Positions 1 to 64,000 of a stretch of 64,000 nucleotides of DNA are shown here, piece after piece. Source of the DNA: Verrucomicrobium sp. BvORR106 (lineage in GTDB: Bacteria; Verrucomicrobiota; Verrucomicrobiia; Verrucomicrobiales; Verrucomicrobiaceae); NCBI RefSeq assembly GCF_000739655.1, contig NZ_BATR01000167.1:1-64000 (forward strand), given 5' to 3'. A model generated the notes under the pieces. It was given only the letters and a program-made list of their open reading frames with translations. It did not search any database and was not told where the DNA came from. A program made the translations under genes and the position numbers. How positions within the stretch are numbered: position 1 is the stretch's first letter; each line of letters starts with the position of its first letter.

Positions 1-1
1 A

Positions 2-1876
2 CCCCGCGGGTACGATGAAATCAATCAAGCCCGCCGCGCCGGGAAACTTCGGCTGGCCCTACTTCATCGCCAACAACTACCCGTACCATCACTACGATTA
101 TAACACCAAGACGGTGGGCGCGCCCTTCGACCCCGCCCACCCGGTGAATGCGGGGTGAACAACACCGGTCTGCGCGATCTCCCCCCTGCCCAGCCCGCTA
201 TGATCTACTGGCCGTACCGGGAACCGCGGGACTTTGTCGAGATGGGAGAAGGCGGCCGCACCGCTTGCGCCGGCCCCGTCTTCCACTGGCGGCCGGAGTT
301 CGAGAAGACCGCAGGTTTCCTCAAGGACTTCGACGGCTGGCTGCTCTTCTGGGACTGGGAACGCCCCACCATCCGCTGGGCCCGGCTGGATCAGGACTCC
401 AACTTCCTCGGGATCGAGCCCTTCACCGGGGCGGTCGTCACCGCCAACAAGCCTGAGGCCGTTGAGAAAGTGCAGCCGCAGATCGCCGGCGGCGCCACGC
501 TCGTGAAGCGCCCCGTGGATGCCGTCTTCGGTACCGATGGCTGCCTCTACATCATGGACTACGGGGAGACCTGGGGGCCAAACAAGGACTCCCGCATGCT
601 CAAGATCAGCTACCTGCGCGGCAATCTGCCCCCGCTCGCCCGGGCCAGTGCCGCCCCCACCTCGGGGAGAGAACCCCTCACGGTCCGCCTGAGCAGCGCC
701 GGCTCCAAGGACCACGAAGGCGACGCGCTCAAGCATGAATGGCGGCTGCTCCCGGAGGGTCGGGTGATTTCATCCAACCCCGATGCGGAGGTGCGCATCG
801 ACCAGCCCGGCAACTATCAGGCCGAGCTGCGCGTGACCGATTCACACGGTGCCACCGGATCCGCCACCGTTTCCTTCCTCGTCGGCAACACCCAGCCCCA
901 GGTGCACTTTGATGCCCCCCAGTCAGGTGATTTCTTCGATCCCGGCAAGCCCGTCAGTTATCAAGTCAGCGCCTCGGATGTCGAGGACGGCACCTCTTCC
1001 GCCAAGCCGGACGAGTTTGGAATTCGGACCTTGGTCAGCAGCCTGTTTCTGGATGCGTCGGGCAAGGAGCAGGCCTCCGATCCCGGCCTCGCCATCATGA
1101 AGAGCAGTGATTGCTTCAACTGCCACGGCGTGGAGCAGAAGATCGTCGGACCAGGGTTGTTGGAAATAGCGGAACGGTATCGCGGCCAGCCCGCCGCGCT
1201 GGAGACAGCGGTCAATCGTGTCCGACAGGGCAGCACGGGCGTCTGGGGTCCGCTCCCCATGCTGCCCCACCCTCAGCACACCACGGATGAGGTCACGATC
1301 ATGCTCCGCTGGGTCTTTGGTCTGGAGAAGGGCAAGGGCGGCCCCACCCTCACCCGCGGCCTGAGCGGCACCATCACCGCCCCCAACACCGGCACTCCGG
1401 GGCAGTTCGTGCTGGAGGCCGCCTACACCGACGCGGGCCGGGCTCCGGCAGGCACGCTCACCGGCAAGGCTAGCGTTGCCCTCCGCACCCGCCGCTGGGA
1501 GGCGGAGGACGGCGAGGTCAACGGCCCCCGGATCAGTGGCAACGGCAGCGCCAGTGGCAAGAAGGTCCTCGGCTCCATCAATGACAAGCACACCATCCGG
1601 TTCGAACACGTCAATCTCGCCCAGGTCGGCGGGTTCACCGTTCGCGCCTCCTCGGGGAATGTCGGCGGCGTGGTGGAACTCCGCACCGGCAGCCCGGACG
1701 GCGCGCTTCTGGGCAAGGTGGAGGTGCCCAACACCGGTGGCTGGGACAAGTGGATCGAACCCGCTTCCCGTTTTGCCAGCCCGATCGAGGGGCGAACCGA
1801 TGTGTACGCCGTCTTCGTCAATCCCGGCAAGGGCGGCCTCATGAACTTGGACTGGGTCCAGTTTGATCCGCGCTGA
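2..1876 (+). CDS. PVC-type haem-binding dehydrogenase, 3' part (partial, frameshifted near window start)
   Basis: Probably a secreted PQQ/sorbosone-dehydrogenase-like protein acting in the cell envelope. The long open part runs 573 codons from a GTG at 155, but coding similarity extends upstream. Frame 2 reads RGYDEINQARRAG up to base 43, then NFGWPYFIANN continues in frame 3 to a stop at 156-158, and frame 2 resumes with NNTGLRDLPPAQPA. That means one extra base near 44-46 and one missing base before 155. Counting from codon 155: end of the beta-propeller at about 1-160, PKD-like domain at about 165-245, a cytochrome c domain with one CxxCH (CFNCH, about 320-324), and a C-terminal CBM6-like domain (about 445-573, WEAEDGEVNG to LDWVQF). 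The 5' end lies outside the window. The domain order fits verrucomicrobial and planctomycete sugar-oxidising proteins. The substrate cannot be named. Confidence 0.75.
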
Positions 1877-1897
1877 TTCCGCCGGTACCTTGCGGGC

Positions 1898-2500
1898 ATG
1901 CCCCTCAACACAGGTCATGGCCGCACTCCTGCCTCCAACGCAGACGGAAACTCCGTCCCTGCCCCCTCCCCCTTCAAGCCTGTGTGTGTCGATCTCTGGT
2001 GGGCTGTGCCCGGCCTTCTTGCTGGCACGTCGATGCCCTATGTGCATCCCTTTCGTTATGACGTGGAGACCGCAGCACTCACGGATTTCGACGACGAGCT
2101 CCCCGTCCTCTGGCACTCCGGCATTCGCGCCGTCGTCGGTCTGTTGAACATTCCCAGCGCCCCTGAAACCTATCGGAGCGCCGGTTTCGACTACTGCTGG
2201 CTGCCCATCGTGGATGGCGGCATCCCCACCCGGGAGCAGTTCGAGGAGTTCCTTCGTTTCATGCACAAGCAAGCCGCGTCCCGCAACCCGGTTGTCGCCC
2301 ACTGCGTAGCAGGCCTGGGCCGCACCGGCGTCCTCCTCGCCGCCTATCTCGTCACCCAAGGTCAGGATCCTCAATCCGCCGTCCTCGCCGTCCGCAGCGT
2401 CCGCCCCGGCGCCGTCGAAACCCGCCGCCAAGTGGAGTTCCTTTTTGAGGTAGAGAGCTGGCGGAATGCGGGTGAGTTACCGTCTGCGACAAACGGGTAG
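1898..2500 (+). CDS. Dual-specificity/tyrosine protein phosphatase-like protein
   Basis: A 200-residue cysteine-based phosphatase. The P-loop signature HCVAGLGRTG gives the nucleophile Cys136 and Arg142, and Asp106 in PIVDGG is the likely general acid. The N-terminal segment VDLWWAVPGLLAGTSMPYVHP resembles the usual start of DSP folds, so the long start is preferred over Met46. It begins 22 bp after the preceding stop, so the two may be cotranscribed. The likely role is dephosphorylating a protein or small phosphate ester in the cytoplasm; the substrate is unknown. Confidence 0.75.
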   Translation: MPLNTGHGRTPASNADGNSVPAPSPFKPVCVDLWWAVPGLLAGTSMPYVHPFRYDVETAALTDFDDELPVLWHSGIRAVVGLLNIPSAPETYRSAGFDYCWLPIVDGGIPTREQFEEFLRFMHKQAASRNPVVAHCVAGLGRTGVLLAAYLVTQGQDPQSAVLAVRSVRPGAVETRRQVEFLFEVESWRNAGELPSATNG

Positions 2501-2504
2501 ATTC

Positions 2505-2541
2505 AAAGGTGCGGTCCCCGCACTCTTGCGAGTGCGGGGAC
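2505..2541 (-). repeat. Degenerate CRISPR-repeat-like hairpin at the distal end of the array
   Basis: Read on the minus strand, the first 24 bases match 21/24 of the CRISPR repeat. The stem-loop core CCGCACTCTTGCGAGTGCGG (plus strand) differs from the array core only by a swapped base pair (T-A to A-T), so pairing is kept. It lies 42 bp from the first good repeat, whereas true spacers are 35-39 nt. It is either a decayed terminal repeat or a REP-like hairpin that resembles one. Confidence 0.5.
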
Positions 2542-2583
2542 GGCGCGGTTTGAGCAGCATCCCTGGCTGCGGTTCAACATCTC

Positions 2584-5500
2584 GCTTCAACGGAGCCGCT
2601 CTCTTGCGAGAGCGGAGACACGGTCTGGAGTATGGCGGCTGGTGCCCGCGGGGTCCGGCTTCAACGAAGCCGCTCTCTTGCGAGAGCGGAGACACAGATT
2701 GAGGGTCTCCCCCTGGCTCGCCACGGACTGGCTTCAACGAAGCCGCTCTCTTGCGAGAGCCGAGACGCCGCCCTTCTGCACCTGCACCCCGTCACACCAC
2801 GCAACGCTTCAACGAAGCCGCTCTCTTGCGAGAGCGGAGACTCGGTGGAGTTCGCCGCCCTGCTTTTACTCCAGCACATGCTTCAACGAAGCCGCTCTCT
2901 TGCGAGAGCGGAGACAGAGGCCAGGTCAGGGCCTCAAGGATCGCTCGTGACAGCTTCAACGAAGCCGCTCTCTCGCGAGAGCGGAGACGAGTGAGGCCCT
3001 AGCCGAAGCTACCTACCCCCACCTAGCTTCAACGAAGCCGCTCTCTCGCGAGAGCGGAGACCCCTGGGCTCCGGGCACGCCCTGGAACCCTTGAAATCCG
3101 CTTCAACGAAGCCGCTCTCTCGCGAGAGCGGAGACGCGGACGCCAAAGCGCAAATTGATTTGCTGGAGGCCAGGCTTCAACGAAGCCGCTCTCTCGCGAG
3201 AGCGGAGACGATCGAAGGACGTGGCCGACTCTTACTGCGGCGTCTAGCTTCAACGAAGCCGCTCTCTCGCGAGAGCGGAGACAAGGCCGCAAAGTACCAG
3301 CTCACGAGCTACTCGAACCGGCTTCAACGAAGCCGCTCTCTCGCGAGAGCGGAGACTTCAGAGTCTCCACCTCTCCTGTAGCCTTTTCCATCTTGCTTCA
3401 ACGAAGCCGCTCTCTCGCGAGAGCGGAGACTCCAGAGACCACCACCTTGCCCTTCAGCTTGCCCAGGCTTCAACGAAGCCGCTCTCTCGCGAGAGCGGAG
3501 ACCAGACACAAGGGAACCTTCCCGCCACTAAATCAGGCTGGCTTCAACGAAGCCGCTCTCTTGCGAGAGCGGAGACTAGAGCGAAGGCCCCAGCAATAGC
3601 GCCGCCAATGCCCTGCTTCAACGAAGCCGCTCTCTTGCGAGAGCGGAGACCTTCATGAAGGAGTCGCTCGAAAAAGCGAATGGCGTGCTTCAACGAAGCC
3701 GCTCTCTTGCGAGAGCGGAGACCCTGCATGACATCTGCTCACACACTGCGGACGCTGGCAGCTTCAACGAAGCCGCTCTCTTGCGAGAGCGGAGACTCTG
3801 AAGAGCGCAGTAGCCCTCACTGCCAATGCCTGCGCTTCAACGAAGCCGCTCTCTTGCGAGAGCGGAGACAACGTGATTGGCCCGAAGACTTCGAATTCGA
3901 AAACGGGCTTCAACGAAGCCGCTCTCTTGCGAGAGCGGAGACGGATTTCGTGTGGTATCCCATTTGCCATTTCTGATTTGCTTCAACGAAGCCGCTCTCT
4001 TGCGAGAGCGGAGACCGGTGGGCCTGATCGACGAAGGGGACGGTACCTCGCTGCTTCAACGAAGCCGCTCTCTTGCGAGAGCGGAGACAGCCCCTCCTTG
4101 CAGATATCGCCCAGAGTAGCCTCCTGCTTCAACGAAGCCGCTCTCTTGCGAGAGCGGAGACGGGGATGCACTTTGAAGGCCCAGACGCCCACCTGTTTGC
4201 TTCAACGAAGCCGCTCTCTTGCGAGAGCGGAGACTCAGGCTCCCAGCACTGGTTGGATCAGACTCAAGTCGTTGCTTCAACGAAGCCGCTCTCTTGCGAG
4301 AGCGGAGACTCCACAACAGCGCGGCATTGCGCACCCACCCAGACTCGCTTCAACGAAGCCGCTCTCTTGCGAGAGCGGAGACCTTACTGCTGGGCCACAG
4401 GCCTGATCGAACTCTCCAACGCTTCAACGAAGCCGCTCTCTTGCGAGAGCGGAGACACTTTTGGTGTTGGACTTCAAGGTCCCCCTTCCCTGGCTTCAAC
4501 GAAGCCGCTCTCTTGCGAGAGCGGAGACCGCCGCCATAGGGCTCCACATAGACCTTGTGGTCAGGGCTTCAACGAAGCCGCTCTCTTGCGAGAGCGGAGA
4601 CTTCACCCGATGCACTCGATACGATCCGGCACACGTCGCTTCAACGAAGCCGCTCTCTTGCGAGAGCGGAGACCTTGCGTGGGATCACTCGCACCAGCTC
4701 CCACGCAGGGCTTCAACGAAGCCGCTCTCTTGCGAGAGCGGAGACTACACCCATGTGGAAATGGATGCGATGGCCAAGGCTCTGCTTCAACGAAGCCGCT
4801 CTCTTGCGAGAGCGGAGACGGGTTCTGCTGGACTTCAAGGAGCAGGCGCAGGCGCAGCTTCAACGAAGCCGCTCTCTTGCGAGAGCGGAGACGACCTATG
4901 CAAAAAACGCTCCAGGGATCGGTCGTAGTTGCTTCAACGAAGCCGCTCTCTTGCGAGAGCGGAGACGTTCACGTCGTTGTGCCGGTCGATCGCCCATTGC
5001 ACAGCTTCAACGAAGCCGCTCTCTTGCGAGAGCGGAGACGGGATGAGGGTCGTCCTCCATTACCCGGCTGGACGGCTTCAACGAAGCCGCTCTCTTGCGA
5101 GAGCGGAGACCCAAGAGACTTCTACGGACCCAGCAGACTGCATCTAGCTTCAACGAAGCCGCTCTCTTGCGAGAGCGGAGACATCATGTCCGCAGTGGGG
5201 TCAATCGTGACGGCAGGAATGCTTCAACGAAGCCGCTCTCTTGCGAGAGCGGAGACCGATTGCCTCCTTGATTCGCGGGATCTCCTTCAGGGCTTCAACG
5301 AAGCCGCTCTCTTGCGAGAGCGGAGACGTCGATCATGGCTGCTAGTGCTTCTGCCGGTGTGCTGGGCTTCAACGAAGCCGCTCTCTTGCGAGAGCGGAGA
5401 CTGGCTGGTGGCCTATGCTGCCAATCAACTCCCTTAGCTTCAACGAAGCCGCTCTCTTGCGAGAGCGGAGACCTCAGACTCTACTAAACAACTCAAACTG

Positions 5501-7072
5501 AACATACTATGCTTCAACGAAGCCGCTCTCTTGCGAGAGCGGAGACTGGACTGCACCGGCTCCCCATGCCGATCCATCAGCCGGCTTCAACGAAGCCGCT
5601 CTCTTGCGAGAGCGGAGACCGGTTCTGCTGCAGCGCCTGCAGAGCCGCCAGGCCACTGCTTCAACGAAGCCGCTCTCTTGCGAGAGCGGAGACTCATTGA
5701 TGCCGAGGGGCGGGAGCGCCTCATGGCCCTGCTTCAACGAAGCCGCTCTCTTGCGAGAGCGGAGACCAACCCTATGAAATCGCGCCCCTGCTCATTCATC
5801 CGCGCTTCAACGAAGCCGCTCTCTTGCGAGAGCGGAGACAACCGGGGGAGACCGCGAAGCATTTGCAGGCCCGCTGGCTTCAACGAAGCCGCTCTCTTGC
5901 GAGAGCGGAGACCTGGCATAATCCGACTGCCGTCTTTCTGGGGGATAGGCTTCAACGAAGCCGCTCTCTTGCGAGAGCGGAGACCACGGGCTTTGCTCTG
6001 GAGACCTTCCAGTTTGACCTGCTTCAACGAAGCCGCTCTCTTGCGAGAGCGGAGACTATTTGGTTTGTTTGAGTATGTGTTTCTGACTGAAACGCTTCAA
6101 CGAAGCCGCTCTCTTGCGAGAGCGGAGACCGAGCTCGACGAGCTTACGGCAGAGCGTCTTGAGATAGCTTCAACGAAGCCGCTCTCTTGCGAGAGCGGAG
6201 ACAGAAAAGAACGAGCAAGATTGTTTTCATGGCGGAAAGGCTTCAACGAAGCCGCTCTCTTGCGAGAGCGGAGACTGAGGCATCACGCTGCGGCCCTTGG
6301 TTCAATCTACGTGCTTCAACGAAGCCGCTCTCTTGCGAGAGCGGAGACCATCATTGCGCCCCACCGCTTCGGCTCATCCAATGAGCTTCAACGAAGCCGC
6401 TCTCTTGCGAGAGCGGAGACGGGAAACAGCTATGGCCAAGTGGCGGAGTGGGCGGGGCTTCAACGAAGCCGCTCTCTTGCGAGAGCGGAGACTCGCTGAA
6501 ATGCTTCACCGCCGCAGCTTTCGAATAGCTTCAACGAAGCCGCTCTCTTGCGAGAGCGGAGACCTTTGAATTTGGCCCACTCGCCAGCAGCCTCCGTGGC
6601 TTCAACGAAGCCGCTCTCTTGCGAGAGCGGAGACAGAGGCCTGCCGCGACGTAAGTCACGCTTACGAACTTGGCTTCAACGAAGCCGCTCTCTTGCGAGA
6701 GCGGAGACTATTAAAACGGCCCAGTCTGCGCGCCAGGCGGAAATTGCTTCAACGAAGCCGCTCTCTTGCGAGAGCGGAGACTTACTTGACCTCTGGGCGA
6801 ATCCCAGCGGCTTGGCTGGCTTCAACGAAGCCGCTCTCTTGCGAGAGCGGAGACTGAAATAACCTCCAAAGAAGTCAGGTCATCCAGATTGCTTCAACGA
6901 AGCCGCTCTCTTGCGAGAGCGGAGACCGGCATCGCGGATCTAGAGTCGTTGCTCGCTGCTGTGCTTCAACGAAGCCGCTCTCTTGCGAGAGCGGAGACAA
7001 CCCATTACTTGGAGGGATGTCATCAAGGATTACGCCGCTTCAACGAAGCCGCTCTCTTGCGAGAGCGGAGAC
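2584..7072 (-). CRISPR. CRISPR array, 62 repeats and 61 spacers, type I-G
   Basis: 62 copies of a 36-bp repeat occur with a period of 71-75 bp, giving 61 spacers of 35-39 nt. On the plus strand each repeat starts GCTTCAACGAAG, has the palindromic core CCGCTCTCTTGCGAGAGCGG and ends AGAC. Transcription is leftward, because cas2 and the probable leader lie at the right end and repeat decay is at the left: repeat 1 (2584) has CGG for CGA, and repeat 3 (2731) has GCCGAGAC. The crRNA 5' handle would then be GUUGAAGC. Repeats 6-13 (2953-3502) share one substitution, CTCTCGCGAGAG in place of CTCTTGCGAGAG, which makes the core a perfect palindrome. All spacers look different by eye. Confidence 0.98.
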
Positions 7073-7324
7073 AGCCTCCATGTAGGGCATTCAGCATCAA
7101 AATGCAACAGGCTCATTTGCGAGCGGTCACATGAAATCCCCTCGCACTTAACCATGCGACGCCGTGAACGAGCCACAAACTCCTCGACATCAATACGCGA
7201 GCGCCTCCCGGACCTTCCGACTGCACCTGACCACTCGCCCGCCATGGCGGGCGCTCCCACTCGTCTTGATTTACTGAATGTCAAAGATCGCCTCCTTCCC
7301 TGTTCCCCCTTCCCCTGCGGTGCT
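7073..7324 (-). promoter_or_regulatory. Probable CRISPR leader
   Basis: The 252 bp between the last, leader-proximal repeat and the cas2 stop codon hold no credible gene. Its position next to cas2 and to the undamaged end of the array makes it the expected leader and array promoter, read leftward. No clear -35/-10 pair was identified. Confidence 0.55.
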
Positions 7325-7645
7325 TCACACCACGTAGCAGGGAGCGTCAAAGCGTGCGTAGGGCAGCCCCACCGACGCGATGACACGGTCTCCCCGGCCC
7401 TCACTGGGGCCCAGAGAGACAAACAACACCTGATCTTCATCGTGCTTGATCACATCTCTCAGTTCACGCTCCAGCCGGGTTCGCTCTCTCGGGTTCAGAT
7501 CACACTCGAAAACCGAGTACTGCAAATGGGTACCATGGTTCTTGCAGACCTTAAACACCTTTCTCAACCGCTTGTCGTCAGCGATGTCGTAGCACACCAG
7601 ATACGTGATCCGGCTGGAAATCACCGAGGCGGAATGACGGGACAT
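7325..7645 (-). CDS. cas2: CRISPR-associated protein Cas2
   Basis: A 106-residue Cas2. With Cas1 it forms the spacer-integration complex. The ferredoxin-like start ITYLVCYDIADDKRLRKV carries the conserved metal-binding Asp20, followed by the family pattern LQYSVFECDL. The length is close to the usual 90-110 residues. It is the last cas gene before the array and lies 88 bp downstream of cas4-cas1 on the same strand, so it is probably in the same transcript. Confidence 0.95.
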   Translation of the reverse strand: MSRHSASVISSRITYLVCYDIADDKRLRKVFKVCKNHGTHLQYSVFECDLNPRERTRLERELRDVIKHDEDQVLFVSLGPSEGRGDRVIASVGLPYARFDAPCYVV

Positions 7646-7733
7646 GGCGTGAGAGTGGTGAAGAGTTTTGTAACAAGTGTTTGGATCATTCAGAATCTGC
7701 TTTCCCCTTATCCCTCTTCCCTTTTCCCTGTGC

Positions 7734-10328
7734 TTAGCGCGTCACCATCGGGATGTACTCCTTGATTTCCCCCGTCAGATACCGGGCCAGAATTCTCGCC
7801 TGCAGTTCCAGCACCCGCCGGTAGCTGACCTTGTAGTCGAACACCGGATGCGTGATGATGCTGCCCATGCGTTGTTCGTACGCTTGGAAGAACACCTTGC
7901 GTCCATGAGACGTGAGATTGACGCCCTCGCCTGCCCTCACGAAATGGTCCGGCACCAGCATGCGATTGTTAATGGCAGTGAGCACCACACTCTCTGCCAC
8001 TAGAGGGCGAAATTCCTCCATCAGATCCAGCGCCAGAGCCGGGCGGCCGTAGCGCGGCTGATGGTAAAAGCCCACATAGGGATCAAACCCCACCGCATGA
8101 GCCGCGATCGTGCAATCCTTGGCCAACAAACTGTAGGCCAGAGAGAGCAGCGCATTCACCGGGTCCGTGGGTGGACGCCGACTGCGCTTGGTAAAGTCAA
8201 AGGTGAAGACACTCTCCTCCGGTGCTCGCGTGGCAGAGGCTGACTCTAGCCCTGGGATCTCGTCATCATCATCCGCCGCCCCCACCTTGATCATCCCGGC
8301 AAAGTGCTGCAAGTACAATGCCGCCGCCGCGCCTTCAATGCCAAGCAGTTCCTCCAGAGACCTCGCCCCCAGCGCGTCCTGACTCGCCTGCTTCAGCCGG
8401 GCCAGCACGGCTGCCGGGGGCTCCACATGCAGCCGCATCAGCAGCGTCCTGTGATTGCGGATCTTTCCCGCTACAAATTTCCGCGATACCGCCAGGCAAC
8501 GCATTGGATCATCCGCAGCACGGAACTGCTCGATGCGTGTGAACACATTTTTCGTCGCATGACCACGCGTTAAACCATAGAACCACCCGCCGGTGGAGAA
8601 GTAGGCGAGCGGGATCTCCTTCTCGCACAGCACCTGCACCGCCTGGGTCGTCATCTGCACATTGCCGAAGAGCGCCACATGCGTCAGATCACTGAGGCGA
8701 AACTCTTCCACCACGGCGGCTCCGTCTTTCACCACCAGCAGTTCGCCGCTGCGCCCCACGTGATAACCGGGAGTGGACAGATACAACGCCCGCGCATCGT
8801 CCCGCGCCGCCATCAGTCGGCGGGGCGCCCCGTTGGCAGCGACTTGCTTTCCTGATCCCGCTTCGCCCGCGAGCTCCCCTTCAGGCAATCCTTCCTCCCT
8901 CTGTGGCTTCCGTTCAGCCAGCATCCAGGTCTCATCCGGCAGGCACACTGGTGCCAGCGAGCACCGCACACATTTGGGCGAGCCCACCAGTGGGGGCGGC
9001 ATCGGCCCACGGGCCGTCTCTCGCGCCAGGGCGATTTGAGCGATGATCCACCTCTCCAGCCCTTCGGTCATCGGCAGGCGCACCCGCTGTTTCGTCGCCC
9101 GGTAGTAGATCACCCCTTCCTCGCATTGGTAACCGTTGTCCCGCAGGATCAGAATCTGCAGCCCCAGCTGCATCTTGTCAGCATCCCACAGTTCGTTGGC
9201 GTCCGCCCCCTTCTTGGGGGCACCCGCCTTGTAGTCCACGGGCGTCACCGTTTTGATCTCCCGTGACTTGGCCCCTTTCTCACCTGTCACGGTCCCCATT
9301 CGGACCTCGATCAGATCCATCTTCGCCAGCACCCCCAGCCGCACTGAGCTCAGCGTGGCCGAGCGCGAGTGAATGATGCGATCCCCGTCCTTTTCTTCGA
9401 CAGCAGCCCCGGCCCCGCCGCCGTCCGGTTCGACCTCCACATTTTCTGATGTGGCATCAACTTGAGAAATCGCGCCCCCTTCATCAGGCACTTCGTCAGG
9501 ATCGGCCGCTGCCTTGGCCCCTTCAGCGAACCAATCCCCATCGTCACCTTCCTTCTCTGCGTTGGGCGCCCCCTTCTTCCCTCCTGCTGCTTTCTTTGCC
9601 TGCGGCAGATCACCTTTGCCTTTGTCCACCTTGGCATGCAGCGCACTGCCCCGCTCCGTGTCCGCGTTGGCCACAAACACACCCTCCACATACTCGTAGT
9701 AGAAGAGCCGGGGGCAATACACAAACTCATTGAGCATCCGCGAAGGCAACACCTCCTGCTGCGGCAGCGTCTCCGGGACATGGCCAGGGTCCACCTTTGC
9801 GACGACCTCCGAAAAGCGCAACCCATCAGGCTCAAACTCTTCTGGCGTCTCCGGCGATACCTTGTCACCCCTTGCCTCAAGGCCCTGCTCGGCAGCACCT
9901 TTCTCATCCAGCGGCCTCGGCACCTCCGCTTTCTGCTCCGCCGTGGTTTTCAGCGCAGGAGTTCCCCAATCCAACTCTTGCTGCTGCACTGCCAACCGCC
10001 GCGGAGCCGCCCGCAGAGGCCCCTGCACAGGCGGTGTCGCAACTGTATTCGGGTGTTGCCCAACTCCTTTTGCAGCCTCGTTGGTGACACCACCCTGCTC
10101 GACAGGAGCCGACACTGATTCCGATTTCGCTTCCTGTTCCGCCACGTCTGGCGCGGTCTGCACCGGCTCACCTTTCCCACCCCCACCTGAAAAGAGCTCC
10201 AGCTCTGGATGCCCGACAGGTGGTTGAGCCTCCGGCAACGGCAACAGAATCTCCGCGCCTTCCTCCCCTGTCGTCAGCGGAGCCGGCGCACGAGCAGTGC
10301 GAATGCGAGGTGGCGTGGGCGGGTCCAT
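7734..10328 (-). CDS. cas4-cas1: Cas4-Cas1 fusion protein with long disordered extensions
   Basis: An 864-residue fusion of the Cas4 nuclease (PAM selection and prespacer trimming) with the Cas1 integrase, the form usual in type I-G. The Cas4 part has the iron-sulfur cysteines Cys205 (EFVYCPRLFYY) and Cys453/456/462 (CVRCSLAPVC), and the nuclease motif VDYKAG near 365. Cas1 runs from about 503 to 864; likely metal ligands include the His in GFYHQ (about 754) and the Asp in ALDLMEEF (about 768). Two parts are unusual: residues 1-195 are Pro/Ala/Glu-rich and without domain character, and residues about 237-315, inside Cas4, are acidic and low-complexity. Typical fusions have about 550 residues. 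The start is uncertain: no clear ribosome site precedes it, and a later non-ATG start is possible. Confidence 0.92.
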   Translation of the reverse strand: MDPPTPPRIRTARAPAPLTTGEEGAEILLPLPEAQPPVGHPELELFSGGGGKGEPVQTAPDVAEQEAKSESVSAPVEQGGVTNEAAKGVGQHPNTVATPPVQGPLRAAPRRLAVQQQELDWGTPALKTTAEQKAEVPRPLDEKGAAEQGLEARGDKVSPETPEEFEPDGLRFSEVVAKVDPGHVPETLPQQEVLPSRMLNEFVYCPRLFYYEYVEGVFVANADTERGSALHAKVDKGKGDLPQAKKAAGGKKGAPNAEKEGDDGDWFAEGAKAAADPDEVPDEGGAISQVDATSENVEVEPDGGGAGAAVEEKDGDRIIHSRSATLSSVRLGVLAKMDLIEVRMGTVTGEKGAKSREIKTVTPVDYKAGAPKKGADANELWDADKMQLGLQILILRDNGYQCEEGVIYYRATKQRVRLPMTEGLERWIIAQIALARETARGPMPPPLVGSPKCVRCSLAPVCLPDETWMLAERKPQREEGLPEGELAGEAGSGKQVAANGAPRRLMAARDDARALYLSTPGYHVGRSGELLVVKDGAAVVEEFRLSDLTHVALFGNVQMTTQAVQVLCEKEIPLAYFSTGGWFYGLTRGHATKNVFTRIEQFRAADDPMRCLAVSRKFVAGKIRNHRTLLMRLHVEPPAAVLARLKQASQDALGARSLEELLGIEGAAAALYLQHFAGMIKVGAADDDDEIPGLESASATRAPEESVFTFDFTKRSRRPPTDPVNALLSLAYSLLAKDCTIAAHAVGFDPYVGFYHQPRYGRPALALDLMEEFRPLVAESVVLTAINNRMLVPDHFVRAGEGVNLTSHGRKVFFQAYEQRMGSIITHPVFDYKVSYRRVLELQARILARYLTGEIKEYIPMVTR

Positions 10329-10507
10329 CGCGGCAAATCAGCGGGGATTTCAATATGCGCCCTTATTCGCAATAGCAAAGCAAAAAATATGTGACAGCTT
10401 GCAATAAACGACCAAGCCCCCATTCCAACCACACTCTGGAGCAAACATACTGCCCTCCCTAGGGCGACGGTCATCGCCGCTCCCAGCCTCCGAGTTCCCC
10501 CTGCCCC

Positions 10508-10931
10508 TCAGCCGTTTTGCTTGGTGGAACCCGCTTCCGCGAGTTGCACCCGTCTCAGCAGGTCACTGCGCATGAAGTTCATGAGGAAGGAATTCAGGGA
10601 ACAACACACCAGCGCGAGGTTTTGCGCCGGCAGACGATAGGGATTCGCCGTCAGGTGCCCATGCACAAAGATGTGACGGATGCAGGCCCCCAGCGTGAGC
10701 ACGGAGAAGTCATGCCCCTCCCGATAGCGCTTCAGGAACTCCTCGTGCACTGGCAGGATCGACTGGGTGATGAGGAATTCCGTGAGTTTGTGTTCAGGGT
10801 CCTGCGCCCGACATTCACCGGCCAGATCGTGCACCAGCTTCCGCGGATGGTGGGCGAAGAGATTCCGGTACGGCGGGCGGTCATTTGCCAGGTCCGCATA
10901 CCTCTCGAAGACCGACCACGTGAAGAAGATC
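10508..10931 (-). pseudogene. HEPN-like ancillary cas-operon gene, 3' fragment (split by IS66)
   Basis: C-terminal 139 codons, including the target-duplication copy, of a gene interrupted by the IS66 element. Removing the element and one 8-bp duplication restores a single open frame of 224 codons, joining ...YDALTQIF to FTWSVFERYADL. In the rebuilt protein R169-H-I-F-V-H174 matches the RxxxxH catalytic motif of HEPN ribonucleases, and the protein is helical in character. It sits between csb2 and cas4-cas1, in cas-operon orientation. The HEPN assignment rests on this motif only, so the function (RNase effector or toxin) is inferred. Confidence 0.75.
10924..10931. repeat. IS66 target site duplication, left copy
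   Basis: AGAAGATC, identical to 13392-13399. The 8-bp length is the IS66 family standard. Confidence 0.93.
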
Positions 10932-10995
10932 GTAAGCGTGACGCCCAGTGCCTTATGATCTCGATAGCATCATAGATGTCGAGGTTTGAAAAGGT

Positions 10996-11370
10996 ATGAC
11001 GTCTATGAGTACGACGTCATTGGTTTTGAAGCAGGACGGGCTGGGGCGTGTGCGCACCCCGGTGACACGACGAGAGGCATTGCTCGCGGAGTTCGCCCGC
11101 AGCGGCCTGAGCGGGGCACGCTTTGCGACCCTGGCTGGCGTGAACTATCAAACCTTCATGGGCTGGGTGCACAAGCAAAACCGCCGCTCGGGCAGAACAG
11201 TGTCAGCCCAGCGACCGCCGCGCTTTGTTGAGGTGGAGGCAGCTCCTGCCCCGGAGCCGACGCTGCCGCTGATCATTGAGCTGGCCGCGGGCATCACCCT
11301 GCAACTGCACCATGCCAGTCAGGTGCCCCTGGCAGGTGAACTCCTGCGCAACCTCGCCCACCCATGTTGA
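10996..11370 (+). CDS. tnpA: IS66 accessory protein TnpA
   Basis: A 124-residue IS66 OrfA. The N-terminal half has a helix-turn-helix-like segment (RREALLAEFARSGLSGARFATLAGVNYQTFMGWV) typical of these DNA-binding accessory proteins. It is the first of the three transposition genes and overlaps the start of tnpB by 7 bp, so translation is probably coupled. Its start could be the first ATG (10996) or the ATG three codons later. Confidence 0.88.
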   Translation: MTSMSTTSLVLKQDGLGRVRTPVTRREALLAEFARSGLSGARFATLAGVNYQTFMGWVHKQNRRSGRTVSAQRPPRFVEVEAAPAPEPTLPLIIELAAGITLQLHHASQVPLAGELLRNLAHPC

Positions 11371-11732
11371 GCTTCACCGGCGGGCTCAAGATCTTCGTGG
11401 CCCTCGAACCCTGCGATATGCGCAAGGGCTTTGGCAGTCTCTGTGGGGCGGTGTACGACCATCTCAAAGAGGACGTGCGCAACGGGGCGCTCTATGTCTT
11501 TGCCAACAAGCGGCGTACCCGGCTCAAGATCCTCTACTGCGATGGCACCGGGATGTGGCTGCTGACCAAGCGGCTGGACGCTGGCACGTTCTTCTGGCCG
11601 CGCTCTTCCCAGGCGGGCCAGACCAAGATGGCCCTCACCCCGGAGATCTTTGCGCTGCTCACCGACGGCATCGACCTCCACCAGGCCAAGATGCGACCAT
11701 GGTACGAGCGCACCCCGGCGGTGCCGGCATAA
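11364..11732 (+). CDS. tnpB: IS66 accessory protein TnpB
   Basis: A 122-residue IS66 Orf2. The pattern LKIFVALEPCDMRKGFGSLCGAV near the start and FANKRRTRLKILYCDGTGMWLLTKRLDAGTF in the middle are family hallmarks. It is needed for IS66 transposition but its molecular role is not settled. It overlaps tnpA upstream; tnpC follows 56 bp later. Confidence 0.93.
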   Translation: MLSFTGGLKIFVALEPCDMRKGFGSLCGAVYDHLKEDVRNGALYVFANKRRTRLKILYCDGTGMWLLTKRLDAGTFFWPRSSQAGQTKMALTPEIFALLTDGIDLHQAKMRPWYERTPAVPA

Positions 11733-11788
11733 AAAGGAAACAACTCTTCTTGCAGCCCTGCGCGTCATGTTCATCATGGTGTCCCACC

Positions 11789-13342
11789 ATGATGAGCCCC
11801 CGCGAAGCCCAGCTGACCCAGGAGGTCAGTTTGTTGCGCGAGAAGACCCAGCTGCTTGAGCAGGAGAACAAGCTTCTGCGCGACAAGGTCGACGCCCTCA
11901 TCAAGCGGCTCTTTGGGGCCAGCAGCGAGAAGCTCGACGCCAACCAGCTGCTGTTGCTGCTGCAAGGGGATGACGGGCCAAAAAAAGCCGAAGCCTCCAG
12001 CGCAAGTTGCGCCGCCCTGGAGGCTGAACTGGCCAAACCCGCACCAGGCCATCCCAAGCCCAACAAGCCGCGCCGCGCTCCTCAGCCGCGGGTGCCCGAA
12101 CACCTGCCCGCCGTGGAAGAGGTGGTCGATCCTGTAGAGGTCACCAACAACCCGCAGGACTGGCGCTGCATTGGCCAGGAGGTCACCGAGCTGCTGGACT
12201 TTGAGCCGGGCCAGTTCCTGCGCCGCCGGTTGATCCGCCGCAAGTATGTCCGGCGCGATGCCGGCCATGAAGCACCTGTGATCGCTCCACTGAGCACGCT
12301 TCAAGAGCGCAGCATCGCGGCTCCTGGATTGCTGGCCCAGATCATCACGGCCAAGTACTGCGACCACCTGCCGCTGTACCGCCAGGAGCGCATCTACGCC
12401 ACGCGACACGGCGTGGAGCTGCCGCGCCAGAGCCTGTGCCGGTGGCTGAAGCTGGCGGTGGAGTGGTTGCAGCCGGTGTATGAGCAGATCAAGGCGGAGG
12501 TGCTGGCCACCGGTTATGTGCAGATGGACGAGACGCACATTGACTACCTGAGCCCCGGGCACGGGCGGACCAAGACCGGTCAGTTATGGGCCTGCGGCAA
12601 TCCACAGGGCGGAGTGTTTTACACCTGGCAGCTGGGCCGGGGGGCCGACTGTGTTGCCAACATCCTGCCGGTGAACTTTGGCGGGCACGTACAGAGCGAT
12701 GGCTACGCGGCCTATGGCAGCCATGTGGCGCAGAGTGAAGCGGCCATCACACTGCTGGGGTGCTGGGCCCATGCCCGTCGCTACTTTGTGGAGGCCAGAG
12801 ATGAAGCGCCGCAATACGCGGGACTGATCCTGCTGCAGATCCGTCATCTGTATGCGGTGGAAGCCAGGCTGCGGGAGCAGCGGGCCGGGCCGCGCCTGTG
12901 TGAGGTGGTGCGTCAGCAGGAGTCTGCACCCATCTTGGAGCGCCTCCACAGGATGATCGAAGTCATGAGCCGCAAGGCGCGCTTTACCCCCAAGAGCGCG
13001 ATGGGGCAGGCATTGACTTATGCACTCAACCAGTGGGAGCGCCTGGTGGTGTATGTGGAGGATGGCCGGCTGCAGATTGACAACAACCGCATCGAGAACG
13101 CGATGCGGCCTGCGGCATTGGGGCGCAAGAACTGGCTGTTCATTGGGGAGGCCGGGGCGGGGCAACTCACGGCGGTGTGCCTGACGATCATCGAGAACTG
13201 CCGCCGATGGGGGCTCAATTCGTTTGAGTACCTTCGCGACCTGCTGAGCCGGATGCCAACGATGACCAACCGTCAGATCAAGGACGTGACACCGGCCGCC
13301 GTGGCTGGGATGCTGGCCTGGCAACGGCCCATGGCCGCCTGA
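11789..13342 (+). CDS. tnpC: IS66 transposase TnpC
   Basis: A 517-residue DDE transposase. It has an N-terminal coiled coil (about 5-55, leucine- and glutamate-rich), then a basic and zinc-binding region, then the catalytic domain with the first Asp in the YVQMDETHIDYL segment, a later Asp in VQSDGYAAYG, and the Glu in DNNRIENAMRP. The C-terminal end has the usual IS66 tail (NSFEYLRDLLSRMP). The reading frame is open much further upstream; the ATG at 11789 gives the normal family length. The gene appears intact. Confidence 0.94.
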   Translation: MMSPREAQLTQEVSLLREKTQLLEQENKLLRDKVDALIKRLFGASSEKLDANQLLLLLQGDDGPKKAEASSASCAALEAELAKPAPGHPKPNKPRRAPQPRVPEHLPAVEEVVDPVEVTNNPQDWRCIGQEVTELLDFEPGQFLRRRLIRRKYVRRDAGHEAPVIAPLSTLQERSIAAPGLLAQIITAKYCDHLPLYRQERIYATRHGVELPRQSLCRWLKLAVEWLQPVYEQIKAEVLATGYVQMDETHIDYLSPGHGRTKTGQLWACGNPQGGVFYTWQLGRGADCVANILPVNFGGHVQSDGYAAYGSHVAQSEAAITLLGCWAHARRYFVEARDEAPQYAGLILLQIRHLYAVEARLREQRAGPRLCEVVRQQESAPILERLHRMIEVMSRKARFTPKSAMGQALTYALNQWERLVVYVEDGRLQIDNNRIENAMRPAALGRKNWLFIGEAGAGQLTAVCLTIIENCRRWGLNSFEYLRDLLSRMPTMTNRQIKDVTPAAVAGMLAWQRPMAA

Positions 13343-13391
13343 CGCCCAGAGCCCTCAAATGTTAAAAGACGGAACCATCGGTGACGTTTAC

Positions 13392-13399
13392 AGAAGATC
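13392..13399. repeat. IS66 target site duplication, right copy
   Basis: AGAAGATC, identical to 10924-10931. Confidence 0.93.
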
Positions 13400-13650
13400 T
13401 GCGTCAGAGCATCATACCCCGTCGCTGTTTCTTCCGTGAACCCCTTCAGGTGCAGCCCGCCAAAGCACGCCGCGAGCCTCAACCGGTTGGCAAACCGGTA
13501 GAACTCCTGCTTCTCCCCCACGAACCCCAGCACCTGCATCCGATCCCCCGCCCCTTTGATGAGGTCTCGAGCCCGATGGAAGCCGGGCAGGACTTCTTCG
13601 AGGTAGGGGTAGGCCAGGGGCTGGATTTCCGCTTCAAAAGGATCAGTCAT
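13392..13650 (-). pseudogene. HEPN-like ancillary cas-operon gene, 5' fragment (split by IS66)
   Basis: First 86 codons (MTDPFEAEIQPL to YDALTQIF) of the interrupted gene; the rest is at 10508-10931. Past the insertion point the frame reads into the element and stops at 13273, so any protein made would be a 125-residue hybrid. It follows csb2 by 60 bp in the same direction, as expected for an operon member. No known family was recognised in this N-terminal part. Confidence 0.75.
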
Positions 13651-13710
13651 TGCATGGGCGAGAGAATGAGATCGACTCGCAAAAAACTAGTGATCAAAGA
13701 GGTCTACGAA

Positions 13711-15360
13711 TCATCCCTCTAGTGGCACAAAAAGACCGAGACCAGCAAATTTGCCACTTCCAATACAGAAGGGCCCCTTGAGCTTGATAGGCTGAGCACT
13801 GCCCTCCAAGATGTGCTCACGCCAGCAGATGCGCACGTGCAAGCGGCGGAAGCGCCGGCAATGGTCCGGAACGGAGTATCTCGATGCAAGATCGACCCCT
13901 TGAACAAAGCCAGTATCGCGCCATTGCAACTCGGCATTGGCTACAAGAGGTGCAGGCAGACCGGAATCGAGTAGCGCTTTCCGCAATAGACGTTCTATCC
14001 GCACATCGAGTTTGCGAAGAATCTGTGCTTTTTCTTCAGCGGAGAGGGCTGGCGCTTCAGGGCGCAAGCGTTTACGCAACTGGCGCGGATCGTCGTGACC
14101 TGGAAGAACGACTGGAGTCACCGTCGCCCAGACTGCAGATTCCTTCGAAAAATAACTGTCTACCGCCCTGTCCTTTTCCGACTGACGCCGAAGAAAAGCA
14201 GCAGGAAGCTTACTCTTTTCATCAATGAGTTCGCGACCTTCCAGGACTCGGACAATACGTGAAAACTCAGAATTCGGGCAGAACCCTTGAACCGTCACCA
14301 ATACACGTCGGATCGCACCTGTTGTAAATCCACGTTCTTCTCCACGCCATTCGATTGAAGGAAGCGGCACAAAAACCAGTCGGGCAGAGTCCTGAGGGAC
14401 ATCGGAGTTTGTGGAACCACCTTTGTCATGCCCTAGGACGAAGGAGTCCACACGCTTCTTGTCCCACCCTAGAGCTGCGGCGAAGTCCGACTGGCTCGCT
14501 GTATGACGCAACATGCCCGCCAAATGCAAGCGACGCCATTGCGCGTCAAAGGAAGCATAGGTCCTGTCGTCAAGATTGCGCAGAGCCAAAATTGCATATG
14601 GAGGTCGAGCAATCTCTGTTTCACGCCGATAGGTTACCACGCGGAATTGCTCCAATGGGGGAACCGGGCTGAAGAATTGCTTCCCATCTCCGGTTGTCTG
14701 AAGTCTGCTTAGAAAGGCCGTGTGGCGTTCTTCTAATGCGGCGAATGTACCAGAAACGGGTACACGCAATGGAGAGCCACCAGATGTTTCAACAGGGAGC
14801 CAGCGTTCAAGGGAAGAGTCGATATGCGTTGACTCTTCAAAGGCGGCATCGACGACCACAAGATCAACTCCCCAACCGAGCCTCGAGGTAGCCTTGGCGA
14901 TGACAGCTATCGTTTCCCGGATTGAAGCTATGGAAGAGCTCTCGCCAAGCTTCCAGATGTAGTGGACTGCACAACTTCCCCTCAAAACTAAAGGGCGGAC
15001 TCTTTTCTCTGTACGGAACCCTGCAATGTCTATGGGGTGATTCTTGCTGTCGAAGTACTTACCATCTGACCACTGCTTCGCCACAAGATCTCCCACGTTG
15101 TCGGGAACGTAGAACTGGCAGCCAGTTGTTGGCGTGGCCTTGTCGGCGAATATTTCCGGTGGTTGCGTCAAGGCTTCAAACCAACGCAGGGCAGCGGCGT
15201 TTTGTTCTGCGATACCACTGCCATCTAGTCGAGCCGCTGCATTGGTGAGTGCTTGAAAGAGGCGCAGCGGCGAAGGTGGCCATTCAGACTCGCCGTTGTC
15301 GCTGCGACCATGGAATTCTCCGCCGAGAAAGTGGATGCTGATGCGGAAATATTCGGCCAT
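13711..15360 (-). CDS. csb2: Type I-G Csb2 (Cas5-Cas6 fusion, GSU0054 family)
   Basis: A 549-residue signature protein of type I-G. It serves as the backbone Cas5 subunit and, through its C-terminal Cas6-like half, as the crRNA-processing nuclease. The start MAEYFRISIHFLGGEFHGR followed by EWPPSPLRLFQAL is the family pattern. The C-terminal glycine-rich loop (CIGSGKFAGLGLF) matches the Cas6 G-loop. It starts 8 bp after the csb1 stop, so it is cotranscribed with csb1. Base composition appears lower in GC than the chromosome genes. Confidence 0.92.
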   Translation of the reverse strand: MAEYFRISIHFLGGEFHGRSDNGESEWPPSPLRLFQALTNAAARLDGSGIAEQNAAALRWFEALTQPPEIFADKATPTTGCQFYVPDNVGDLVAKQWSDGKYFDSKNHPIDIAGFRTEKRVRPLVLRGSCAVHYIWKLGESSSIASIRETIAVIAKATSRLGWGVDLVVVDAAFEESTHIDSSLERWLPVETSGGSPLRVPVSGTFAALEERHTAFLSRLQTTGDGKQFFSPVPPLEQFRVVTYRRETEIARPPYAILALRNLDDRTYASFDAQWRRLHLAGMLRHTASQSDFAAALGWDKKRVDSFVLGHDKGGSTNSDVPQDSARLVFVPLPSIEWRGEERGFTTGAIRRVLVTVQGFCPNSEFSRIVRVLEGRELIDEKSKLPAAFLRRQSEKDRAVDSYFSKESAVWATVTPVVLPGHDDPRQLRKRLRPEAPALSAEEKAQILRKLDVRIERLLRKALLDSGLPAPLVANAELQWRDTGFVQGVDLASRYSVPDHCRRFRRLHVRICWREHILEGSAQPIKLKGPFCIGSGKFAGLGLFVPLEG

Positions 15361-15368
15361 GATAAGGT

Positions 15369-16571
15369 TTAAGCGGAGAGTGTCGCTTCGGCGAAGGTTT
15401 CTGAGTCGGAAGCCGCTTCAGTTCCTGGCCCTTTTTTCCCCTTCTTTGCGGCCTTAGCCGCTTTGGCAGCAGCTTTACCCGCGAGGTCGTCTCTGGCCAC
15501 CGAAGGTTCAAAATCGACTGCTTTACCCTTCCATCCCCCTAAGGTGCTCTTTTCTTCGTCCTTCAGATCGACTCCTGCCCAAAATGCCCTTGTTGCCACT
15601 CGAGCGTATTCAAGCGCGTCGGCATGAGTGACAGCGACATTCGTGCGGTTGCCGTCTGCTGAGACCTCTTGGAACAAATGCTCTCCGTCCTCCTTTTTCA
15701 CCAGAATCGTGCCTTGGCGGAGATATCCCCCAGGAAGTTTGGTAAATGCAACCAAGGCTAGACCGAGAATGTAGCGACGGAGTTTTTTTGTCTCCACCTC
15801 GTTGACAGAGGAAAGTAACCGCAATGCAGAAAGCGCTAGTGTGGCGTCCCGTCGGATGCCTTTTTCACCTGCAATCACACCGCCGTGGGTAGCAGTCGCA
15901 GGAACATGCGTGAATCCTGAAGTAGAGCGTTCTTTCTTGTCCTTCTCATCCTTGATAGGACCAAGTACCCGTTCGTCGTCATACACAGTCACGGGATCTG
16001 CGCTGCCACCGGCCCAATATTGCGCCGAACGCGTGAGTTGTTTCACGTCGTACGCTCGGATGGTGGAAGAGAGGAGTCGCGGCGCTTTGGCCTGAGTGTC
16101 ACGAGAGTCCCAAACTCCGAACACGAGCGAAGTAGGCGCTATTCTAGCAAGAGATCCAGCATCACCCTTCAGCAGGGCCTTGAACGCGGCTTGCAACTCC
16201 GCCTGCAATGACGAGCAGCGCACAATAGCGTCCCCCGCACGATGTCCCGCATCAAGGAGATTAATCTCCTTTTCCCCAGCTTTGATGATAATCTGTGGCA
16301 CAAGCCCAGCATAGTCATCAAGCTTGAACAGCGGCTCTATCCGGTTGGATTGGGATCCAATGCTGTCAACGAGAACAACATTCGTCCCGTCAGAGAAGCC
16401 ATTAATGTTGTATCCACCTTTGAAAGTCTTGTCCTCGGAGGCTGCGTAGGTCGCCGGGAAGAAAACGGCGTCGGCGCCCTCCACGGGGACGAGTTGTTCG
16501 CGAACAACCAGAGCAGCCGGGCCGTCAACAGCAAGATAGTTGTCAAACCTTTTCAGAATGTTGTCACTCAT
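15369..16571 (-). CDS. csb1: Type I-G Csb1 (Cas7 family, GSU0053)
   Basis: A 400-residue Cas7-type backbone protein that would coat the crRNA in the surveillance complex. Recognisable stretches are the N-terminal FPATYAASEDKTFKGGYNIN region and the central FGVWDSRDTQAKAPRLLSS and RSAQYW segments typical of the family. The C-terminus is rich in Ala and Lys. The start is the ATG of MSDNILKRF, 47 bp after the end of cas3-csb3. An upstream in-frame start would overlap the previous gene and is not preferred. Confidence 0.92.
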   Translation of the reverse strand: MSDNILKRFDNYLAVDGPAALVVREQLVPVEGADAVFFPATYAASEDKTFKGGYNINGFSDGTNVVLVDSIGSQSNRIEPLFKLDDYAGLVPQIIIKAGEKEINLLDAGHRAGDAIVRCSSLQAELQAAFKALLKGDAGSLARIAPTSLVFGVWDSRDTQAKAPRLLSSTIRAYDVKQLTRSAQYWAGGSADPVTVYDDERVLGPIKDEKDKKERSTSGFTHVPATATHGGVIAGEKGIRRDATLALSALRLLSSVNEVETKKLRRYILGLALVAFTKLPGGYLRQGTILVKKEDGEHLFQEVSADGNRTNVAVTHADALEYARVATRAFWAGVDLKDEEKSTLGGWKGKAVDFEPSVARDDLAGKAAAKAAKAAKKGKKGPGTEAASDSETFAEATLSA

Positions 16572-16618
16572 AGTCTTAGTTAATAAGGTTATTTTCGGTA
16601 GATGTGCAAAATAACAGT

Positions 16619-19600
16619 TTATTTGTTCGAAATGGCTCGAGCATTGAGGAAAGCTTTGTGTTTCCGTTGCCCCGTCCGAAACCAACTTTCGAAACGGAAG
16701 CCATGGCTATGACTATCGGGCAGGACACCGTTGATGGCTCCGGACACGAGTGAAACGGGAAGCGGATGGGTCCAAACGTGATAATCGAAATTTCGCTGTA
16801 TGTTTGGCACGGGCGCAGGAATAGCGCGCTGAAGACCAACGAGCGTGAGCAACTCTACGGCTGGAGAAGCTAGGGTTTCCAGCTTCAGATCATTTGCTGC
16901 AAAACCGACGTCACGCGAATGTGCGTTAGGTCCGCGATTGGAATCGAAGTAAAACGGCTCCACCTTGTTCGCAAGATTCGCAGGATCATAGGCAATGCGA
17001 GAGTCGAAGAGCAACCTCTCGTGATCGAAATCGGCGGCAAAACAACCACCCTTAACCGCAGCCTGCATAGCGCGGGCAATACGAGGCCCTTCCATCGTAC
17101 CTGCCCAAACCTTGAGTGCAGCGGTGTTTCGATCAGCCGTTTTCCACCAATCAAGGCGAACATTAAAAGGCGCTTCAACCATAAGCGCCGAGGCAGTGGC
17201 ATCGTCCGGATCAAGCGCGTTGATTTCAGCCTTCACAACTTTTTCAAGGAGGTCGGCAATGGTTGTTGTATTGGCCAGATGAAACCTCCATCCGCCTGTA
17301 GCGATAAGTTGTTGAAACCATCCAACCGAATTGGGTGACAAGCGGGCAGCAAGCTCCAAAAGACCGCAACAGGCAAAGTAATGACCAGGATTGGTCGGAT
17401 TTACATCAAGAGTGATCGTTGGATTGGTTTCAGGCCGAACTTGCGTCGCTGGAGTTTGGCGGGGGAAAGGGCTAGTCTCAGGACTGCCTTGGGCTACAAT
17501 GCCTGCACTGGCAGCGTAGTCTGCAGCACGGAGCAGAGATTCAAGCCAGGCAAGCCCCCAACGTCCGAAGCGGCACTGCAACCGGGCGAAACGGCGTGGA
17601 ACATCTGTCGCAAGAGTAAGGATGCTCTCGCGTGTGACTTTATCGGAGCTGTCGAAAATCTCGGCTTCGGGAAAGTGTGGTCTAGCACGCCCGTGGTGGG
17701 CGGCTACTAGATGCAGGACGATGTCGCGCTCAACATCATTGAGCGAGGTGAAATCGGCGGAGTTGGTGACGTCGCTGAGCGAACCAAACTCATGTCGGTA
17801 ATGCTCGGCAACTGTGCGGGCATTCATCCCTGGAGATGATTTCGCAAGAATAGTCTCCTGCTTGCCAGGGTCATATTTTACGTTGCCAATGTTGCGTTGC
17901 CATGAGGCCCGGTTTTTCCCCAGATCGTGCAAGCGTGCGGCGATGGTCAGCAGCTTCGCGAGATCTGGCGGTAGGAGCTTCTTGGCGATTGCGGTCGCAT
18001 TGGCTTCGACAGATGCAGTGTGCGACGCAAGCGTTTCCGGTTGATTGTTCTGGGTAAAACGGCGCTCTTCACTGGCAACGTTTCTAGTTTCGAGCCAAAC
18101 CCAGTAACGACTAGAAGCTGTGTCATCACCGCCTTCTACGGCGACCAGTTTGTCGATAGTGCGAACGAGACGGAAACCAGCAGGCACCTCAGGCGATAAG
18201 GTCCATTCACGCTTGCGCTTACACACCGCGTCATCTGACACAATATCGGCCACATCAGTTTCACCTGCTGCAGCACCAGAGGCACCTGGTGAGAGCATAC
18301 CATTTTTGTCAATGCCACCGAGTGACGCAGGAAGGATGAGAGTGGCGTCGCCCAGGCGCGAAACAGCACGTTTCCTCTGTGCCTCTTCCACTTTTTTGTC
18401 ATCGCTAGCACTTGCAGACTCCACCTCCTCGCCAGCTTCCTCCATATCATCATCTGCTTCCTGATCAGAGAACAACTGAGTCAGCGGAAACAACTCCACT
18501 TCGCCGTCCGCGCCCACAAGCCAAGCATCAGGCAGAGATGCATTGCCTTTCATCCGTTCCGACACAATATTTATGAGCTGATCAATAATCCGATCAGTGG
18601 AATCACGCAGAAGTTCGTGTGGTTTGAGAGGAAAATCTTCGAGGAGCTCCGCAGGAGGGTAGGCAGCGCGAAGCTGCGGTGTAGTGATCACATCAAGTTC
18701 CTCACGCCATGCGAGGTATGTTTCCGCAGGCTGCCACTCGGCGACGCCATGAAGATAGGGTGCGATTGGCGGGCGAGCCGAAATGTATTTACGTATGGAG
18801 GTAGAAGCCCATGCGTCGAACTGAACGTCGGTAGCGAAACGCAACGTGGGCAGAGGAGAAAACGCCGCAACACGGTCGTCTACAGGCAGTAAGTCAAGGG
18901 CGGCGGGGCTTGCGTTGCCGTGAAGCTTTCTCAGAACGTCTAACGTCCTGATGAAACGGAGAATACTCAGGTTTTTCTGCTGATAGGCGGCGACTTTTTT
19001 GTCCGCATCTTTTTTTGCAGCCTTGGCTTTCTCCAGCCCCTCATCGTAGCCGGTTTGAAGGTTCTCGCGATAGACAACGGAAATTTCGCTGTCACTACGC
19101 TCGCCAAAACGGTTCACACGACCAAAACGCTGGGCCATGCTTTCGTAAGTGGAAAGATCACAAACAAGGTCGTCAGCAGAGAGATTCACGCCAACCTCGC
19201 CTGCGCTTGTAGCAACAAGATAAACGGTGCCAGTAGCTGCTTCAACATCAGCGGCACGACTTGAATCAGGCAGAAACCGTTGAAACACAGCGTTACGAGA
19301 CACGAGCTCGTCACGTTCCCTGCCACGCATCGTGCCCGTGAGTGCGGCTACAGCTTGTTTTGCTTTCTCGAGGCCACTGACAATTTTCCCTACAGCCTCC
19401 ACTGAACGAGCAAAGATGAGCACAGCACGGTAGCTGTCGCGCTTTGCCAAGGCAAGTTCGAGGATCTTGTCACGTACGGAGCCATCATTTGACTTGTCCT
19501 TGCCGCCATCGACCCTGGTAACGGAGACAAGGGCAAGCCGCTTAACGGCGTTGAGCCGCTTTTTGACGGTGTCGTTGTCTGTATCCTTGTCGTTTGGATC

Positions 19601-20329
19601 CTCATCCAACCTAAACGGCTTTACATCACTCTCTAAATGAGCGCTACGACTGGTCGCAGTGAGTTCGATGACACGCAGTCCGCGAAAGTCCGCGTTGCGC
19701 CTCTGCTCAGTAACAATTGCGTCGAGCAGCGTCTGGAATGCGGGCTCCAAGTGAGCTTCGTCATGGACGACCAGTGCATCTTGAGCCAGGAAGCCGGCAT
19801 GAAGAGGCCGTGTTTTGAAGCCTCGTGTGTATCGACTGAAGAGGAGACCGCTTCCGATCATGTCCACGGTACCGACAATAATGGCCGGTCGGCTCGGATC
19901 GGCGCACCACTCACCATTATCGGCAAACTGGCCTCGCAAAGTGCTAATAGCGAGCGGAGGCGCATCGAGCGTCGGAAGCGGAAGCGCACACAACGATGCA
20001 AGCGATTGGCGCACTTCAGCGAGAGCAGGTTTGATCAACTCCTTGCGAAGTCGTACAACTTCCTCCGTCGTTTGATCAACCACGGTGCGACGGTTAACGA
20101 CATAAACAAGCCGTCGCGACACCCGGTCAGGATGGGTAGCCAAGGCGATAAGCCAGATAGCGACTATGGATGTCTTCCCGAGACCGGTGGGGATATTGGC
20201 CACCTTGGGTATCTCTCCACGAACGAACAATTCGTAGAGCGCCCGTTGCCATGGAAATGGCTCCACCCCAGCGAGATGGAAGAAGAGTTTGGAAAAGTCT
20301 GTTGAGACCATAGAACTCGGTACTTGCAT
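16619..20329 (-). CDS. cas3-csb3: Cas3 helicase-nuclease fused to Csb3
   Basis: A 1236-residue protein. The helicase part has Walker A NIPTGLGKTS (about 46-55), DEAH (about 189-192), motif SAGEVGVNLS and QRFGRVNRFG (about 400-409). The HD nuclease domain follows it, as in type I-G: LHDLGKN near 800 and HLVAAHHGRARP after it. From about 970 to the end (VNPTNPGHYFACCGLLELAARL onward) the protein resembles Csb3, the small effector subunit normally encoded by a separate gene between cas3 and csb1. No csx17 is present. An AGGAG 10 bases before the ATG supports this start over an internal Met at codon 7. It is first in the operon; the likely promoter lies at about 20430-20470. Confidence 0.9.
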   Translation of the reverse strand: MQVPSSMVSTDFSKLFFHLAGVEPFPWQRALYELFVRGEIPKVANIPTGLGKTSIVAIWLIALATHPDRVSRRLVYVVNRRTVVDQTTEEVVRLRKELIKPALAEVRQSLASLCALPLPTLDAPPLAISTLRGQFADNGEWCADPSRPAIIVGTVDMIGSGLLFSRYTRGFKTRPLHAGFLAQDALVVHDEAHLEPAFQTLLDAIVTEQRRNADFRGLRVIELTATSRSAHLESDVKPFRLDEDPNDKDTDNDTVKKRLNAVKRLALVSVTRVDGGKDKSNDGSVRDKILELALAKRDSYRAVLIFARSVEAVGKIVSGLEKAKQAVAALTGTMRGRERDELVSRNAVFQRFLPDSSRAADVEAATGTVYLVATSAGEVGVNLSADDLVCDLSTYESMAQRFGRVNRFGERSDSEISVVYRENLQTGYDEGLEKAKAAKKDADKKVAAYQQKNLSILRFIRTLDVLRKLHGNASPAALDLLPVDDRVAAFSPLPTLRFATDVQFDAWASTSIRKYISARPPIAPYLHGVAEWQPAETYLAWREELDVITTPQLRAAYPPAELLEDFPLKPHELLRDSTDRIIDQLINIVSERMKGNASLPDAWLVGADGEVELFPLTQLFSDQEADDDMEEAGEEVESASASDDKKVEEAQRKRAVSRLGDATLILPASLGGIDKNGMLSPGASGAAAGETDVADIVSDDAVCKRKREWTLSPEVPAGFRLVRTIDKLVAVEGGDDTASSRYWVWLETRNVASEERRFTQNNQPETLASHTASVEANATAIAKKLLPPDLAKLLTIAARLHDLGKNRASWQRNIGNVKYDPGKQETILAKSSPGMNARTVAEHYRHEFGSLSDVTNSADFTSLNDVERDIVLHLVAAHHGRARPHFPEAEIFDSSDKVTRESILTLATDVPRRFARLQCRFGRWGLAWLESLLRAADYAASAGIVAQGSPETSPFPRQTPATQVRPETNPTITLDVNPTNPGHYFACCGLLELAARLSPNSVGWFQQLIATGGWRFHLANTTTIADLLEKVVKAEINALDPDDATASALMVEAPFNVRLDWWKTADRNTAALKVWAGTMEGPRIARAMQAAVKGGCFAADFDHERLLFDSRIAYDPANLANKVEPFYFDSNRGPNAHSRDVGFAANDLKLETLASPAVELLTLVGLQRAIPAPVPNIQRNFDYHVWTHPLPVSLVSGAINGVLPDSHSHGFRFESWFRTGQRKHKAFLNARAISNK

Positions 20330-20426
20330 TTGTTGAAGACTCCTGGTGCAGAGCAGGCGTCTCCCTAGCGGGTGCGGGTCAATGTCTTCTTCATAACGCG
20401 ATCAGCTCAAAAAGATTTCATTTACT

Positions 20427-20447
20427 TTCCGTATATCTGAAAGCAGG
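20427..20447 (+). promoter_or_regulatory. Candidate target (TTC PAM + protospacer) of the degenerate guide at the cas3 promoter
   Basis: TTC at 20427-20429 is followed by CGTATATCTGAAAGCAGG, which matches the first 18 bases of the pseudo-spacer at 20490 except at position 6. TTN is the PAM reported for type I-G systems. The site lies about 100-118 bp before the cas3 start and overlaps a minus-strand -10-like TATACG. It could instead be one half of a 60-bp-spaced direct repeat. Confidence 0.4.
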
Positions 20448-20453
20448 ATAGCG

Positions 20454-20561
20454 GCATTCCTCACTCTTGAGTCGAGGTACCATTGAAGCCGTATGTCTGA
20501 AAGCAGGTGGCACTCGCATGAAAAAACTTCCGCACTCGAAAGAGTGCGGACCCTTTTTATC
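20454..20561 (+). ncRNA. Candidate degenerate mini-CRISPR / Cas-regulating guide RNA
   Basis: Pseudo-repeat 1 (20454-20489, 36 nt) has a hairpin core (CCTCACTC..GAGTCGAGG) and ends ATTGAAGC, one base different from the array crRNA handle GTTGAAGC. A 36-nt pseudo-spacer follows (20490-20525). Pseudo-repeat 2 (20526-20561) has 18/21 identity to the repeat core at 20529-20549 and runs into a T tract, so it could also act as a terminator. Repeat length, spacer length and the 72-bp period all fit the array. It would be read divergently from cas3. The same bases can be read as a two-copy dispersed repeat, so transcription needs proof. Confidence 0.4.
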
Positions 20562-20888
20562 CCGACATGAAGGCAAACAGGCATCGAAGGGCCCAGCCCC
20601 TGAATTCCAACCTGCATAGTCGAATGCCGGAGCTACTGCTTGGCTACTCTCGTGATCGAGACTCGCTCGGCCCCAATCTCTGCACCGAAAGGCAGAAGCA
20701 CGCTCCACTGGCGGTTGCGACCATCGACGCTCATATGCAGGTCCATGGTTCCAGGAACCAGTGGAGCCTTCAGTGGATCGATGAGGACGAAATCCAGGCC
20801 CATCTGATTGATCGCAATTGTCCTCTCCGAGGTGACCAACTCCATCGTCACTACGGAAGAATGACCTGCTGGAGAAATTCGGGCGACC

Positions 20889-21395
20889 ATGGATGATGAA
20901 TTGATTCGAAGGACGGAGTTGTACCTCGCCAGGAATGGCATGCACATCACCGATGAATTGGGTGATGGCCTCCATGGTATCGTTCTTCTGGTGGAAGACA
21001 ATCTGAATGGTGGCACGGCGGCGCTGAAGGTCCACCGTTATGCAGAGGCCTACGAGCGAGAAGTCCTGGTTTACAGACACTTTGAGGAGAGTCGAATCCT
21101 CAAAATTCGCGGACACAATGTGCCCCTGATGCTTCGATATTCCAATGAGCTCCTGGCCATAGAAATGACCACGGTAAGGCGACCGTTCCTTCTGGACTTT
21201 GCAGGTGCCTACCTTGACGGTGACGAACCTCAATTCACCCCTGAAGCATGGGATCAGTGGGAAGAGGACAAGAAAGAGATGTTCGGTGAAAATTGGGCAG
21301 CCACCAAAAAAATCCTCCAAAGCCTGCGAGCACACGGAGTTCACATGATCGATGTCAACCCCGGCAACATTGGGTTTGAAATGGAGGATCGCTGA
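20889..21395 (+). CDS. Minimal protein-kinase-like protein
   Basis: 168 residues with a pared-down kinase fold: a glycine-rich loop (LGDGLHGIV), a Lys in AALKVHRY, a Glu in AYEREVLVY, and a catalytic-loop-like HMIDVNPGNIGF. It ends just after that loop, so there is no DFG-type segment or C-lobe. It may be an unusually small kinase, a pseudokinase or a truncated aminoglycoside-phosphotransferase-like protein. It is divergent from cas3 and followed by a WYL regulator. GC looks low compared with the chromosome. A longer antisense frame over the same bases is not coding in character. Confidence 0.65.
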   Translation: MDDELIRRTELYLARNGMHITDELGDGLHGIVLLVEDNLNGGTAALKVHRYAEAYEREVLVYRHFEESRILKIRGHNVPLMLRYSNELLAIEMTTVRRPFLLDFAGAYLDGDEPQFTPEAWDQWEEDKKEMFGENWAATKKILQSLRAHGVHMIDVNPGNIGFEMEDR

Positions 21396-21486
21396 CATAC
21401 CTCGTTCAAATGAAGCTCAGATTCTACGGCTTAACAAGTTTATCGACTAAATTTTCTGGTTGAGTCAACAAAAAAGCCAGACAACC

Positions 21487-21714
21487 TCACTCCTCCATCC
21501 AAAAAAGCTGCCCACAGTGAACTGGTTCCACGATTGCAGTTCGGCTGACTCGACGATCAGAGAGGTGTGACAGCTCACTCATAGGAATCCCCATTGGCAC
21601 TGGCCCAGGCATCGGAAGACACCCATTGCCAACATTAATTAAGACATGTAAACTATCTCCACTCCCTCGTAAAAGAGGTCGTGAGTCGTCCCTTTCTATT
21701 CCAGACAGTTTCAC
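21487..21714 (-). CDS. Possible small protein of unknown function
   Basis: 75 codons from a GTG, ending GQLFWMEE. The internal stretch PVPMGIPMSELSHLSDRRVSRTA has amino-acid use like a real protein, but no family was recognised and it could be a C-terminal gene remnant. It is divergent from the WYL gene. A TTGACA with a TAGAAA 17 bp later lies over its own start on the same strand, which argues against this exact start. The rest of 21396-21733 holds only the WYL promoter candidate. Confidence 0.25.
   Translation of the reverse strand: MKLSGIERDDSRPLLRGSGDSLHVLINVGNGCLPMPGPVPMGIPMSELSHLSDRRVSRTAIVEPVHCGQLFWMEE
21626..21654 (+). promoter_or_regulatory. Candidate sigma70-type promoter of the WYL regulator gene
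   Basis: TTGCCA (21626-21631) and TAAACT (21649-21654) are separated by 17 bp, about 80 bp before the ATG at 21734. This placement favours the later start codon for the WYL gene. Confidence 0.35.
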
Positions 21715-21733
21715 TTGTCAATCGTTTTTAACG

Positions 21734-22633
21734 ATGGGTAACAATACCAACCCTTCCCAATGGGCCGCTCTGGAGCGGCTCCGATTCATCGAGCGCAGCG
21801 CGTGGTGGCGGGGCATGGTGAACCGGAATGACTTGCAGCAGGTGTATGGCGTCTCCCAGGCCCAGGCATCGGCGGATCTGCAAAAGTACCTGGAGCTCAA
21901 TCCCACGGCGCTCAACTACAGCCTGAAGCGCAAGCGTTACGAGGGCGCGCCGGGCATGAAATGCGTGCTGCACCGGCCTCAGCTTGAGGAAGCGCTCAGC
22001 CAGTTCCTCGAACCCGCCGCACCAGGAGGGGCAGGTGGCTGGGGCGGCTCTTTATCGGGAGGGGCACTCGATTCCTCCGCCTCAGTCGCCGAAACCGAGA
22101 CCCACCCCGGAACGCGAGTGGCGGGGGTGGGCCTGCCTCAACGGACCGCACAACCGGCAGTGCAACGCGCCATCTTTCTGGCCAGCTTGCAGGAGCTGCG
22201 CGTGCGGATCCACTACCTCTCCCTCACCCAGCGCCGGCCCGGCTGGCGCTGGATCACCCCTCATGCCTTTGCCCATGACGGCTACCGCTGGCACGTCAGA
22301 GCGTGGTGCGAGGAAAACAAAGCGTACCGCGACTTTGTGCTGGGTCGGATCAAGGAAACCGAGTGGCCCACCCTGCCGGCGGGGCGGCTGGAACCCGATG
22401 CGGAGTGGCACTCATGGCTCACGCTGGACCTGGTGCCCAACCCGGCACTCTCCAAGGAACAGCAAGAGGCCGTGAAGGCGGACTACGATCTCAAATCCGG
22501 GCGGATGACGCTGCAAGTACGGCAGGCGATGCTGGAATACACCCTGGCTCATCTGCGACTTCCCTCCCAGAATGGGAAAAAGTCGGCTCCATTCTTGGTG
22601 CAGCATAACAAAGAAGCAGAACAGAACCACTGA
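21734..22633 (+). CDS. WYL-domain transcriptional regulator
   Basis: 299 residues from the MGNNTNPSQW start. Residues about 10-75 form a winged-helix-like DNA-binding segment (LRFIERSAWWRGMVNRNDLQQVYGVSQAQASADLQKYL). A WYL domain follows (about 150-225: RVRIHYLSLTQ, WRWITPHAFAHDGYRWHVRAWCEENKAYRDFVLGRI), and then a C-terminal extension. WYL regulators often control CRISPR-Cas and other defence loci, probably by sensing nucleic-acid ligands. Its position beside the cas locus suggests, but does not prove, that it regulates it. A start at 21626 is possible but lies upstream of the likely transcription start. Confidence 0.85.
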   Translation: MGNNTNPSQWAALERLRFIERSAWWRGMVNRNDLQQVYGVSQAQASADLQKYLELNPTALNYSLKRKRYEGAPGMKCVLHRPQLEEALSQFLEPAAPGGAGGWGGSLSGGALDSSASVAETETHPGTRVAGVGLPQRTAQPAVQRAIFLASLQELRVRIHYLSLTQRRPGWRWITPHAFAHDGYRWHVRAWCEENKAYRDFVLGRIKETEWPTLPAGRLEPDAEWHSWLTLDLVPNPALSKEQQEAVKADYDLKSGRMTLQVRQAMLEYTLAHLRLPSQNGKKSAPFLVQHNKEAEQNH

Positions 22634-22688
22634 TAGACACTGAAGGCACACTGGTAGAGTAGCTACTCTCAAGAGGCGACATTCAACC

Positions 22689-23060
22689 CTACTTGGGCAG
22701 CACGAAGTGATCATCCCGCGCGGTCAGGTTCCTCCGCTTCAGCCAGCCATGCCCCCAGTCTCTCAGGCCCATCAAGATGGGCTCCAGTGTACGCCCCTCT
22801 TCGGTGATTGAGTAGTCCACCCGGGGCGGCACGACGGCATAGACCGTGCGCGCCACGAGGCCATCCTCCTCCAGCTCGCGAAGCTGCTTGATGAGCAGAC
22901 GCTGGGAGCAGTTCTCCAGCTTGCGGTTCAGCGCGTTGAATCTCAGCGTGCCGCTTTGGAGCAGGTAATAGAGGATTACCCCCTTCCATTTGCCGCTGAT
23001 GAGATTGAGGGCCGCGTACATCGTGCAGCCCGGCACCTTGTCGTAGTTGTCGAGTTTCAT
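22689..23060 (-). CDS. HxlR-family transcriptional regulator
   Basis: A 123-residue winged-helix regulator. Family landmarks are the Cys in GCTMYAALNLISGKWKGVILYYL, the helix segment RFNALNRKLENCSQRLLIKQLRELEEDGLV and the wing PPRVDYSITEEGRTLEPIL. It is divergent from the oxidoreductase gene with an 87-bp shared promoter region, the usual arrangement for HxlR regulators that sense electrophiles or oxidants and control the neighbouring reductase. Confidence 0.92.
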   Translation of the reverse strand: MKLDNYDKVPGCTMYAALNLISGKWKGVILYYLLQSGTLRFNALNRKLENCSQRLLIKQLRELEEDGLVARTVYAVVPPRVDYSITEEGRTLEPILMGLRDWGHGWLKRRNLTARDDHFVLPK

Positions 23061-23147
23061 GGCTCCCCAGGGGTAGTATACTTTTGTTCAGTATGTGCCA
23101 AAGATGGTGTATTGCGCGTTTTGGAAGCATCGACGAAGACTCTGCTC

Positions 23148-24137
23148 ATGTCACGCAAAGTCCTATTCCACGAAACCGGCGGCCCTGAAGTCCTCAAAAT
23201 CGAAGATGTCACGGTCCCTGCGCCGAAAGCCGGCGAAGTCCGCATCCAGGTCAAGGCCATCGGTCTGAACCGGGCGGAGAGCATGTACCGCTCCGGTGCC
23301 TACCTGATTGAACCCAAGTTCCCCGCCCAGCTCGGCTACGAGGCTGCCGGCATCGTGGAGTCTGTGGGCCCTGACGTCACCGACTTCGTCCCAGGCGACG
23401 CCGTCAGCGTCATCCCCGCCTTCAACCTGCACGACTACGGCCTCTACGGCGAGCTAGTGCTGGCCCCCACCCGGGCGGTGGTCAAACACCCCACCAACCT
23501 GAGCTGGAATGAGGCCGCGGCCGTCTGGATGGCCTATGTCACCGTTTGGGGCGCACTCATCGACATCGCGCAGCTGGGTCAGGGGGATGTCGTCCTGTTG
23601 CCCGCCGCCTCCAGCAGCGTCGGCCTCGCCGCCATCCAGGTTGCCCTGAGCGTGGGCGCAGTGCCGGTAGCACTGACCCGCACCTCCGCGAAAGCCGCCG
23701 AGCTGACCAAAGCGGGTGCCGCCCACGTCATTGCCACTGAGGAACAAGACCTCGTCGCCGAAGTCCAACGCATCACCAACGGAAAAGGCGCCCGCGTCCT
23801 ATTCGATCCCGTGGGAGGCCAGACCTTCACGAAACTGGCACAAGCCACAGCCGAACGAGGCATCATCTTCATCTACGGCGCCCTCAGCCCGGATCAAACG
23901 CCCCTGCCACTGATCGAGGTGCTCGGCAAAAGCCTCACCATCCGCGGCTATGTCCTGTTTGAGATTGCCCCCGATGACGAGAAGCTCGCCCAGGCCAAAG
24001 CGTTCGTCTTGGACGGCCTGAACTCGGGAGCACTCCGCCCCCAGATTGCGAAGGTTTTCCCGTTTGAAGAGATCGTGGAAGCCCATCGTTACCTGGAAAG
24101 CAATGTGCAGATCGGGAAGGTCATCGTCAGCGTGTGA
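23148..24137 (+). CDS. Zinc-free alcohol dehydrogenase / NADPH:quinone oxidoreductase
   Basis: A 329-residue MDR-superfamily reductase. The GroES-like N-terminal domain (VRIQVKAIGLNRAESMYRSG, about 30-50) lacks the catalytic zinc ligands. The Rossmann part begins with VVLLPAASSSVGLAAIQVALSVGA, in the place of the usual AxxGxxG loop for NADPH. It probably reduces quinones or enones, and is likely controlled by the divergent HxlR gene. The start MSRKVLFHETGGPEVL is where family similarity begins; an earlier in-frame ATG would run into the regulator. Confidence 0.9.
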   Translation: MSRKVLFHETGGPEVLKIEDVTVPAPKAGEVRIQVKAIGLNRAESMYRSGAYLIEPKFPAQLGYEAAGIVESVGPDVTDFVPGDAVSVIPAFNLHDYGLYGELVLAPTRAVVKHPTNLSWNEAAAVWMAYVTVWGALIDIAQLGQGDVVLLPAASSSVGLAAIQVALSVGAVPVALTRTSAKAAELTKAGAAHVIATEEQDLVAEVQRITNGKGARVLFDPVGGQTFTKLAQATAERGIIFIYGALSPDQTPLPLIEVLGKSLTIRGYVLFEIAPDDEKLAQAKAFVLDGLNSGALRPQIAKVFPFEEIVEAHRYLESNVQIGKVIVSV

Positions 24138-24158
24138 TGGTGACGGGATGGTTGATCA

Positions 24159-24189
24159 GGGATGACGGATCTCAAAAGTCCGTCATCCC
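24159..24189 (+). terminator. Hairpin downstream of the oxidoreductase gene
   Basis: A perfect 11-bp stem, GGGATGACGGA pairing with TCCGTCATCCC, with a 9-nt loop, 21 bp after the stop. There is no T tract, so it may be a weak terminator or mRNA-stabilising structure. Confidence 0.5.
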
Positions 24190-24275
24190 CCCGCAGACCG
24201 GGGCCGAGTAAATTCAGGCTGGACTGATGAGGGCATCTCCAGCAATCTTGCCGCGATCACCCTCTCCTCCTGGTC

Positions 24276-24860
24276 ATGCTTACTTCGCGGCCTGCTCTAA
24301 TGACCTCAGCCCTGATTGGGCTCATGTTGCTCGTCGTCTGGGGCACCTTGTACGTCAGCGAGGCCCGGCAAGTGCTCCGTGAACAAAATCAGCGCAAGGA
24401 AGCAGCCATCACGGAGGCGAAGGACGCCGCCCGGCGGCACGAGGAAAAAGTGAAGCGCTTCTGGAAGCACAAGACTGTGCTGCAAGATGCCCTCCAAGCC
24501 GCCACCAAGCTGGATGCCCATGGGCCTGACAAAAGTTGGAAGGACGTCACCGACGGATTTCTCGTCTTTACGGATGACGCCCGCCTGCAACAACTCGGTC
24601 AGGAGGCAGTGGAGACGCTGCGCCCCAGCAGCTCCCTACGGGAAAAGATCCGCATATACAACGGCAGGCTGACCACGGAACCCCAGCTTCGGGAAGTGCT
24701 TCAGGAAAAGCTGACAGGATTTGGGCAGGAGTTAGACACCGCCATGACCTCCAGCCGCCCCCGCTATCTCTCACTGGCTACTCGCGTGGCAGAGTTGGAT
24801 CCGCCTGTCTTTGAAAGCCCTGCCGCCAAGTCGTCGGTGACCGCCTCCAGCACCCCGTGA
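24276..24860 (+). CDS. Hypothetical single-pass membrane protein with coiled coil
   Basis: 194 residues. One N-terminal membrane helix (about 10-28, ALIGLMLLVVWGTLYV) is followed by a charged helical region (about 30-75) likely to form a coiled coil, then a soluble domain. No family was recognised. The start may instead be the ATG nine codons in (MTSALIG). It is followed 101 bp later by the flavodoxin gene on the same strand. Confidence 0.6.
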   Translation: MLTSRPALMTSALIGLMLLVVWGTLYVSEARQVLREQNQRKEAAITEAKDAARRHEEKVKRFWKHKTVLQDALQAATKLDAHGPDKSWKDVTDGFLVFTDDARLQQLGQEAVETLRPSSSLREKIRIYNGRLTTEPQLREVLQEKLTGFGQELDTAMTSSRPRYLSLATRVAELDPPVFESPAAKSSVTASSTP

Positions 24861-24961
24861 TTCACGCCGCCAACGGTGGGACAGGTGATGGCATTTGCGG
24901 GCAAGCAGGAGACAACATCCTGCGGTAAGCGAAACGGGTTCAACCACCCTGTTCACTTACC

Positions 24962-25429
24962 ATGTCTGAACGCATCCTTATTCTCTACGGCACTGTCACC
25001 GGAAACTCTGAATACTGCGCTGAGAAGGCCGCCAAGCAGGCCCGGGCACTTGGTTTCGAAGTGAGGCTTGAGAGCATGCTGGATGCCCATCCTGAAGTGC
25101 TCACGGAGCACAAGACCGCCCTCCTGGTGGTGAGCACCTACGGCGACGGTGAGCCACCCGATGGCACGGAAGACTTCTTTGAAGCCGTGGTCACCAAGCA
25201 GCGCCTGTCCCTTCCGGAACTCCGATTCTCCGTTCTCGCCCTAGGCGATACCTCCTACGACCAGTTCTGCAAGTGCGGCAAGGACTACGACGCCGCCCTG
25301 GAAGCCGTAGGCGGCACCCGCTTCCATCCCTTGGTGGAGTGCGACACCGACTACGACGAACCCTGCGACGGCTGGATCGCCGGTGTTTTCAAAGCTCTCG
25401 CTGAGCCCCAGCAGGCCCTCGCCGCCTAG
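24962..25429 (+). CDS. Flavodoxin-like protein
   Basis: A 155-residue FMN-binding electron carrier. The phosphate loop GTVTGNSEYCAEKAA (about 9-23), STYGDGEPPD (about 58-67) and LGDTSYDQFCKCGKD (about 93-107) match the flavodoxin domain of the sulfite-reductase/MioC type. It lies 103 bp before a HemS-like gene, and may supply electrons for haem breakdown. Confidence 0.9.
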   Translation: MSERILILYGTVTGNSEYCAEKAAKQARALGFEVRLESMLDAHPEVLTEHKTALLVVSTYGDGEPPDGTEDFFEAVVTKQRLSLPELRFSVLALGDTSYDQFCKCGKDYDAALEAVGGTRFHPLVECDTDYDEPCDGWIAGVFKALAEPQQALAA

Positions 25430-25532
25430 GCGCGAGGAAGCCGGATGAAACTAGCCCGCATGCCTGGACAGGCATCCCATCTGTTCTGGCATGCTTCTCC
25501 TTTTTCCCTCCAACCGGACTCGACTCTCGACC

Positions 25533-26555
25533 ATGGATTCTGAGGCTGAGCGCAGCGGCCGTGTGGCCTACAGCTTTCCTGCTGGCACCTTTGATCTGCA
25601 ACACACCCAGGGCAATCTCTGCCTGGCCAGTGAGGATGGCATCACCACCTATGTGGGCCTGCGTCTCCAGTGGGTGCGGCTGTTTGAGATGGTGCGGCAC
25701 TTGCACGTCGTTCTAGGAGCCGCCGCCGCTGGCCCCATCAGCCTGGCGGACACGTGGGAGCGCCCGGATTTCACTTTATTTCCCGGAACCGGATGCCTGT
25801 ACGACCTCGAGTCGACTGCCGAGATCAAGTGGCATCACCTCGCCTCCGCCATTGCGGTGGTGGACGATCACGGCCACCAGCAAACAGCCAGCATCCAGTT
25901 CTTTGACCGCCAGGGTCGGGGCTGCCTCAAGCTCATGCTGACCAACTTCTCCGATCTGGACGCGTTCGACCGGCTCGTGAAGAAGCACGCTGTGCCTTTT
26001 GATTCCGGGGTGGAACCCGATGCACCCATCTGCTCCGGCTGCAAGGCGACAGCCAAGGTGCCGGACGCCGATCTCGTGCGCCGCCTCTGGCGCGATGCGG
26101 CGCGCACCCGTCCTGACGATCATCTCCCCGGATTGTCCCGCTTCAAGCGCCGCGATGCGCTCCCGCTGTTGGGCGACGAGCTGGCCCGGGACTGCCAAGG
26201 CATGGTGGTGATGCGCGCTCTGGAGATCGCTACTGCTCAGGGCATCCCCTTGCGCTGCGCCGTGAACAATCAGGGCGTCTTCCTGCCCGCTCCGTTCACT
26301 CCCACTCACTCGAACCCTTGCGATGCCGGGCTGACCTTCTTCAGCCCCTTTGCCCAGCTCACGCTGCGGCACAATCGCGAGCCCTGGGAAGCCTGGGCCA
26401 CCCGCCACAGCTCCTGGCCCATCCAGTCCCGGCTCACGTTGGAAATCTACGATGATGAGGGCCAGCTCTGCGGCACACTCACGCCGGCACCAGAAGCGAG
26501 TGATAGACAAGTCCACGCCTGGAACGCGGTGTTGAAGAGCCATCGGCAGATGTAG
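25533..26555 (+). CDS. HemS/ChuS-like haem-handling protein
   Basis: 340 residues with the two-repeat layout of the HemS/ChuX family. The first repeat has WVRLFEMVRHLHVVLG and the conserved SIQFFDRQGRGCLKLML; the second has CAVNNQGVFLPAPF and FFSPFAQLTLRHNREPWEAW. Members bind or degrade haem in the cytoplasm. The axial His could not be placed with certainty. A CxxC (ICSGC) lies between the repeats, which is unusual. An earlier in-frame ATG at 25491 would add 14 residues. The flavodoxin upstream supports a haem role. Confidence 0.65.
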   Translation: MDSEAERSGRVAYSFPAGTFDLQHTQGNLCLASEDGITTYVGLRLQWVRLFEMVRHLHVVLGAAAAGPISLADTWERPDFTLFPGTGCLYDLESTAEIKWHHLASAIAVVDDHGHQQTASIQFFDRQGRGCLKLMLTNFSDLDAFDRLVKKHAVPFDSGVEPDAPICSGCKATAKVPDADLVRRLWRDAARTRPDDHLPGLSRFKRRDALPLLGDELARDCQGMVVMRALEIATAQGIPLRCAVNNQGVFLPAPFTPTHSNPCDAGLTFFSPFAQLTLRHNREPWEAWATRHSSWPIQSRLTLEIYDDEGQLCGTLTPAPEASDRQVHAWNAVLKSHRQM

Positions 26556-26700
26556 ACGCGGCGGAGAGGAATCGTGCAGAGGGGGAGGGTAAGCGAGTTC
26601 GAGGAATACATTATTCTCACACGAAGGCACAAAGGCACGAAGAGGTTCGAGTGAGGGCTTCGACCCGCAGCCAAGCCACGCGTGACTTGTTTCCTTGATA

Positions 26701-26803
26701 CAGGAGGCGGGGGGTCCCAGCCCCGCTCAGGGGTCAGACGTCCCTTGATCCCCTTCCCGCTCCGGCCACCCAACAGACCGCGGGGCCGGAGACCCCGCCT
26801 CCT
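26701..26803. repeat. Long inverted repeat, REP-like
   Basis: GGAGGCGGGG at about 26702 is the reverse complement of CCCCGCCTCC near 26793-26802, and further GC-rich pairing lies between. The rest of the 370-bp gap from 26556 to 26925 holds no credible gene. It resembles a dispersed intergenic palindrome. Confidence 0.4.
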
Positions 26804-26860
26804 TTACTCCGCGGCCAAGTTGCATATGGCTTGATCCCGCCCAAGCCCTCACCACAAAAC

Positions 26861-26888
26861 AAAAAAGCACGGCGGTGAGGCCGTGCTT
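26861..26888 (-). terminator. Rho-independent terminator of the rpmJ-rpsM-rpsK-rpsD operon
   Basis: On the minus strand AAGCACGG pairs with CCGTGCTT across an 8-nt loop and is followed by TTTTTTG. It lies 38 bp after the rpsD stop, which ends the operon here with no rpoA after it. Confidence 0.88.
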
Positions 26889-26925
26889 CTTTGAAAGGAA
26901 GAAAAGTTCTCTCGAACCAGCTCGA

Positions 26926-27537
26926 CTAGCGGGAGTAGAGTTCCACCACCAGCTGCTCGTTGACGAACACGTCGATTTCTTCACGCTCGGGGGAGCGGTT
27001 GACGGTGCCCGTGAGCTTGTCGCGATCCACGGTCATCCAGTCCGGGGAGTTCACGCCCTGGGTGAGATCGAGGAAACGGTTGGCCAGCTGCTGGGAGCGA
27101 GCGGTGCCCTTGACGGCGACCACATCGCCAGCCTTGATCTGGGCGCTTGAGATGTTGCAGCGCTTGCCATTCACGGTCACGTGACCATGACCCACCATTT
27201 GACGGGCGGCGAAGCGGCTGTTGGCGAAGCCCATGCGGTAAACCACATTGTCCAGACGCTGCTCGAGCATCTGAAGAAGGATGGTACCAGTCACGCCTTT
27301 ACGGCGGGAGGCTTCGGCGAAGAAGCGGCGGAACTGCTTCTCAAGAACGCCGTAGGTGTGCCGGAGCTTCTGCTTCTCAGCAAGAGCGATGCCGTAGTCG
27401 GAAAGCTTGCGGCGGGTGTTGCGCGCGCCGTGCTGACCAGGCGGGAAGTTGCGCAGCTCAAGGGCCTTGGAAGGGCCGAAGAGGGCCACGCCAAAGCGAC
27501 GGGCGATTTTTTCTTTAGGACCAGTGTAACGAGCCAT
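26926..27537 (-). CDS. rpsD: 30S ribosomal protein S4
   Basis: 203 residues, normal length. It binds 16S rRNA early in 30S assembly. The N-terminal part has KIARRFGVALFGPSKALE, and the S4 RNA-binding domain (about 94-160) contains EQRLDNVVYRMGFANSRFAARQMVGHGHVTVNGKR. There is no zinc-binding cysteine cluster at the N-terminus. It is the last gene of the four-gene ribosomal operon. Confidence 0.98.
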   Translation of the reverse strand: MARYTGPKEKIARRFGVALFGPSKALELRNFPPGQHGARNTRRKLSDYGIALAEKQKLRHTYGVLEKQFRRFFAEASRRKGVTGTILLQMLEQRLDNVVYRMGFANSRFAARQMVGHGHVTVNGKRCNISSAQIKAGDVVAVKGTARSQQLANRFLDLTQGVNSPDWMTVDRDKLTGTVNRSPEREEIDVFVNEQLVVELYSR

Positions 27538-27570
27538 GACGAATAAGGTGTGTGCAGCAACGGGCTAAGT

Positions 27571-28140
27571 TTAGACGCGGCGCGCCTTGGGAGGACGGCA
27601 ACCGTTGTGCGGCACCGGGGTCACGTCTTTGATGACGGTGATTTCAATGTTCAGAGCCTGGACGGCACGCACAGCGGACTCACGGCCGGAGCCAGGTCCC
27701 TTGAGGCGCACTTCCACTTCACGAAGACCGTGACCCATGGCCTGACGGCAGGCGTCTTGGGACACCACCTGGCCGGCGTATGCCGTGCCTTTACGGGAGC
27801 CCTTGAAGCCCATCTTGCCGGAGCTGGACCAACCGATGAGGTTGCCATTGCGATCGGTGACGGACACCTGCGTGTTGTTGAACGTCGCGGTGACGTGAAC
27901 AATGCCGCTGGAGACGTTTTTGCTACCCTTGGCCTTGATGATCTTGGGCGCTTCAGCAGCACCACCTTCGAGGCTCAGGAAGACGTCATTGATGGTCTTC
28001 GGCTTTTCCTTCTCCTTTTCAACGGGAGCGGCGGGTGCAGCTGCAGCGGGGGCTGCAGGAGCCGCTGCTTCAGGAGCGGCGGGTGCGGGGGTCACAGGCT
28101 CAACAGCAGGCGCTGCGGGTGTCACATTTTCTTCGGACAT
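27571..28140 (-). CDS. rpsK: 30S ribosomal protein S11 with Ala/Pro-rich N-terminal extension
   Basis: 189 residues from MSEENVTP. The conserved S11 body (from about 75: [21 protein letters not shown] to the C-terminal [17 protein letters not shown]) has the usual length, about 117 residues. The extra 65-75 N-terminal residues are Ala/Pro/Glu-rich, then Lys/Glu-rich, and probably unstructured. An upstream in-frame ATG at 28149 adds three residues. It lies between rpsM and rpsD, as usual. Confidence 0.96.
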
Positions 28141-28173
28141 GGTATGCAATGAAATTTGAGATCAGCCCGAGGG

Positions 28174-28569
28174 TTACACCTTGCCGGATTTGGCGTTCGG
28201 ATTGCGCTGGACGCCCACGGTCTTGCGCTTGCCTTTGCGGGTGCGGGAGTTGGTCTTGGTACGCTGACCACGAACCGGAAGTCCGCGACGGTGGCGGGTG
28301 GCGCGGTAGCAGTTGATGCTCGTCAGGCGCTTCATGTGCGCACCCAACTCACGACGAAGGTCGCCTTCCACCACGATGCCCTTTGCGGCAACGACGCGGC
28401 TGATCTCAGCGAGCTGTTCGTCGGTAAGTTCGCCCGCACGAATGTTCGGGTCGATACCAGTTTCAGCAAGGATCTTCCGGGTAAGGGAAGGACCAATGCC
28501 ATAGATGTATGGAAGCGACGCTTCGATGCGCTTCTCGTTAGGGATTTCTACTCCAAGCAAACGTGCCAT
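28174..28569 (-). CDS. rpsM: 30S ribosomal protein S13
   Basis: 131 residues. It contacts 16S rRNA and the 50S subunit at the head of the 30S. MARLLGVEIPNEKRIEASLPYIYGIG is the standard start, and RHRRGLPVRGQRTKTNSRTRKG the standard C-terminal region. The in-frame extension upstream of 28569 lacks family similarity and overlaps no better signal, so it is left out. Confidence 0.98.
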   Translation of the reverse strand: MARLLGVEIPNEKRIEASLPYIYGIGPSLTRKILAETGIDPNIRAGELTDEQLAEISRVVAAKGIVVEGDLRRELGAHMKRLTSINCYRATRHRRGLPVRGQRTKTNSRTRKGKRKTVGVQRNPNAKSGKV

Positions 28570-28598
28570 ATGCGTACGTGTTGTGTCAGTGAATGAAA

Positions 28599-28712
28599 TT
28601 AGCCTTGCCGCTGCTTGTGCCGCGGGTTCTTGCAGACAACGCGCACGGTGCCCTTGCGCCGAATGACACGGCAAGACTCACAAAGGCGTTTGACGGAGGG
28701 ACGGACTCGCAT
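28599..28712 (-). CDS. rpmJ: 50S ribosomal protein L36
   Basis: 37 residues, [20 protein letters not shown] to the basic end HKQRQG. Cys11, Cys14, Cys27 and His32 form the zinc ribbon, so this is the zinc-binding (C+) form. It lies 29 bp before rpsM and is probably the first gene of the operon. Confidence 0.95.
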
Positions 28713-29080
28713 GTTGAGGGGTGGTGGAAACAGTCCCGCACCAAGTGTTAGCGGGGCGGGGAGTCGGCATGTCTAGCATGAGAATCAACGCTTGCAAGCA
28801 GGATTTTGCTTTTCTTGACCGATTTCGCCGTGTAAATGCGATGGTTAACGTGCGTTAAATACCTCAAAATCAGGGCCAATTCGGGGTGACATTCTACCTC
28901 GATTTAGAAGGAGTTACAACGAATCCAGCACATTTTTTTGGCTCAACCAGGCCACTGAGATTGCCTTTCATTTGACCTCCGGAACCCTCTGCGCGCGGCG
29001 TGTATCGCGCTCCCCTTCCCGGTCTTTGTGACGCGTTCACAAACGACATCACCGTCTCTCACGCCCCCCTCCCTCAAGCG
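28713..29080. other. Intergenic region with no gene seen
   Basis: About 370 bp between rpmJ and the M16 peptidase terminator. It must carry the promoter of the ribosomal operon (leftward). An AT-richer stretch lies at about 28795-28930, but no clear promoter or RNA structure was identified. Confidence 0.5.
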
Positions 29081-29115
29081 CAAAAAACCCGTCTCCCCTA
29101 TGCGGAGGGACGGGT
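29081..29115 (-). terminator. Rho-independent terminator after the M16 peptidase gene
   Basis: On the minus strand AACCCGTCCCTCCG pairs with a near-complement ending GACGGGTT, followed by TTTTG, about 48 bp after the peptidase stop. Confidence 0.85.
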
Positions 29116-29162
29116 TCAATTTCTTATCTCAGGCCGTTGTTTCAGGCCATCAACGGGCAGGA

Positions 29163-32048
29163 CTACTTGCTTACCGAGCCGGCTGCCGCAGCCTTGCCAC
29201 CTGCTTCAGGGGCTTTCTCCAGCTCAGGCAACAATCCGATAGTGATGCTCTTGGTCGCTCCAAGGTAGGTCTTGGCCAGGGACTCGAGTTCCTCCTTCTT
29301 GATGCCGGTGAAGTCGTCCACGAGGGAACGGCACCAGTCCAGACGGTAGGACTGGGACTGGCAGTTGGGTAGCACCCGGGTGAGCCAGTAGCGGTTGTCC
29401 CGGCGCATCTGCACCAGCTGCTGGAGTTGAGGCTCCCGGGCACGCTGGAACTCGTCATCGGAGATACCGTCCTTGATAATGCCTTCGGCAATTTCCAGGA
29501 ACATCGGCTTCACCTGCTCCACCTGTTCTGGCTTCAGGGTGGCCATGGCCGTCATGTACCCATATCCAGGGAAGGTGTCGCTGGCCACATGGTAGCTGGT
29601 CGGGCTGTAGGTTTCCCCCAGCTCTTCGCGGATCTTGAGACGCAGACGGTCATCGAGGATCTGTCCCAGCAGGATGAGGCGGCGGGTGCGCTTCACATCC
29701 AGCATGTCGTCCGTAGGCCAGTAAGCCAGGGCATAGGCTCTCGGGATCTCCGTGGTGAACTTGATGTCCTTCGTGCGGGGATCTGCCGGGAAGGTCATCT
29801 TGCGGGCCTCATCGTAGTTGGGACGCTTGTCAGCACGCTTGGGCAGAGTGCCAAAGGTGGCTGCCACCAGTTCGATGGTCTTGTCCACATCAATGTCACC
29901 CAGCACAGTGATCTCCATGTACCCGTCCTTGAGCGTCGGCGTGAGCCACGCCTTGAGCTCCGTCAGGTTCCGACGCCCCATTTCCTCCCGGGGAGGGAAG
30001 ACAAACCGGAAGTCATCGCTGTGAATGAAACCGACCACCTTGTCCTGCATCACCCCTTCTGCGGTGTGCTGCAGTTCCTGGTAAACGGCTTCGAGGTTCA
30101 TCTTGAACTGGCGATCCGCCTCCTCGCGGTAGCCAGGTGCGGAGATGGTGGCACACAGCAGTTGGAGCTGAGCATCCAGATCCTGAGGATTGGTCTTGCC
30201 TGCCAGGGTGAAAGTATCATCCCCAATCGCAAACTCCGTGGAGACCGTCTTGCTGGCGAAGATGCGCCGCAGGTCATCCTGACTATGCTTTTCCAGCCCA
30301 CCCTGGCGGAACACGCTCTGCGCATAGGGCACCAGACCGGGCTTGTCCGCTGGGGCATCCAACTTACCGCCACCGAAGTTCACCGCGAGACGGATGCTGT
30401 TCTTCTCAAAGTCGGTCTTCTTCAGGTTCAAGCGCACCTGGTTGGCAAAGACCACCTGCGTGATCTCCAGATCCTTCACCTCGTTGCGAGTCACCACTTT
30501 GCCGGGCTCCCCGAAGTTGGAGTACGCAAAGACCGCCTCAGCCCCCTGGGTGGGTGCCGTCACGGGCTTCGCGGCACTCGCCTTGTAGGCCGCCAGGATG
30601 GTATCGGTGGCATTGTCGAGCTTCAGATTCCCGCCGATGAAGACCTGAATGTCCGTCCCCTTCCAAGCATCACGGAGGGAGGTAAGGCAGTCTTCTGCAG
30701 TAACGGTCGCGAGCTCTTTCTCAACGCGCTTCAGGTCATCTTCCGGGTCGGTGAAGACCAGTTCCGATCCCAGTGCCCGAACGAAGCCATCGGCCAGTTC
30801 GGCATTTTTGCGGGTGTCTTTGCCTTCGGCGCGGAGCCGGATGCCCTTCAGATAGGTGGCCTTGGCCTCTGCGAACTCTGCTGCGGTGAAGCCGTGCTGC
30901 AAGGCGCGACGAATCTCCTGCTCAGCGAGGTTCAGCGCAGGCTCCCAGTTCTCCGGCTTGCACTTCGCGTACACGCCGCTGTTGGCGACGAACTTGAACA
31001 TGTCGAAGTTGTAGGCCTCGGCCTCGATGACCGGAGAGTTTTCCGTCTTCGCCAGTTCAGACAGACGCTGGTTCACCATGCCATCCGCCAGATTGCGGAT
31101 CATTTTTTCACGGCGGCGGCTGACGGAATCGCCCTCCTTGTCGGCAGGCTTCACCACCTCAATGCTGATTTCCGTGGCCGGGGCCTCCAGCTCCGTGTGG
31201 AGCTTGGCGACCAGACCGCGACCTTCGGTGATCTTGCCGAGGCTCTGATCTGGCGAGTCTCCAAGCTGGGCCTTGGCATCTGAGAAGTTTTCTTTGATCA
31301 GCTTTTCCACGAGCGGGACGTCCACATCGCCAGCGACGATCACGACCGCACGCTTGGGGGTGTACCACTTCTGGTAGAAGTCCACAAAACGCTGCCGCTT
31401 CATGCCCTTGATCGTCTCTTCTTTGCCGATCGGGAATCGCTTCGGCAGGAGGGAGTCCGGCATGGCAAACTCATAGCCTGCCTCCATAACCCGGGTCTCG
31501 ACGGAATCCCGCGCCAGCTTCTCGCTCAGGATCACGCCCCGTTCCTTGTCGATTTCACCCTCACCCAGCAGCATGCCGTCGAGGTCATCGCGAAAGAGGT
31601 GCAGGCCTTCCGTGAGCATCTTTTCATCCACCTTGGGCAGCTCCAGCTTGTACACCGTCTCCCGGAAGGAGGTGTGAGCGTTGGTGTCCGCGCCAAACCC
31701 CATCCCGAGGCGCTGGAAGCGCTCCACCATGGTACCGGCCGCGAAGTTCTTGGACCCGTTGAAGGCCATGTGCTCCAGGAAGTGGGCCATCCCCTGCTGG
31801 TCGTCCTCTTCCATCAGAGAACCGGCATCCACAAAAAGGCGGATGCTGGCACGTCCCTCCACCGGGAACTTGTTGGGATAGATGACATAACGCAACCCGT
31901 TCTCCAGCCGGCCAAAGACCGCCTTGCCATCAGGTTTGAGGTCGCTTTCCTCGTGCGTCCAGGGTTCCGCAGACAGGCGAGGGGGTGAAAACGGCACTGC
32001 CGCAAGGAGCAGCGCCACGAGACTCAGAGAGAGTTTGCGTGTCGTCAT
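29163..32048 (-). CDS. M16-family zinc metallopeptidase (pitrilysin-like, two-domain)
   Basis: 961 residues, likely exported: residues 1-27 form a signal peptide ending LSA. The inverted zinc motif HFLEH is at 89-93, with a third ligand Glu expected about 75 residues on (in LSEKLARDSVETRV). A second, inactive M16 half covers about 500-920. The length is that of pitrilysin/PqqL-like enzymes that cut peptides in the periplasm. It is a single-gene unit with its own terminator. Confidence 0.92.
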   Translation of the reverse strand: MTTRKLSLSLVALLLAAVPFSPPRLSAEPWTHEESDLKPDGKAVFGRLENGLRYVIYPNKFPVEGRASIRLFVDAGSLMEEDDQQGMAHFLEHMAFNGSKNFAAGTMVERFQRLGMGFGADTNAHTSFRETVYKLELPKVDEKMLTEGLHLFRDDLDGMLLGEGEIDKERGVILSEKLARDSVETRVMEAGYEFAMPDSLLPKRFPIGKEETIKGMKRQRFVDFYQKWYTPKRAVVIVAGDVDVPLVEKLIKENFSDAKAQLGDSPDQSLGKITEGRGLVAKLHTELEAPATEISIEVVKPADKEGDSVSRRREKMIRNLADGMVNQRLSELAKTENSPVIEAEAYNFDMFKFVANSGVYAKCKPENWEPALNLAEQEIRRALQHGFTAAEFAEAKATYLKGIRLRAEGKDTRKNAELADGFVRALGSELVFTDPEDDLKRVEKELATVTAEDCLTSLRDAWKGTDIQVFIGGNLKLDNATDTILAAYKASAAKPVTAPTQGAEAVFAYSNFGEPGKVVTRNEVKDLEITQVVFANQVRLNLKKTDFEKNSIRLAVNFGGGKLDAPADKPGLVPYAQSVFRQGGLEKHSQDDLRRIFASKTVSTEFAIGDDTFTLAGKTNPQDLDAQLQLLCATISAPGYREEADRQFKMNLEAVYQELQHTAEGVMQDKVVGFIHSDDFRFVFPPREEMGRRNLTELKAWLTPTLKDGYMEITVLGDIDVDKTIELVAATFGTLPKRADKRPNYDEARKMTFPADPRTKDIKFTTEIPRAYALAYWPTDDMLDVKRTRRLILLGQILDDRLRLKIREELGETYSPTSYHVASDTFPGYGYMTAMATLKPEQVEQVKPMFLEIAEGIIKDGISDDEFQRAREPQLQQLVQMRRDNRYWLTRVLPNCQSQSYRLDWCRSLVDDFTGIKKEELESLAKTYLGATKSITIGLLPELEKAPEAGGKAAAAGSVSK

Positions 32049-32139
32049 GATGATTCGGGAAATACAGACCAGCCTGAACCGGCAGGTCTATGAAATGGCT
32101 GCGGGAACGTAATCGTCAGACAAGGCTGACGCTCAAGTG

Positions 32140-32724
32140 TTAGCCACGAGAACGTTCCAAAAGCACAAACATGAGCAGGGAAAGCACGATTCCCAGCTCA
32201 TCCTGTGGCTGGACCGGCTCCACTTGCTCGACGTCAAACCGCCCCTCGAAGAAGGCGCGCCGCTTGGTCATCCGCAGTAGCGTCCGCCCTTCCTGGCGGA
32301 CCGCATAGCGGGGATGGGCGAAGAAGCCCGTCAGCAGCCCCACCACCGGGATCTCGCCCAGCACGGAGTCCAACACCTTGGCGAAAGGGTTCTCCTCGTG
32401 AATCTCAAAGGTCGGCTGGCCCTGGGCATCCAGGATCTCATACGACGCACGCCACAGAGACTTCAGTCCCCGACGGCGCACCGCACCCATCACCTGACCA
32501 TCCGGCGTCCGGAAGGTGTACGAGGCGCTGAAATCGATCATCCGGTCCGCAGCAATGGTGCAGAGCAGTTCGCGGCGGGACGAGTCGGTGAAGACTTCCA
32601 CCTTCTCCTTCAGACGCAGGAGCTTCTGCTTCACATAGCAGACTTCTGCGCCGGAGGCGTCTTCCACGAAGCACTGCGGCGCGAGCGCCAGGATCTTGAA
32701 ACGGAGCCTTAAGGGATATTGCAT
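32140..32724 (-). CDS. LURP-one-related / scramblase-like protein
   Basis: 194 residues forming a beta-barrel-type domain. The pattern of short strands (QCFVEDASGAEVCYVKQKLLRLKEKVEVFTDSSR, YEILDAQGQPTFEIHEENPF, YAVRQEGRTLLRMTKRRAFFEGRF) fits the LURP-one/Tubby-like C-terminal fold. The end has a hydrophobic helix (IVLSLLMFVLLE), possibly a membrane anchor. The function in bacteria is not known. Confidence 0.65.
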   Translation of the reverse strand: MQYPLRLRFKILALAPQCFVEDASGAEVCYVKQKLLRLKEKVEVFTDSSRRELLCTIAADRMIDFSASYTFRTPDGQVMGAVRRRGLKSLWRASYEILDAQGQPTFEIHEENPFAKVLDSVLGEIPVVGLLTGFFAHPRYAVRQEGRTLLRMTKRRAFFEGRFDVEQVEPVQPQDELGIVLSLLMFVLLERSRG

Positions 32725-32806
32725 GGCAGGAGAGTCAGAAAACGATGACGGAGCGGGGTTTTATACGCCTGGCACTGTCGGACCGGTTTGCCTCACACCT
32801 GCCAGG

Positions 32807-33673
32807 TCACATCAGATCCACCTGCATGTCGGGATCGTGCTCAATGAACCCTTGGGTGACCAGGAAGTCGTCCAGGGCATTCAGCGTCCCTTGATAGAGG
32901 TCAAAGGAAACATTGAAGTTGAAGAAGCCATGCCCCTGCCCCTCATAGACCATGAGTTCGCAGACATTCTTTTTCTTCTTCATCTTGCGGACAAACTCTT
33001 CCGAGATCTCGAACGGCACCACACGATCATGCGTGCCGTGGAAAATCAGGGTGGGAGGAAGATTGGGCGCGATGGCCGCCATCAGATTGGCCTTTTTGGC
33101 ATCATCCGGATGGAGAAAGCGGTCGTGACCAAAACCCTTCTTGGACGTGTCCAGCACAGGGTTGAACAGCGCGAGGGCGTTGGGAGCACAGGAGATGCTT
33201 TCGTCTTCGCCGGGTTCGTCAAAACCCTGCACCATGGCCGCAGCAGCGATCATGTGAGCACCGCCGCTGCCGCCTGCCCCGACAATTTTGCCAGGGTTGA
33301 TACCCAGCTCCACGGCATTCAGCCGCAGCCAGCGCATCGCAGAGCGAACATCCGACAGGGAGTCAACCGGAGTGGACCCATGTCTGGCCGATACCCGATA
33401 GTCAAAAGCCATCGCCGTCATGCCACGGGAGGCGAAGTACAAACAATGTGGGGCGAACTGGCTGACCTGACCGTTATCCCAGCCACTGCTGAAGAAGAAC
33501 GCGATCACACTCTTCGGGTACGGAGGAGCCTTCTCCGCCGTGGGTTCCCAAAAATAGACCGGCAGATCGTGCCCCCCCACCGTCTTGTAAACTTCTTCCC
33601 GGGCAGTCTTCAAAAGCTCGCGATTGCGATCAATCGGAGGGAGTTTGGTGAGACTGTCTTCGTGAGGCAGCAT
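32807..33673 (-). CDS. Alpha/beta hydrolase, acetyl-esterase-like
   Basis: 288 residues. The nucleophile elbow is GGSGGAH (Ser about 143), with the oxyanion region FFFSSGW in place of the usual HGGG, and the late GTHDRVVPF (Asp) and GHGFFNF (His) completing the triad. There is no signal peptide, so it is cytoplasmic. It resembles the carbohydrate-esterase/lipase group often found in polysaccharide-degrading bacteria. The substrate is unknown. Confidence 0.82.
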   Translation of the reverse strand: MLPHEDSLTKLPPIDRNRELLKTAREEVYKTVGGHDLPVYFWEPTAEKAPPYPKSVIAFFFSSGWDNGQVSQFAPHCLYFASRGMTAMAFDYRVSARHGSTPVDSLSDVRSAMRWLRLNAVELGINPGKIVGAGGSGGAHMIAAAAMVQGFDEPGEDESISCAPNALALFNPVLDTSKKGFGHDRFLHPDDAKKANLMAAIAPNLPPTLIFHGTHDRVVPFEISEEFVRKMKKKKNVCELMVYEGQGHGFFNFNVSFDLYQGTLNALDDFLVTQGFIEHDPDMQVDLM

Positions 33674-33880
33674 AAAAAGCAGGCGGCGATCTTCCAGAGA
33701 ATATCAGGCTCGGCAAATACTTTTACGAATCCGACACAAACGCGAGCGGAGAAGGTCGTTAAAGAGCATTTGGCCTGCCAGATTTCCCAAGAAACCTTCT
33801 CTCCATAAAGGATGCTTTCCCGCTGTCCAGAAGATCCTTGGTTTTGCGTTGATCAACCAATGTTGCTAGTCTTCCAGAAA

Positions 33881-34777
33881 ATGACCCGATTTGCGCCAGC
33901 CCCCCTTTTCGTTGCCCTCTTGATCCTTTGCACCCTCCTCCCTCAAGCCCGCGGACAGGACGCTGCCGCCCGCCGGCAGATGGAACAGGCCTACTCCCGC
34001 TGGCGGGAGGCCATGGTCACCCGGAGCCTTGCCTCCTGGCAGCAGGCCACCGCGACCTCGCGGCAGCTCATGACGCGCAATCTGATCGTCAGTCAGAAGC
34101 AGGCCTTCCCCGCCGCCCTTTTCGATCTTCCTGTCCGTCCCCCGGAAACCGCCACCCTCCGTTTCCTTAAGATGGACATCAACGGGGCCACCGGGCAACT
34201 CGCCTACTTTGGCAAGGTCGATATCGGCTTGCTGGACTCCTCTGAGGTCCCGGAGAATCTCCTCATCCTGAAATTCATCCGGGAAGACACCGGCTGGAGA
34301 TTCGACACGACCCGTCTTGTGAATCTTGCCAGCGTGCCCGATGTGCGGGCCACGCTCAAGAATGGTGGCAGCTCGGGCTTTCTCAACGAGCCTGAGTTTG
34401 CGCCCACGGGTGTCGTGCCCCCTGTCCCCAAGGCCTGCCCGGTACCGGACCGCATCGGCGTCCTCCAGATTGCCTCCTTTGGCTACCAGACCACCGCAGT
34501 GGTCAACGGCTTCGATGCCGCCACGGTGGAGAACAATGCCGAAGAGCACATCATTATCGGCGGCCTTCGCGACGGAGAGAACCCGCTGCAACTGGCGGTG
34601 AAGCAGCTTCCCATCCCAGAGGGTGAGAAACGCGTGCTCCAGATCAATGCCCTGGTGCTGACCGGAAATGAAAGCCGGCCGACTATCAAAGTCTACAGCT
34701 GGAAGCCAGAGTCCCATCCCGTGCCGGAGGCCGTGAGCCAGATCATCCACGTCAATCGCATCACCCTGCGTCCGTGA
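33881..34777 (+). CDS. Hypothetical secreted protein
   Basis: 298 residues. The signal peptide MTRFAPAPLFVALLILCTLLPQARG supports this start over the in-frame ATG at 33860. The mature part starts with a helical segment (RQMEQAYSRWREAMVTRSLASWQQ), followed by mixed alpha/beta sequence. No known domain was recognised. It is followed by a hairpin and then a secreted hydrolase gene. Confidence 0.7.
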   Translation: MTRFAPAPLFVALLILCTLLPQARGQDAAARRQMEQAYSRWREAMVTRSLASWQQATATSRQLMTRNLIVSQKQAFPAALFDLPVRPPETATLRFLKMDINGATGQLAYFGKVDIGLLDSSEVPENLLILKFIREDTGWRFDTTRLVNLASVPDVRATLKNGGSSGFLNEPEFAPTGVVPPVPKACPVPDRIGVLQIASFGYQTTAVVNGFDAATVENNAEEHIIIGGLRDGENPLQLAVKQLPIPEGEKRVLQINALVLTGNESRPTIKVYSWKPESHPVPEAVSQIIHVNRITLRP

Positions 34778-34778
34778 T

Positions 34779-34800
34779 AGCAGGCCATCAAAGGCCTGCC
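34779..34800 (+). terminator. Hairpin after the secreted protein gene
   Basis: GCAGGCC pairs with GGCCTGC across a short loop, directly after the stop. A second GC-rich stem (GGCGGTT..AACCGCC) follows near 34814-34845. There is no T tract. Confidence 0.45.
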
Positions 34801-35006
34801 CCCCCAAGGAGCGGCGGTTTGTGCTTTGCGCAACCGCCGGAGGGGAAGCGGAGCGATTGACCGCCAAAGTCCCTTCACCGCAGGAGGTCCCATCGCGGTT
34901 TGGTGGCTCGGACAGCTGAAGCTGGCGAACCTTGAACAATCAATCTGGTCAGGGACCATCCGGCGTAACCAGACAGAACCCGGAGGCGTCTTCGAAAGGG
35001 TAACCG

Positions 35007-36119
35007 ATGAAGCCCCTCTCCTCTACCGCTCCTCACCCTCCTGCACCGATGCGTCGTTTGCACCGGGCCCTGCTTTCTGCGCTGCTCATTCCCAGTGGGC
35101 TGAGCATCCTCCCCCCCTCCACGGCCCAGGCGGATCCCCGGCCCCGCCCCGCCACCGCCCCAGCGGCCCCAGCGACCTCGACTGCCGCCCCAGCTGCCTC
35201 TGCCAGCGCCCCTTTGAAGCTGGACTGGGTGGACGCCTCCCGGCAGCGCTCTGTACCGGTTCTAGTTTATCTTCCACCTGCCCCCCCGGCGTCCAAGCCG
35301 GAGCCCGTTCCGGTGATCATCTTTTCCCACGGCTTGGGCGGTTCTCGGGAGGGCTACTCTTACTTGGGGCGCCACTGGTCCCAGGCAGGCTACGCCAGCG
35401 TACATGTCCAGCATCTCGGCAGTGATGACGCCGTCTGGCGGGAAGCCCGCCCAGCGGAACGCATGCAGGCGGTAAAACGCGCTGCTGCCACCCCGGCCAA
35501 TGCGCTGGCCCGACCAGCCGACGTCACTTTCGTGATCGATGAACTGACCCGACAGAACCAAGACCCGAAATCCCCTCTCCACAGTCGGCTCGATCTCAGC
35601 CACATCGGTGCAGCGGGCCACTCCTTTGGCGGCTTCACCGTCATGGCCATCGCGGGTCAGTCTTTCCGCGGCGGGGTCTCGCCCCTGGCAGATTCACGGG
35701 TGAAGGCGGTCATTCAGATGAGCGCCCCGGTCATCGGAGGGCAAAGGGTCCCACAGGAGAACTTCGACAACATTCGTATCCCCGTCTTTCACATGACGGG
35801 AACACTCGACGACAGCCCAGTGGGCGAGACCGCCGCCGCCGACCGCCGCATTCCCTATGATCGCATGCAGCACTCCTCCACCTCCCTGGTGATCTTCAAA
35901 GACGGCGATCACATGATCTTCTCAGGTCGCATGCAGCGGGATCCTGAGCGTGAAGCGGCCGATGAAGTCTTTCAGAAACTCATCAGCAAAAGCACCACCG
36001 CCTTTTGGGATGCCCATCTGAAGAACAAGGCGGAGTCGAGGAAATGGTTCTACGAAGGCGGGTTCACGACCGCGCTGGGCAGTTCCGGCACCTTTGAGCA
36101 CAAGGCACCGGCCGAATAA
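35007..36119 (+). CDS. Secreted alpha/beta hydrolase (chlorophyllase/PAF-acetylhydrolase-like)
   Basis: 370 residues. A signal-like hydrophobic segment (about 19-36) is followed by a Pro/Ala-rich linker (about 40-70). The hydrolase domain has IIFSHGLGG (oxyanion hole) and the nucleophile elbow GHSFGG (Ser about 212), with a late GDHMIFSGR (His). The fold is of the dienelactone-hydrolase type. A start at 35049 (MRRLHRALL) would give a cleaner signal peptide and cannot be excluded. Confidence 0.82.
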   Translation: MKPLSSTAPHPPAPMRRLHRALLSALLIPSGLSILPPSTAQADPRPRPATAPAAPATSTAAPAASASAPLKLDWVDASRQRSVPVLVYLPPAPPASKPEPVPVIIFSHGLGGSREGYSYLGRHWSQAGYASVHVQHLGSDDAVWREARPAERMQAVKRAAATPANALARPADVTFVIDELTRQNQDPKSPLHSRLDLSHIGAAGHSFGGFTVMAIAGQSFRGGVSPLADSRVKAVIQMSAPVIGGQRVPQENFDNIRIPVFHMTGTLDDSPVGETAAADRRIPYDRMQHSSTSLVIFKDGDHMIFSGRMQRDPEREAADEVFQKLISKSTTAFWDAHLKNKAESRKWFYEGGFTTALGSSGTFEHKAPAE

Positions 36120-36155
36120 GAACATCGGTCCAGTGCCCTTGGAAATCAGCAGGCG

Positions 36156-37610
36156 TTATTTCTCAAGCAATCCCTTCAGGAAACCCGCTGCCGAGTCCTT
36201 CACCATGTCCTTCAAGTCGCCAAAGATGTTGTCGAAGCCAAAGTCAGGCTTTGCCAGACTGCCCTTGGACTTGAAGGGCAGGGAAAGGCGGTTCTGAGAG
36301 TCGATCAGCGTCCCTACGGCCAGCGGGAACAGCGCCTCGGTAATGTCTTTGCCGAACCGCTCGGAAAGGGTCTTCTTCACCTCCTCCAGCTTTTTGGCGG
36401 TGAGATCCGCATTGAGCACCAGCCGCGCCTTCACGTTGTGCAGGTCTTGTGAGGCGTTCACCCAGCTGCCGTCATTGAGGATGATCTCATACTGGGGAAA
36501 CACGAGGCGGGTCTCCCCTTTCATGATCACCTTGCCACGTACTTGATGCACTTTGACGAAGGCGTCTTCCAAAAGAGCGCCGCCCAGCAACACGCCTTCC
36601 AGACTGAGCCCGTATTCAGCCAGCTTCTCACGATCCTTCTTCTTCAACTGGTCGCCCAGTTCCATGCCGCCGAGAAGGCTCCCCTTGGCCAGCGTCACCT
36701 CCAGATTCAGGTCTGGCATCCATTCGCCGGTCTTCACGTCAAAGGGCTCCATCGTGCCCTTGGAGTTCACCTTGATGTCGGCAATCTGCTGTTTCTTCTC
36801 CAGGTTTTCCACACGGATTGCTCCAGCCAGCTCAAAGCCGCAATGATTGTGCGCCGCCAGATCTGCCGCGTTCACATCGATCTGCTTGAGCACCAGGTTC
36901 ACCTCACTGAGCTGGATCTTCGAGGCGTTTTTCTGGTTGGTGATTTCCACACTCCCGCGCTCCAGACTGGCTTCGTCCACCTGCACAGCCACCTTCATGT
37001 CGCTGGCCCGGAACACACTCTTGGGCTTCGGTTCCTTGGTCGCAGCTTCTGACGGTGTCCCGGGCTCCGGCTTCAGTTCAGTGACCTGCACGCCCTTGGC
37101 CGTCGTGGCACCTGCGTCACCCGTGACCGCTTGTTCCGTTGCTGCGGGAGAGACCTTGGGCACATCAACCGCACCCGGAGACTTAAACAGAGCCTGCAGA
37201 CTGCTTCGACCGTCCTCGTCCACCTCGGTTTTGACGGACACCCCGCCAATGTGAAGCTCCTTTACATTGATCTTCCCATCCACCAGGTCCTTAAGTTCCA
37301 CCTCCAGCACCGCCACCTCCGTAGCGAGGAGGACTTTCTCTGGAGCGAGCGCCTGCCGCTGAGAAGCTGGCAGGGCCGACTGGTCATCCTTGGGGGCCAG
37401 CTTCAGGCCATGCAGTTCCAACCTCGCAGGTGAGGAAAGAATATTCACCTGGGTGGAATCCAGCTGGGCACGGCAGCTCCACGAGGCCTCCATCTGGGCA
37501 ATGACCGCGTCCTTGTCGAACCGCCCCAACAGCCACTGATGGCCTGCCACGCCGAGTCCGGCGAGGAGGACAATGAAAGCCGATCCCGCGATGAGCACCT
37601 TCTTCTTCAT
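36156..37610 (-). CDS. AsmA-like envelope protein
   Basis: 484 residues from MKKKVLIAG. One N-terminal membrane helix (about 5-24) is followed by a long periplasmic region of beta-rich sequence, LDSTQVNILSSPARLELHGLKL and NVKELHIGGVSVKTEV, as in AsmA/DUF748-type bridge proteins. A low-complexity linker lies at about 150-210. Such proteins are thought to help move lipids or limit outer-membrane protein assembly; here this is inference. The frame upstream of this Met is less likely to be translated. Confidence 0.6.
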   Translation of the reverse strand: MKKKVLIAGSAFIVLLAGLGVAGHQWLLGRFDKDAVIAQMEASWSCRAQLDSTQVNILSSPARLELHGLKLAPKDDQSALPASQRQALAPEKVLLATEVAVLEVELKDLVDGKINVKELHIGGVSVKTEVDEDGRSSLQALFKSPGAVDVPKVSPAATEQAVTGDAGATTAKGVQVTELKPEPGTPSEAATKEPKPKSVFRASDMKVAVQVDEASLERGSVEITNQKNASKIQLSEVNLVLKQIDVNAADLAAHNHCGFELAGAIRVENLEKKQQIADIKVNSKGTMEPFDVKTGEWMPDLNLEVTLAKGSLLGGMELGDQLKKKDREKLAEYGLSLEGVLLGGALLEDAFVKVHQVRGKVIMKGETRLVFPQYEIILNDGSWVNASQDLHNVKARLVLNADLTAKKLEEVKKTLSERFGKDITEALFPLAVGTLIDSQNRLSLPFKSKGSLAKPDFGFDNIFGDLKDMVKDSAAGFLKGLLEK

Positions 37611-37714
37611 GGCGGAGACCATACGGTGGGATACAAGCCCCTCAAGCGACAAACCTCGCGGAGCCCGCAGGGATTGACGCTTGAGAAGCCCGTCATTCCC
37701 CTCTACATCGTTGG

Positions 37715-39031
37715 ATGTCCATTCGCGTTCGCTTCGCCCCTTCCCCCACCGGCTACCTCCACGTTGGAGGCGCCCGCACGGCCTTGTTCAACTGGTTGCT
37801 CGCCCGGAAAAGCGGCGGCACCTTCATTTTGCGCATCGAAGACACTGACGAGGCACGCAATACCGAGGCGGCCATGAACGCCATTTTCGAAGGGCTCAGC
37901 TGGCTGGGCATCGACTGGGATGAAGGCCCCCAGAAAGGTGGGGACTACGGCCCCTACTTCCAGAGCCAGCGCCGCTCGATCTACGATGCCTATTTCAAAA
38001 AGCTCGAAGAAGCCGGTCGCGTGTACTTCGAAGCGAACGGCGCTGCCCGCTTCAAGTTCAGCCGTGAAGCCATCACCATCCCCGACGTGGTCTGTGGCGA
38101 TATCCGTTTCGCGCCCACAGAAGAGCCGGATATGACCATCCGCCGCCCGGATGGCGGATACATCTTCCATTTTGTGAATGTCGTGGATGACATTGAAATG
38201 GGCATGACCCACGTGATCCGGGGTGAAGATCATATTTCCAACACCTGGAAGCACATCGACCTGTTCCGGGCCTTGGGGCACACGCCACCGAGATACGGCC
38301 ACATCCCTCTGCTGCTCAACCCAAATGGCTCCAAGATGAGCAAGCGGGATGACGGGGCCAGCATCGACAGCTACATCCAGGCGGGCTTCCTGCCGCAGGC
38401 GGTGTTCAACTACCTGTGCCTGCTGGGCTGGACCCCCAAGCTCGAAGGCGAAACCTTCTCCGCGCAGCAAGCCGTCGAACTGTTCGACATCAGCGACGTG
38501 CACCATAGCAATGCCCGGTTTGACATGACCAAGTGCACCTGGGTGAACCAGCAGCACCTGCGTCTGCTGGACGATGCCGATCTCGTGGCCTATGCCCGCC
38601 CCTGGCTGGAGAAGGCCGGCATCACCCCGGGCAGCGACGATGCCTACATCGCCCACACCTTGAACAGCGTGAAGGAAAAGGTGAGCCTGGCCTCCGAGTT
38701 CCCCTCGTGGGTGCACTTCTTCTTCACAGAGGACTTCGCGTTTGAAGACGAAGTGATGACCAAGCTGAAGGCCAATGCCCAAGCTCCCAAACTGCTGGCC
38801 GCGCTTCAGTCAGGACTCCAGGCCACCACCGACTGGTCCGAGGCCGGCTTGGGTGATGCTGTGACCAAAGTGGCTGCTTCGGAAGGCGTAAAAGCCGGGG
38901 CCCTCATGCCGCTGCTGCGCTTCTCCCTGAGCGGTCAGACCCGCGGTCCGGATGTGAAGGTGATGATGGTCGTGCTCGGTCAAGAGCGGTCCATTGCCCG
39001 CCTCGGCCGCGCCGCCGCTCTCCTCGCGTGA
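37715..39031 (+). CDS. gltX: Glutamate-tRNA ligase
   Basis: 438 residues. It charges tRNA-Glu. The HIGH-type motif HVGG is at 16-19 and KMSKR at about 207-211, with FAPSPTGYLHVGGARTALFNWL and LRIEDTD as further class I landmarks. The C-terminal anticodon domain is present but short, so total length is at the low end (usual 460-490). Stop and next start lie within the same few bases. Confidence 0.96.
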   Translation: MSIRVRFAPSPTGYLHVGGARTALFNWLLARKSGGTFILRIEDTDEARNTEAAMNAIFEGLSWLGIDWDEGPQKGGDYGPYFQSQRRSIYDAYFKKLEEAGRVYFEANGAARFKFSREAITIPDVVCGDIRFAPTEEPDMTIRRPDGGYIFHFVNVVDDIEMGMTHVIRGEDHISNTWKHIDLFRALGHTPPRYGHIPLLLNPNGSKMSKRDDGASIDSYIQAGFLPQAVFNYLCLLGWTPKLEGETFSAQQAVELFDISDVHHSNARFDMTKCTWVNQQHLRLLDDADLVAYARPWLEKAGITPGSDDAYIAHTLNSVKEKVSLASEFPSWVHFFFTEDFAFEDEVMTKLKANAQAPKLLAALQSGLQATTDWSEAGLGDAVTKVAASEGVKAGALMPLLRFSLSGQTRGPDVKVMMVVLGQERSIARLGRAAALLA

Positions 39032-39045
39032 TTCATAGAAGCCCC

Positions 39046-39915
39046 ATGTTATTCCGCCCCGCCATTCTTGCCGCTCGACGGATGATCCCCGCCCTGGCGT
39101 TGGGGATGGCGCTGGCCACGAACTTGGCCCTTAGCCCACTCGGACACGCTGCGGAAGAAGGCCCACGCCTCATCTCCCTCAATGGACCGGCTGGCATCTA
39201 CCCGCTGGGCCAGTGGAAAAAGGACTGGCCCGGCTGCACCTTTGAAGGCGGCATCCGCGATGGCAGAGTCTCTCTGACGGATGCGAACAACCAGCGCTGG
39301 TTGCGTGTTTCCTTTATCCCAGGTCAGATCGGTCCGGAGAAAGGCGGAGCGGGCTGGAGGTTTCCGTTCGGCACGCATGAGTTCGCGGAGCTCACTTACA
39401 CCCTCCGCTTCAGCCCGGATTTTGACTGGGTGAAGGGGGGGAAACTGCCCGGCCTATGTGGTGGTCCGGATCATGTGAGCGGCGGCCGCCCCGCCAATGG
39501 CAAGAACGGCTTCTCCGCCCGGCTCATGTGGCGCAAAGATGGCCGGGGACAGGCTTACGTGTACCACAAACACCAGCCCACGAACTACGGCGACCAGTTC
39601 AACTTCCCCGACGACTTCCGTTTTCCCACCGACTCGCCCGTGCAGGTGAAAATTCAGGTGGGCATGAACACTGCTGGCCAACGCAATGGCACCCTGCGCG
39701 TCTGGATCACCACGGCGGCCGCCCCAGCTCGTCTCATGGTCGATCGCGCCGATCTACAATGGCGGGACGACGCCAGCTTTGGCGTGGACTCGCTCTATTT
39801 TGAAACCTTTCACGGCGGCAGCGATGAGACTTGGGCCCCCACCCGGCCCTGCTGGGCGGAGTTCGGCGGGTTCAAGCTCGGCTTCATTCCTGCCTCCTCA
39901 GATTCCCAGAAATAA
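39046..39915 (+). CDS. Polysaccharide lyase family 14-like secreted protein
   Basis: 289 residues. The signal peptide covers about 1-37 (ALALGMALATNLALSPLGHAAEE). The rest matches the jelly-roll lyase fold of PL14: VKGGKLPGLCGG, FSARLMWRKDGRGQAYVYHKHQ and the late SLYFETFHGGSDETWAP. It is likely to cleave alginate or a similar uronate polymer outside the cytoplasm. A GTG at 39028 overlapping the gltX stop is a less good start, because the signal peptide begins at 39046. Confidence 0.8.
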   Translation: MLFRPAILAARRMIPALALGMALATNLALSPLGHAAEEGPRLISLNGPAGIYPLGQWKKDWPGCTFEGGIRDGRVSLTDANNQRWLRVSFIPGQIGPEKGGAGWRFPFGTHEFAELTYTLRFSPDFDWVKGGKLPGLCGGPDHVSGGRPANGKNGFSARLMWRKDGRGQAYVYHKHQPTNYGDQFNFPDDFRFPTDSPVQVKIQVGMNTAGQRNGTLRVWITTAAAPARLMVDRADLQWRDDASFGVDSLYFETFHGGSDETWAPTRPCWAEFGGFKLGFIPASSDSQK

Positions 39916-39923
39916 CCTGATAC

Positions 39924-40832
39924 ATGTCCAAGGCTTGCTACACCCTGGAGGACCTCCGAAACTGGGCCTCCGTCTCTGCTGAAATCGATCCACCCGCACG
40001 GCTCGCTGTCATCGGCGATCCCATCGCTCACTCCCGCTCACCCCAGATGCACAACCCCGCCCTCAAGGCCCGGGGCATCCACGCGCAGTACATCAGGGTG
40101 CATGTGGCCCCGGGCTCAGTGGCGGAGGCTCTGGACCTTTTTGCCCAGCATGGTTTTGTGGGAGTGAACTGCACGATCCCTCACAAGTTCGAGGCGCTGG
40201 AGGCCATGGATGAACTTAATGGCCTGGCCGTCGCACTGGGCGCGGTGAACACCGTCCATCTCCATGACGGTCAAAAGATCGGTTACAACAGCGATGGCCC
40301 CGGCTTTCTCCGGTCCGTGGAAGAGGCCTTCGGCAAATCGGTGAAGGATCTGCGGGTCCTCATCATCGGCGCTGGCGGTGGTGCTGGCCAGGCCGTGGCC
40401 ATCCAGAGTGCGCTGGAGGGCTGCCCCAGCCTGCGGCTCGCCAATCGCACCGTGACCAAGCTCGCGCCACTCGTGAAAAACTGCCAGCAGCTCTCGCCTA
40501 CCACCCAGGTGACCGCACTCACTTGGTCGGACGAGGAGATTTCCTCGATCCTCGACGACGTGGACCTCATCGTCAATGCCACTCCGGTAGGTATGAAAGA
40601 CGGCGATGGACCGCTCTTCGACTACCAGCGCATCCAGCCCCGGCATCTGGCCTATGACATGGTGTACCGAGCCTCCTCCCCCACCCCCTTCATCAGTGCC
40701 GCCAGGGCGGGAGGCGCACGCACCTGTGATGGGCTCCAGCTTCTGCTTCACCAGGGGGCCATCTCATTTGGACATTGGTTCGGAGAGCCAGTCCCGCTTG
40801 AGGCCATGCGCTCCGGGTTGATGCAAAGCTAG
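39924..40832 (+). CDS. aroE: Shikimate dehydrogenase
   Basis: 302 residues. It reduces 3-dehydroshikimate with NADPH in aromatic amino-acid synthesis. The substrate-binding start is VIGDPIAHSRSPQMHN, the catalytic Lys sits in NCTIPHKFEA, and the nucleotide loop is LIIGAGGGAGQAVA with NRT after it. The C-terminal part has DGLQLLLHQGAISFGHW. It begins 8 bp after the lyase gene. Confidence 0.96.
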   Translation: MSKACYTLEDLRNWASVSAEIDPPARLAVIGDPIAHSRSPQMHNPALKARGIHAQYIRVHVAPGSVAEALDLFAQHGFVGVNCTIPHKFEALEAMDELNGLAVALGAVNTVHLHDGQKIGYNSDGPGFLRSVEEAFGKSVKDLRVLIIGAGGGAGQAVAIQSALEGCPSLRLANRTVTKLAPLVKNCQQLSPTTQVTALTWSDEEISSILDDVDLIVNATPVGMKDGDGPLFDYQRIQPRHLAYDMVYRASSPTPFISAARAGGARTCDGLQLLLHQGAISFGHWFGEPVPLEAMRSGLMQS

Positions 40833-40910
40833 CCTGCTCCCGGCGGATTCCTCTAACGCCATGAATTCCAGGCTTTTAATCAATCTTGAAGATTGGTTGA
40901 GCCTTCCGCC

Positions 40911-40946
40911 TCCCCTCCGCATCTCTTTTGCACTCGCGGAGGGGGG
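40911..40946 (+). terminator. Hairpin between aroE and the ABC transporter gene
   Basis: CCCCTCCGC pairs with GCGGAGGGG around a 13-nt loop. It lies 80 bp after aroE and just before the ABC gene, so it could be an aroE terminator or part of the transporter mRNA leader. Confidence 0.4.
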
Positions 40947-40964
40947 CGAATCCGTTTTGGTGGC

Positions 40965-42734
40965 ATGGGGACTCCCAATGACAAAGGTCCAACTTCTGAA
41001 GAAAGCGCCCAGACCAAGCCCCCGCTAGGAAGAACCCTGCGGCAATTCTGGATCATCACCAGAGCGTTCTTCAGCTCCAAAAGCCGGCGCAAAGCCAGGG
41101 GCTTCCTCGCCGTCCTGCTCACCCTCTCACTGGCTGTCGGCGGTGTACAGGTGCTGATGAGCTATGCCGGTCGGGACTTCATGAACGACATCGCCCGCAA
41201 GGACGGCGAGGCCTACTGGCGCAGCCTTGGGTGGTATCTCGCCACCTTTGCCCTGGCGGTGCCGATTGGCACCTACTACCGCTGGACCGAGGAGCGTCTC
41301 GCCCTGCTCTGGCGGGAGTGGCTCACCCAGCACCTGATCAAACGCTACTTCAACAACCGCGCCTACTATCGGCTACGGGGCTCTCCCAATGTGGACAACC
41401 CAGATCAGCGTATCAGTGAAGACGTCCGCAACTTCACAGTCAGCACCCTGAGCTTCCTGCTGATCCTGCTGAACTCCCTGGTTACGTTGATCGCTTTTAC
41501 CGGAGTATTGTGGACGATCTCAGGCACCTTGGTGGCCATCCTCTTCGCTTACGCCGCCGTGGGCACGCTGGGAAGCATCCTCATAGGCCGGCCACTGGTG
41601 AGACTGAGTTTCATGCAGTACCAAAAGGAAGCCGACCTGCGCTATGGGCTGGTGAGAATCAGGGACAATGCCGAGTCCATCGCCTTCTATCGCGGGGAGA
41701 AACGGGAGCATCTGGACCTGATCGAGCGATTGGCCCGCGTGGTCGTAAACACCCGGAACACCATCTTCTGGAACCGCAATCTGGGACTCTTCACGAACAG
41801 CTTCAACTACGCGGCCCTCGTCCTGCCGTTGGTCATTGTGGGCCCCATGTACATCCGCGGCCAAGTCGAGTTCGGCGTGATCACTCAGGCATCTGGAGCC
41901 TTCGCTCAGGTGCTCGCGGCGGTCACGTTGATCGTCACTCAGTTCGGGGTTCTGAGCGCCTACCTGGCCGGGGTACAGCGGCTCGCTGGTCTTTGGGAGA
42001 ACCTGGATGAACACGACGCGGAGGAAGAGCGCATCGAGAAGGAGGCGGAACTGGAAGTGGAAGACGACAGCCGCCTGGTGAAACTGGAGGACGTCACCGT
42101 CCGCACCCCGAATGGGGACCGGGACCTGGTGACGGACCTCTCCTTTGTGCTGAAGCGAAAGCAGAGCCTCCTCATCATGGGAGACAGTGGCACTGGAAAG
42201 AGCTCAGTGCTCAGAACCATCGCAGGACTCTGGTCCAGCGGGTCCGGCTCACTGGAACGCCCAGCCCTGAACGACCTCATGTTCCTGCCCCAACGACCGT
42301 ACATGATCCAAGGCACCCTGAGAGACCAACTCCTCTACCCCTACCCGCAGCTGGGCCTGAGCGATGAGGAAATCAGCGCGGTGATGGAGAAGGTCAATCT
42401 CTCCGACATCTTCGCCCGGGTGGACAACGATCTCAACCGGGTGGTGGACTGGACGAACGTGCTCTCCATCGGGGAGCAGCAGCGGGTGGCATTCGCACGC
42501 CTGTTTTTGCGTCACCCCAAGTTCGCCTTTCTGGACGAGGCCACCAGCGCCCTCGATGAAGACAACCAGCAACACCTCTACGAACTGCTGCGCAAGTCCG
42601 GCATCGCCTACATCAGCGTCGGCCATCGCAATACGCTGATCAGGCATCACGAGCAGATCCTGCACCTTGAACCGTCAGGTGGCTGGGAAATCAAGAGCTC
42701 AGCTGAACTCGAAAAGAAGCCCGCCGAGAAATAG
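40965..42734 (+). CDS. ABC transporter, fused membrane and ATPase domains (SbmA/YddA-like)
   Basis: 589 residues. The membrane domain (about 30-350) has several helices and the family pattern RWYLATFALAVPIGTYYRWTEERLALLWREWLTQHLIKRYF and NVDNPDQRISEDVRNF (ABC_membrane_2). The ATPase domain has Walker A GDSGTGKSS (about 406-414), signature LSIGEQQR (about 500) and Walker B FAFLDEATSALDE (about 521). It is a half-transporter that would dimerise in the inner membrane. Relatives carry peptides, cobalamin or fatty acyl groups. ATG at 40965 is preferred over an earlier GTG. Confidence 0.9.
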   Translation: MGTPNDKGPTSEESAQTKPPLGRTLRQFWIITRAFFSSKSRRKARGFLAVLLTLSLAVGGVQVLMSYAGRDFMNDIARKDGEAYWRSLGWYLATFALAVPIGTYYRWTEERLALLWREWLTQHLIKRYFNNRAYYRLRGSPNVDNPDQRISEDVRNFTVSTLSFLLILLNSLVTLIAFTGVLWTISGTLVAILFAYAAVGTLGSILIGRPLVRLSFMQYQKEADLRYGLVRIRDNAESIAFYRGEKREHLDLIERLARVVVNTRNTIFWNRNLGLFTNSFNYAALVLPLVIVGPMYIRGQVEFGVITQASGAFAQVLAAVTLIVTQFGVLSAYLAGVQRLAGLWENLDEHDAEEERIEKEAELEVEDDSRLVKLEDVTVRTPNGDRDLVTDLSFVLKRKQSLLIMGDSGTGKSSVLRTIAGLWSSGSGSLERPALNDLMFLPQRPYMIQGTLRDQLLYPYPQLGLSDEEISAVMEKVNLSDIFARVDNDLNRVVDWTNVLSIGEQQRVAFARLFLRHPKFAFLDEATSALDEDNQQHLYELLRKSGIAYISVGHRNTLIRHHEQILHLEPSGGWEIKSSAELEKKPAEK

Positions 42735-42785
42735 GAACTGGGGACGCACCGGCTTCCCTCTTTGCAGCACCCCGGCTCCATACAC

Positions 42786-42818
42786 AAAAAAGCGGGGCTC
42801 CACCCAGTGAAGCCCCGC
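42786..42818 (-). terminator. Rho-independent terminator of the TonB-like toroid gene
   Basis: On the minus strand GCGGGGCT pairs with AGCCCCGC and is followed by TTTTTTGTG. It may also serve the converging ABC gene. Confidence 0.85.
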
Positions 42819-42838
42819 CGTGTTTCAGATCAAGCTGA

Positions 42839-44593
42839 CTACTTCCGGTCGAAGATCGAAGTGCTCTCGCGATCAGCCACCTTCAGGTAGCGGTAGTACA
42901 CCTCAAGCATCAGGATGCAGAGGGAGGTGGGATAGATATTGTCCCCGCCAGCGCTGGCGTTGTGGAAGTTTGTGGGAGACTTCCAGCTGCCGTCAGGCTG
43001 CTGGTTCTTCAGGATCTCTTTCAGCACAGCTGCATTCCAGTAGTTCCATTCTTCACCACCGTATTGGAAGAACGCCTGCTGGTAGTAGTACCAAGAATAA
43101 AGGTTGGCATGATCCCAAGCAGGAGGCTCTTTCTTGAAGAGTTCGTGGGCAAAGGCGATGGCCTTCTTGATCTCCGTTTTCCGGCCATTGGCCAAGGTCT
43201 GTAGGCCCAAGGCACCGGCCCCTGTCAATTCCCATTGATTGTAGCTGGTCTCGCGGTTGGTGCCACCGATACCGCCATCCTTGGTCTGCTTGTTCTCGAG
43301 GTACTTGACGGTGTTGTCGATGGCGTTGTGCAGGCCATTGATCTTCAAGTTGGTAAGCTTGGCTGCCTTGAGCGCCTGATACTGCCAGCCCGTCACGGAA
43401 AGGTCTTCACGTCCCTGAAGATAAGTGCCCTTGTCCGTGTCATACACCCAGCTGCCACTCTTCTGCTGGTTGTCGATGATCACACCCACCCCCGTCTCGA
43501 AGGCCTCACGCATCCCTGGGAGGGACTTGCTGCCCATACGGGCCAGAGTGTACATCTCGCCCAAGGCGTAAGTGGCGATCCCGTGTTCATACACCGGCGC
43601 GTTGCCGGAGGTGGCTTGAGAGAACAGTTTGTTCGGGTTCTTCTTTTGGGTCTCCACCAGGAACATGATGCCCTTCATGACGTTCTCTCCGTAGAAGGGA
43701 GAGTCTGGCGTCTCGCAGCGGCCCAGATAAGCGAGGAGCGCAAAGCCGGTCATCGCCCCCTTGTATTGGGTGCCCCAGGATCCGTCTGCCTTCTGCTTAC
43801 TCTTGAGATACTCCAGCGCAGTGCTCACGGCCTTTTCACACTCTGCCACCCCACCGCTCTCCTTGAGCTTCTGAAGCCGCTCAGCCGTGCTGCAACGGCT
43901 TTTCAACGTCGGTGGCAGGCTCACAAAGCCCGACTGGCCGCCCATGCCGATGCCCTTGCCAAATCCACCGCCCGCACCACCGGAGCCAAAGCCACCGCTG
44001 CCCATCGAACCGCCCATCAGGCTGCTCATCTCTGGCATGTCGATGGATTCCATCGGCACGTCGTTGAGCGCGATCGCGGCGTTCGCGCTCGTGCTCACCA
44101 CCTTCTTCATCGGCGTGCTCTTGTTCAGGGAGCTGCGCTTCTTGTTCTGCACCGTCTGCGCCAGCTGTTGGTTGGCCTCCGCCCCCTGCTTGCTGCCACC
44201 ACCAGGAAGGAAATCCACCTTCTTTTCCGTGACGATGGTTTCCACCAAGAAATAGGCTCCGATCAGCAGGCCCGCGTGAATGAGCAGGCTCACCATGAAG
44301 GAGCCACCGCCAGCCTTGCGCCAGTACTGGACAAAGATGTTCTTCTTAACCGGGGGAGAGATGGGCGCGTGGAAGTGCGGGGCCTCAAAGTGGTGAACCT
44401 GCTGAGGAGCCTCATGCTGGTAGGCAGGGACCGCTTGCTCATACTGCGGGATCTGTACCGGCTGGGACCCTGACGGGGCCGTGGGATCCAATGACTGAAT
44501 CTGAACCAGAGGTACGGAGGCGCTGCCCGTCGTAGGAGGAAGCGCGGAAATGGGGTCTGAAGTAGCCTGGTGCTCGGGGTCGGAAGGATTCAT
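42839..44593 (-). CDS. TonB-like anchored alpha/alpha-toroid protein, copy 1
   Basis: 584 residues. A Pro/Gln-rich N-terminus is followed by one membrane helix carrying a TonB-type SxxxH motif (Ser102, His106 in VSLLIHAGLL), then a periplasmic linker, a Gly/Ser/Met-rich patch (about 195-230) and a prenyltransferase/squalene-oxidase-type repeat domain from about 240 to the end, with QKADGSWG, QKSGSWVYD, KDGGIGGTN and QQPDGSWKSP repeats. Squalene cyclase activity is not implied. It lies in a cluster with ExbB and three ExbD genes, whose proton-driven motor the SxxxH helix could engage. Long stretches are identical to copy 2. Start chosen at MNPSDPEHQ, matching copy 2. Confidence 0.82.
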   Translation of the reverse strand: MNPSDPEHQATSDPISALPPTTGSASVPLVQIQSLDPTAPSGSQPVQIPQYEQAVPAYQHEAPQQVHHFEAPHFHAPISPPVKKNIFVQYWRKAGGGSFMVSLLIHAGLLIGAYFLVETIVTEKKVDFLPGGGSKQGAEANQQLAQTVQNKKRSSLNKSTPMKKVVSTSANAAIALNDVPMESIDMPEMSSLMGGSMGSGGFGSGGAGGGFGKGIGMGGQSGFVSLPPTLKSRCSTAERLQKLKESGGVAECEKAVSTALEYLKSKQKADGSWGTQYKGAMTGFALLAYLGRCETPDSPFYGENVMKGIMFLVETQKKNPNKLFSQATSGNAPVYEHGIATYALGEMYTLARMGSKSLPGMREAFETGVGVIIDNQQKSGSWVYDTDKGTYLQGREDLSVTGWQYQALKAAKLTNLKINGLHNAIDNTVKYLENKQTKDGGIGGTNRETSYNQWELTGAGALGLQTLANGRKTEIKKAIAFAHELFKKEPPAWDHANLYSWYYYQQAFFQYGGEEWNYWNAAVLKEILKNQQPDGSWKSPTNFHNASAGGDNIYPTSLCILMLEVYYRYLKVADRESTSIFDRK

Positions 44594-44785
44594 AACAGAA
44601 GAGTCGTCGTTGCCTGTCAAAAGTGATGACGGGCAAGTGGGGCAGTTCTTGGTCTTTCGCAGAAAATATCTGCTCAATTCCTAGCCCACCCGCAGGATGC
44701 AACCCTTCGAGACGAACATTTATTAGACTCAAAGACAAGTATTATCTCGCCCTTGGTCGAAAATTGGCCCTTCCGATTCTACCGC

Positions 44786-46549
44786 TTATTTGCGGTCAAA
44801 CAGAGAGGTTTGCTCGCGATCTCCCACCTTCAAATAGCGGTAGTAAACCTCCAGCATAAGGGTGCACAGAGCGGTGGAATAGACGTTGTCCCCACCGGCT
44901 CCCGCACTCTTGTGCGTCCAACTGCCATCCTTGTTCTGATTCTGAAGGAGTTGCGGAAGGACAGCCTTGTTCCAATAGTCCCATTCTTCGCCGCCGGCCT
45001 GGAAGAAGGCCTGTTGGTAGTAGTACCAGGTGTAGAGGAGCTGGCTGTTTCCATCCGACCAAAGCGGTGGCTCCTTCTTGTAGAGTTCGTAGGAGAAATC
45101 GATGGCCTTCTTGATTTGGGACTTCTTGCCGTTGCCAAGCGTCTGCAAGCCCAGAGCCCCGGCCCCGGTCAAGTTCCACTGGTTGTAGTGGGATTCCCGA
45201 TTGGTCCCACCGATCCCGCCGTCCTTGGTTTGCTTTCCTTCCAAATACTCCACCGTCTTGTCGATGGAGGAATGCAAGCCGTTGATTTTCAGGTTCGTGA
45301 GTTTGGCGGCCTTGAGCGCCTGGTACTGCCAGCCCGTCACCGAGAGATCTTCACGACTTGGGGAATAGAATCCCGTGGACTGGTCATACACCCAGCTCCC
45401 GCCCTTCTGTTGGTTGTCGATGATCACTTTCACGCCTTCTTCGAAGGCTTCACGCATCCCTGGGAGGGACTTGCTGCCCATACGAGCCAGGGTGTACATC
45501 TCACCCAAGGCGTAAGTGGCGATCCCGTGCTCATACACCGGGCCGTTACCTGCCGTGGCTTGGGAGAACAGTTTCTGCGGATGCTTCTTCTGGGTCTCAA
45601 TCAGGAACATGATGCCCTTCATGACATTGTCTCCATAGAAGGGAGAGTCAGGCGTCTCGCAGCGACCCAGGAAACAAAGCAGGGCAAAGCCGGTCATGGC
45701 CCCCTTGTTGTTGGTGCCCCAGGATCCGTCTGCCTTTTGCTTGCTCTTGAGATACTCCAGCGCGGTGCTCACGGCCTTTTCACACTCTGCCACCCCACCG
45801 CTCTCCTTGAGCTTTTGAAGCCGCTCAGCTGTGCTGCAACGGCTTTTCAACGTCGGTGGCAGACTCACAAAGCCCGACTGGCCCCCCATGCCGATGCCCT
45901 TGCCAAAGCCACCGCCCGCACCACCGGATCCAAAGCCACCGCTGCCCATCGAACCGCCCATCAGGCTGCTCATCTCTGGCATGTCGATGGATTCCATCGG
46001 CACGTCGTTGAGCGCGATCGCGGCGTTCGCGCTCGTGCTCACCACCTTCTTCATCGGCGTGCTCTTGTTCAGAGAGCTGCGCTTCTTGTTCTGCACCGTC
46101 TGCGCCAGCTGTTGGTTGGCCTCCGCCCCCTGCTTGCTGCCACCACCAGGAAGGAAATCCACCTTCTTTTCCGTGACGATGGTCTCCACCAGGAAATAGG
46201 CTCCGATCAGCAGGCCCGCGTGAATGAGCAGGCTCACCATGAAGGAGCCACCGCCAGCCTTGCGCCAGTACTGGACAAAGATGTTCTTCTTAACCGGGGG
46301 AGAGATGGGCGCGTGGAAGTGCGGCGCATCAAAGTGGTGGACCTGCTGAGGAACCTCATGCTGGTAAGCCGGAGTCGCTTTCTCAAACTGCGGGATCTGC
46401 ACTGGCTGGGATCCTAACGGAGCCGTGGGGTCCAACGACTGAATCTGAACCAGAGGTACAGAGGCGCTGCCAGAGGAGGGAGGTGGAAGCGGCGCGGGCA
46501 CGTCAGCTTCGACAGCAGGCAGCGGGTGGGAAGTGGATGCAGGATTCAT
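44786..46549 (-). CDS. TonB-like anchored alpha/alpha-toroid protein, copy 2
   Basis: 587 residues, a tandem paralogue of the downstream gene. The membrane helix has Ser106 and His110 in the same SxxxH pattern. From about residue 75 to 290 the two proteins are almost identical, including the Gly-rich patch and the first toroid repeat, whereas the C-terminal toroid has drifted. The C-terminus VGDREQTSLFDRK mirrors copy 1. The start MNPASTSHP is preferred because the sequence upstream differs. The substrate or partner of the toroid is unknown. Confidence 0.82.
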   Translation of the reverse strand: MNPASTSHPLPAVEADVPAPLPPPSSGSASVPLVQIQSLDPTAPLGSQPVQIPQFEKATPAYQHEVPQQVHHFDAPHFHAPISPPVKKNIFVQYWRKAGGGSFMVSLLIHAGLLIGAYFLVETIVTEKKVDFLPGGGSKQGAEANQQLAQTVQNKKRSSLNKSTPMKKVVSTSANAAIALNDVPMESIDMPEMSSLMGGSMGSGGFGSGGAGGGFGKGIGMGGQSGFVSLPPTLKSRCSTAERLQKLKESGGVAECEKAVSTALEYLKSKQKADGSWGTNNKGAMTGFALLCFLGRCETPDSPFYGDNVMKGIMFLIETQKKHPQKLFSQATAGNGPVYEHGIATYALGEMYTLARMGSKSLPGMREAFEEGVKVIIDNQQKGGSWVYDQSTGFYSPSREDLSVTGWQYQALKAAKLTNLKINGLHSSIDKTVEYLEGKQTKDGGIGGTNRESHYNQWNLTGAGALGLQTLGNGKKSQIKKAIDFSYELYKKEPPLWSDGNSQLLYTWYYYQQAFFQAGGEEWDYWNKAVLPQLLQNQNKDGSWTHKSAGAGGDNVYSTALCTLMLEVYYRYLKVGDREQTSLFDRK

Positions 46550-46659
46550 GAGGAACTCGGCTGGAGCCTGCCGCGGCACTCAATTCACCACCCGCGAGCA
46601 AGAACGTTCCTCAAAATTAGATCAATTTTTATCCATACACGCAAGAGACATTGCTCAAT

Positions 46660-46678
46660 TTGGACACTTTATGTCCAA
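46660..46678. promoter_or_regulatory. Operator-like inverted repeat upstream of copy 2
   Basis: TTGGACA and TGTCCAA form a perfect 7-bp inverted repeat with a 5-bp centre, in an AT-rich stretch about 111 bp before the gene start. Confidence 0.35.
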
Positions 46679-46828
46679 CTAAGACCTCGAAACCAGCATC
46701 TGTTTACGGAAAGAAATGAGTCCACGTAAGGACGACAATGCCTGAGGAGGCCCGATCAGAACACCGGCGACTTGGAGAATCGGGCAGTTCCTTCGACTTT
46801 AAATCAGATCAAAATCCCCCCACCCCGT

Positions 46829-47287
46829 TCAGAACCCCTCGGATCCAATGGTGAACGTCACGAAGGCGATCTTGGCGGCAGCCAGAGCATTCATCACCTG
46901 GATAATCCGTTCATACCTGGCCTGTTCCTCGGTTTGAAGCGTCACGACTACCCGCTCGTTACGGAAATCTGCATCTTTCTTGAGCCGGATAAGGCTGGCT
47001 GTCAGCGCCGGAAGCGTGGTATCGGACGCCGAGTCATACTCTTCATCGTTCATCAAGACAGCCCCGTCATCCGCGATCTCGATCCGTAACTCTTCCGACG
47101 TATCCACCACCATCCCACTGGGGGGCCCCGGCAACACCGTCTTAAGCTCATGCTCCACCTTCACACTGTTGGCCATGACCATGAAGAAGAGCATGATCAC
47201 GAATACCACGTCGATCATCGGGGCAATCTGAAAGCCCGTGCCAACGGCTTCCGACTCGATTCGCCTGCGCCCATGTGAACTGCTCAT
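46829..47287 (-). CDS. ExbD/TolR-family protein (third of cluster)
   Basis: 152 residues. One membrane helix at about 25-44 (FQIAPMIDVVFVIMLFFMVMA) carries the conserved Asp that takes part in proton flow. The periplasmic domain follows. It is closely similar to the 47537 gene, so the two are recent duplicates. A terminator separates it from that gene, so it may have its own promoter. The start MSSSHGRRR is chosen because both paralogues begin equally far from the helix. Confidence 0.9.
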   Translation of the reverse strand: MSSSHGRRRIESEAVGTGFQIAPMIDVVFVIMLFFMVMANSVKVEHELKTVLPGPPSGMVVDTSEELRIEIADDGAVLMNDEEYDSASDTTLPALTASLIRLKKDADFRNERVVVTLQTEEQARYERIIQVMNALAAAKIAFVTFTIGSEGF

Positions 47288-47435
47288 GGTGAACAAAAGG
47301 GGTTCAGTTTTCAACAGTTGAAGGTAGTCCAAGAAATTGGACAGACTCCACACTCACAGGCATTGCACCAAATTTTCTCCACACCTGCAAGGAAGAATGT
47401 CCGGGCGGAAATATGACTTCGTCTCAAATCCGCAT

Positions 47436-47474
47436 TGAAAAAAAGACCCACCCTGCGCAAAGCAAGGTGGGTCT
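47436..47474 (-). terminator. Rho-independent terminator between two exbD genes
   Basis: On the minus strand AGACCCACC pairs with GGTGGGTCT around a 13-nt loop, followed by a run of T. It lies about 63 bp after the 47537 gene stop. Confidence 0.85.
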
Positions 47475-47536
47475 GAAGAATAAGCCGAGCGAACCGGAAC
47501 AAAGCGGAGGCAAGCCCCCCTTCTCGCAAACTTCTC

Positions 47537-48007
47537 TTAGAGTTCTTCCGAACCGACGGTGAAGGTCACGTTCGCAATCCTTGCAGCGGCGAGTGAGTTC
47601 ATCACCTGGATGATTCGCTCATACTTGGTTTGTTCCTCCGTCTGAAGGGTGACGAGCACCTTGTTGTTTCGAAGATCCGCGTCTTTTTTCAGCTTGATAA
47701 GGCTGTCCGTGAGGGAGGGGAGCTTCGTATCGGTGGGCGAATCGAATTCCTCATCATTCATGGACACTGCGCCATCTTCCGAGATGGCGATCAGAATCTC
47801 ATCCGGTGGCGTTTCAGCCTCAACCGTGGCTGCCGTCACTGCACCCGGCAGGGCGGTTTTCAGCTCATGTTCCACCTTCACGCTATTCGCCATGACCATG
47901 AAGAAAAGCATGATCACGAAGACCACGTCGATCATCGGAGCAATCTGGAAGCCAGTTCCGACCTGCTCCATTTCAATCTGTTTCCGGCCTTTGCTGTTAC
48001 CGCTCAT
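47537..48007 (-). CDS. ExbD/TolR-family protein (second of cluster)
   Basis: 156 residues. The membrane helix GTGFQIAPMIDVVFVIMLFFMVMA carries the proton-pathway Asp, followed by KVEHELKTALPG and a periplasmic domain ending TNVTFTVGSEEL-like. It lies 27 bp after the first exbD. It would work with the ExbB gene upstream as a proton-driven motor. Confidence 0.92.
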   Translation of the reverse strand: MSGNSKGRKQIEMEQVGTGFQIAPMIDVVFVIMLFFMVMANSVKVEHELKTALPGAVTAATVEAETPPDEILIAISEDGAVSMNDEEFDSPTDTKLPSLTDSLIKLKKDADLRNNKVLVTLQTEEQTKYERIIQVMNSLAAARIANVTFTVGSEEL

Positions 48008-48034
48008 ATGTGATGAGTGAGATGACTCGTTGGG

Positions 48035-48469
48035 TTACTGGTTCAAAGCCGAGAAGGCCAGATCATCCATGCCCGCTTCACCCAGCACACTCATGGTGCG
48101 CTGAATTTCCACCGCTGGAAGACGCCTGTCGCCACGGATGATGATGCGGTAGTCGGGAGCGTTGGCCTTCTTTACCTTCAGCACCTCGACGAGAGAGCTG
48201 ACGTCATCGTATGGCTTACCCTCGAAGTTGATCTCCCCCTTTTGGGTCTTGGGATTCCACTTCACGTTGAGAGCCCCTTCAGCCATCTTGCTCTTTTCCT
48301 TCTTTTTAGCTTCAGGAGCCGCCGGCAACTGGATGTCTTTGTCCAGTTGCAGCACTTCTGCCGTGGTGATGCTCATAAAGAAAATGAGCAAGACAAGAAG
48401 ACAGTCGATCATCGGAGCAATCTGAAACTCCGGTTCGCCGCTTTCCATACTGCCGCCGCCGCCGCCCAT
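48035..48469 (-). CDS. ExbD/TolR-family protein (first of cluster)
   Basis: 144 residues. The helix FQIAPMIDCLLVLLIFFMSITT includes the conserved Asp, and a Lys-rich stretch (AKKKEKSKM) precedes the periplasmic domain, which ends DRRLPAVEIQRTMSVLGEAGMDDLAFSAL. It differs clearly from the other two ExbD copies, which suggests a mixed motor. It lies 89 bp after exbB, with a hairpin between. Confidence 0.92.
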   Translation of the reverse strand: MGGGGGSMESGEPEFQIAPMIDCLLVLLIFFMSITTAEVLQLDKDIQLPAAPEAKKKEKSKMAEGALNVKWNPKTQKGEINFEGKPYDDVSSLVEVLKVKKANAPDYRIIIRGDRRLPAVEIQRTMSVLGEAGMDDLAFSALNQ

Positions 48470-48513
48470 AGTGTGAAAAAGGTAAGGGTTAACTAACTGA
48501 AAAACTCAAATGG

Positions 48514-48533
48514 GCAGGGGCCGAAGCCCCTGC
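48514..48533 (-). promoter_or_regulatory. Intergenic hairpin between exbB and the first exbD
   Basis: GCAGGGG pairs with CCCCTGC around 6 nt. Without a T tract it could trim or attenuate the transcript and set the ExbB to ExbD ratio. Confidence 0.4.
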
Positions 48534-48558
48534 AGGAAATGCCTGAACCAAAAGTCAA

Positions 48559-49455
48559 TTACGCGGGAAGTGCTGCTGCAGCTGCGTCTTCGTCGGACAC
48601 CCAGTTTGGCCGGGCGGCGAAGAATTCTTCTTCACCCACATGGCAATCCTTGAGGTCTTCGTAAGGCATCTTGCGGAAGAGGCTCACCACGATGTCCTGG
48701 CAATAGTGGATCGAACCCTGAAGGCGGTTGCGAAGCACGTAGAACATCATGAAGGCCGGGATAGCGATGGCCAGACCGGAGGCCGTCGCGATCAACACTT
48801 CACCGATGGCTGCGGAGAGACCGGAGGGATCACCCACGCCGGATGCACCAAGGTGCTCGAACGCAGTCACCATCCCCGTCACCGTACCGAGCAGACCCAC
48901 CATCGGGGTGCACACACCGATAACGGAGAGATAGTTGATTCGGGTGGTGGTGGCGGCATTGAACTTGTTGAGTTCACCCATCATGGCGTCTTCTGTGGCA
49001 TGCTGACCGTCGCCGATGAAGCTGAGGGAAACACGCACCGTATCGCTGAAGGCGGAAGGGTTGTTTTTGCAGTGCTGATATGCACCAACGTAGTCCCCCA
49101 TGCGGAAGAGGTCTTTGGCCCCGTTCACATGCGCGTCAGGAGCAAGCTTCTTCTTGCCGGTACGGATCCAAAGGTCCGTGGAGAGCCAGATGGTCAACAC
49201 GGAGAAGCCGAGAATGGGATACATCACCCAGCCGCCTTCTTTGAACTTGTGCAACATGGACTTGTGCGTGACGACAGGCCCGGCGGGCGCCCCTTCTGCT
49301 GGAGCCGCAGGTGCTTCCTCTGCATGAAGTGCCGAGATACCAAACTGCAATCCACCGAACGCGAGGGTGGCGCAGACCAACAGGCGGCCAAGCCTAAGTT
49401 TCAAGCGGGAGCGTGTGATGTGCATGGGCAGGTTATACATGGTTTGACGTTGCAT
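48559..49455 (-). CDS. MotA/TolQ/ExbB proton-channel family protein
   Basis: 298 residues. A signal-like N-terminus (about 20-45) is followed by a periplasmic loop and three membrane helices (about 75-95, 175-205, 220-240). The family core is TRINYLSVIGVCTPMVGLLGTVTGMVTAFEHLG and GLSAAIGEVLIATASGLAIAIPAFMMFYVLRNRL. It forms the proton channel with the ExbD proteins downstream. The stop of the upstream TPR gene and this start share one base (TAATG), so translation is probably coupled. A start at the MHITRS codon is also possible. Confidence 0.92.
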   Translation of the reverse strand: MQRQTMYNLPMHITRSRLKLRLGRLLVCATLAFGGLQFGISALHAEEAPAAPAEGAPAGPVVTHKSMLHKFKEGGWVMYPILGFSVLTIWLSTDLWIRTGKKKLAPDAHVNGAKDLFRMGDYVGAYQHCKNNPSAFSDTVRVSLSFIGDGQHATEDAMMGELNKFNAATTTRINYLSVIGVCTPMVGLLGTVTGMVTAFEHLGASGVGDPSGLSAAIGEVLIATASGLAIAIPAFMMFYVLRNRLQGSIHYCQDIVVSLFRKMPYEDLKDCHVGEEEFFAARPNWVSDEDAAAAALPA

Positions 49456-50357
49456 TACTTGGATTCAGTTTTCGTTGGGGAATCTTTACCGCCAACCGTC
49501 GGGGGGCGGTCAGGCTTGTTGTCACGACCGTTGTAGATGGCCATTTCTTTTTTGGCCGTCTCAGCGGTTTCGGAACCGGGGTAAGCTTCTGCGATGCGCT
49601 GGTAGAAACCCACGGCATCCTTGAAACGCTCCATCTTGGTGAGCGTGCGCGCTGCGGCTAGCTCCGCCTGAGGCACGAAGGCAGCCTGACTGCCGTAGAA
49701 TACTGGTACGTGCAGGTAGGCCATCAGCGCATCTTCCCACCGCTCCTTCCGGGTATGGATCTCTGCCACCGTCATCCAGAGCCGGGCAGAAATTTCTGCA
49801 TCCAATGTGTCCTTCAGCAGGTCTTCCGCCTGACTGAGAATGGCATCCTGGTCGCCGGATGTACGGCGGGACATGTTGAGCTTAAGAATCCGAACCTTCA
49901 GCTTCTTCTGCTCATCCCACTTCATGGCTTCCACTTCGGGGAGCACACGAATCAGCGCATCAAAGTCCCCAGCCTGGTCGAGAGCTTCGACGTGTGCGAG
50001 CGAGATGTCGTTGTAGGGGCTGCCCGGGATGGCTTTAAAGGGCTTGAAAAACTCCTTGGCCTTCGCCAGCACCTCGATGGCCTCTTTGGCCTTGCCTTCG
50101 CCGAGCATGGCCTGGGCTTCGAGCACTTCGCGAACTTCCGGCCACTCCAGACGGGCGATGTCCGTGATGTTGATGCTGGCCTTGGCCTCGGCACCATTGC
50201 TCATCTTGATCGTGCGGCTGACCTTGCCACCTTCGACGCTAAAACTGCCGAAGGGAATGCGGTCATTGCTCTTGAGCACGAGAGCCTGAGCGTGAAGCGC
50301 CGGAGCCCCGAGAGCAAGACAAGCCAGCGGAAACAAAAGTGATTTGATTGAAAGCAT
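49455..50357 (-). CDS. Secreted TPR-like protein
   Basis: 300 residues. The signal peptide is at about 1-24 (LLFPLACLALGAPALHAQA), followed by a beta-rich start (LKSNDRIPFGSFSVEGGKV) and helical repeats of TPR type to about 280, then a Lys/Pro-rich end. It starts 15 bp after the big TPR gene and is translationally coupled to exbB. It probably sits in the periplasm and may connect the motor to partners. Confidence 0.75.
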   Translation of the reverse strand: MLSIKSLLFPLACLALGAPALHAQALVLKSNDRIPFGSFSVEGGKVSRTIKMSNGAEAKASINITDIARLEWPEVREVLEAQAMLGEGKAKEAIEVLAKAKEFFKPFKAIPGSPYNDISLAHVEALDQAGDFDALIRVLPEVEAMKWDEQKKLKVRILKLNMSRRTSGDQDAILSQAEDLLKDTLDAEISARLWMTVAEIHTRKERWEDALMAYLHVPVFYGSQAAFVPQAELAAARTLTKMERFKDAVGFYQRIAEAYPGSETAETAKKEMAIYNGRDNKPDRPPTVGGKDSPTKTESK

Positions 50358-50372
50358 GGATCGAGAGGAAAA

Positions 50373-53300
50373 TTAGTTGCTGGTCTTGCTCAGGAGGGCC
50401 TTGCCTTCGTTGAACTCGGGGAACTCCGTAATATCCTTCTGGGCCAGCATCTGCTGGAGAACTGTCCGGGCGCTCTCTTTGTCGGCGAGTTCGATGAAGC
50501 ACTTGGCCGCACGAAGGTAGGCCTGGGCCAGCACACCCTTGTCGCGGCGATAGGCCAGAATGATGCGTTGATAGTAGCTCACCGCCTTCTTCAGGTCTTT
50601 CTTCGCTTCGTAGATTTCACCCAGCCCCAGAAGGGCCGCAGGATGAGCCCCGCGCCATTCCTTGGTGGCCTGAATCATAGTGAAGACCTTCTCAGCGTCG
50701 TCATACTTCTTCAAAGCGAGCAGCGCCCGGGCCTTGCCAAGGGTGGCCTCAAGGATGCTGGAACTGGAGGCATACTTCTCGATGGCCTCGTTGTAGAGAT
50801 CGAGGGCCTTCTGGTATTCCTTGTTGCTAAATTCGATGTCACCCAGACCCACGGGAGCCTTGTCGCCGAATTCACTGTTGGGATACTTGGCGCGAAGCTG
50901 TTGGAAGCAGGCAGCAGCTTTTTCCGTGTCACCCTTCTTGGCCAGCATTTCACCCAGGCCGGCGAGCAGCAACGGGCTCAGTTCCTCAATCTTTGCCGCA
51001 TCAGGAATGATGCTCATGAGGTTTTCATACTTGGCCACATCACGGAATCCACGGGCGATCAAGGAACGACCATAGAGGATGCGGGCGGCAGCAGTACCGT
51101 TCAGCAGGCCCTCGTCTCCTTGCGGAGTCATGAGCTTCTTGAAGTCGGCTTCCACTTCTTCAAACGTCGGCCCCGGAGCGGGTGCCGGTGCGGCAGCAGG
51201 AGCGGAGTCGGTCGCCTTGGTCGCGTCTGCGGCCATGGCGGGAGCTGCCTCCCCTTCTTTTTTGGTCGCGTCCGCAGGCGTCACGGCCGCAGGCTTGGTG
51301 GCAGGTGCTGCTGCGCGAGGGCGCTTCTTCGGCACCATCATCGTCACAAGCTGCTGGATGAGCACTTCCACCTGCTCGTTGGCGGGATTGCCAAGATGAG
51401 GAGCCATCGCCCCAGCGACGAGCTTGCGACCTTCATCCAGTTTTTCCTTGGCCTTGTCGGGCTTGCCTTCGCTTTCCAACGACTTGGCTTCACGCTCGAC
51501 CCCACGGGTGATCCAGTAGATGGCCTTCAGGGCAGAGGGCTTGTCCTTGTTGGCCTGGTAGTAGCTGGACCACATCTGGGTCAGCTCTTTCCACATGTTC
51601 TTGTCCACCATCAGGTTGGTGGCAGCGTCGATCGCGTAGTTGAGCACGTCTTCCGTTTTAGCCTTGTCCACCGCGCTGCGGTAGGCCTCCAAACATTTGG
51701 CGGTGTAGTCGATCTTGCCATTCTCGTCCACCATCTGGCTGTAGATATCGCCGAGGAGCGACCAAACCTGACCCACGTTCGGATCGTTGGGAGCCTCCAC
51801 GACCAGCTTCTCAAGCTGCTCCATGGCGTCCTTTTTGTCGCCGGACTGGAAGTCGATGAACGCCAGACGGTACTTGGCATCCACAAGGTACTGCCCCTTG
51901 GGATTGCCTGCGACGTACTCACGCAGGGCCTTGCGGGTTTTCTGCGAGTCGTTCTGGAAGAAGTAACTCAGCGCGATGCGGTACTCGGCCTCGTCTTTGT
52001 AGGCGGAGGTCTTGTTCAGGCTGATCAGTTCCTGGAAGGCAAGACGACAGTCGTCAAAACGTTGCGACTCGAAAAGCACCACACCCAGAAGGTAGTTAAG
52101 GCGCTCCTTGTCTGCATCCTTGGCCAGTTTGGCACGCTCGAACGCCTTGATGGCCGCTTCAATGTTGCCGCTTTCGAAGGCCAGAGAGCCGAACATGTCC
52201 GTCACTTGCCCGATGTTCGCCCCCTCGGGGAACTCGTTCATGTACTTCTCACAGAGAAGATAGGCGCGGCCGGCGCGTTGCAAACCCGCGTTGCAGACGA
52301 TCATGCCAAAGAGGCAGCGATCACGATCCTTGTTGTCTTTGAAATCGTTGTAGATGGTCTGGAAAGCCAAAAGGGCCTCATACATGCGCCCCATTTCATA
52401 GAAGCACTGGCCAAGCCGATAGATAATGGAGGCGTCGTAATCCTTGATCCCCTCAATGTCAGCGAGGACCTTTTTGTTGGTGTCCAGCAGGGCCACAGCC
52501 TCTTCTTTGCTGAGCAGCTTGCCCATGAACTGCACCCGGCCACCTGCAGCAATCTGCGTCTGCCACTGCTCGATCTTTGCGATACGCGACTTCTGGATGG
52601 CGAGCAATTCGCCCTGGCGACGCATGCTCTGATACGCACGGAGAGCCTCGCCGTAGCGCTTCTGCTCCAGCATGGCATCACCCACTTGTTGCGAGAGCAC
52701 GTTGAGCTGGACCACGCTCTCATCAGCGGAAGTTCCCGCGCGCAGTTTTTCCATCATCTGACCAGCCTTGTCCGTGTCGCCCTTGCCCACGTATATCTCC
52801 GAGGCCATGAGGATGGCCTGCTGCTGCTCCGCAGAGGGCGTACCCGCCAGATCTTTGAGCACCACTTCAAGAATGCTCAGCGCCTCATCGGGCTGACCGG
52901 CCTTCTTGTGGTGATAAGCGATCATCAACCCCGCACGATCCCGGAGTTCCGGGACAGCCGCAGCTTCTTTGAGGGCCGCAATCCCCTTTTCCGCATTCCC
53001 GCTGTTCAGATAGGCCTCGCCGACGGCGATCTTCGCATCATTGAGACTGTTGCTCTGCGGGAACTTCTTGATGAATTCCTCGAAGAACTTAATGGCTTCC
53101 GCCCACTGCTTAAGATTGAAGTGGGCTGCACCTTCAAGGTACATGACAGCTTCATAGTCTTTGTTGCTGGTGGCGGTGTGAATGGCACCAATTTTTTGCA
53201 ACGCAACATCGAAGCGACCCTGGCCAAATGCTGCCTGGGCCTCGCTGAAAAGGGTCTCCATTTCCTGTTCCTTATTCATCGGCGCGGTGGCCGGTGCTGC

Positions 53301-53384
53301 TGGAGGGGCAGGAGGAGGGGCTTGACCGCAGACGAGAGAGGCGGAACCAACGGAGAGGAAGGCGAGCAGGAAAAACGGTCTCAT
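50373..53384 (-). CDS. Large secreted tetratricopeptide-repeat protein
   Basis: 1003 residues from MRPFFLLAFLSVGSASLVCGQ, a signal peptide; a longer frame upstream lacks one in the right place. Most of the protein is TPR-like helix pairs (YEAVMYLEGAAHFNLKQWAEAIKFFEEFIKKFP, AQAAFGQGRFDVALQKIG, and others). An Ala/Pro/Lys-rich linker lies at about 690-760. It resembles the YbgF/BamD-like and bacteroidal gliding-associated TPR proteins only in type. It heads the cluster and is read in the same direction as exbB. Confidence 0.85.
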   Translation of the reverse strand: MRPFFLLAFLSVGSASLVCGQAPPPAPPAAPATAPMNKEQEMETLFSEAQAAFGQGRFDVALQKIGAIHTATSNKDYEAVMYLEGAAHFNLKQWAEAIKFFEEFIKKFPQSNSLNDAKIAVGEAYLNSGNAEKGIAALKEAAAVPELRDRAGLMIAYHHKKAGQPDEALSILEVVLKDLAGTPSAEQQQAILMASEIYVGKGDTDKAGQMMEKLRAGTSADESVVQLNVLSQQVGDAMLEQKRYGEALRAYQSMRRQGELLAIQKSRIAKIEQWQTQIAAGGRVQFMGKLLSKEEAVALLDTNKKVLADIEGIKDYDASIIYRLGQCFYEMGRMYEALLAFQTIYNDFKDNKDRDRCLFGMIVCNAGLQRAGRAYLLCEKYMNEFPEGANIGQVTDMFGSLAFESGNIEAAIKAFERAKLAKDADKERLNYLLGVVLFESQRFDDCRLAFQELISLNKTSAYKDEAEYRIALSYFFQNDSQKTRKALREYVAGNPKGQYLVDAKYRLAFIDFQSGDKKDAMEQLEKLVVEAPNDPNVGQVWSLLGDIYSQMVDENGKIDYTAKCLEAYRSAVDKAKTEDVLNYAIDAATNLMVDKNMWKELTQMWSSYYQANKDKPSALKAIYWITRGVEREAKSLESEGKPDKAKEKLDEGRKLVAGAMAPHLGNPANEQVEVLIQQLVTMMVPKKRPRAAAPATKPAAVTPADATKKEGEAAPAMAADATKATDSAPAAAPAPAPGPTFEEVEADFKKLMTPQGDEGLLNGTAAARILYGRSLIARGFRDVAKYENLMSIIPDAAKIEELSPLLLAGLGEMLAKKGDTEKAAACFQQLRAKYPNSEFGDKAPVGLGDIEFSNKEYQKALDLYNEAIEKYASSSSILEATLGKARALLALKKYDDAEKVFTMIQATKEWRGAHPAALLGLGEIYEAKKDLKKAVSYYQRIILAYRRDKGVLAQAYLRAAKCFIELADKESARTVLQQMLAQKDITEFPEFNEGKALLSKTSN

Positions 53385-53636
53385 AAGCGCACGGCCACTA
53401 GGGCGAACATCACAAATGGTAGTTTGCAAGATAGGGCGGGACATGGGCAAGGCTATTTTTCCTGAAAGAAAGCGATTTTTTCGCGCGCCCCTTCAGGGGA
53501 CTTGAGCATTTCAAAACGAATGGCCCAGCAATTCATTAGAGACGAATTAGACTCCGATTAAGGAAAGTCACTCATTCTGCCTCCGCTTGCAAAGCGAGCC
53601 TGTCTCGCCCATGCTGCGGATTCCAAAAAATCAGTC

Positions 53637-54419
53637 ATGAGCGGCAGACGTGTCATCCTTAAGTTCGGCAGCGGCATCCTCACACGCACAGATCGTGCAG
53701 AGATGGATGAGGAACAGTTGTGCAAGCTGGTACAGGCAATTGCTGAACTCAAGCGCCGCGGCCATGCCGTGGTTGTCGTGAGCAGCGGTGCTGTGGCGTC
53801 CGGCCTCAAGGCCATGGGCTTCCGGGAACGTCCCCAGGAGATCACGACCCTGCAGGCCTGTGCCGCAGTGGGCCAGACCTACCTGATGCACACCTACCAG
53901 AGCTATCTTCGTGGCCATGGCCTCTACGTGGCGCAACTTTTGCTCACCCACGCCGACCTTGAGAGCAAAGAACGCGCAGAGAAAGTGAAGAACACTCTGC
54001 TGCGCCTGCTCGAGAACCCCAATGTGGTCCCCATCATCAACGAAAATGACTCGGTGGCGGTGGAAGAACTTCGTTTCGGCGACAACGACAAGCTTTCCTC
54101 CCGAGTGGCTCAGCTTTGGGGCGCAGACCTGTTGATTCTTCTGACCAGCGTGCCTGGCCTGATGGATCTCAAGAGCGACGGCGCAGTCAACATCGTGCCG
54201 GTGGTGGAAGACGTGAACTCGGTCCTCCATCTGGCGCAAGAGGACAAGGGTGCCTTCTCCGTGGGTGGCATGGCTTCCAAACTGCGCGCCGTGGCCGACG
54301 CGGTGGCTGGCAATGTGGAGTGCATCATCGCCTCTGGACGCCATCCGGAGCAGATCGCCGATCTCGTGGAAGGCAACGGCACGGGAACTCGATTCCCCCT
54401 GCCCGCCTCCAAAGCCTGA
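53637..54419 (+). CDS. proB: Glutamate 5-kinase, short form without PUA domain
   Basis: 260 residues. The first step of proline synthesis. The amino-acid kinase fold starts VILKFGSGILT and contains VVVVSSGAVASGL, NENDSVAVEELRFGDNDKLSS and GGMASKLRA. The usual C-terminal PUA domain is absent (typical long forms have about 365 residues). It is followed 78 bp later by proA in the same direction. Confidence 0.95.
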   Translation: MSGRRVILKFGSGILTRTDRAEMDEEQLCKLVQAIAELKRRGHAVVVVSSGAVASGLKAMGFRERPQEITTLQACAAVGQTYLMHTYQSYLRGHGLYVAQLLLTHADLESKERAEKVKNTLLRLLENPNVVPIINENDSVAVEELRFGDNDKLSSRVAQLWGADLLILLTSVPGLMDLKSDGAVNIVPVVEDVNSVLHLAQEDKGAFSVGGMASKLRAVADAVAGNVECIIASGRHPEQIADLVEGNGTGTRFPLPASKA

Positions 54420-54497
54420 TCCCCTGCGTATCCCTCGCCGGGGAGAACTGTCTCTTTTCGTCTCTCCCCCGTCTCCAGTCCCGTCAAACACTGCTCA

Positions 54498-55766
54498 ATG
54501 TCCCAACCGTCCGACATCGCCAACGCCATCCTCGCCATGGGGGCCAAAGCCCGGGCAGCCTCCCATGAGCTGGTCAAACTGACCACGGCCCAGAAAAACG
54601 ATATCCTCCGCGCCATGGCAGCGGGAGTAAGGGAGCAGCGCGACAGCATCCTAGCAGCCAACGCTCAAGACATCGCAGCTGCAGAGCAGAAGGGCCTCAG
54701 CAAACCCATGGTGGATCGACTGCGGCTCGACCCAAAATCGCTGGAAGGCATCGCTGCAGCCATCGAGCAAGTGGCCGATCTGCCCGACCCCGTGGGAGAA
54801 GTGCTCGGAAAATGGACGCGCCCGAACGGTCTGGAGATGCAAAAGGTCCGGGTGCCGATCGGCGTGATCGGCATCATTTACGAGTCCCGCCCGAACGTCA
54901 CCAGTGACGCCGCCGTGCTTTGCTTCAAGACGGGCAACGCCACCATCTTGCGGGGTGGCTCGGAGGCCATCCACTCCAACACCGCTCTAGCAGCAGCTTT
55001 GCAGGCGGGGGGTGAAAAGGCCGGACTTCCCCAGGACAGCATCCAGCTCATCCCCTTTACCGACCGGGAAAGCGTGGACCATCTGGCCAAGATGGACCGC
55101 TATCTGGACCTGATCATCCCCCGCGGTGGGAAAGGACTGATCGAGCGGGTGGTCCAAGCCGCCCGTATGCCCGTGATCAAACACTATGACGGAGTCTGTC
55201 ACGTCTATGTGCACCACACGGCAAGCCACGAGATGGCCGCCAATCTGATTCTGAACGGCAAGTGCCAGAAACCCAGCGCCTGCAATGCGGTGGAAACGGT
55301 GTTGGTGGACCGCGAAGGTGCCGAAGGATTCTACGCCACCCTTCGGGAAATCTTGGGACCGCGTGGTGTCGAAGTCCGGGGCGATGCCGAGGTTCTCGCT
55401 GTCTGGCCGGGCGCCAAACCGGCCACCGAAGAAGACTGGAGCACGGAATACTTGGACCAGATTCTCTCCATCAAAACCGTTTCAGGGGCCGACGAAGCCA
55501 TCCAGCACATCAACACCTACGGCTCCCACCACACGGACGTCATCGTTTCCGAAGATGCCGCGTTGGCCGGCCGGTTCCAACACGAAGTGGACTCCGCCGT
55601 GGTGCTCTGGAACGCAAGCACCCGTTTTAACGACGGCGGCGAGTTCGGATTCGGTGCAGAGATCGGCATCAGCACGGACAAGCTGCACGCCCGCGGCCCG
55701 ATGGGCTTGGCAGAGCTCTGTAGCTACAAGTATCTGGTCAACGGCACCGGCCAGGTGCGCCTTTGA
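54498..55766 (+). CDS. proA: Gamma-glutamyl phosphate reductase
   Basis: 422 residues. The second step of proline synthesis, NADPH-dependent. Family landmarks are GVIGIIYESRPNVTSDAA, TGNATILRGGSEAIHSN, PRGGKGLI, and the catalytic cysteine in KCQKPSACNAVET (about 261). The C-terminal NASTRFNDGGEFGFGAEIGIST is standard. It forms a proBA operon with the preceding kinase. Confidence 0.97.
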   Translation: MSQPSDIANAILAMGAKARAASHELVKLTTAQKNDILRAMAAGVREQRDSILAANAQDIAAAEQKGLSKPMVDRLRLDPKSLEGIAAAIEQVADLPDPVGEVLGKWTRPNGLEMQKVRVPIGVIGIIYESRPNVTSDAAVLCFKTGNATILRGGSEAIHSNTALAAALQAGGEKAGLPQDSIQLIPFTDRESVDHLAKMDRYLDLIIPRGGKGLIERVVQAARMPVIKHYDGVCHVYVHHTASHEMAANLILNGKCQKPSACNAVETVLVDREGAEGFYATLREILGPRGVEVRGDAEVLAVWPGAKPATEEDWSTEYLDQILSIKTVSGADEAIQHINTYGSHHTDVIVSEDAALAGRFQHEVDSAVVLWNASTRFNDGGEFGFGAEIGISTDKLHARGPMGLAELCSYKYLVNGTGQVRL

Positions 55767-55840
55767 TTTCAGGCATTTGCTCCGGCCTGCCAAAAGCAAA
55801 TTTCCCAGAAACATCCACGCATGCCTTTCGTCTGGAAGGC

Positions 55841-57283
55841 ATGCGTTTTTCTTTGTCGAAACCCCTCTGTGCCGCCCTGTCGCTGGCGGGCGCGATTCTC
55901 AGTTTATCCCAGGCCTCTCTCCAAGCTCAAGATGCGGCCCCCAAGCAACCCAATGTACTGTTCATCGCAGTGGATGACCTGAATCATTGGGTCGGTTATT
56001 TGGGCCGTAACATGCAGAGCAAGACGCCCAATCTGGATCGTCTTGCGGCGATGGGAACCCGCTTCACCCGCAGCTACTGCGCCTCCCCCTCTTGCAATCC
56101 GTCGCGGGCCGCTCTCATGACGGGCCTCCGCCCCTCGACCTCTGGCATCTACGACAACGATGACGACTGGCGCCCGGTCATCCCGGAAGAGAAGACACTT
56201 CCCACCACCTTCCGCAAAGCGGGTTACGAGGTGTTGGGCTCTGGGAAGATCTACCACGGTGGATTCGACCGAAAGAGCGAGTGGAATGAATACCCTGCCG
56301 AAAAGAAGAATGACCCGAAACCCACAGGCAACGACGGCGTGGGCGGGATCAAATTCGCCCCGTTGGACTGCAAAGATGAGGATTTGAGCGACTGGCAGAT
56401 CGCAGATTACGCCATCGAGCAGCTCGGAAAAAAACACGATCGCCCAGTATTCATCGCCTGCGGTCTGCACAAGCCTCACATGCCGTGGAATGTGCCTCAG
56501 AAGTACTACGACCTGCACCCGCTGGACAAGATCGAACTCCCGCCTCACATCGAGGGCGATCTCACTGATGTACCCCCGGCCGGCGTGCGCATGGCTGGCC
56601 CAAATGGGGACCACGCCAAGATGCTGGCCAGCGGACGCTGGAAGGAGGCGGTCCAGGGCTATCTGGCGGCCATCAGCTACACAGACATGAACATCGGCCG
56701 TCTGCTGGACGCCTATGAAAAATCCCCCATGCGGGACAACACCATCATCGTCTTCTGGGGAGACCATGGCTGGCATCTGGGTGAGAAAGAGCACTGGCGG
56801 AAGTTCGCCCTCTGGGAGGAGAGCACTCGTGCGCCCCTCCTGTGGGTAGTGCCCGGCCTGACCAAACCGGGCAGCGTCTGCGAACGCACGGTGGACTTCA
56901 TGAGCCTGTACCCCACCCTGTGTGACCTGAGCGGCATCCCCGTGCCTGCCCATGTAGAAGGGAAAAGCATCAAGTCTCTGCTGCAAAATCCCACGGCAGA
57001 ATGGGCCACCCCGGCCCTGACCACCTACAAGTTCGGCAACCACACCGTGCGCAGCGAGGGCTGGCGCTACACGCGGTACGAGAACGGCGACGAAGAGCTC
57101 TACGACGAAACCAAGGATCCGCTGGAACATACGAACCTGGCTGGGGATGCCCGCTATGCGGAGCAAAAGGCGCAGCTGGCCCAGTGGTTGCCCAAGACCA
57201 ATCAGGCGGATGCCAATGGCCGCACGGGCAATGGAGGCGGCGGGAAAGGCAAGAAGAAGGCCGCCTCAACTGAAGCAGACTGA
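55841..57283 (+). CDS. Secreted sulfatase (iduronate-2-sulfatase-like)
   Basis: 480 residues. The signal peptide is at about 1-29. The sulfatase motif CNPSR (85-89) has the cysteine that is turned into formylglycine, and Asp45-Asp46 in AVDDLNHW are metal ligands. VFWGDHGWHLGEKEHW is the usual late metal/catalytic segment. The Pro/Gly/Lys-rich tail is about 25 residues long. It would remove sulfate from polysaccharides outside the cytoplasm, which fits the polymer-degrading lifestyle. A longer frame upstream overlaps proA and lacks a signal. Confidence 0.93.
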   Translation: MRFSLSKPLCAALSLAGAILSLSQASLQAQDAAPKQPNVLFIAVDDLNHWVGYLGRNMQSKTPNLDRLAAMGTRFTRSYCASPSCNPSRAALMTGLRPSTSGIYDNDDDWRPVIPEEKTLPTTFRKAGYEVLGSGKIYHGGFDRKSEWNEYPAEKKNDPKPTGNDGVGGIKFAPLDCKDEDLSDWQIADYAIEQLGKKHDRPVFIACGLHKPHMPWNVPQKYYDLHPLDKIELPPHIEGDLTDVPPAGVRMAGPNGDHAKMLASGRWKEAVQGYLAAISYTDMNIGRLLDAYEKSPMRDNTIIVFWGDHGWHLGEKEHWRKFALWEESTRAPLLWVVPGLTKPGSVCERTVDFMSLYPTLCDLSGIPVPAHVEGKSIKSLLQNPTAEWATPALTTYKFGNHTVRSEGWRYTRYENGDEELYDETKDPLEHTNLAGDARYAEQKAQLAQWLPKTNQADANGRTGNGGGGKGKKKAASTEAD

Positions 57284-57304
57284 TCTTCAGCCTGCGTATT
57301 TCAT

Positions 57305-57334
57305 CTGGTGGTTGGCATGCGCGCCAACCACCAG
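57305..57334. terminator. Bidirectional hairpin between the converging sulfatase and RidA genes
   Basis: CTGGTGGTTGGC is perfectly complementary to GCCAACCACCAG with a 6-nt loop. Without T tracts it may work as a weak or factor-assisted terminator. Confidence 0.55.
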
Positions 57335-57369
57335 CGTGCTCGCTATGAGCGGCAGAGAAGGCCGAGCTG

Positions 57370-57864
57370 TTAGATGTCGTCTACCATCTGGTCGGACGAT
57401 GACAGGTTGATCTCGAAAATAACTTCGATCTCGACCGCAATATTTCCCGGAAGCGGGCCCATGCCGACGGCACTGCGAGCCCCGATTCCGTTGTCCTTGC
57501 CCCAGATCTCCGCAAACAGCTCACTGCAGCCGTTGATGACCTTGGGATGATCATAGAAGTCTGGAGCAGAGTTCACCATGCCCAAGACTTTGATCACCCG
57601 CTTCACAGCGTCGAGAGAGCCCAGCTGCTTGCGGAGCGTCGCGAGGATGGCCAGCCCGACCTGACGAGCGGCCGCGTGCCCTTCTTCGAGCGTCAAGTCA
57701 GCCCCCACTCTGCCAACGATCAGCGAGCCATCCGTCTGAATCGGACCGTGGCCGGACACATAAGCTTTATTGCCAGCGATCACGAGTGGCTTGTACACGG
57801 CCACCGGAGTGGGCGCAGGGGGGAGAGCGACGTTCAATTGCAAAAGATTGGCTTCAGCTGACAT
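57370..57864 (-). CDS. RidA-family deaminase-like protein
   Basis: 164 residues from MSAEANLLQLN. The fold is of the YjgF/RidA type: APTPVAVYKPLVIAGNKAYVSGHGPIQTDGSLIVGRVG, then LRKQLGSLDAVKRVIKVLGMVNSAPDFYDHPKVINGCSELFAEIWG, and near the end GIGARSAVGMGPLPGNIAVEIEVIFEI with the characteristic Arg. The family removes reactive enamines/imines. An upstream in-frame extension is Gly- and Arg-rich and is judged not coding. Confidence 0.93.
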   Translation of the reverse strand: MSAEANLLQLNVALPPAPTPVAVYKPLVIAGNKAYVSGHGPIQTDGSLIVGRVGADLTLEEGHAAARQVGLAILATLRKQLGSLDAVKRVIKVLGMVNSAPDFYDHPKVINGCSELFAEIWGKDNGIGARSAVGMGPLPGNIAVEIEVIFEINLSSSDQMVDDI

Positions 57865-58019
57865 GTCCGCAGAAAAGCAAAAATGCCGGGCTGAGTAAAG
57901 CATGGCGCAGGGCAGAAACACGATTTCACCCAGCGACAGTCCTCGAACCGGAGGCGCCCCTTCATCGGGCGCAGCGGATTCTTCATTTGCACCCCGCCTC
58001 ATGCCGCCGTTCTTGAGGG

Positions 58020-60451
<2,432 letters not shown>

Positions 60452-60491
60452 TTTTTGTCCCAAGGTGGGCTATACCACCTATGGACAAAAA
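60452..60491. promoter_or_regulatory. Long palindrome between ligA and the permease gene
   Basis: TTTTTGTCC, CAA, GGTGG, a 6-nt centre, CCACC, TAT and GGACAAAAA make an interrupted 40-bp palindrome that starts at the ligA stop. With A and T runs on both sides it could terminate in either direction. As it lies 53 bp before the permease start, it could also be a regulator binding site. Confidence 0.55.
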
Positions 60492-60544
60492 TGTTACGGT
60501 GTTTCTCTTTTCTCATGCACGAATCCTGCTCCTGTTGAGGGAGC

Positions 60545-62146
60545 ATGAGATTGTTTTCAATTGGCAATATTACAAAGGGTGATCTAGACGGCTTTTTTGG
60601 TCTTTTTATCGATAATTTGCTTCAGCTCCTGCTGATTTTCACCCTTTGCCCGCTGTTTTGCGGGATGTCGCATGCGGAGGTCACCACAAAGGTGCTTCCG
60701 GGTGCAGCGATCTCGATTCTGGTCGGGAACATCTTCTTCGCGGTGCAGGCATGGCTGCTGGCGAAGAAAGAGAACCGGAGTGATGTGACTGCGATGCCCT
60801 ACGGCATCAACACGGTGAGCCTGATCGCCTACATTGTCTTCATCATGGCACCCGTGTACCGGCAGACGCAGGACGCGAGCCTGGCATGGAAGGCGGGTCT
60901 GCTGGCCTGTCTCGTGAGCGGTCTGATGGAGCTGGTGGCAGCGCTCTTTGGAGGTTGGCTACGCCAGCACACCCCACGGGCGGCACTGCTGTCCACTCTG
61001 GCAGGGATCGCGATTACCTTCATTGCCATGGGGTTCGTCTTCCAGGCCTTCGCCAACCCGGCAATTGGTTTGCTCCCCTTGCTCATCATCATTCTGGGGT
61101 ATGCTGGCAAGGTGAAGCTGCCACTAGGGCTGCCGGCGGGGTTTGTGGCAGTGGTGATCGGCACGGTGCTGGCCTGGATCTTGCGCGGCTTTGGCGTACT
61201 GCCCATGCCCCTCCCCGCCGAGGGCGGTGCCCTCGGCTTTCACCCTCCGCTTTGGTATGGGGGAGAGCTGTATGAGTTCCTGATAACGCCTGTCGGTTGG
61301 GGTTACCTGTCGGTGATCATCCCCATGGGGCTTTTCAACATCATCGGCTCGCTCCAGTGCCTGGAGAGTGCTGAGGCGGCGGGTGACCGGTACTCCACCA
61401 CCACATCGCTATGCGCCAACGGCGTGGGAAGCATCATAGCGGCATGTCTGGGAAGTCCATTCGCGACCACGCTCTACATCGGCCACCCGGGGTGGAAGGC
61501 CATGGGGGCACGTTGGAGCTACTCTTGGCTGAACGGCGTGGTGATCTGCGCCATCGCGTTGTTTGGTGCCGTGGGCGATGTGCTTCGATTTGTCCCACTG
61601 GAAGTGAGCTTGGGCATCCTGCTCTGGATCGGTCTGGTCATCACCGCTCAGGCGTTCCAGGCCAGCCCTAGCCACCATGCCGTGGCAGTTGCGGCCGGCC
61701 TGGCCCCTTCCATGGCAGCATGGCTGCTGGTCCAGATCCAAGAGACCCTGCGGGTGGCGGGCAAAACACTCTACGACACGGTGGATCTCTTCGGCTCGGC
61801 CCTGCACGTGAGAGGTGTCATCGCCCTGAGCCAGGGTTTCATTGTCACCTCGATCGTGTACTCCGCTGTGATCGCCTTTGTCATCGACCGGAAATACCGC
61901 GAGGCAGCCGCGTGGATGTTGGCGGCGGCCATTCTCTCGGCCATCGGCCTGATGCACGCGTACAAGCTGACCCCTAACGGCGTGGAGAATCAGTTCGGCT
62001 GGTTTGCCGCCCCAGAATTCGCGATCGTCTATGCGGTGGCGGCAGGCCTGCTGTGGCTGCTGGCAAGACGCCCGCAGACCACGACCGGCTTCGTGGCGGT
62101 GACGGGCCCGGACAACAAGATCCGGATCACCGCACGCTCCAACTGA
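60545..62146 (+). CDS. NCS2/AzgA-like permease
   Basis: 533 residues with about 12-14 membrane helices. The pattern RSDVTAMPYGINTVSLIAYIVFIMAPVYRQT and the late LLWIGLVITAQAFQASPSHHAVAVAAGLAPSMAAWLL fit the nucleobase-cation symporter-2 family and its divergent relatives. A purine or pyrimidine substrate is inferred from the family. A divergent family member with a different substrate is possible. A long intergenic palindrome precedes it. Confidence 0.8.
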   Translation: MRLFSIGNITKGDLDGFFGLFIDNLLQLLLIFTLCPLFCGMSHAEVTTKVLPGAAISILVGNIFFAVQAWLLAKKENRSDVTAMPYGINTVSLIAYIVFIMAPVYRQTQDASLAWKAGLLACLVSGLMELVAALFGGWLRQHTPRAALLSTLAGIAITFIAMGFVFQAFANPAIGLLPLLIIILGYAGKVKLPLGLPAGFVAVVIGTVLAWILRGFGVLPMPLPAEGGALGFHPPLWYGGELYEFLITPVGWGYLSVIIPMGLFNIIGSLQCLESAEAAGDRYSTTTSLCANGVGSIIAACLGSPFATTLYIGHPGWKAMGARWSYSWLNGVVICAIALFGAVGDVLRFVPLEVSLGILLWIGLVITAQAFQASPSHHAVAVAAGLAPSMAAWLLVQIQETLRVAGKTLYDTVDLFGSALHVRGVIALSQGFIVTSIVYSAVIAFVIDRKYREAAAWMLAAAILSAIGLMHAYKLTPNGVENQFGWFAAPEFAIVYAVAAGLLWLLARRPQTTTGFVAVTGPDNKIRITARSN

Positions 62147-62162
62147 TTTCGCGCTGCGCCAA

Positions 62163-63440
62163 TCAAGGCACCGTCACAGCCTTGGCCCCAAGAGCCCAGA
62201 GAGAGGTGTCTGTGCGCACGTACACCCGGCCATGCCCGATGGCCGGCGTGGCGTTGATGGGCCCATCCAGTTTGTTGGTCCCCAGGATCTCAAACTGAGG
62301 TCCCGCCTTGACCACCACGACGTCTCCCGTTTGGGAACTGCAATAGATCTTGCCGTCTGCTGCGACAGGGCTGGAGAAGTACTTGGTGCTGCGACCCTGG
62401 GTACCGATGACACGCTCGTTGTACACTTCCTCACCCGTCTCCAGCTTGACGCACTTCAAGATGCCGCCGTCGCCGAGGAGGTACATCAGATCGCCAATGA
62501 CCAAGGGGGTCGGCACGTAGGGAATGCCCATGACGAGGCGGTACAGTTCTGTCGGCTTGTCCGCGCCGAGCTTGAGCACGGCCGATTCCTTGCCGCCGCC
62601 GCCAGACCCCATGGTGCCAAAGATGATGTCCTTGGCATACGCAAATGAACCGACACTGCGCTGGGTGAAGCCGGGATTGTGCTGCCAGGTCATCTTGCCC
62701 GTGGCGGCGTCCACGCCGAAGAATCCGCTGGTAGTATCGGCCATGATGAACTCGCTCCCTTTGGCAGTCTTCCGCACCAAGGGGGTGCTGTAGGGATTTT
62801 TGCTGTTGGGCAGCGGCAGCTTCCACTTGGTGTTGCCCGTGGCCACGTCCAACCCCAGCAGGCAGCTAGTACCCCCGCCATCTCCCTCGGGGAGCTCTGA
62901 TTCACAACGGACGAGCATGACCCCTTCCGCCACCACCGCGGACGCCCCGGAGCCATGCTCATGAACATACGGTGCGAGGTTCTCCTTCCGCCAGACAAGC
63001 TTCCCTTGGTGATCCAAGGCAAGCGCCTCCACCGCGTCACCATTCGTCCAGTTCACGTAGATGCGCTCGGCATCGACAAACGGCGTTGAGGAAGCGAAGG
63101 CATTGAACTTGTGCTGCTTGTGAGGGTGGTACGGCACCTCGAACTTCCAAGCCACTGAGCCATCCGAGGCATTGAGGCACTCGACAGCGCGCTTCCCCTC
63201 CCCGGTCTCAGCGGTGAGGATGACCTTATCCTTCCACAACACGGGAGACGACCAGCCCGGCCCGACCGCAACCTTCCAGGCTGTGTTGGCTCCCTCAAAG
63301 GTGGCAGGCAGATTGGTCGCATCGGCAACGCCGCTGCCGTTGGGCCCACGAAAACGGGACCACTCCTCGGCCCGGACTCCCATAGGTGCGAAGGTCACGG
63401 CAGAAAGGGTAAGCAAGGGGAGCAGCAACGAACGGTTCAT
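62163..63440 (-). CDS. Secreted PQQ-like beta-propeller protein
   Basis: 425 residues. The signal peptide is at about 1-24 (LLPLLTLSAVTFAPMGVRAEE). The start of the mature part, WSRFRGPNGSGVADATNLPATF, is typical of a large planctomycete and verrucomicrobial group. Repeated blades with WK, G and D positions (VAWKFEVPYHPHKQ, GKLVWRKENLAPY, NTKWKLPLPNSK) form a propeller resembling PQQ dehydrogenases and BamB. No PQQ ligand residues could be assigned, so a structural or binding role is as likely as enzyme activity. It converges with the permease gene. Confidence 0.85.
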   Translation of the reverse strand: MNRSLLLPLLTLSAVTFAPMGVRAEEWSRFRGPNGSGVADATNLPATFEGANTAWKVAVGPGWSSPVLWKDKVILTAETGEGKRAVECLNASDGSVAWKFEVPYHPHKQHKFNAFASSTPFVDAERIYVNWTNGDAVEALALDHQGKLVWRKENLAPYVHEHGSGASAVVAEGVMLVRCESELPEGDGGGTSCLLGLDVATGNTKWKLPLPNSKNPYSTPLVRKTAKGSEFIMADTTSGFFGVDAATGKMTWQHNPGFTQRSVGSFAYAKDIIFGTMGSGGGGKESAVLKLGADKPTELYRLVMGIPYVPTPLVIGDLMYLLGDGGILKCVKLETGEEVYNERVIGTQGRSTKYFSSPVAADGKIYCSSQTGDVVVVKAGPQFEILGTNKLDGPINATPAIGHGRVYVRTDTSLWALGAKAVTVP

Positions 63441-63611
63441 GGCGACGGAGGGAAGGGATTCAGGCAGACCAGAGAAAAAACGATACTGGAGATTCGATCA
63501 CATCAAACGTCGGCACCGGGTGCAACCTTTAACCATTTCCATTCTGAAGACATTTGCGCTGGCTGGAGAATCTCCGTTACCTGAAGGAGCTCTCCCATTC
63601 ACACGTAATCA

Positions 63612-64000
63612 ATGGCCACCATGATCCTGAAGACTGCATTTTTCACCACCTTGCTCGCGTCCCTGGCGTCGGTCTCCTGCGCCAAGGACAAGGAACAGGA
63701 AAAGGCGGAAGCCGCCGCCAAGGCCAGAGCGCAGAAGGAAAAAGCCATCCAGACCGCCCGCGCAACCTCTGCCTACGGGGACTGGGTCGAGGCCGACTTC
63801 CCATTTTTTTCCACGGTGCTGGACGCCCGAGATCTGGGCGAAGGCTGGCCGAAAGACAATCTCACGCCTCGTGGCATCGTGCTGAACTTGGGCTCCAACA
63901 CTTGGGCCTGCTTTGACACGGACCTTCTCCGTGTGTCTCTGATCTGGCAGGGGGAGGAGGGACAGCCGCCCATGACTCAAAATGCGCTGTCCACCGGCTC
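63612..64000 (+). CDS. DUF6797-like secreted protein, 5' part (cut by window end)
   Basis: 129 codons are seen before the window ends. The N-terminus MATMILKTAFFTTLLASLASVSCAKDKEQ has a lipoprotein-type lipobox-like end (SVSC), followed by a charged helix and then SAYGDWVEADFPFFSTVLDARDLG. That start matches DUF6797 proteins, which in this phylum often carry cytochrome c domains further on; the rest is not visible. It is divergent from the beta-propeller gene. An ATG three codons later is an alternative start. Confidence 0.65.
   Translation, partial: MATMILKTAFFTTLLASLASVSCAKDKEQEKAEAAAKARAQKEKAIQTARATSAYGDWVEADFPFFSTVLDARDLGEGWPKDNLTPRGIVLNLGSNTWACFDTDLLRVSLIWQGEEGQPPMTQNALSTG

Follow-up and report, generated by a model that had tools for sequence, protein, structure and literature searches.

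A candidate CreR-type guide RNA upstream of cas3 in a type I-G CRISPR-Cas locus

In the window (the whole stretch of DNA analysed here, 64,000 nucleotides), one degenerate mini-CRISPR is located at 20454-20561 (+), outside the CRISPR array and near the cas genes; its layout is 36-36-36. Does this unit encode a guide RNA that regulates the neighbouring cas genes? An earlier note, made from the letters of the sequence, had inferred an autorepressor guide of CreR/CreA-like kind for this type I-G operon, and guide-target pairs in 11 other I-G loci lend support to that idea. We favour the account of a CreR-type mini-CRISPR of type I-G, whose guide would load Cascade and repress cas3-csb1-csb2 without cutting; judged from sequence, we consider this very likely.

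The type I-G locus and the mini-CRISPR unit of the window

The CRISPR-Cas system of the window is of type I-G. Csb1, Csb2, Cas3g, Cas8g and the Cas4/Cas1 fusion all score above their family cut-offs, the cas reading frames are open, and all the type I-G genes are on the minus strand. The features of the locus and of the unit are:

2584-7072, minus strand: CRISPR array, 61 intact-core repeats from 2658 and one degenerate repeat at 2584
7325-7645, minus strand: probable cas2, an open reading frame recognised by eye alone
7734-10328, minus strand: cas4g/cas1g fusion (NF049935)
13711-15360, minus strand: csb2 (Cas5-Cas6; TIGR02165), the predicted processing enzyme
15369-16685, minus strand: csb1/cas7g (TIGR02570)
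16619-20329, minus strand: cas3g fused to cas8g2 (TIGR02621 and TIGR04106 above cut-off)
20427-20429, plus strand: PAM of the target, TTC; TTN is the I-G PAM in the consulted part of PMC9638904
20430-20447, plus strand: target, 17/18 to guide bases 1-18, mismatch at 6
20454-20489, plus strand: pseudo-repeat 1, 14/36 compared to the array repeat; hairpin at 20459-20477, then TACC, then the handle
20482-20489, plus strand: predicted 8-nt 5' handle ATTGAAGC, 7/8 compared to the window's own array
20490-20525, plus strand: guide (pseudo-spacer), 36 nt; bases 1-18 (20490-20507) pair with the target
20526-20561, plus strand: pseudo-repeat 2, 23/36 compared to the array repeat, core 18/21
20529-20558, plus strand: terminator-like hairpin and T tract within pseudo-repeat 2, terminator-like on both strands

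The fused cas3g-cas8g2 gene is presumed to be the first gene of its operon, and the operon is presumed to be the target of repression. The start codon of csb1 is uncertain; the family match (TIGR02570) starts only at residue 57. Transposase genes (IS66-like by eye) are located at 10986-13342, between cas4/cas1 and csb2, possibly splitting the adaptation genes from the effector operon. The 61 repeats of the array are spaced by 71-75 nt, and one perfect 12-bp hairpin is located at 2514-2541, immediately beyond the distal end. BLAST of the array against a phage collection gave four records, all with E values of at least 1, so its spacers yielded no PAM for this array. One open reading frame at 20418-21398 (-), which spans the unit, has no match in Pfam or NCBIfam and was treated as spurious. 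A kinase-like open frame (20889-21395, recognised by eye, no Pfam match) adjoins the unit. Another open frame, nine codons in length and also seen by eye, lies between the target and cas3 (20329-20430); it may be a leader peptide or nothing.

The 36-nt pseudo-repeat with its handle, the 36-nt pseudo-spacer and the second pseudo-repeat keeping 18/21 of the repeat core, all described previously, were confirmed base by base. The handle of the window array is GTTGAAGC, which ATTGAAGC of pseudo-repeat 1 matches at seven of eight positions; ATTGAAGC is identical (8/8) to the commonest I-G handle of the other loci, whose array repeats end mostly in ATTGAAGC or GTTGAAGC. Pseudo-repeat 2 contains TCCGCACTCGAAAGAGTGCGG, which matches 18/21 of the repeat core and is followed by the T tract CCCTTTTT. 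The spacing from pseudo-repeat 1 to pseudo-repeat 2 is 72 bp. The earlier note had matched this period to the 71-75 of the array; the spacing holds, but it rests on register and not on repeat identity, because pseudo-repeat 1 keeps only 14/36.

What remains in pseudo-repeat 1 is the handle and the hairpin, which in the predicted fold ends exactly 4 nt 5' of the handle. On its own, the hairpin has unremarkable stability (z -0.82; 31/200 shuffles are equally stable); the entire 113-nt unit is unusually stable (z -2.38; 3/200). Cleavage by Csb2 is uncertain, because pseudo-repeat 1 is so diverged and its hairpin is no stabler than shuffles. Searching Rfam at E ≤ 1 over 20300-20700 gave no match.

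Guide bases 1-18 are the same as 20430-20447 except at position 6, and TTC stands in front of that site; this earlier observation proved exact at every base. Beyond guide base 18 the pairing ends, as 2/18 of the following bases match. The target lies 101-118 bp upstream of the cas3 start. When handle, TTN and match were scanned together, the score at the unit was 16.5; among 1000 dinucleotide shuffles of the 1030-bp region, four reached 9 and the maximum was 12.

The genome search with the 18-mer and the hairpin, which had been proposed as a check, excluded the many copies that would speak against a guide. Below three mismatches, the 8.69-Mb genome contains only two copies of the 18-mer, those of the guide and the target; at exactly three mismatches there are four more sites, compared to five for a reversed-pattern control. 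The pseudo-repeat-2 hairpin (up to 2 mismatches) was found at two sites only, in the unit and at 2517-2538 past the array end, where the perfect 12-bp hairpin contains it, and the single genomic match of the 241-bp unit region is the region itself. We therefore rejected a tandem dispersed repeat, since the 18-mer, the hairpin and the 241-bp region have no further genomic spread. With bases 6 and 12 left free, TTN-preceded sites occur at 14 places, namely the target, the guide and 12 others; one of the 12 has two mismatches and eleven have three, and the reversed-pattern control gave seven. A wider regulon beyond the cas3-upstream target is not claimed. In the intergenic region of the window, neither strand showed a sigma-70 consensus. 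In some other loci, the target overlaps weak to good promoter-like sequences.

Guide-target pairs upstream of cas3 in other type I-G loci

In a first comparison of 10 relatives and the window, the pattern was observed in the window only. Then 80 named loci were added (the best 80 of 183), and the pattern appeared. Searches by phylum added further loci (at most 30 each, among the matches listed), together with 13 stretches. In all, 195 loci (designated by L numbers) were used; cas3 was located in 192 of them, the exceptions being L200, L201 and L034. After duplicates and regions under 180 nt were dropped, 172 distinct cas3-upstream regions of up to 4 kb were left, of which 154 extend over at least ∼1400 nt and 167 over at least ∼400 nt. 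Phylum labels follow the record titles or the group in which the search was made.

Whole-locus scans with the handle TTGAAGC gave 19 rows with TT, compared to 4, 10 and 14 rows with AA, GG and CC, respectively; two other handles with TT gave 19 and 1 rows. These raw match numbers do not discriminate, but some of the TT rows are distinct in position and form. The TT rows of L036, L065, L078, L079, L083, L108 (20345), L114 and L120 are without a fitting handle or second repeat and were rejected as chance. PAM-free scanning of the 172 cas3-upstream regions gave 51 matches, 14 preceded by TT and at most five by any other dinucleotide. Thirteen of the 14 TT matches fall in 12 loci (the window, L057, L066, L089, L091, L093, L103, L108, L110, L146, L158 and L170), with L103 contributing two units; the remaining one, in L079, was judged to be chance. 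The L091 unit at -327 brings the total to 14 units in 12 loci. When TT was required and 1.4 kb was used, 10/172 regions scored at least 9, all of them at least 12; in the 516 shuffled regions of the control, one scored at least 9 and none at least 10. With a relaxed handle and a required hairpin, TT was found in 11 of 22 matches (GG next, 3).

Units outside arrays were also selected by structure; required were an exact handle, a guide of 36 nt and a repeat-like hairpin. The first hairpin filter was too narrow; it gave six units, four of which were retained later and two of which came from an L196 array. The widened filter gave 15 exact-handle units outside arrays, and restriction to repeat-like hairpins left 10 units at nine loci. 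For each unit, plain 18-nt matches within 400 bp were scored and the best was taken, with PAM and periodicity unused. This best match is preceded by TT in 10/10 units with no ties (chance 1/16 each; 9e-13) and all 10 units are divergent from cas3; the hairpin filter was fixed after target-based examples, so eight of the 10 are not independent. The two newly found units (L146 and L091 -327) also have the TT PAM and the 6-periodic mismatches. In the five units removed by the filter (L051, L091 -2028, L153, L168 and L228), TT precedes none of the nine tied best matches. Match count alone was equalled by shuffled guides in 5/100 cases for L146, 4/100 for L108, 3/100 for L110 and 32/100 for L091 (-327); for these four candidate pairs, the case is carried by the PAM and the mismatch pattern.

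The mismatches are strongly periodic. Across the 10 structure-selected units, they occupy 22 of 30 cells at positions 6, 12 and 18 and 12 of 150 cells elsewhere, the cells being treated as independent. Positions 6 and 12 are mismatched in eight units each, 18 in six, 9 and 15 in four each, 11 in two, 8 and 14 in one each, and the other positions from 1 to 18 in none. Among the 13 distinct pairs, positions 1-5, 7, 10, 13 and 16 match in 13/13, whereas positions 6 and 12 match in 2/13 and position 18 in 5/13, three of the 13 (L103, L158 and L170) having been found with scoring that is more forgiving at each sixth base; past 18, the pairing fades. Positions 9 and 15 are mismatched in 9/26 cases, compared to 5/104 at the remaining positions between 7 and 17 that are not sixth bases. 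This post hoc observation hints at loose reading of the third base in Cas7 segments two and three.

Comparison of cas3-upstream regions in relatives, as the earlier note had advised, revealed, in 11 other I-G loci, unrelated guide-target pairs to which the same rules apply. Guides and targets differ from locus to locus; common to the loci are the handle, the 36-nt guide, the hairpin repeat, the TTN PAM, mismatches mostly at 6, 12 and 18, the divergent orientation and a target placed between unit and cas3. All 14 units run divergently from cas3. The distance from target to cas3 is at most 118 bp in the window, L066 and L091 (-327), and it reaches 3.4 kb, with other genes intervening, for the second unit of L091. 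For the far units, the regulated gene would be the neighbour of the target. The two units of L091, at -327 and -3554 from cas3, have different guides and targets, and the second target precedes an NYN-domain gene. L103 has tandem units with handles near 2275 and 2349; their guides share the first 28 nt and have one common target.

Units were found in 4/24 Verrucomicrobiota, 8/73 Planctomycetota and 0/75 other regions (12/172 overall). On the Cas3 tree (FastTree, 171 rows; long-branch joins flagged), the 12 positive loci need 11 changes; the mean for shuffled labels is 11.7, and 123 of 500 shuffles were as low. Because the positives are scattered as shuffled labels are, and because guides and targets vary among loci, the distribution suggests gain and loss of the units and not steady inheritance. 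No unit was found in L078, L055 and L053, which are near in Cas3. In Cas3, L078 is the most similar to the window (69% identity); it lacks the unit and has a similar kinase-like neighbour near cas3 (by eye). In L055, whose Cas3 is 86% identical to that of L057, another gene, recognised by eye, occupies the position of the L057 unit, within the 738 bp of upstream sequence covered.

Proposed mechanism and rival explanations

We infer transcription, processing, loading, promoter position, repression and purpose as follows. One short RNA, consisting of pseudo-repeat 1, the 36-nt guide and pseudo-repeat 2, would be transcribed rightward (+), divergent from the cas operon; the hairpin of pseudo-repeat 2 probably also terminates the transcript. 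For type I-G, the consulted part of PMC9638904 reports a TTN PAM, a cut 4 nt past the hairpin base, an 8-nt handle and a flipped sixth base. A Csb2 cut 4 nt beyond the hairpin of pseudo-repeat 1 would leave AUUGAAGC as the 8-nt handle; the 5' end of the small RNA is predicted to read AUUGAAGCCGUAUG (AUUGAAGCCGUAUGUCUG). The processed guide would be loaded by the I-G Cascade (Csb1, Csb2 and Cas8g), and the complex would recognise TTC and 18 bp upstream of cas3, equal to three 6-nt Cas7 segments. The unmatched position 6 would be the flipped sixth base of the first segment. Since pairing involves only about half of the guide, binding is not expected to trigger destruction by Cas3; transcription of cas3-csb1-csb2 would be blocked, and the supply of effector would be set by feedback. 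The purpose may be to cap Cascade until competition by crRNAs or anti-CRISPRs lifts the cap, which is how reviews portray CreR.

Given the divergent arrangement, the promoter of the guide itself may also be targeted. It is possible, though on balance unlikely, that the same guide RNA acts mainly on its own promoter, or on the two divergent promoters together, making it a homeostat of guide and cas. In 13/13 distinct pairs, the target is flanked by the handle and cas3 and so lies upstream of where the guide itself starts. In L091, the entire target falls within TTGACA-17-TATCAT, a site in the creR direction; TTGACT-16-TAGTAT, in the cas direction, overlaps the target too. However, the intergenic region of the window showed no consensus promoter in either direction, and one L091 target (that of the "second unit"), 305 nt away from its handle, occupies the bases 5-22 bp ahead of cas3, which fits control of cas.

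It is improbable that the unit is the CreA antitoxin guide of a CreTA module, in which the repressed transcript would be a small toxic RNA and not cas3. CreA, as described in the consulted part of PMC9458426, also has two degenerate repeats, the first of which is more diverged, and a partial match; the nine-codon frame seen by eye would suit such a module as well. However, no terminator-like site was found in the ∼100 bp between the target and cas3, so any transcript would enter cas3. No creT toxin gene was recognised, the nine-codon frame and cas3 being what lies downstream in the window, though sequence alone may miss an RNA toxin. The genes downstream of other units are sigma-like, WYL, HNH or NYN, with no toxin family named.

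Still less probable are two explanations that dispense with a working guide RNA. In one of them, the two copies are protein operators (of a WYL regulator, for example) beside an ordinary bidirectional terminator that resembles a repeat. An 18-bp direct repeat is a common form of operator, one WYL-domain gene is present in the window at 21626-22633, and the hairpin is terminator-like on both strands; but operators predict neither TT at one copy only nor mismatches at 6, 12 and 18, and the handle, the hairpin-handle distance, the 36-nt guide, the PAM and the periodicity coincide here and are seen again in 11 other loci, where the sequences are unrelated. The other, equally doubtful, is that of a decayed orphan array with a once chromosome-targeting and now functionless spacer: it would agree with the degenerate repeats and the patchy distribution (12 loci, with about as many changes on the Cas3 tree as shuffled labels give), but decay should leave random mismatches in place of the invariant and free positions of the 13 pairs, and pseudo-repeat 1 retains the handle that the RNA needs, pseudo-repeat 2 the hairpin.

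Relation to known systems and wider reading

By predicted anatomy and target, the unit is of the CreR kind. The primary CreR paper is that of Liu et al. 2023 in Cell Host Microbe; the literature searched, which did not cover that paper, contained no CreR in type I-G and no mention of CreR or CreTA together with 'type I-U'. CreR (cas-regulating RNA) is reported in types I-B, I-E and V-A (PMC13131331) and in type I and V-A broadly (PMC12737573), and it is also described in PMC12948488, as far as the consulted parts of these sources go. Like CreR in those parts, the unit is a cas-linked mini-CRISPR, and its guide is complementary to a limited extent to the DNA in front of cas; no toxin gene is evident, and autorepression of Cas is expected (here it is predicted). 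Different from CreR, the effector here is of type I-G, all 14 units are divergent from cas3, and pseudo-repeat 2 of the window ends in a T-tract terminator-like site.

The long-form tracrRNA of S. pyogenes Cas9 is likewise a guide of partial complementarity that makes an effector a repressor. To our knowledge, the long-form tracrRNA and scaRNA belong to class 2 Cas9 systems and are without a repeat-guide-repeat unit of the present kind. In the scaRNA of Francisella Cas9, as given in the consulted part of PMC9458426, a guide of partial complementarity also turns a cleaving effector into a repressor. CreA, in the parts of PMC9458426 and PMC8501985 that we drew on, shares with the unit two degenerate repeats around a pseudo-spacer, the first repeat being more diverged, a partial match to a promoter region and the use of the linked type I effector. 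However, CreA represses a toxin RNA in these sources, whereas here cas3 lies downstream of the target and no toxin was recognised.

If the CreR-type reading is true, RNA-guided autorepression of Cas would extend to type I-G. The natural guide-target pairs would be ready guides that are expected to bind without cutting, together with a tolerance map resolved to single bases. According to the consulted part of PMC9638904, Cas5 does not hold the 5' handle in the I-G effector, and how this effector reads the PAM is an open question. The reading also suggests that an I-G locus moved without its upstream region could lose its own brake.

We hold a broader reading only tentatively. In the I-G systems of Verrucomicrobiota and Planctomycetota, autoregulatory guides with one strict code may have been repeatedly gained and lost, and the guides may record non-destructive binding; in several planctomycetes, the target would stand before a small sigma-like gene that precedes cas3. 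The code would consist of TTN and ∼18 paired bases, equal to three Cas7 segments, with positions 1-5 perfect, 6, 12 and 18 free, and 9 and 15 relaxed too. One small protein with a sigma-70 region-4-like domain is the first gene past the target in L108 (7973-8521), L110 (1242-1850) and L093 (9284-9733); the domain scores above the Pfam cut-off in these three loci and is weak in L158 and L089. It is possible that the sigma-like gene is a cas activator under control of the guide. If so, the planctomycete effector would control not only itself but also a possible activator. In L108, a WYL regulator is located further along from the sigma-like gene.
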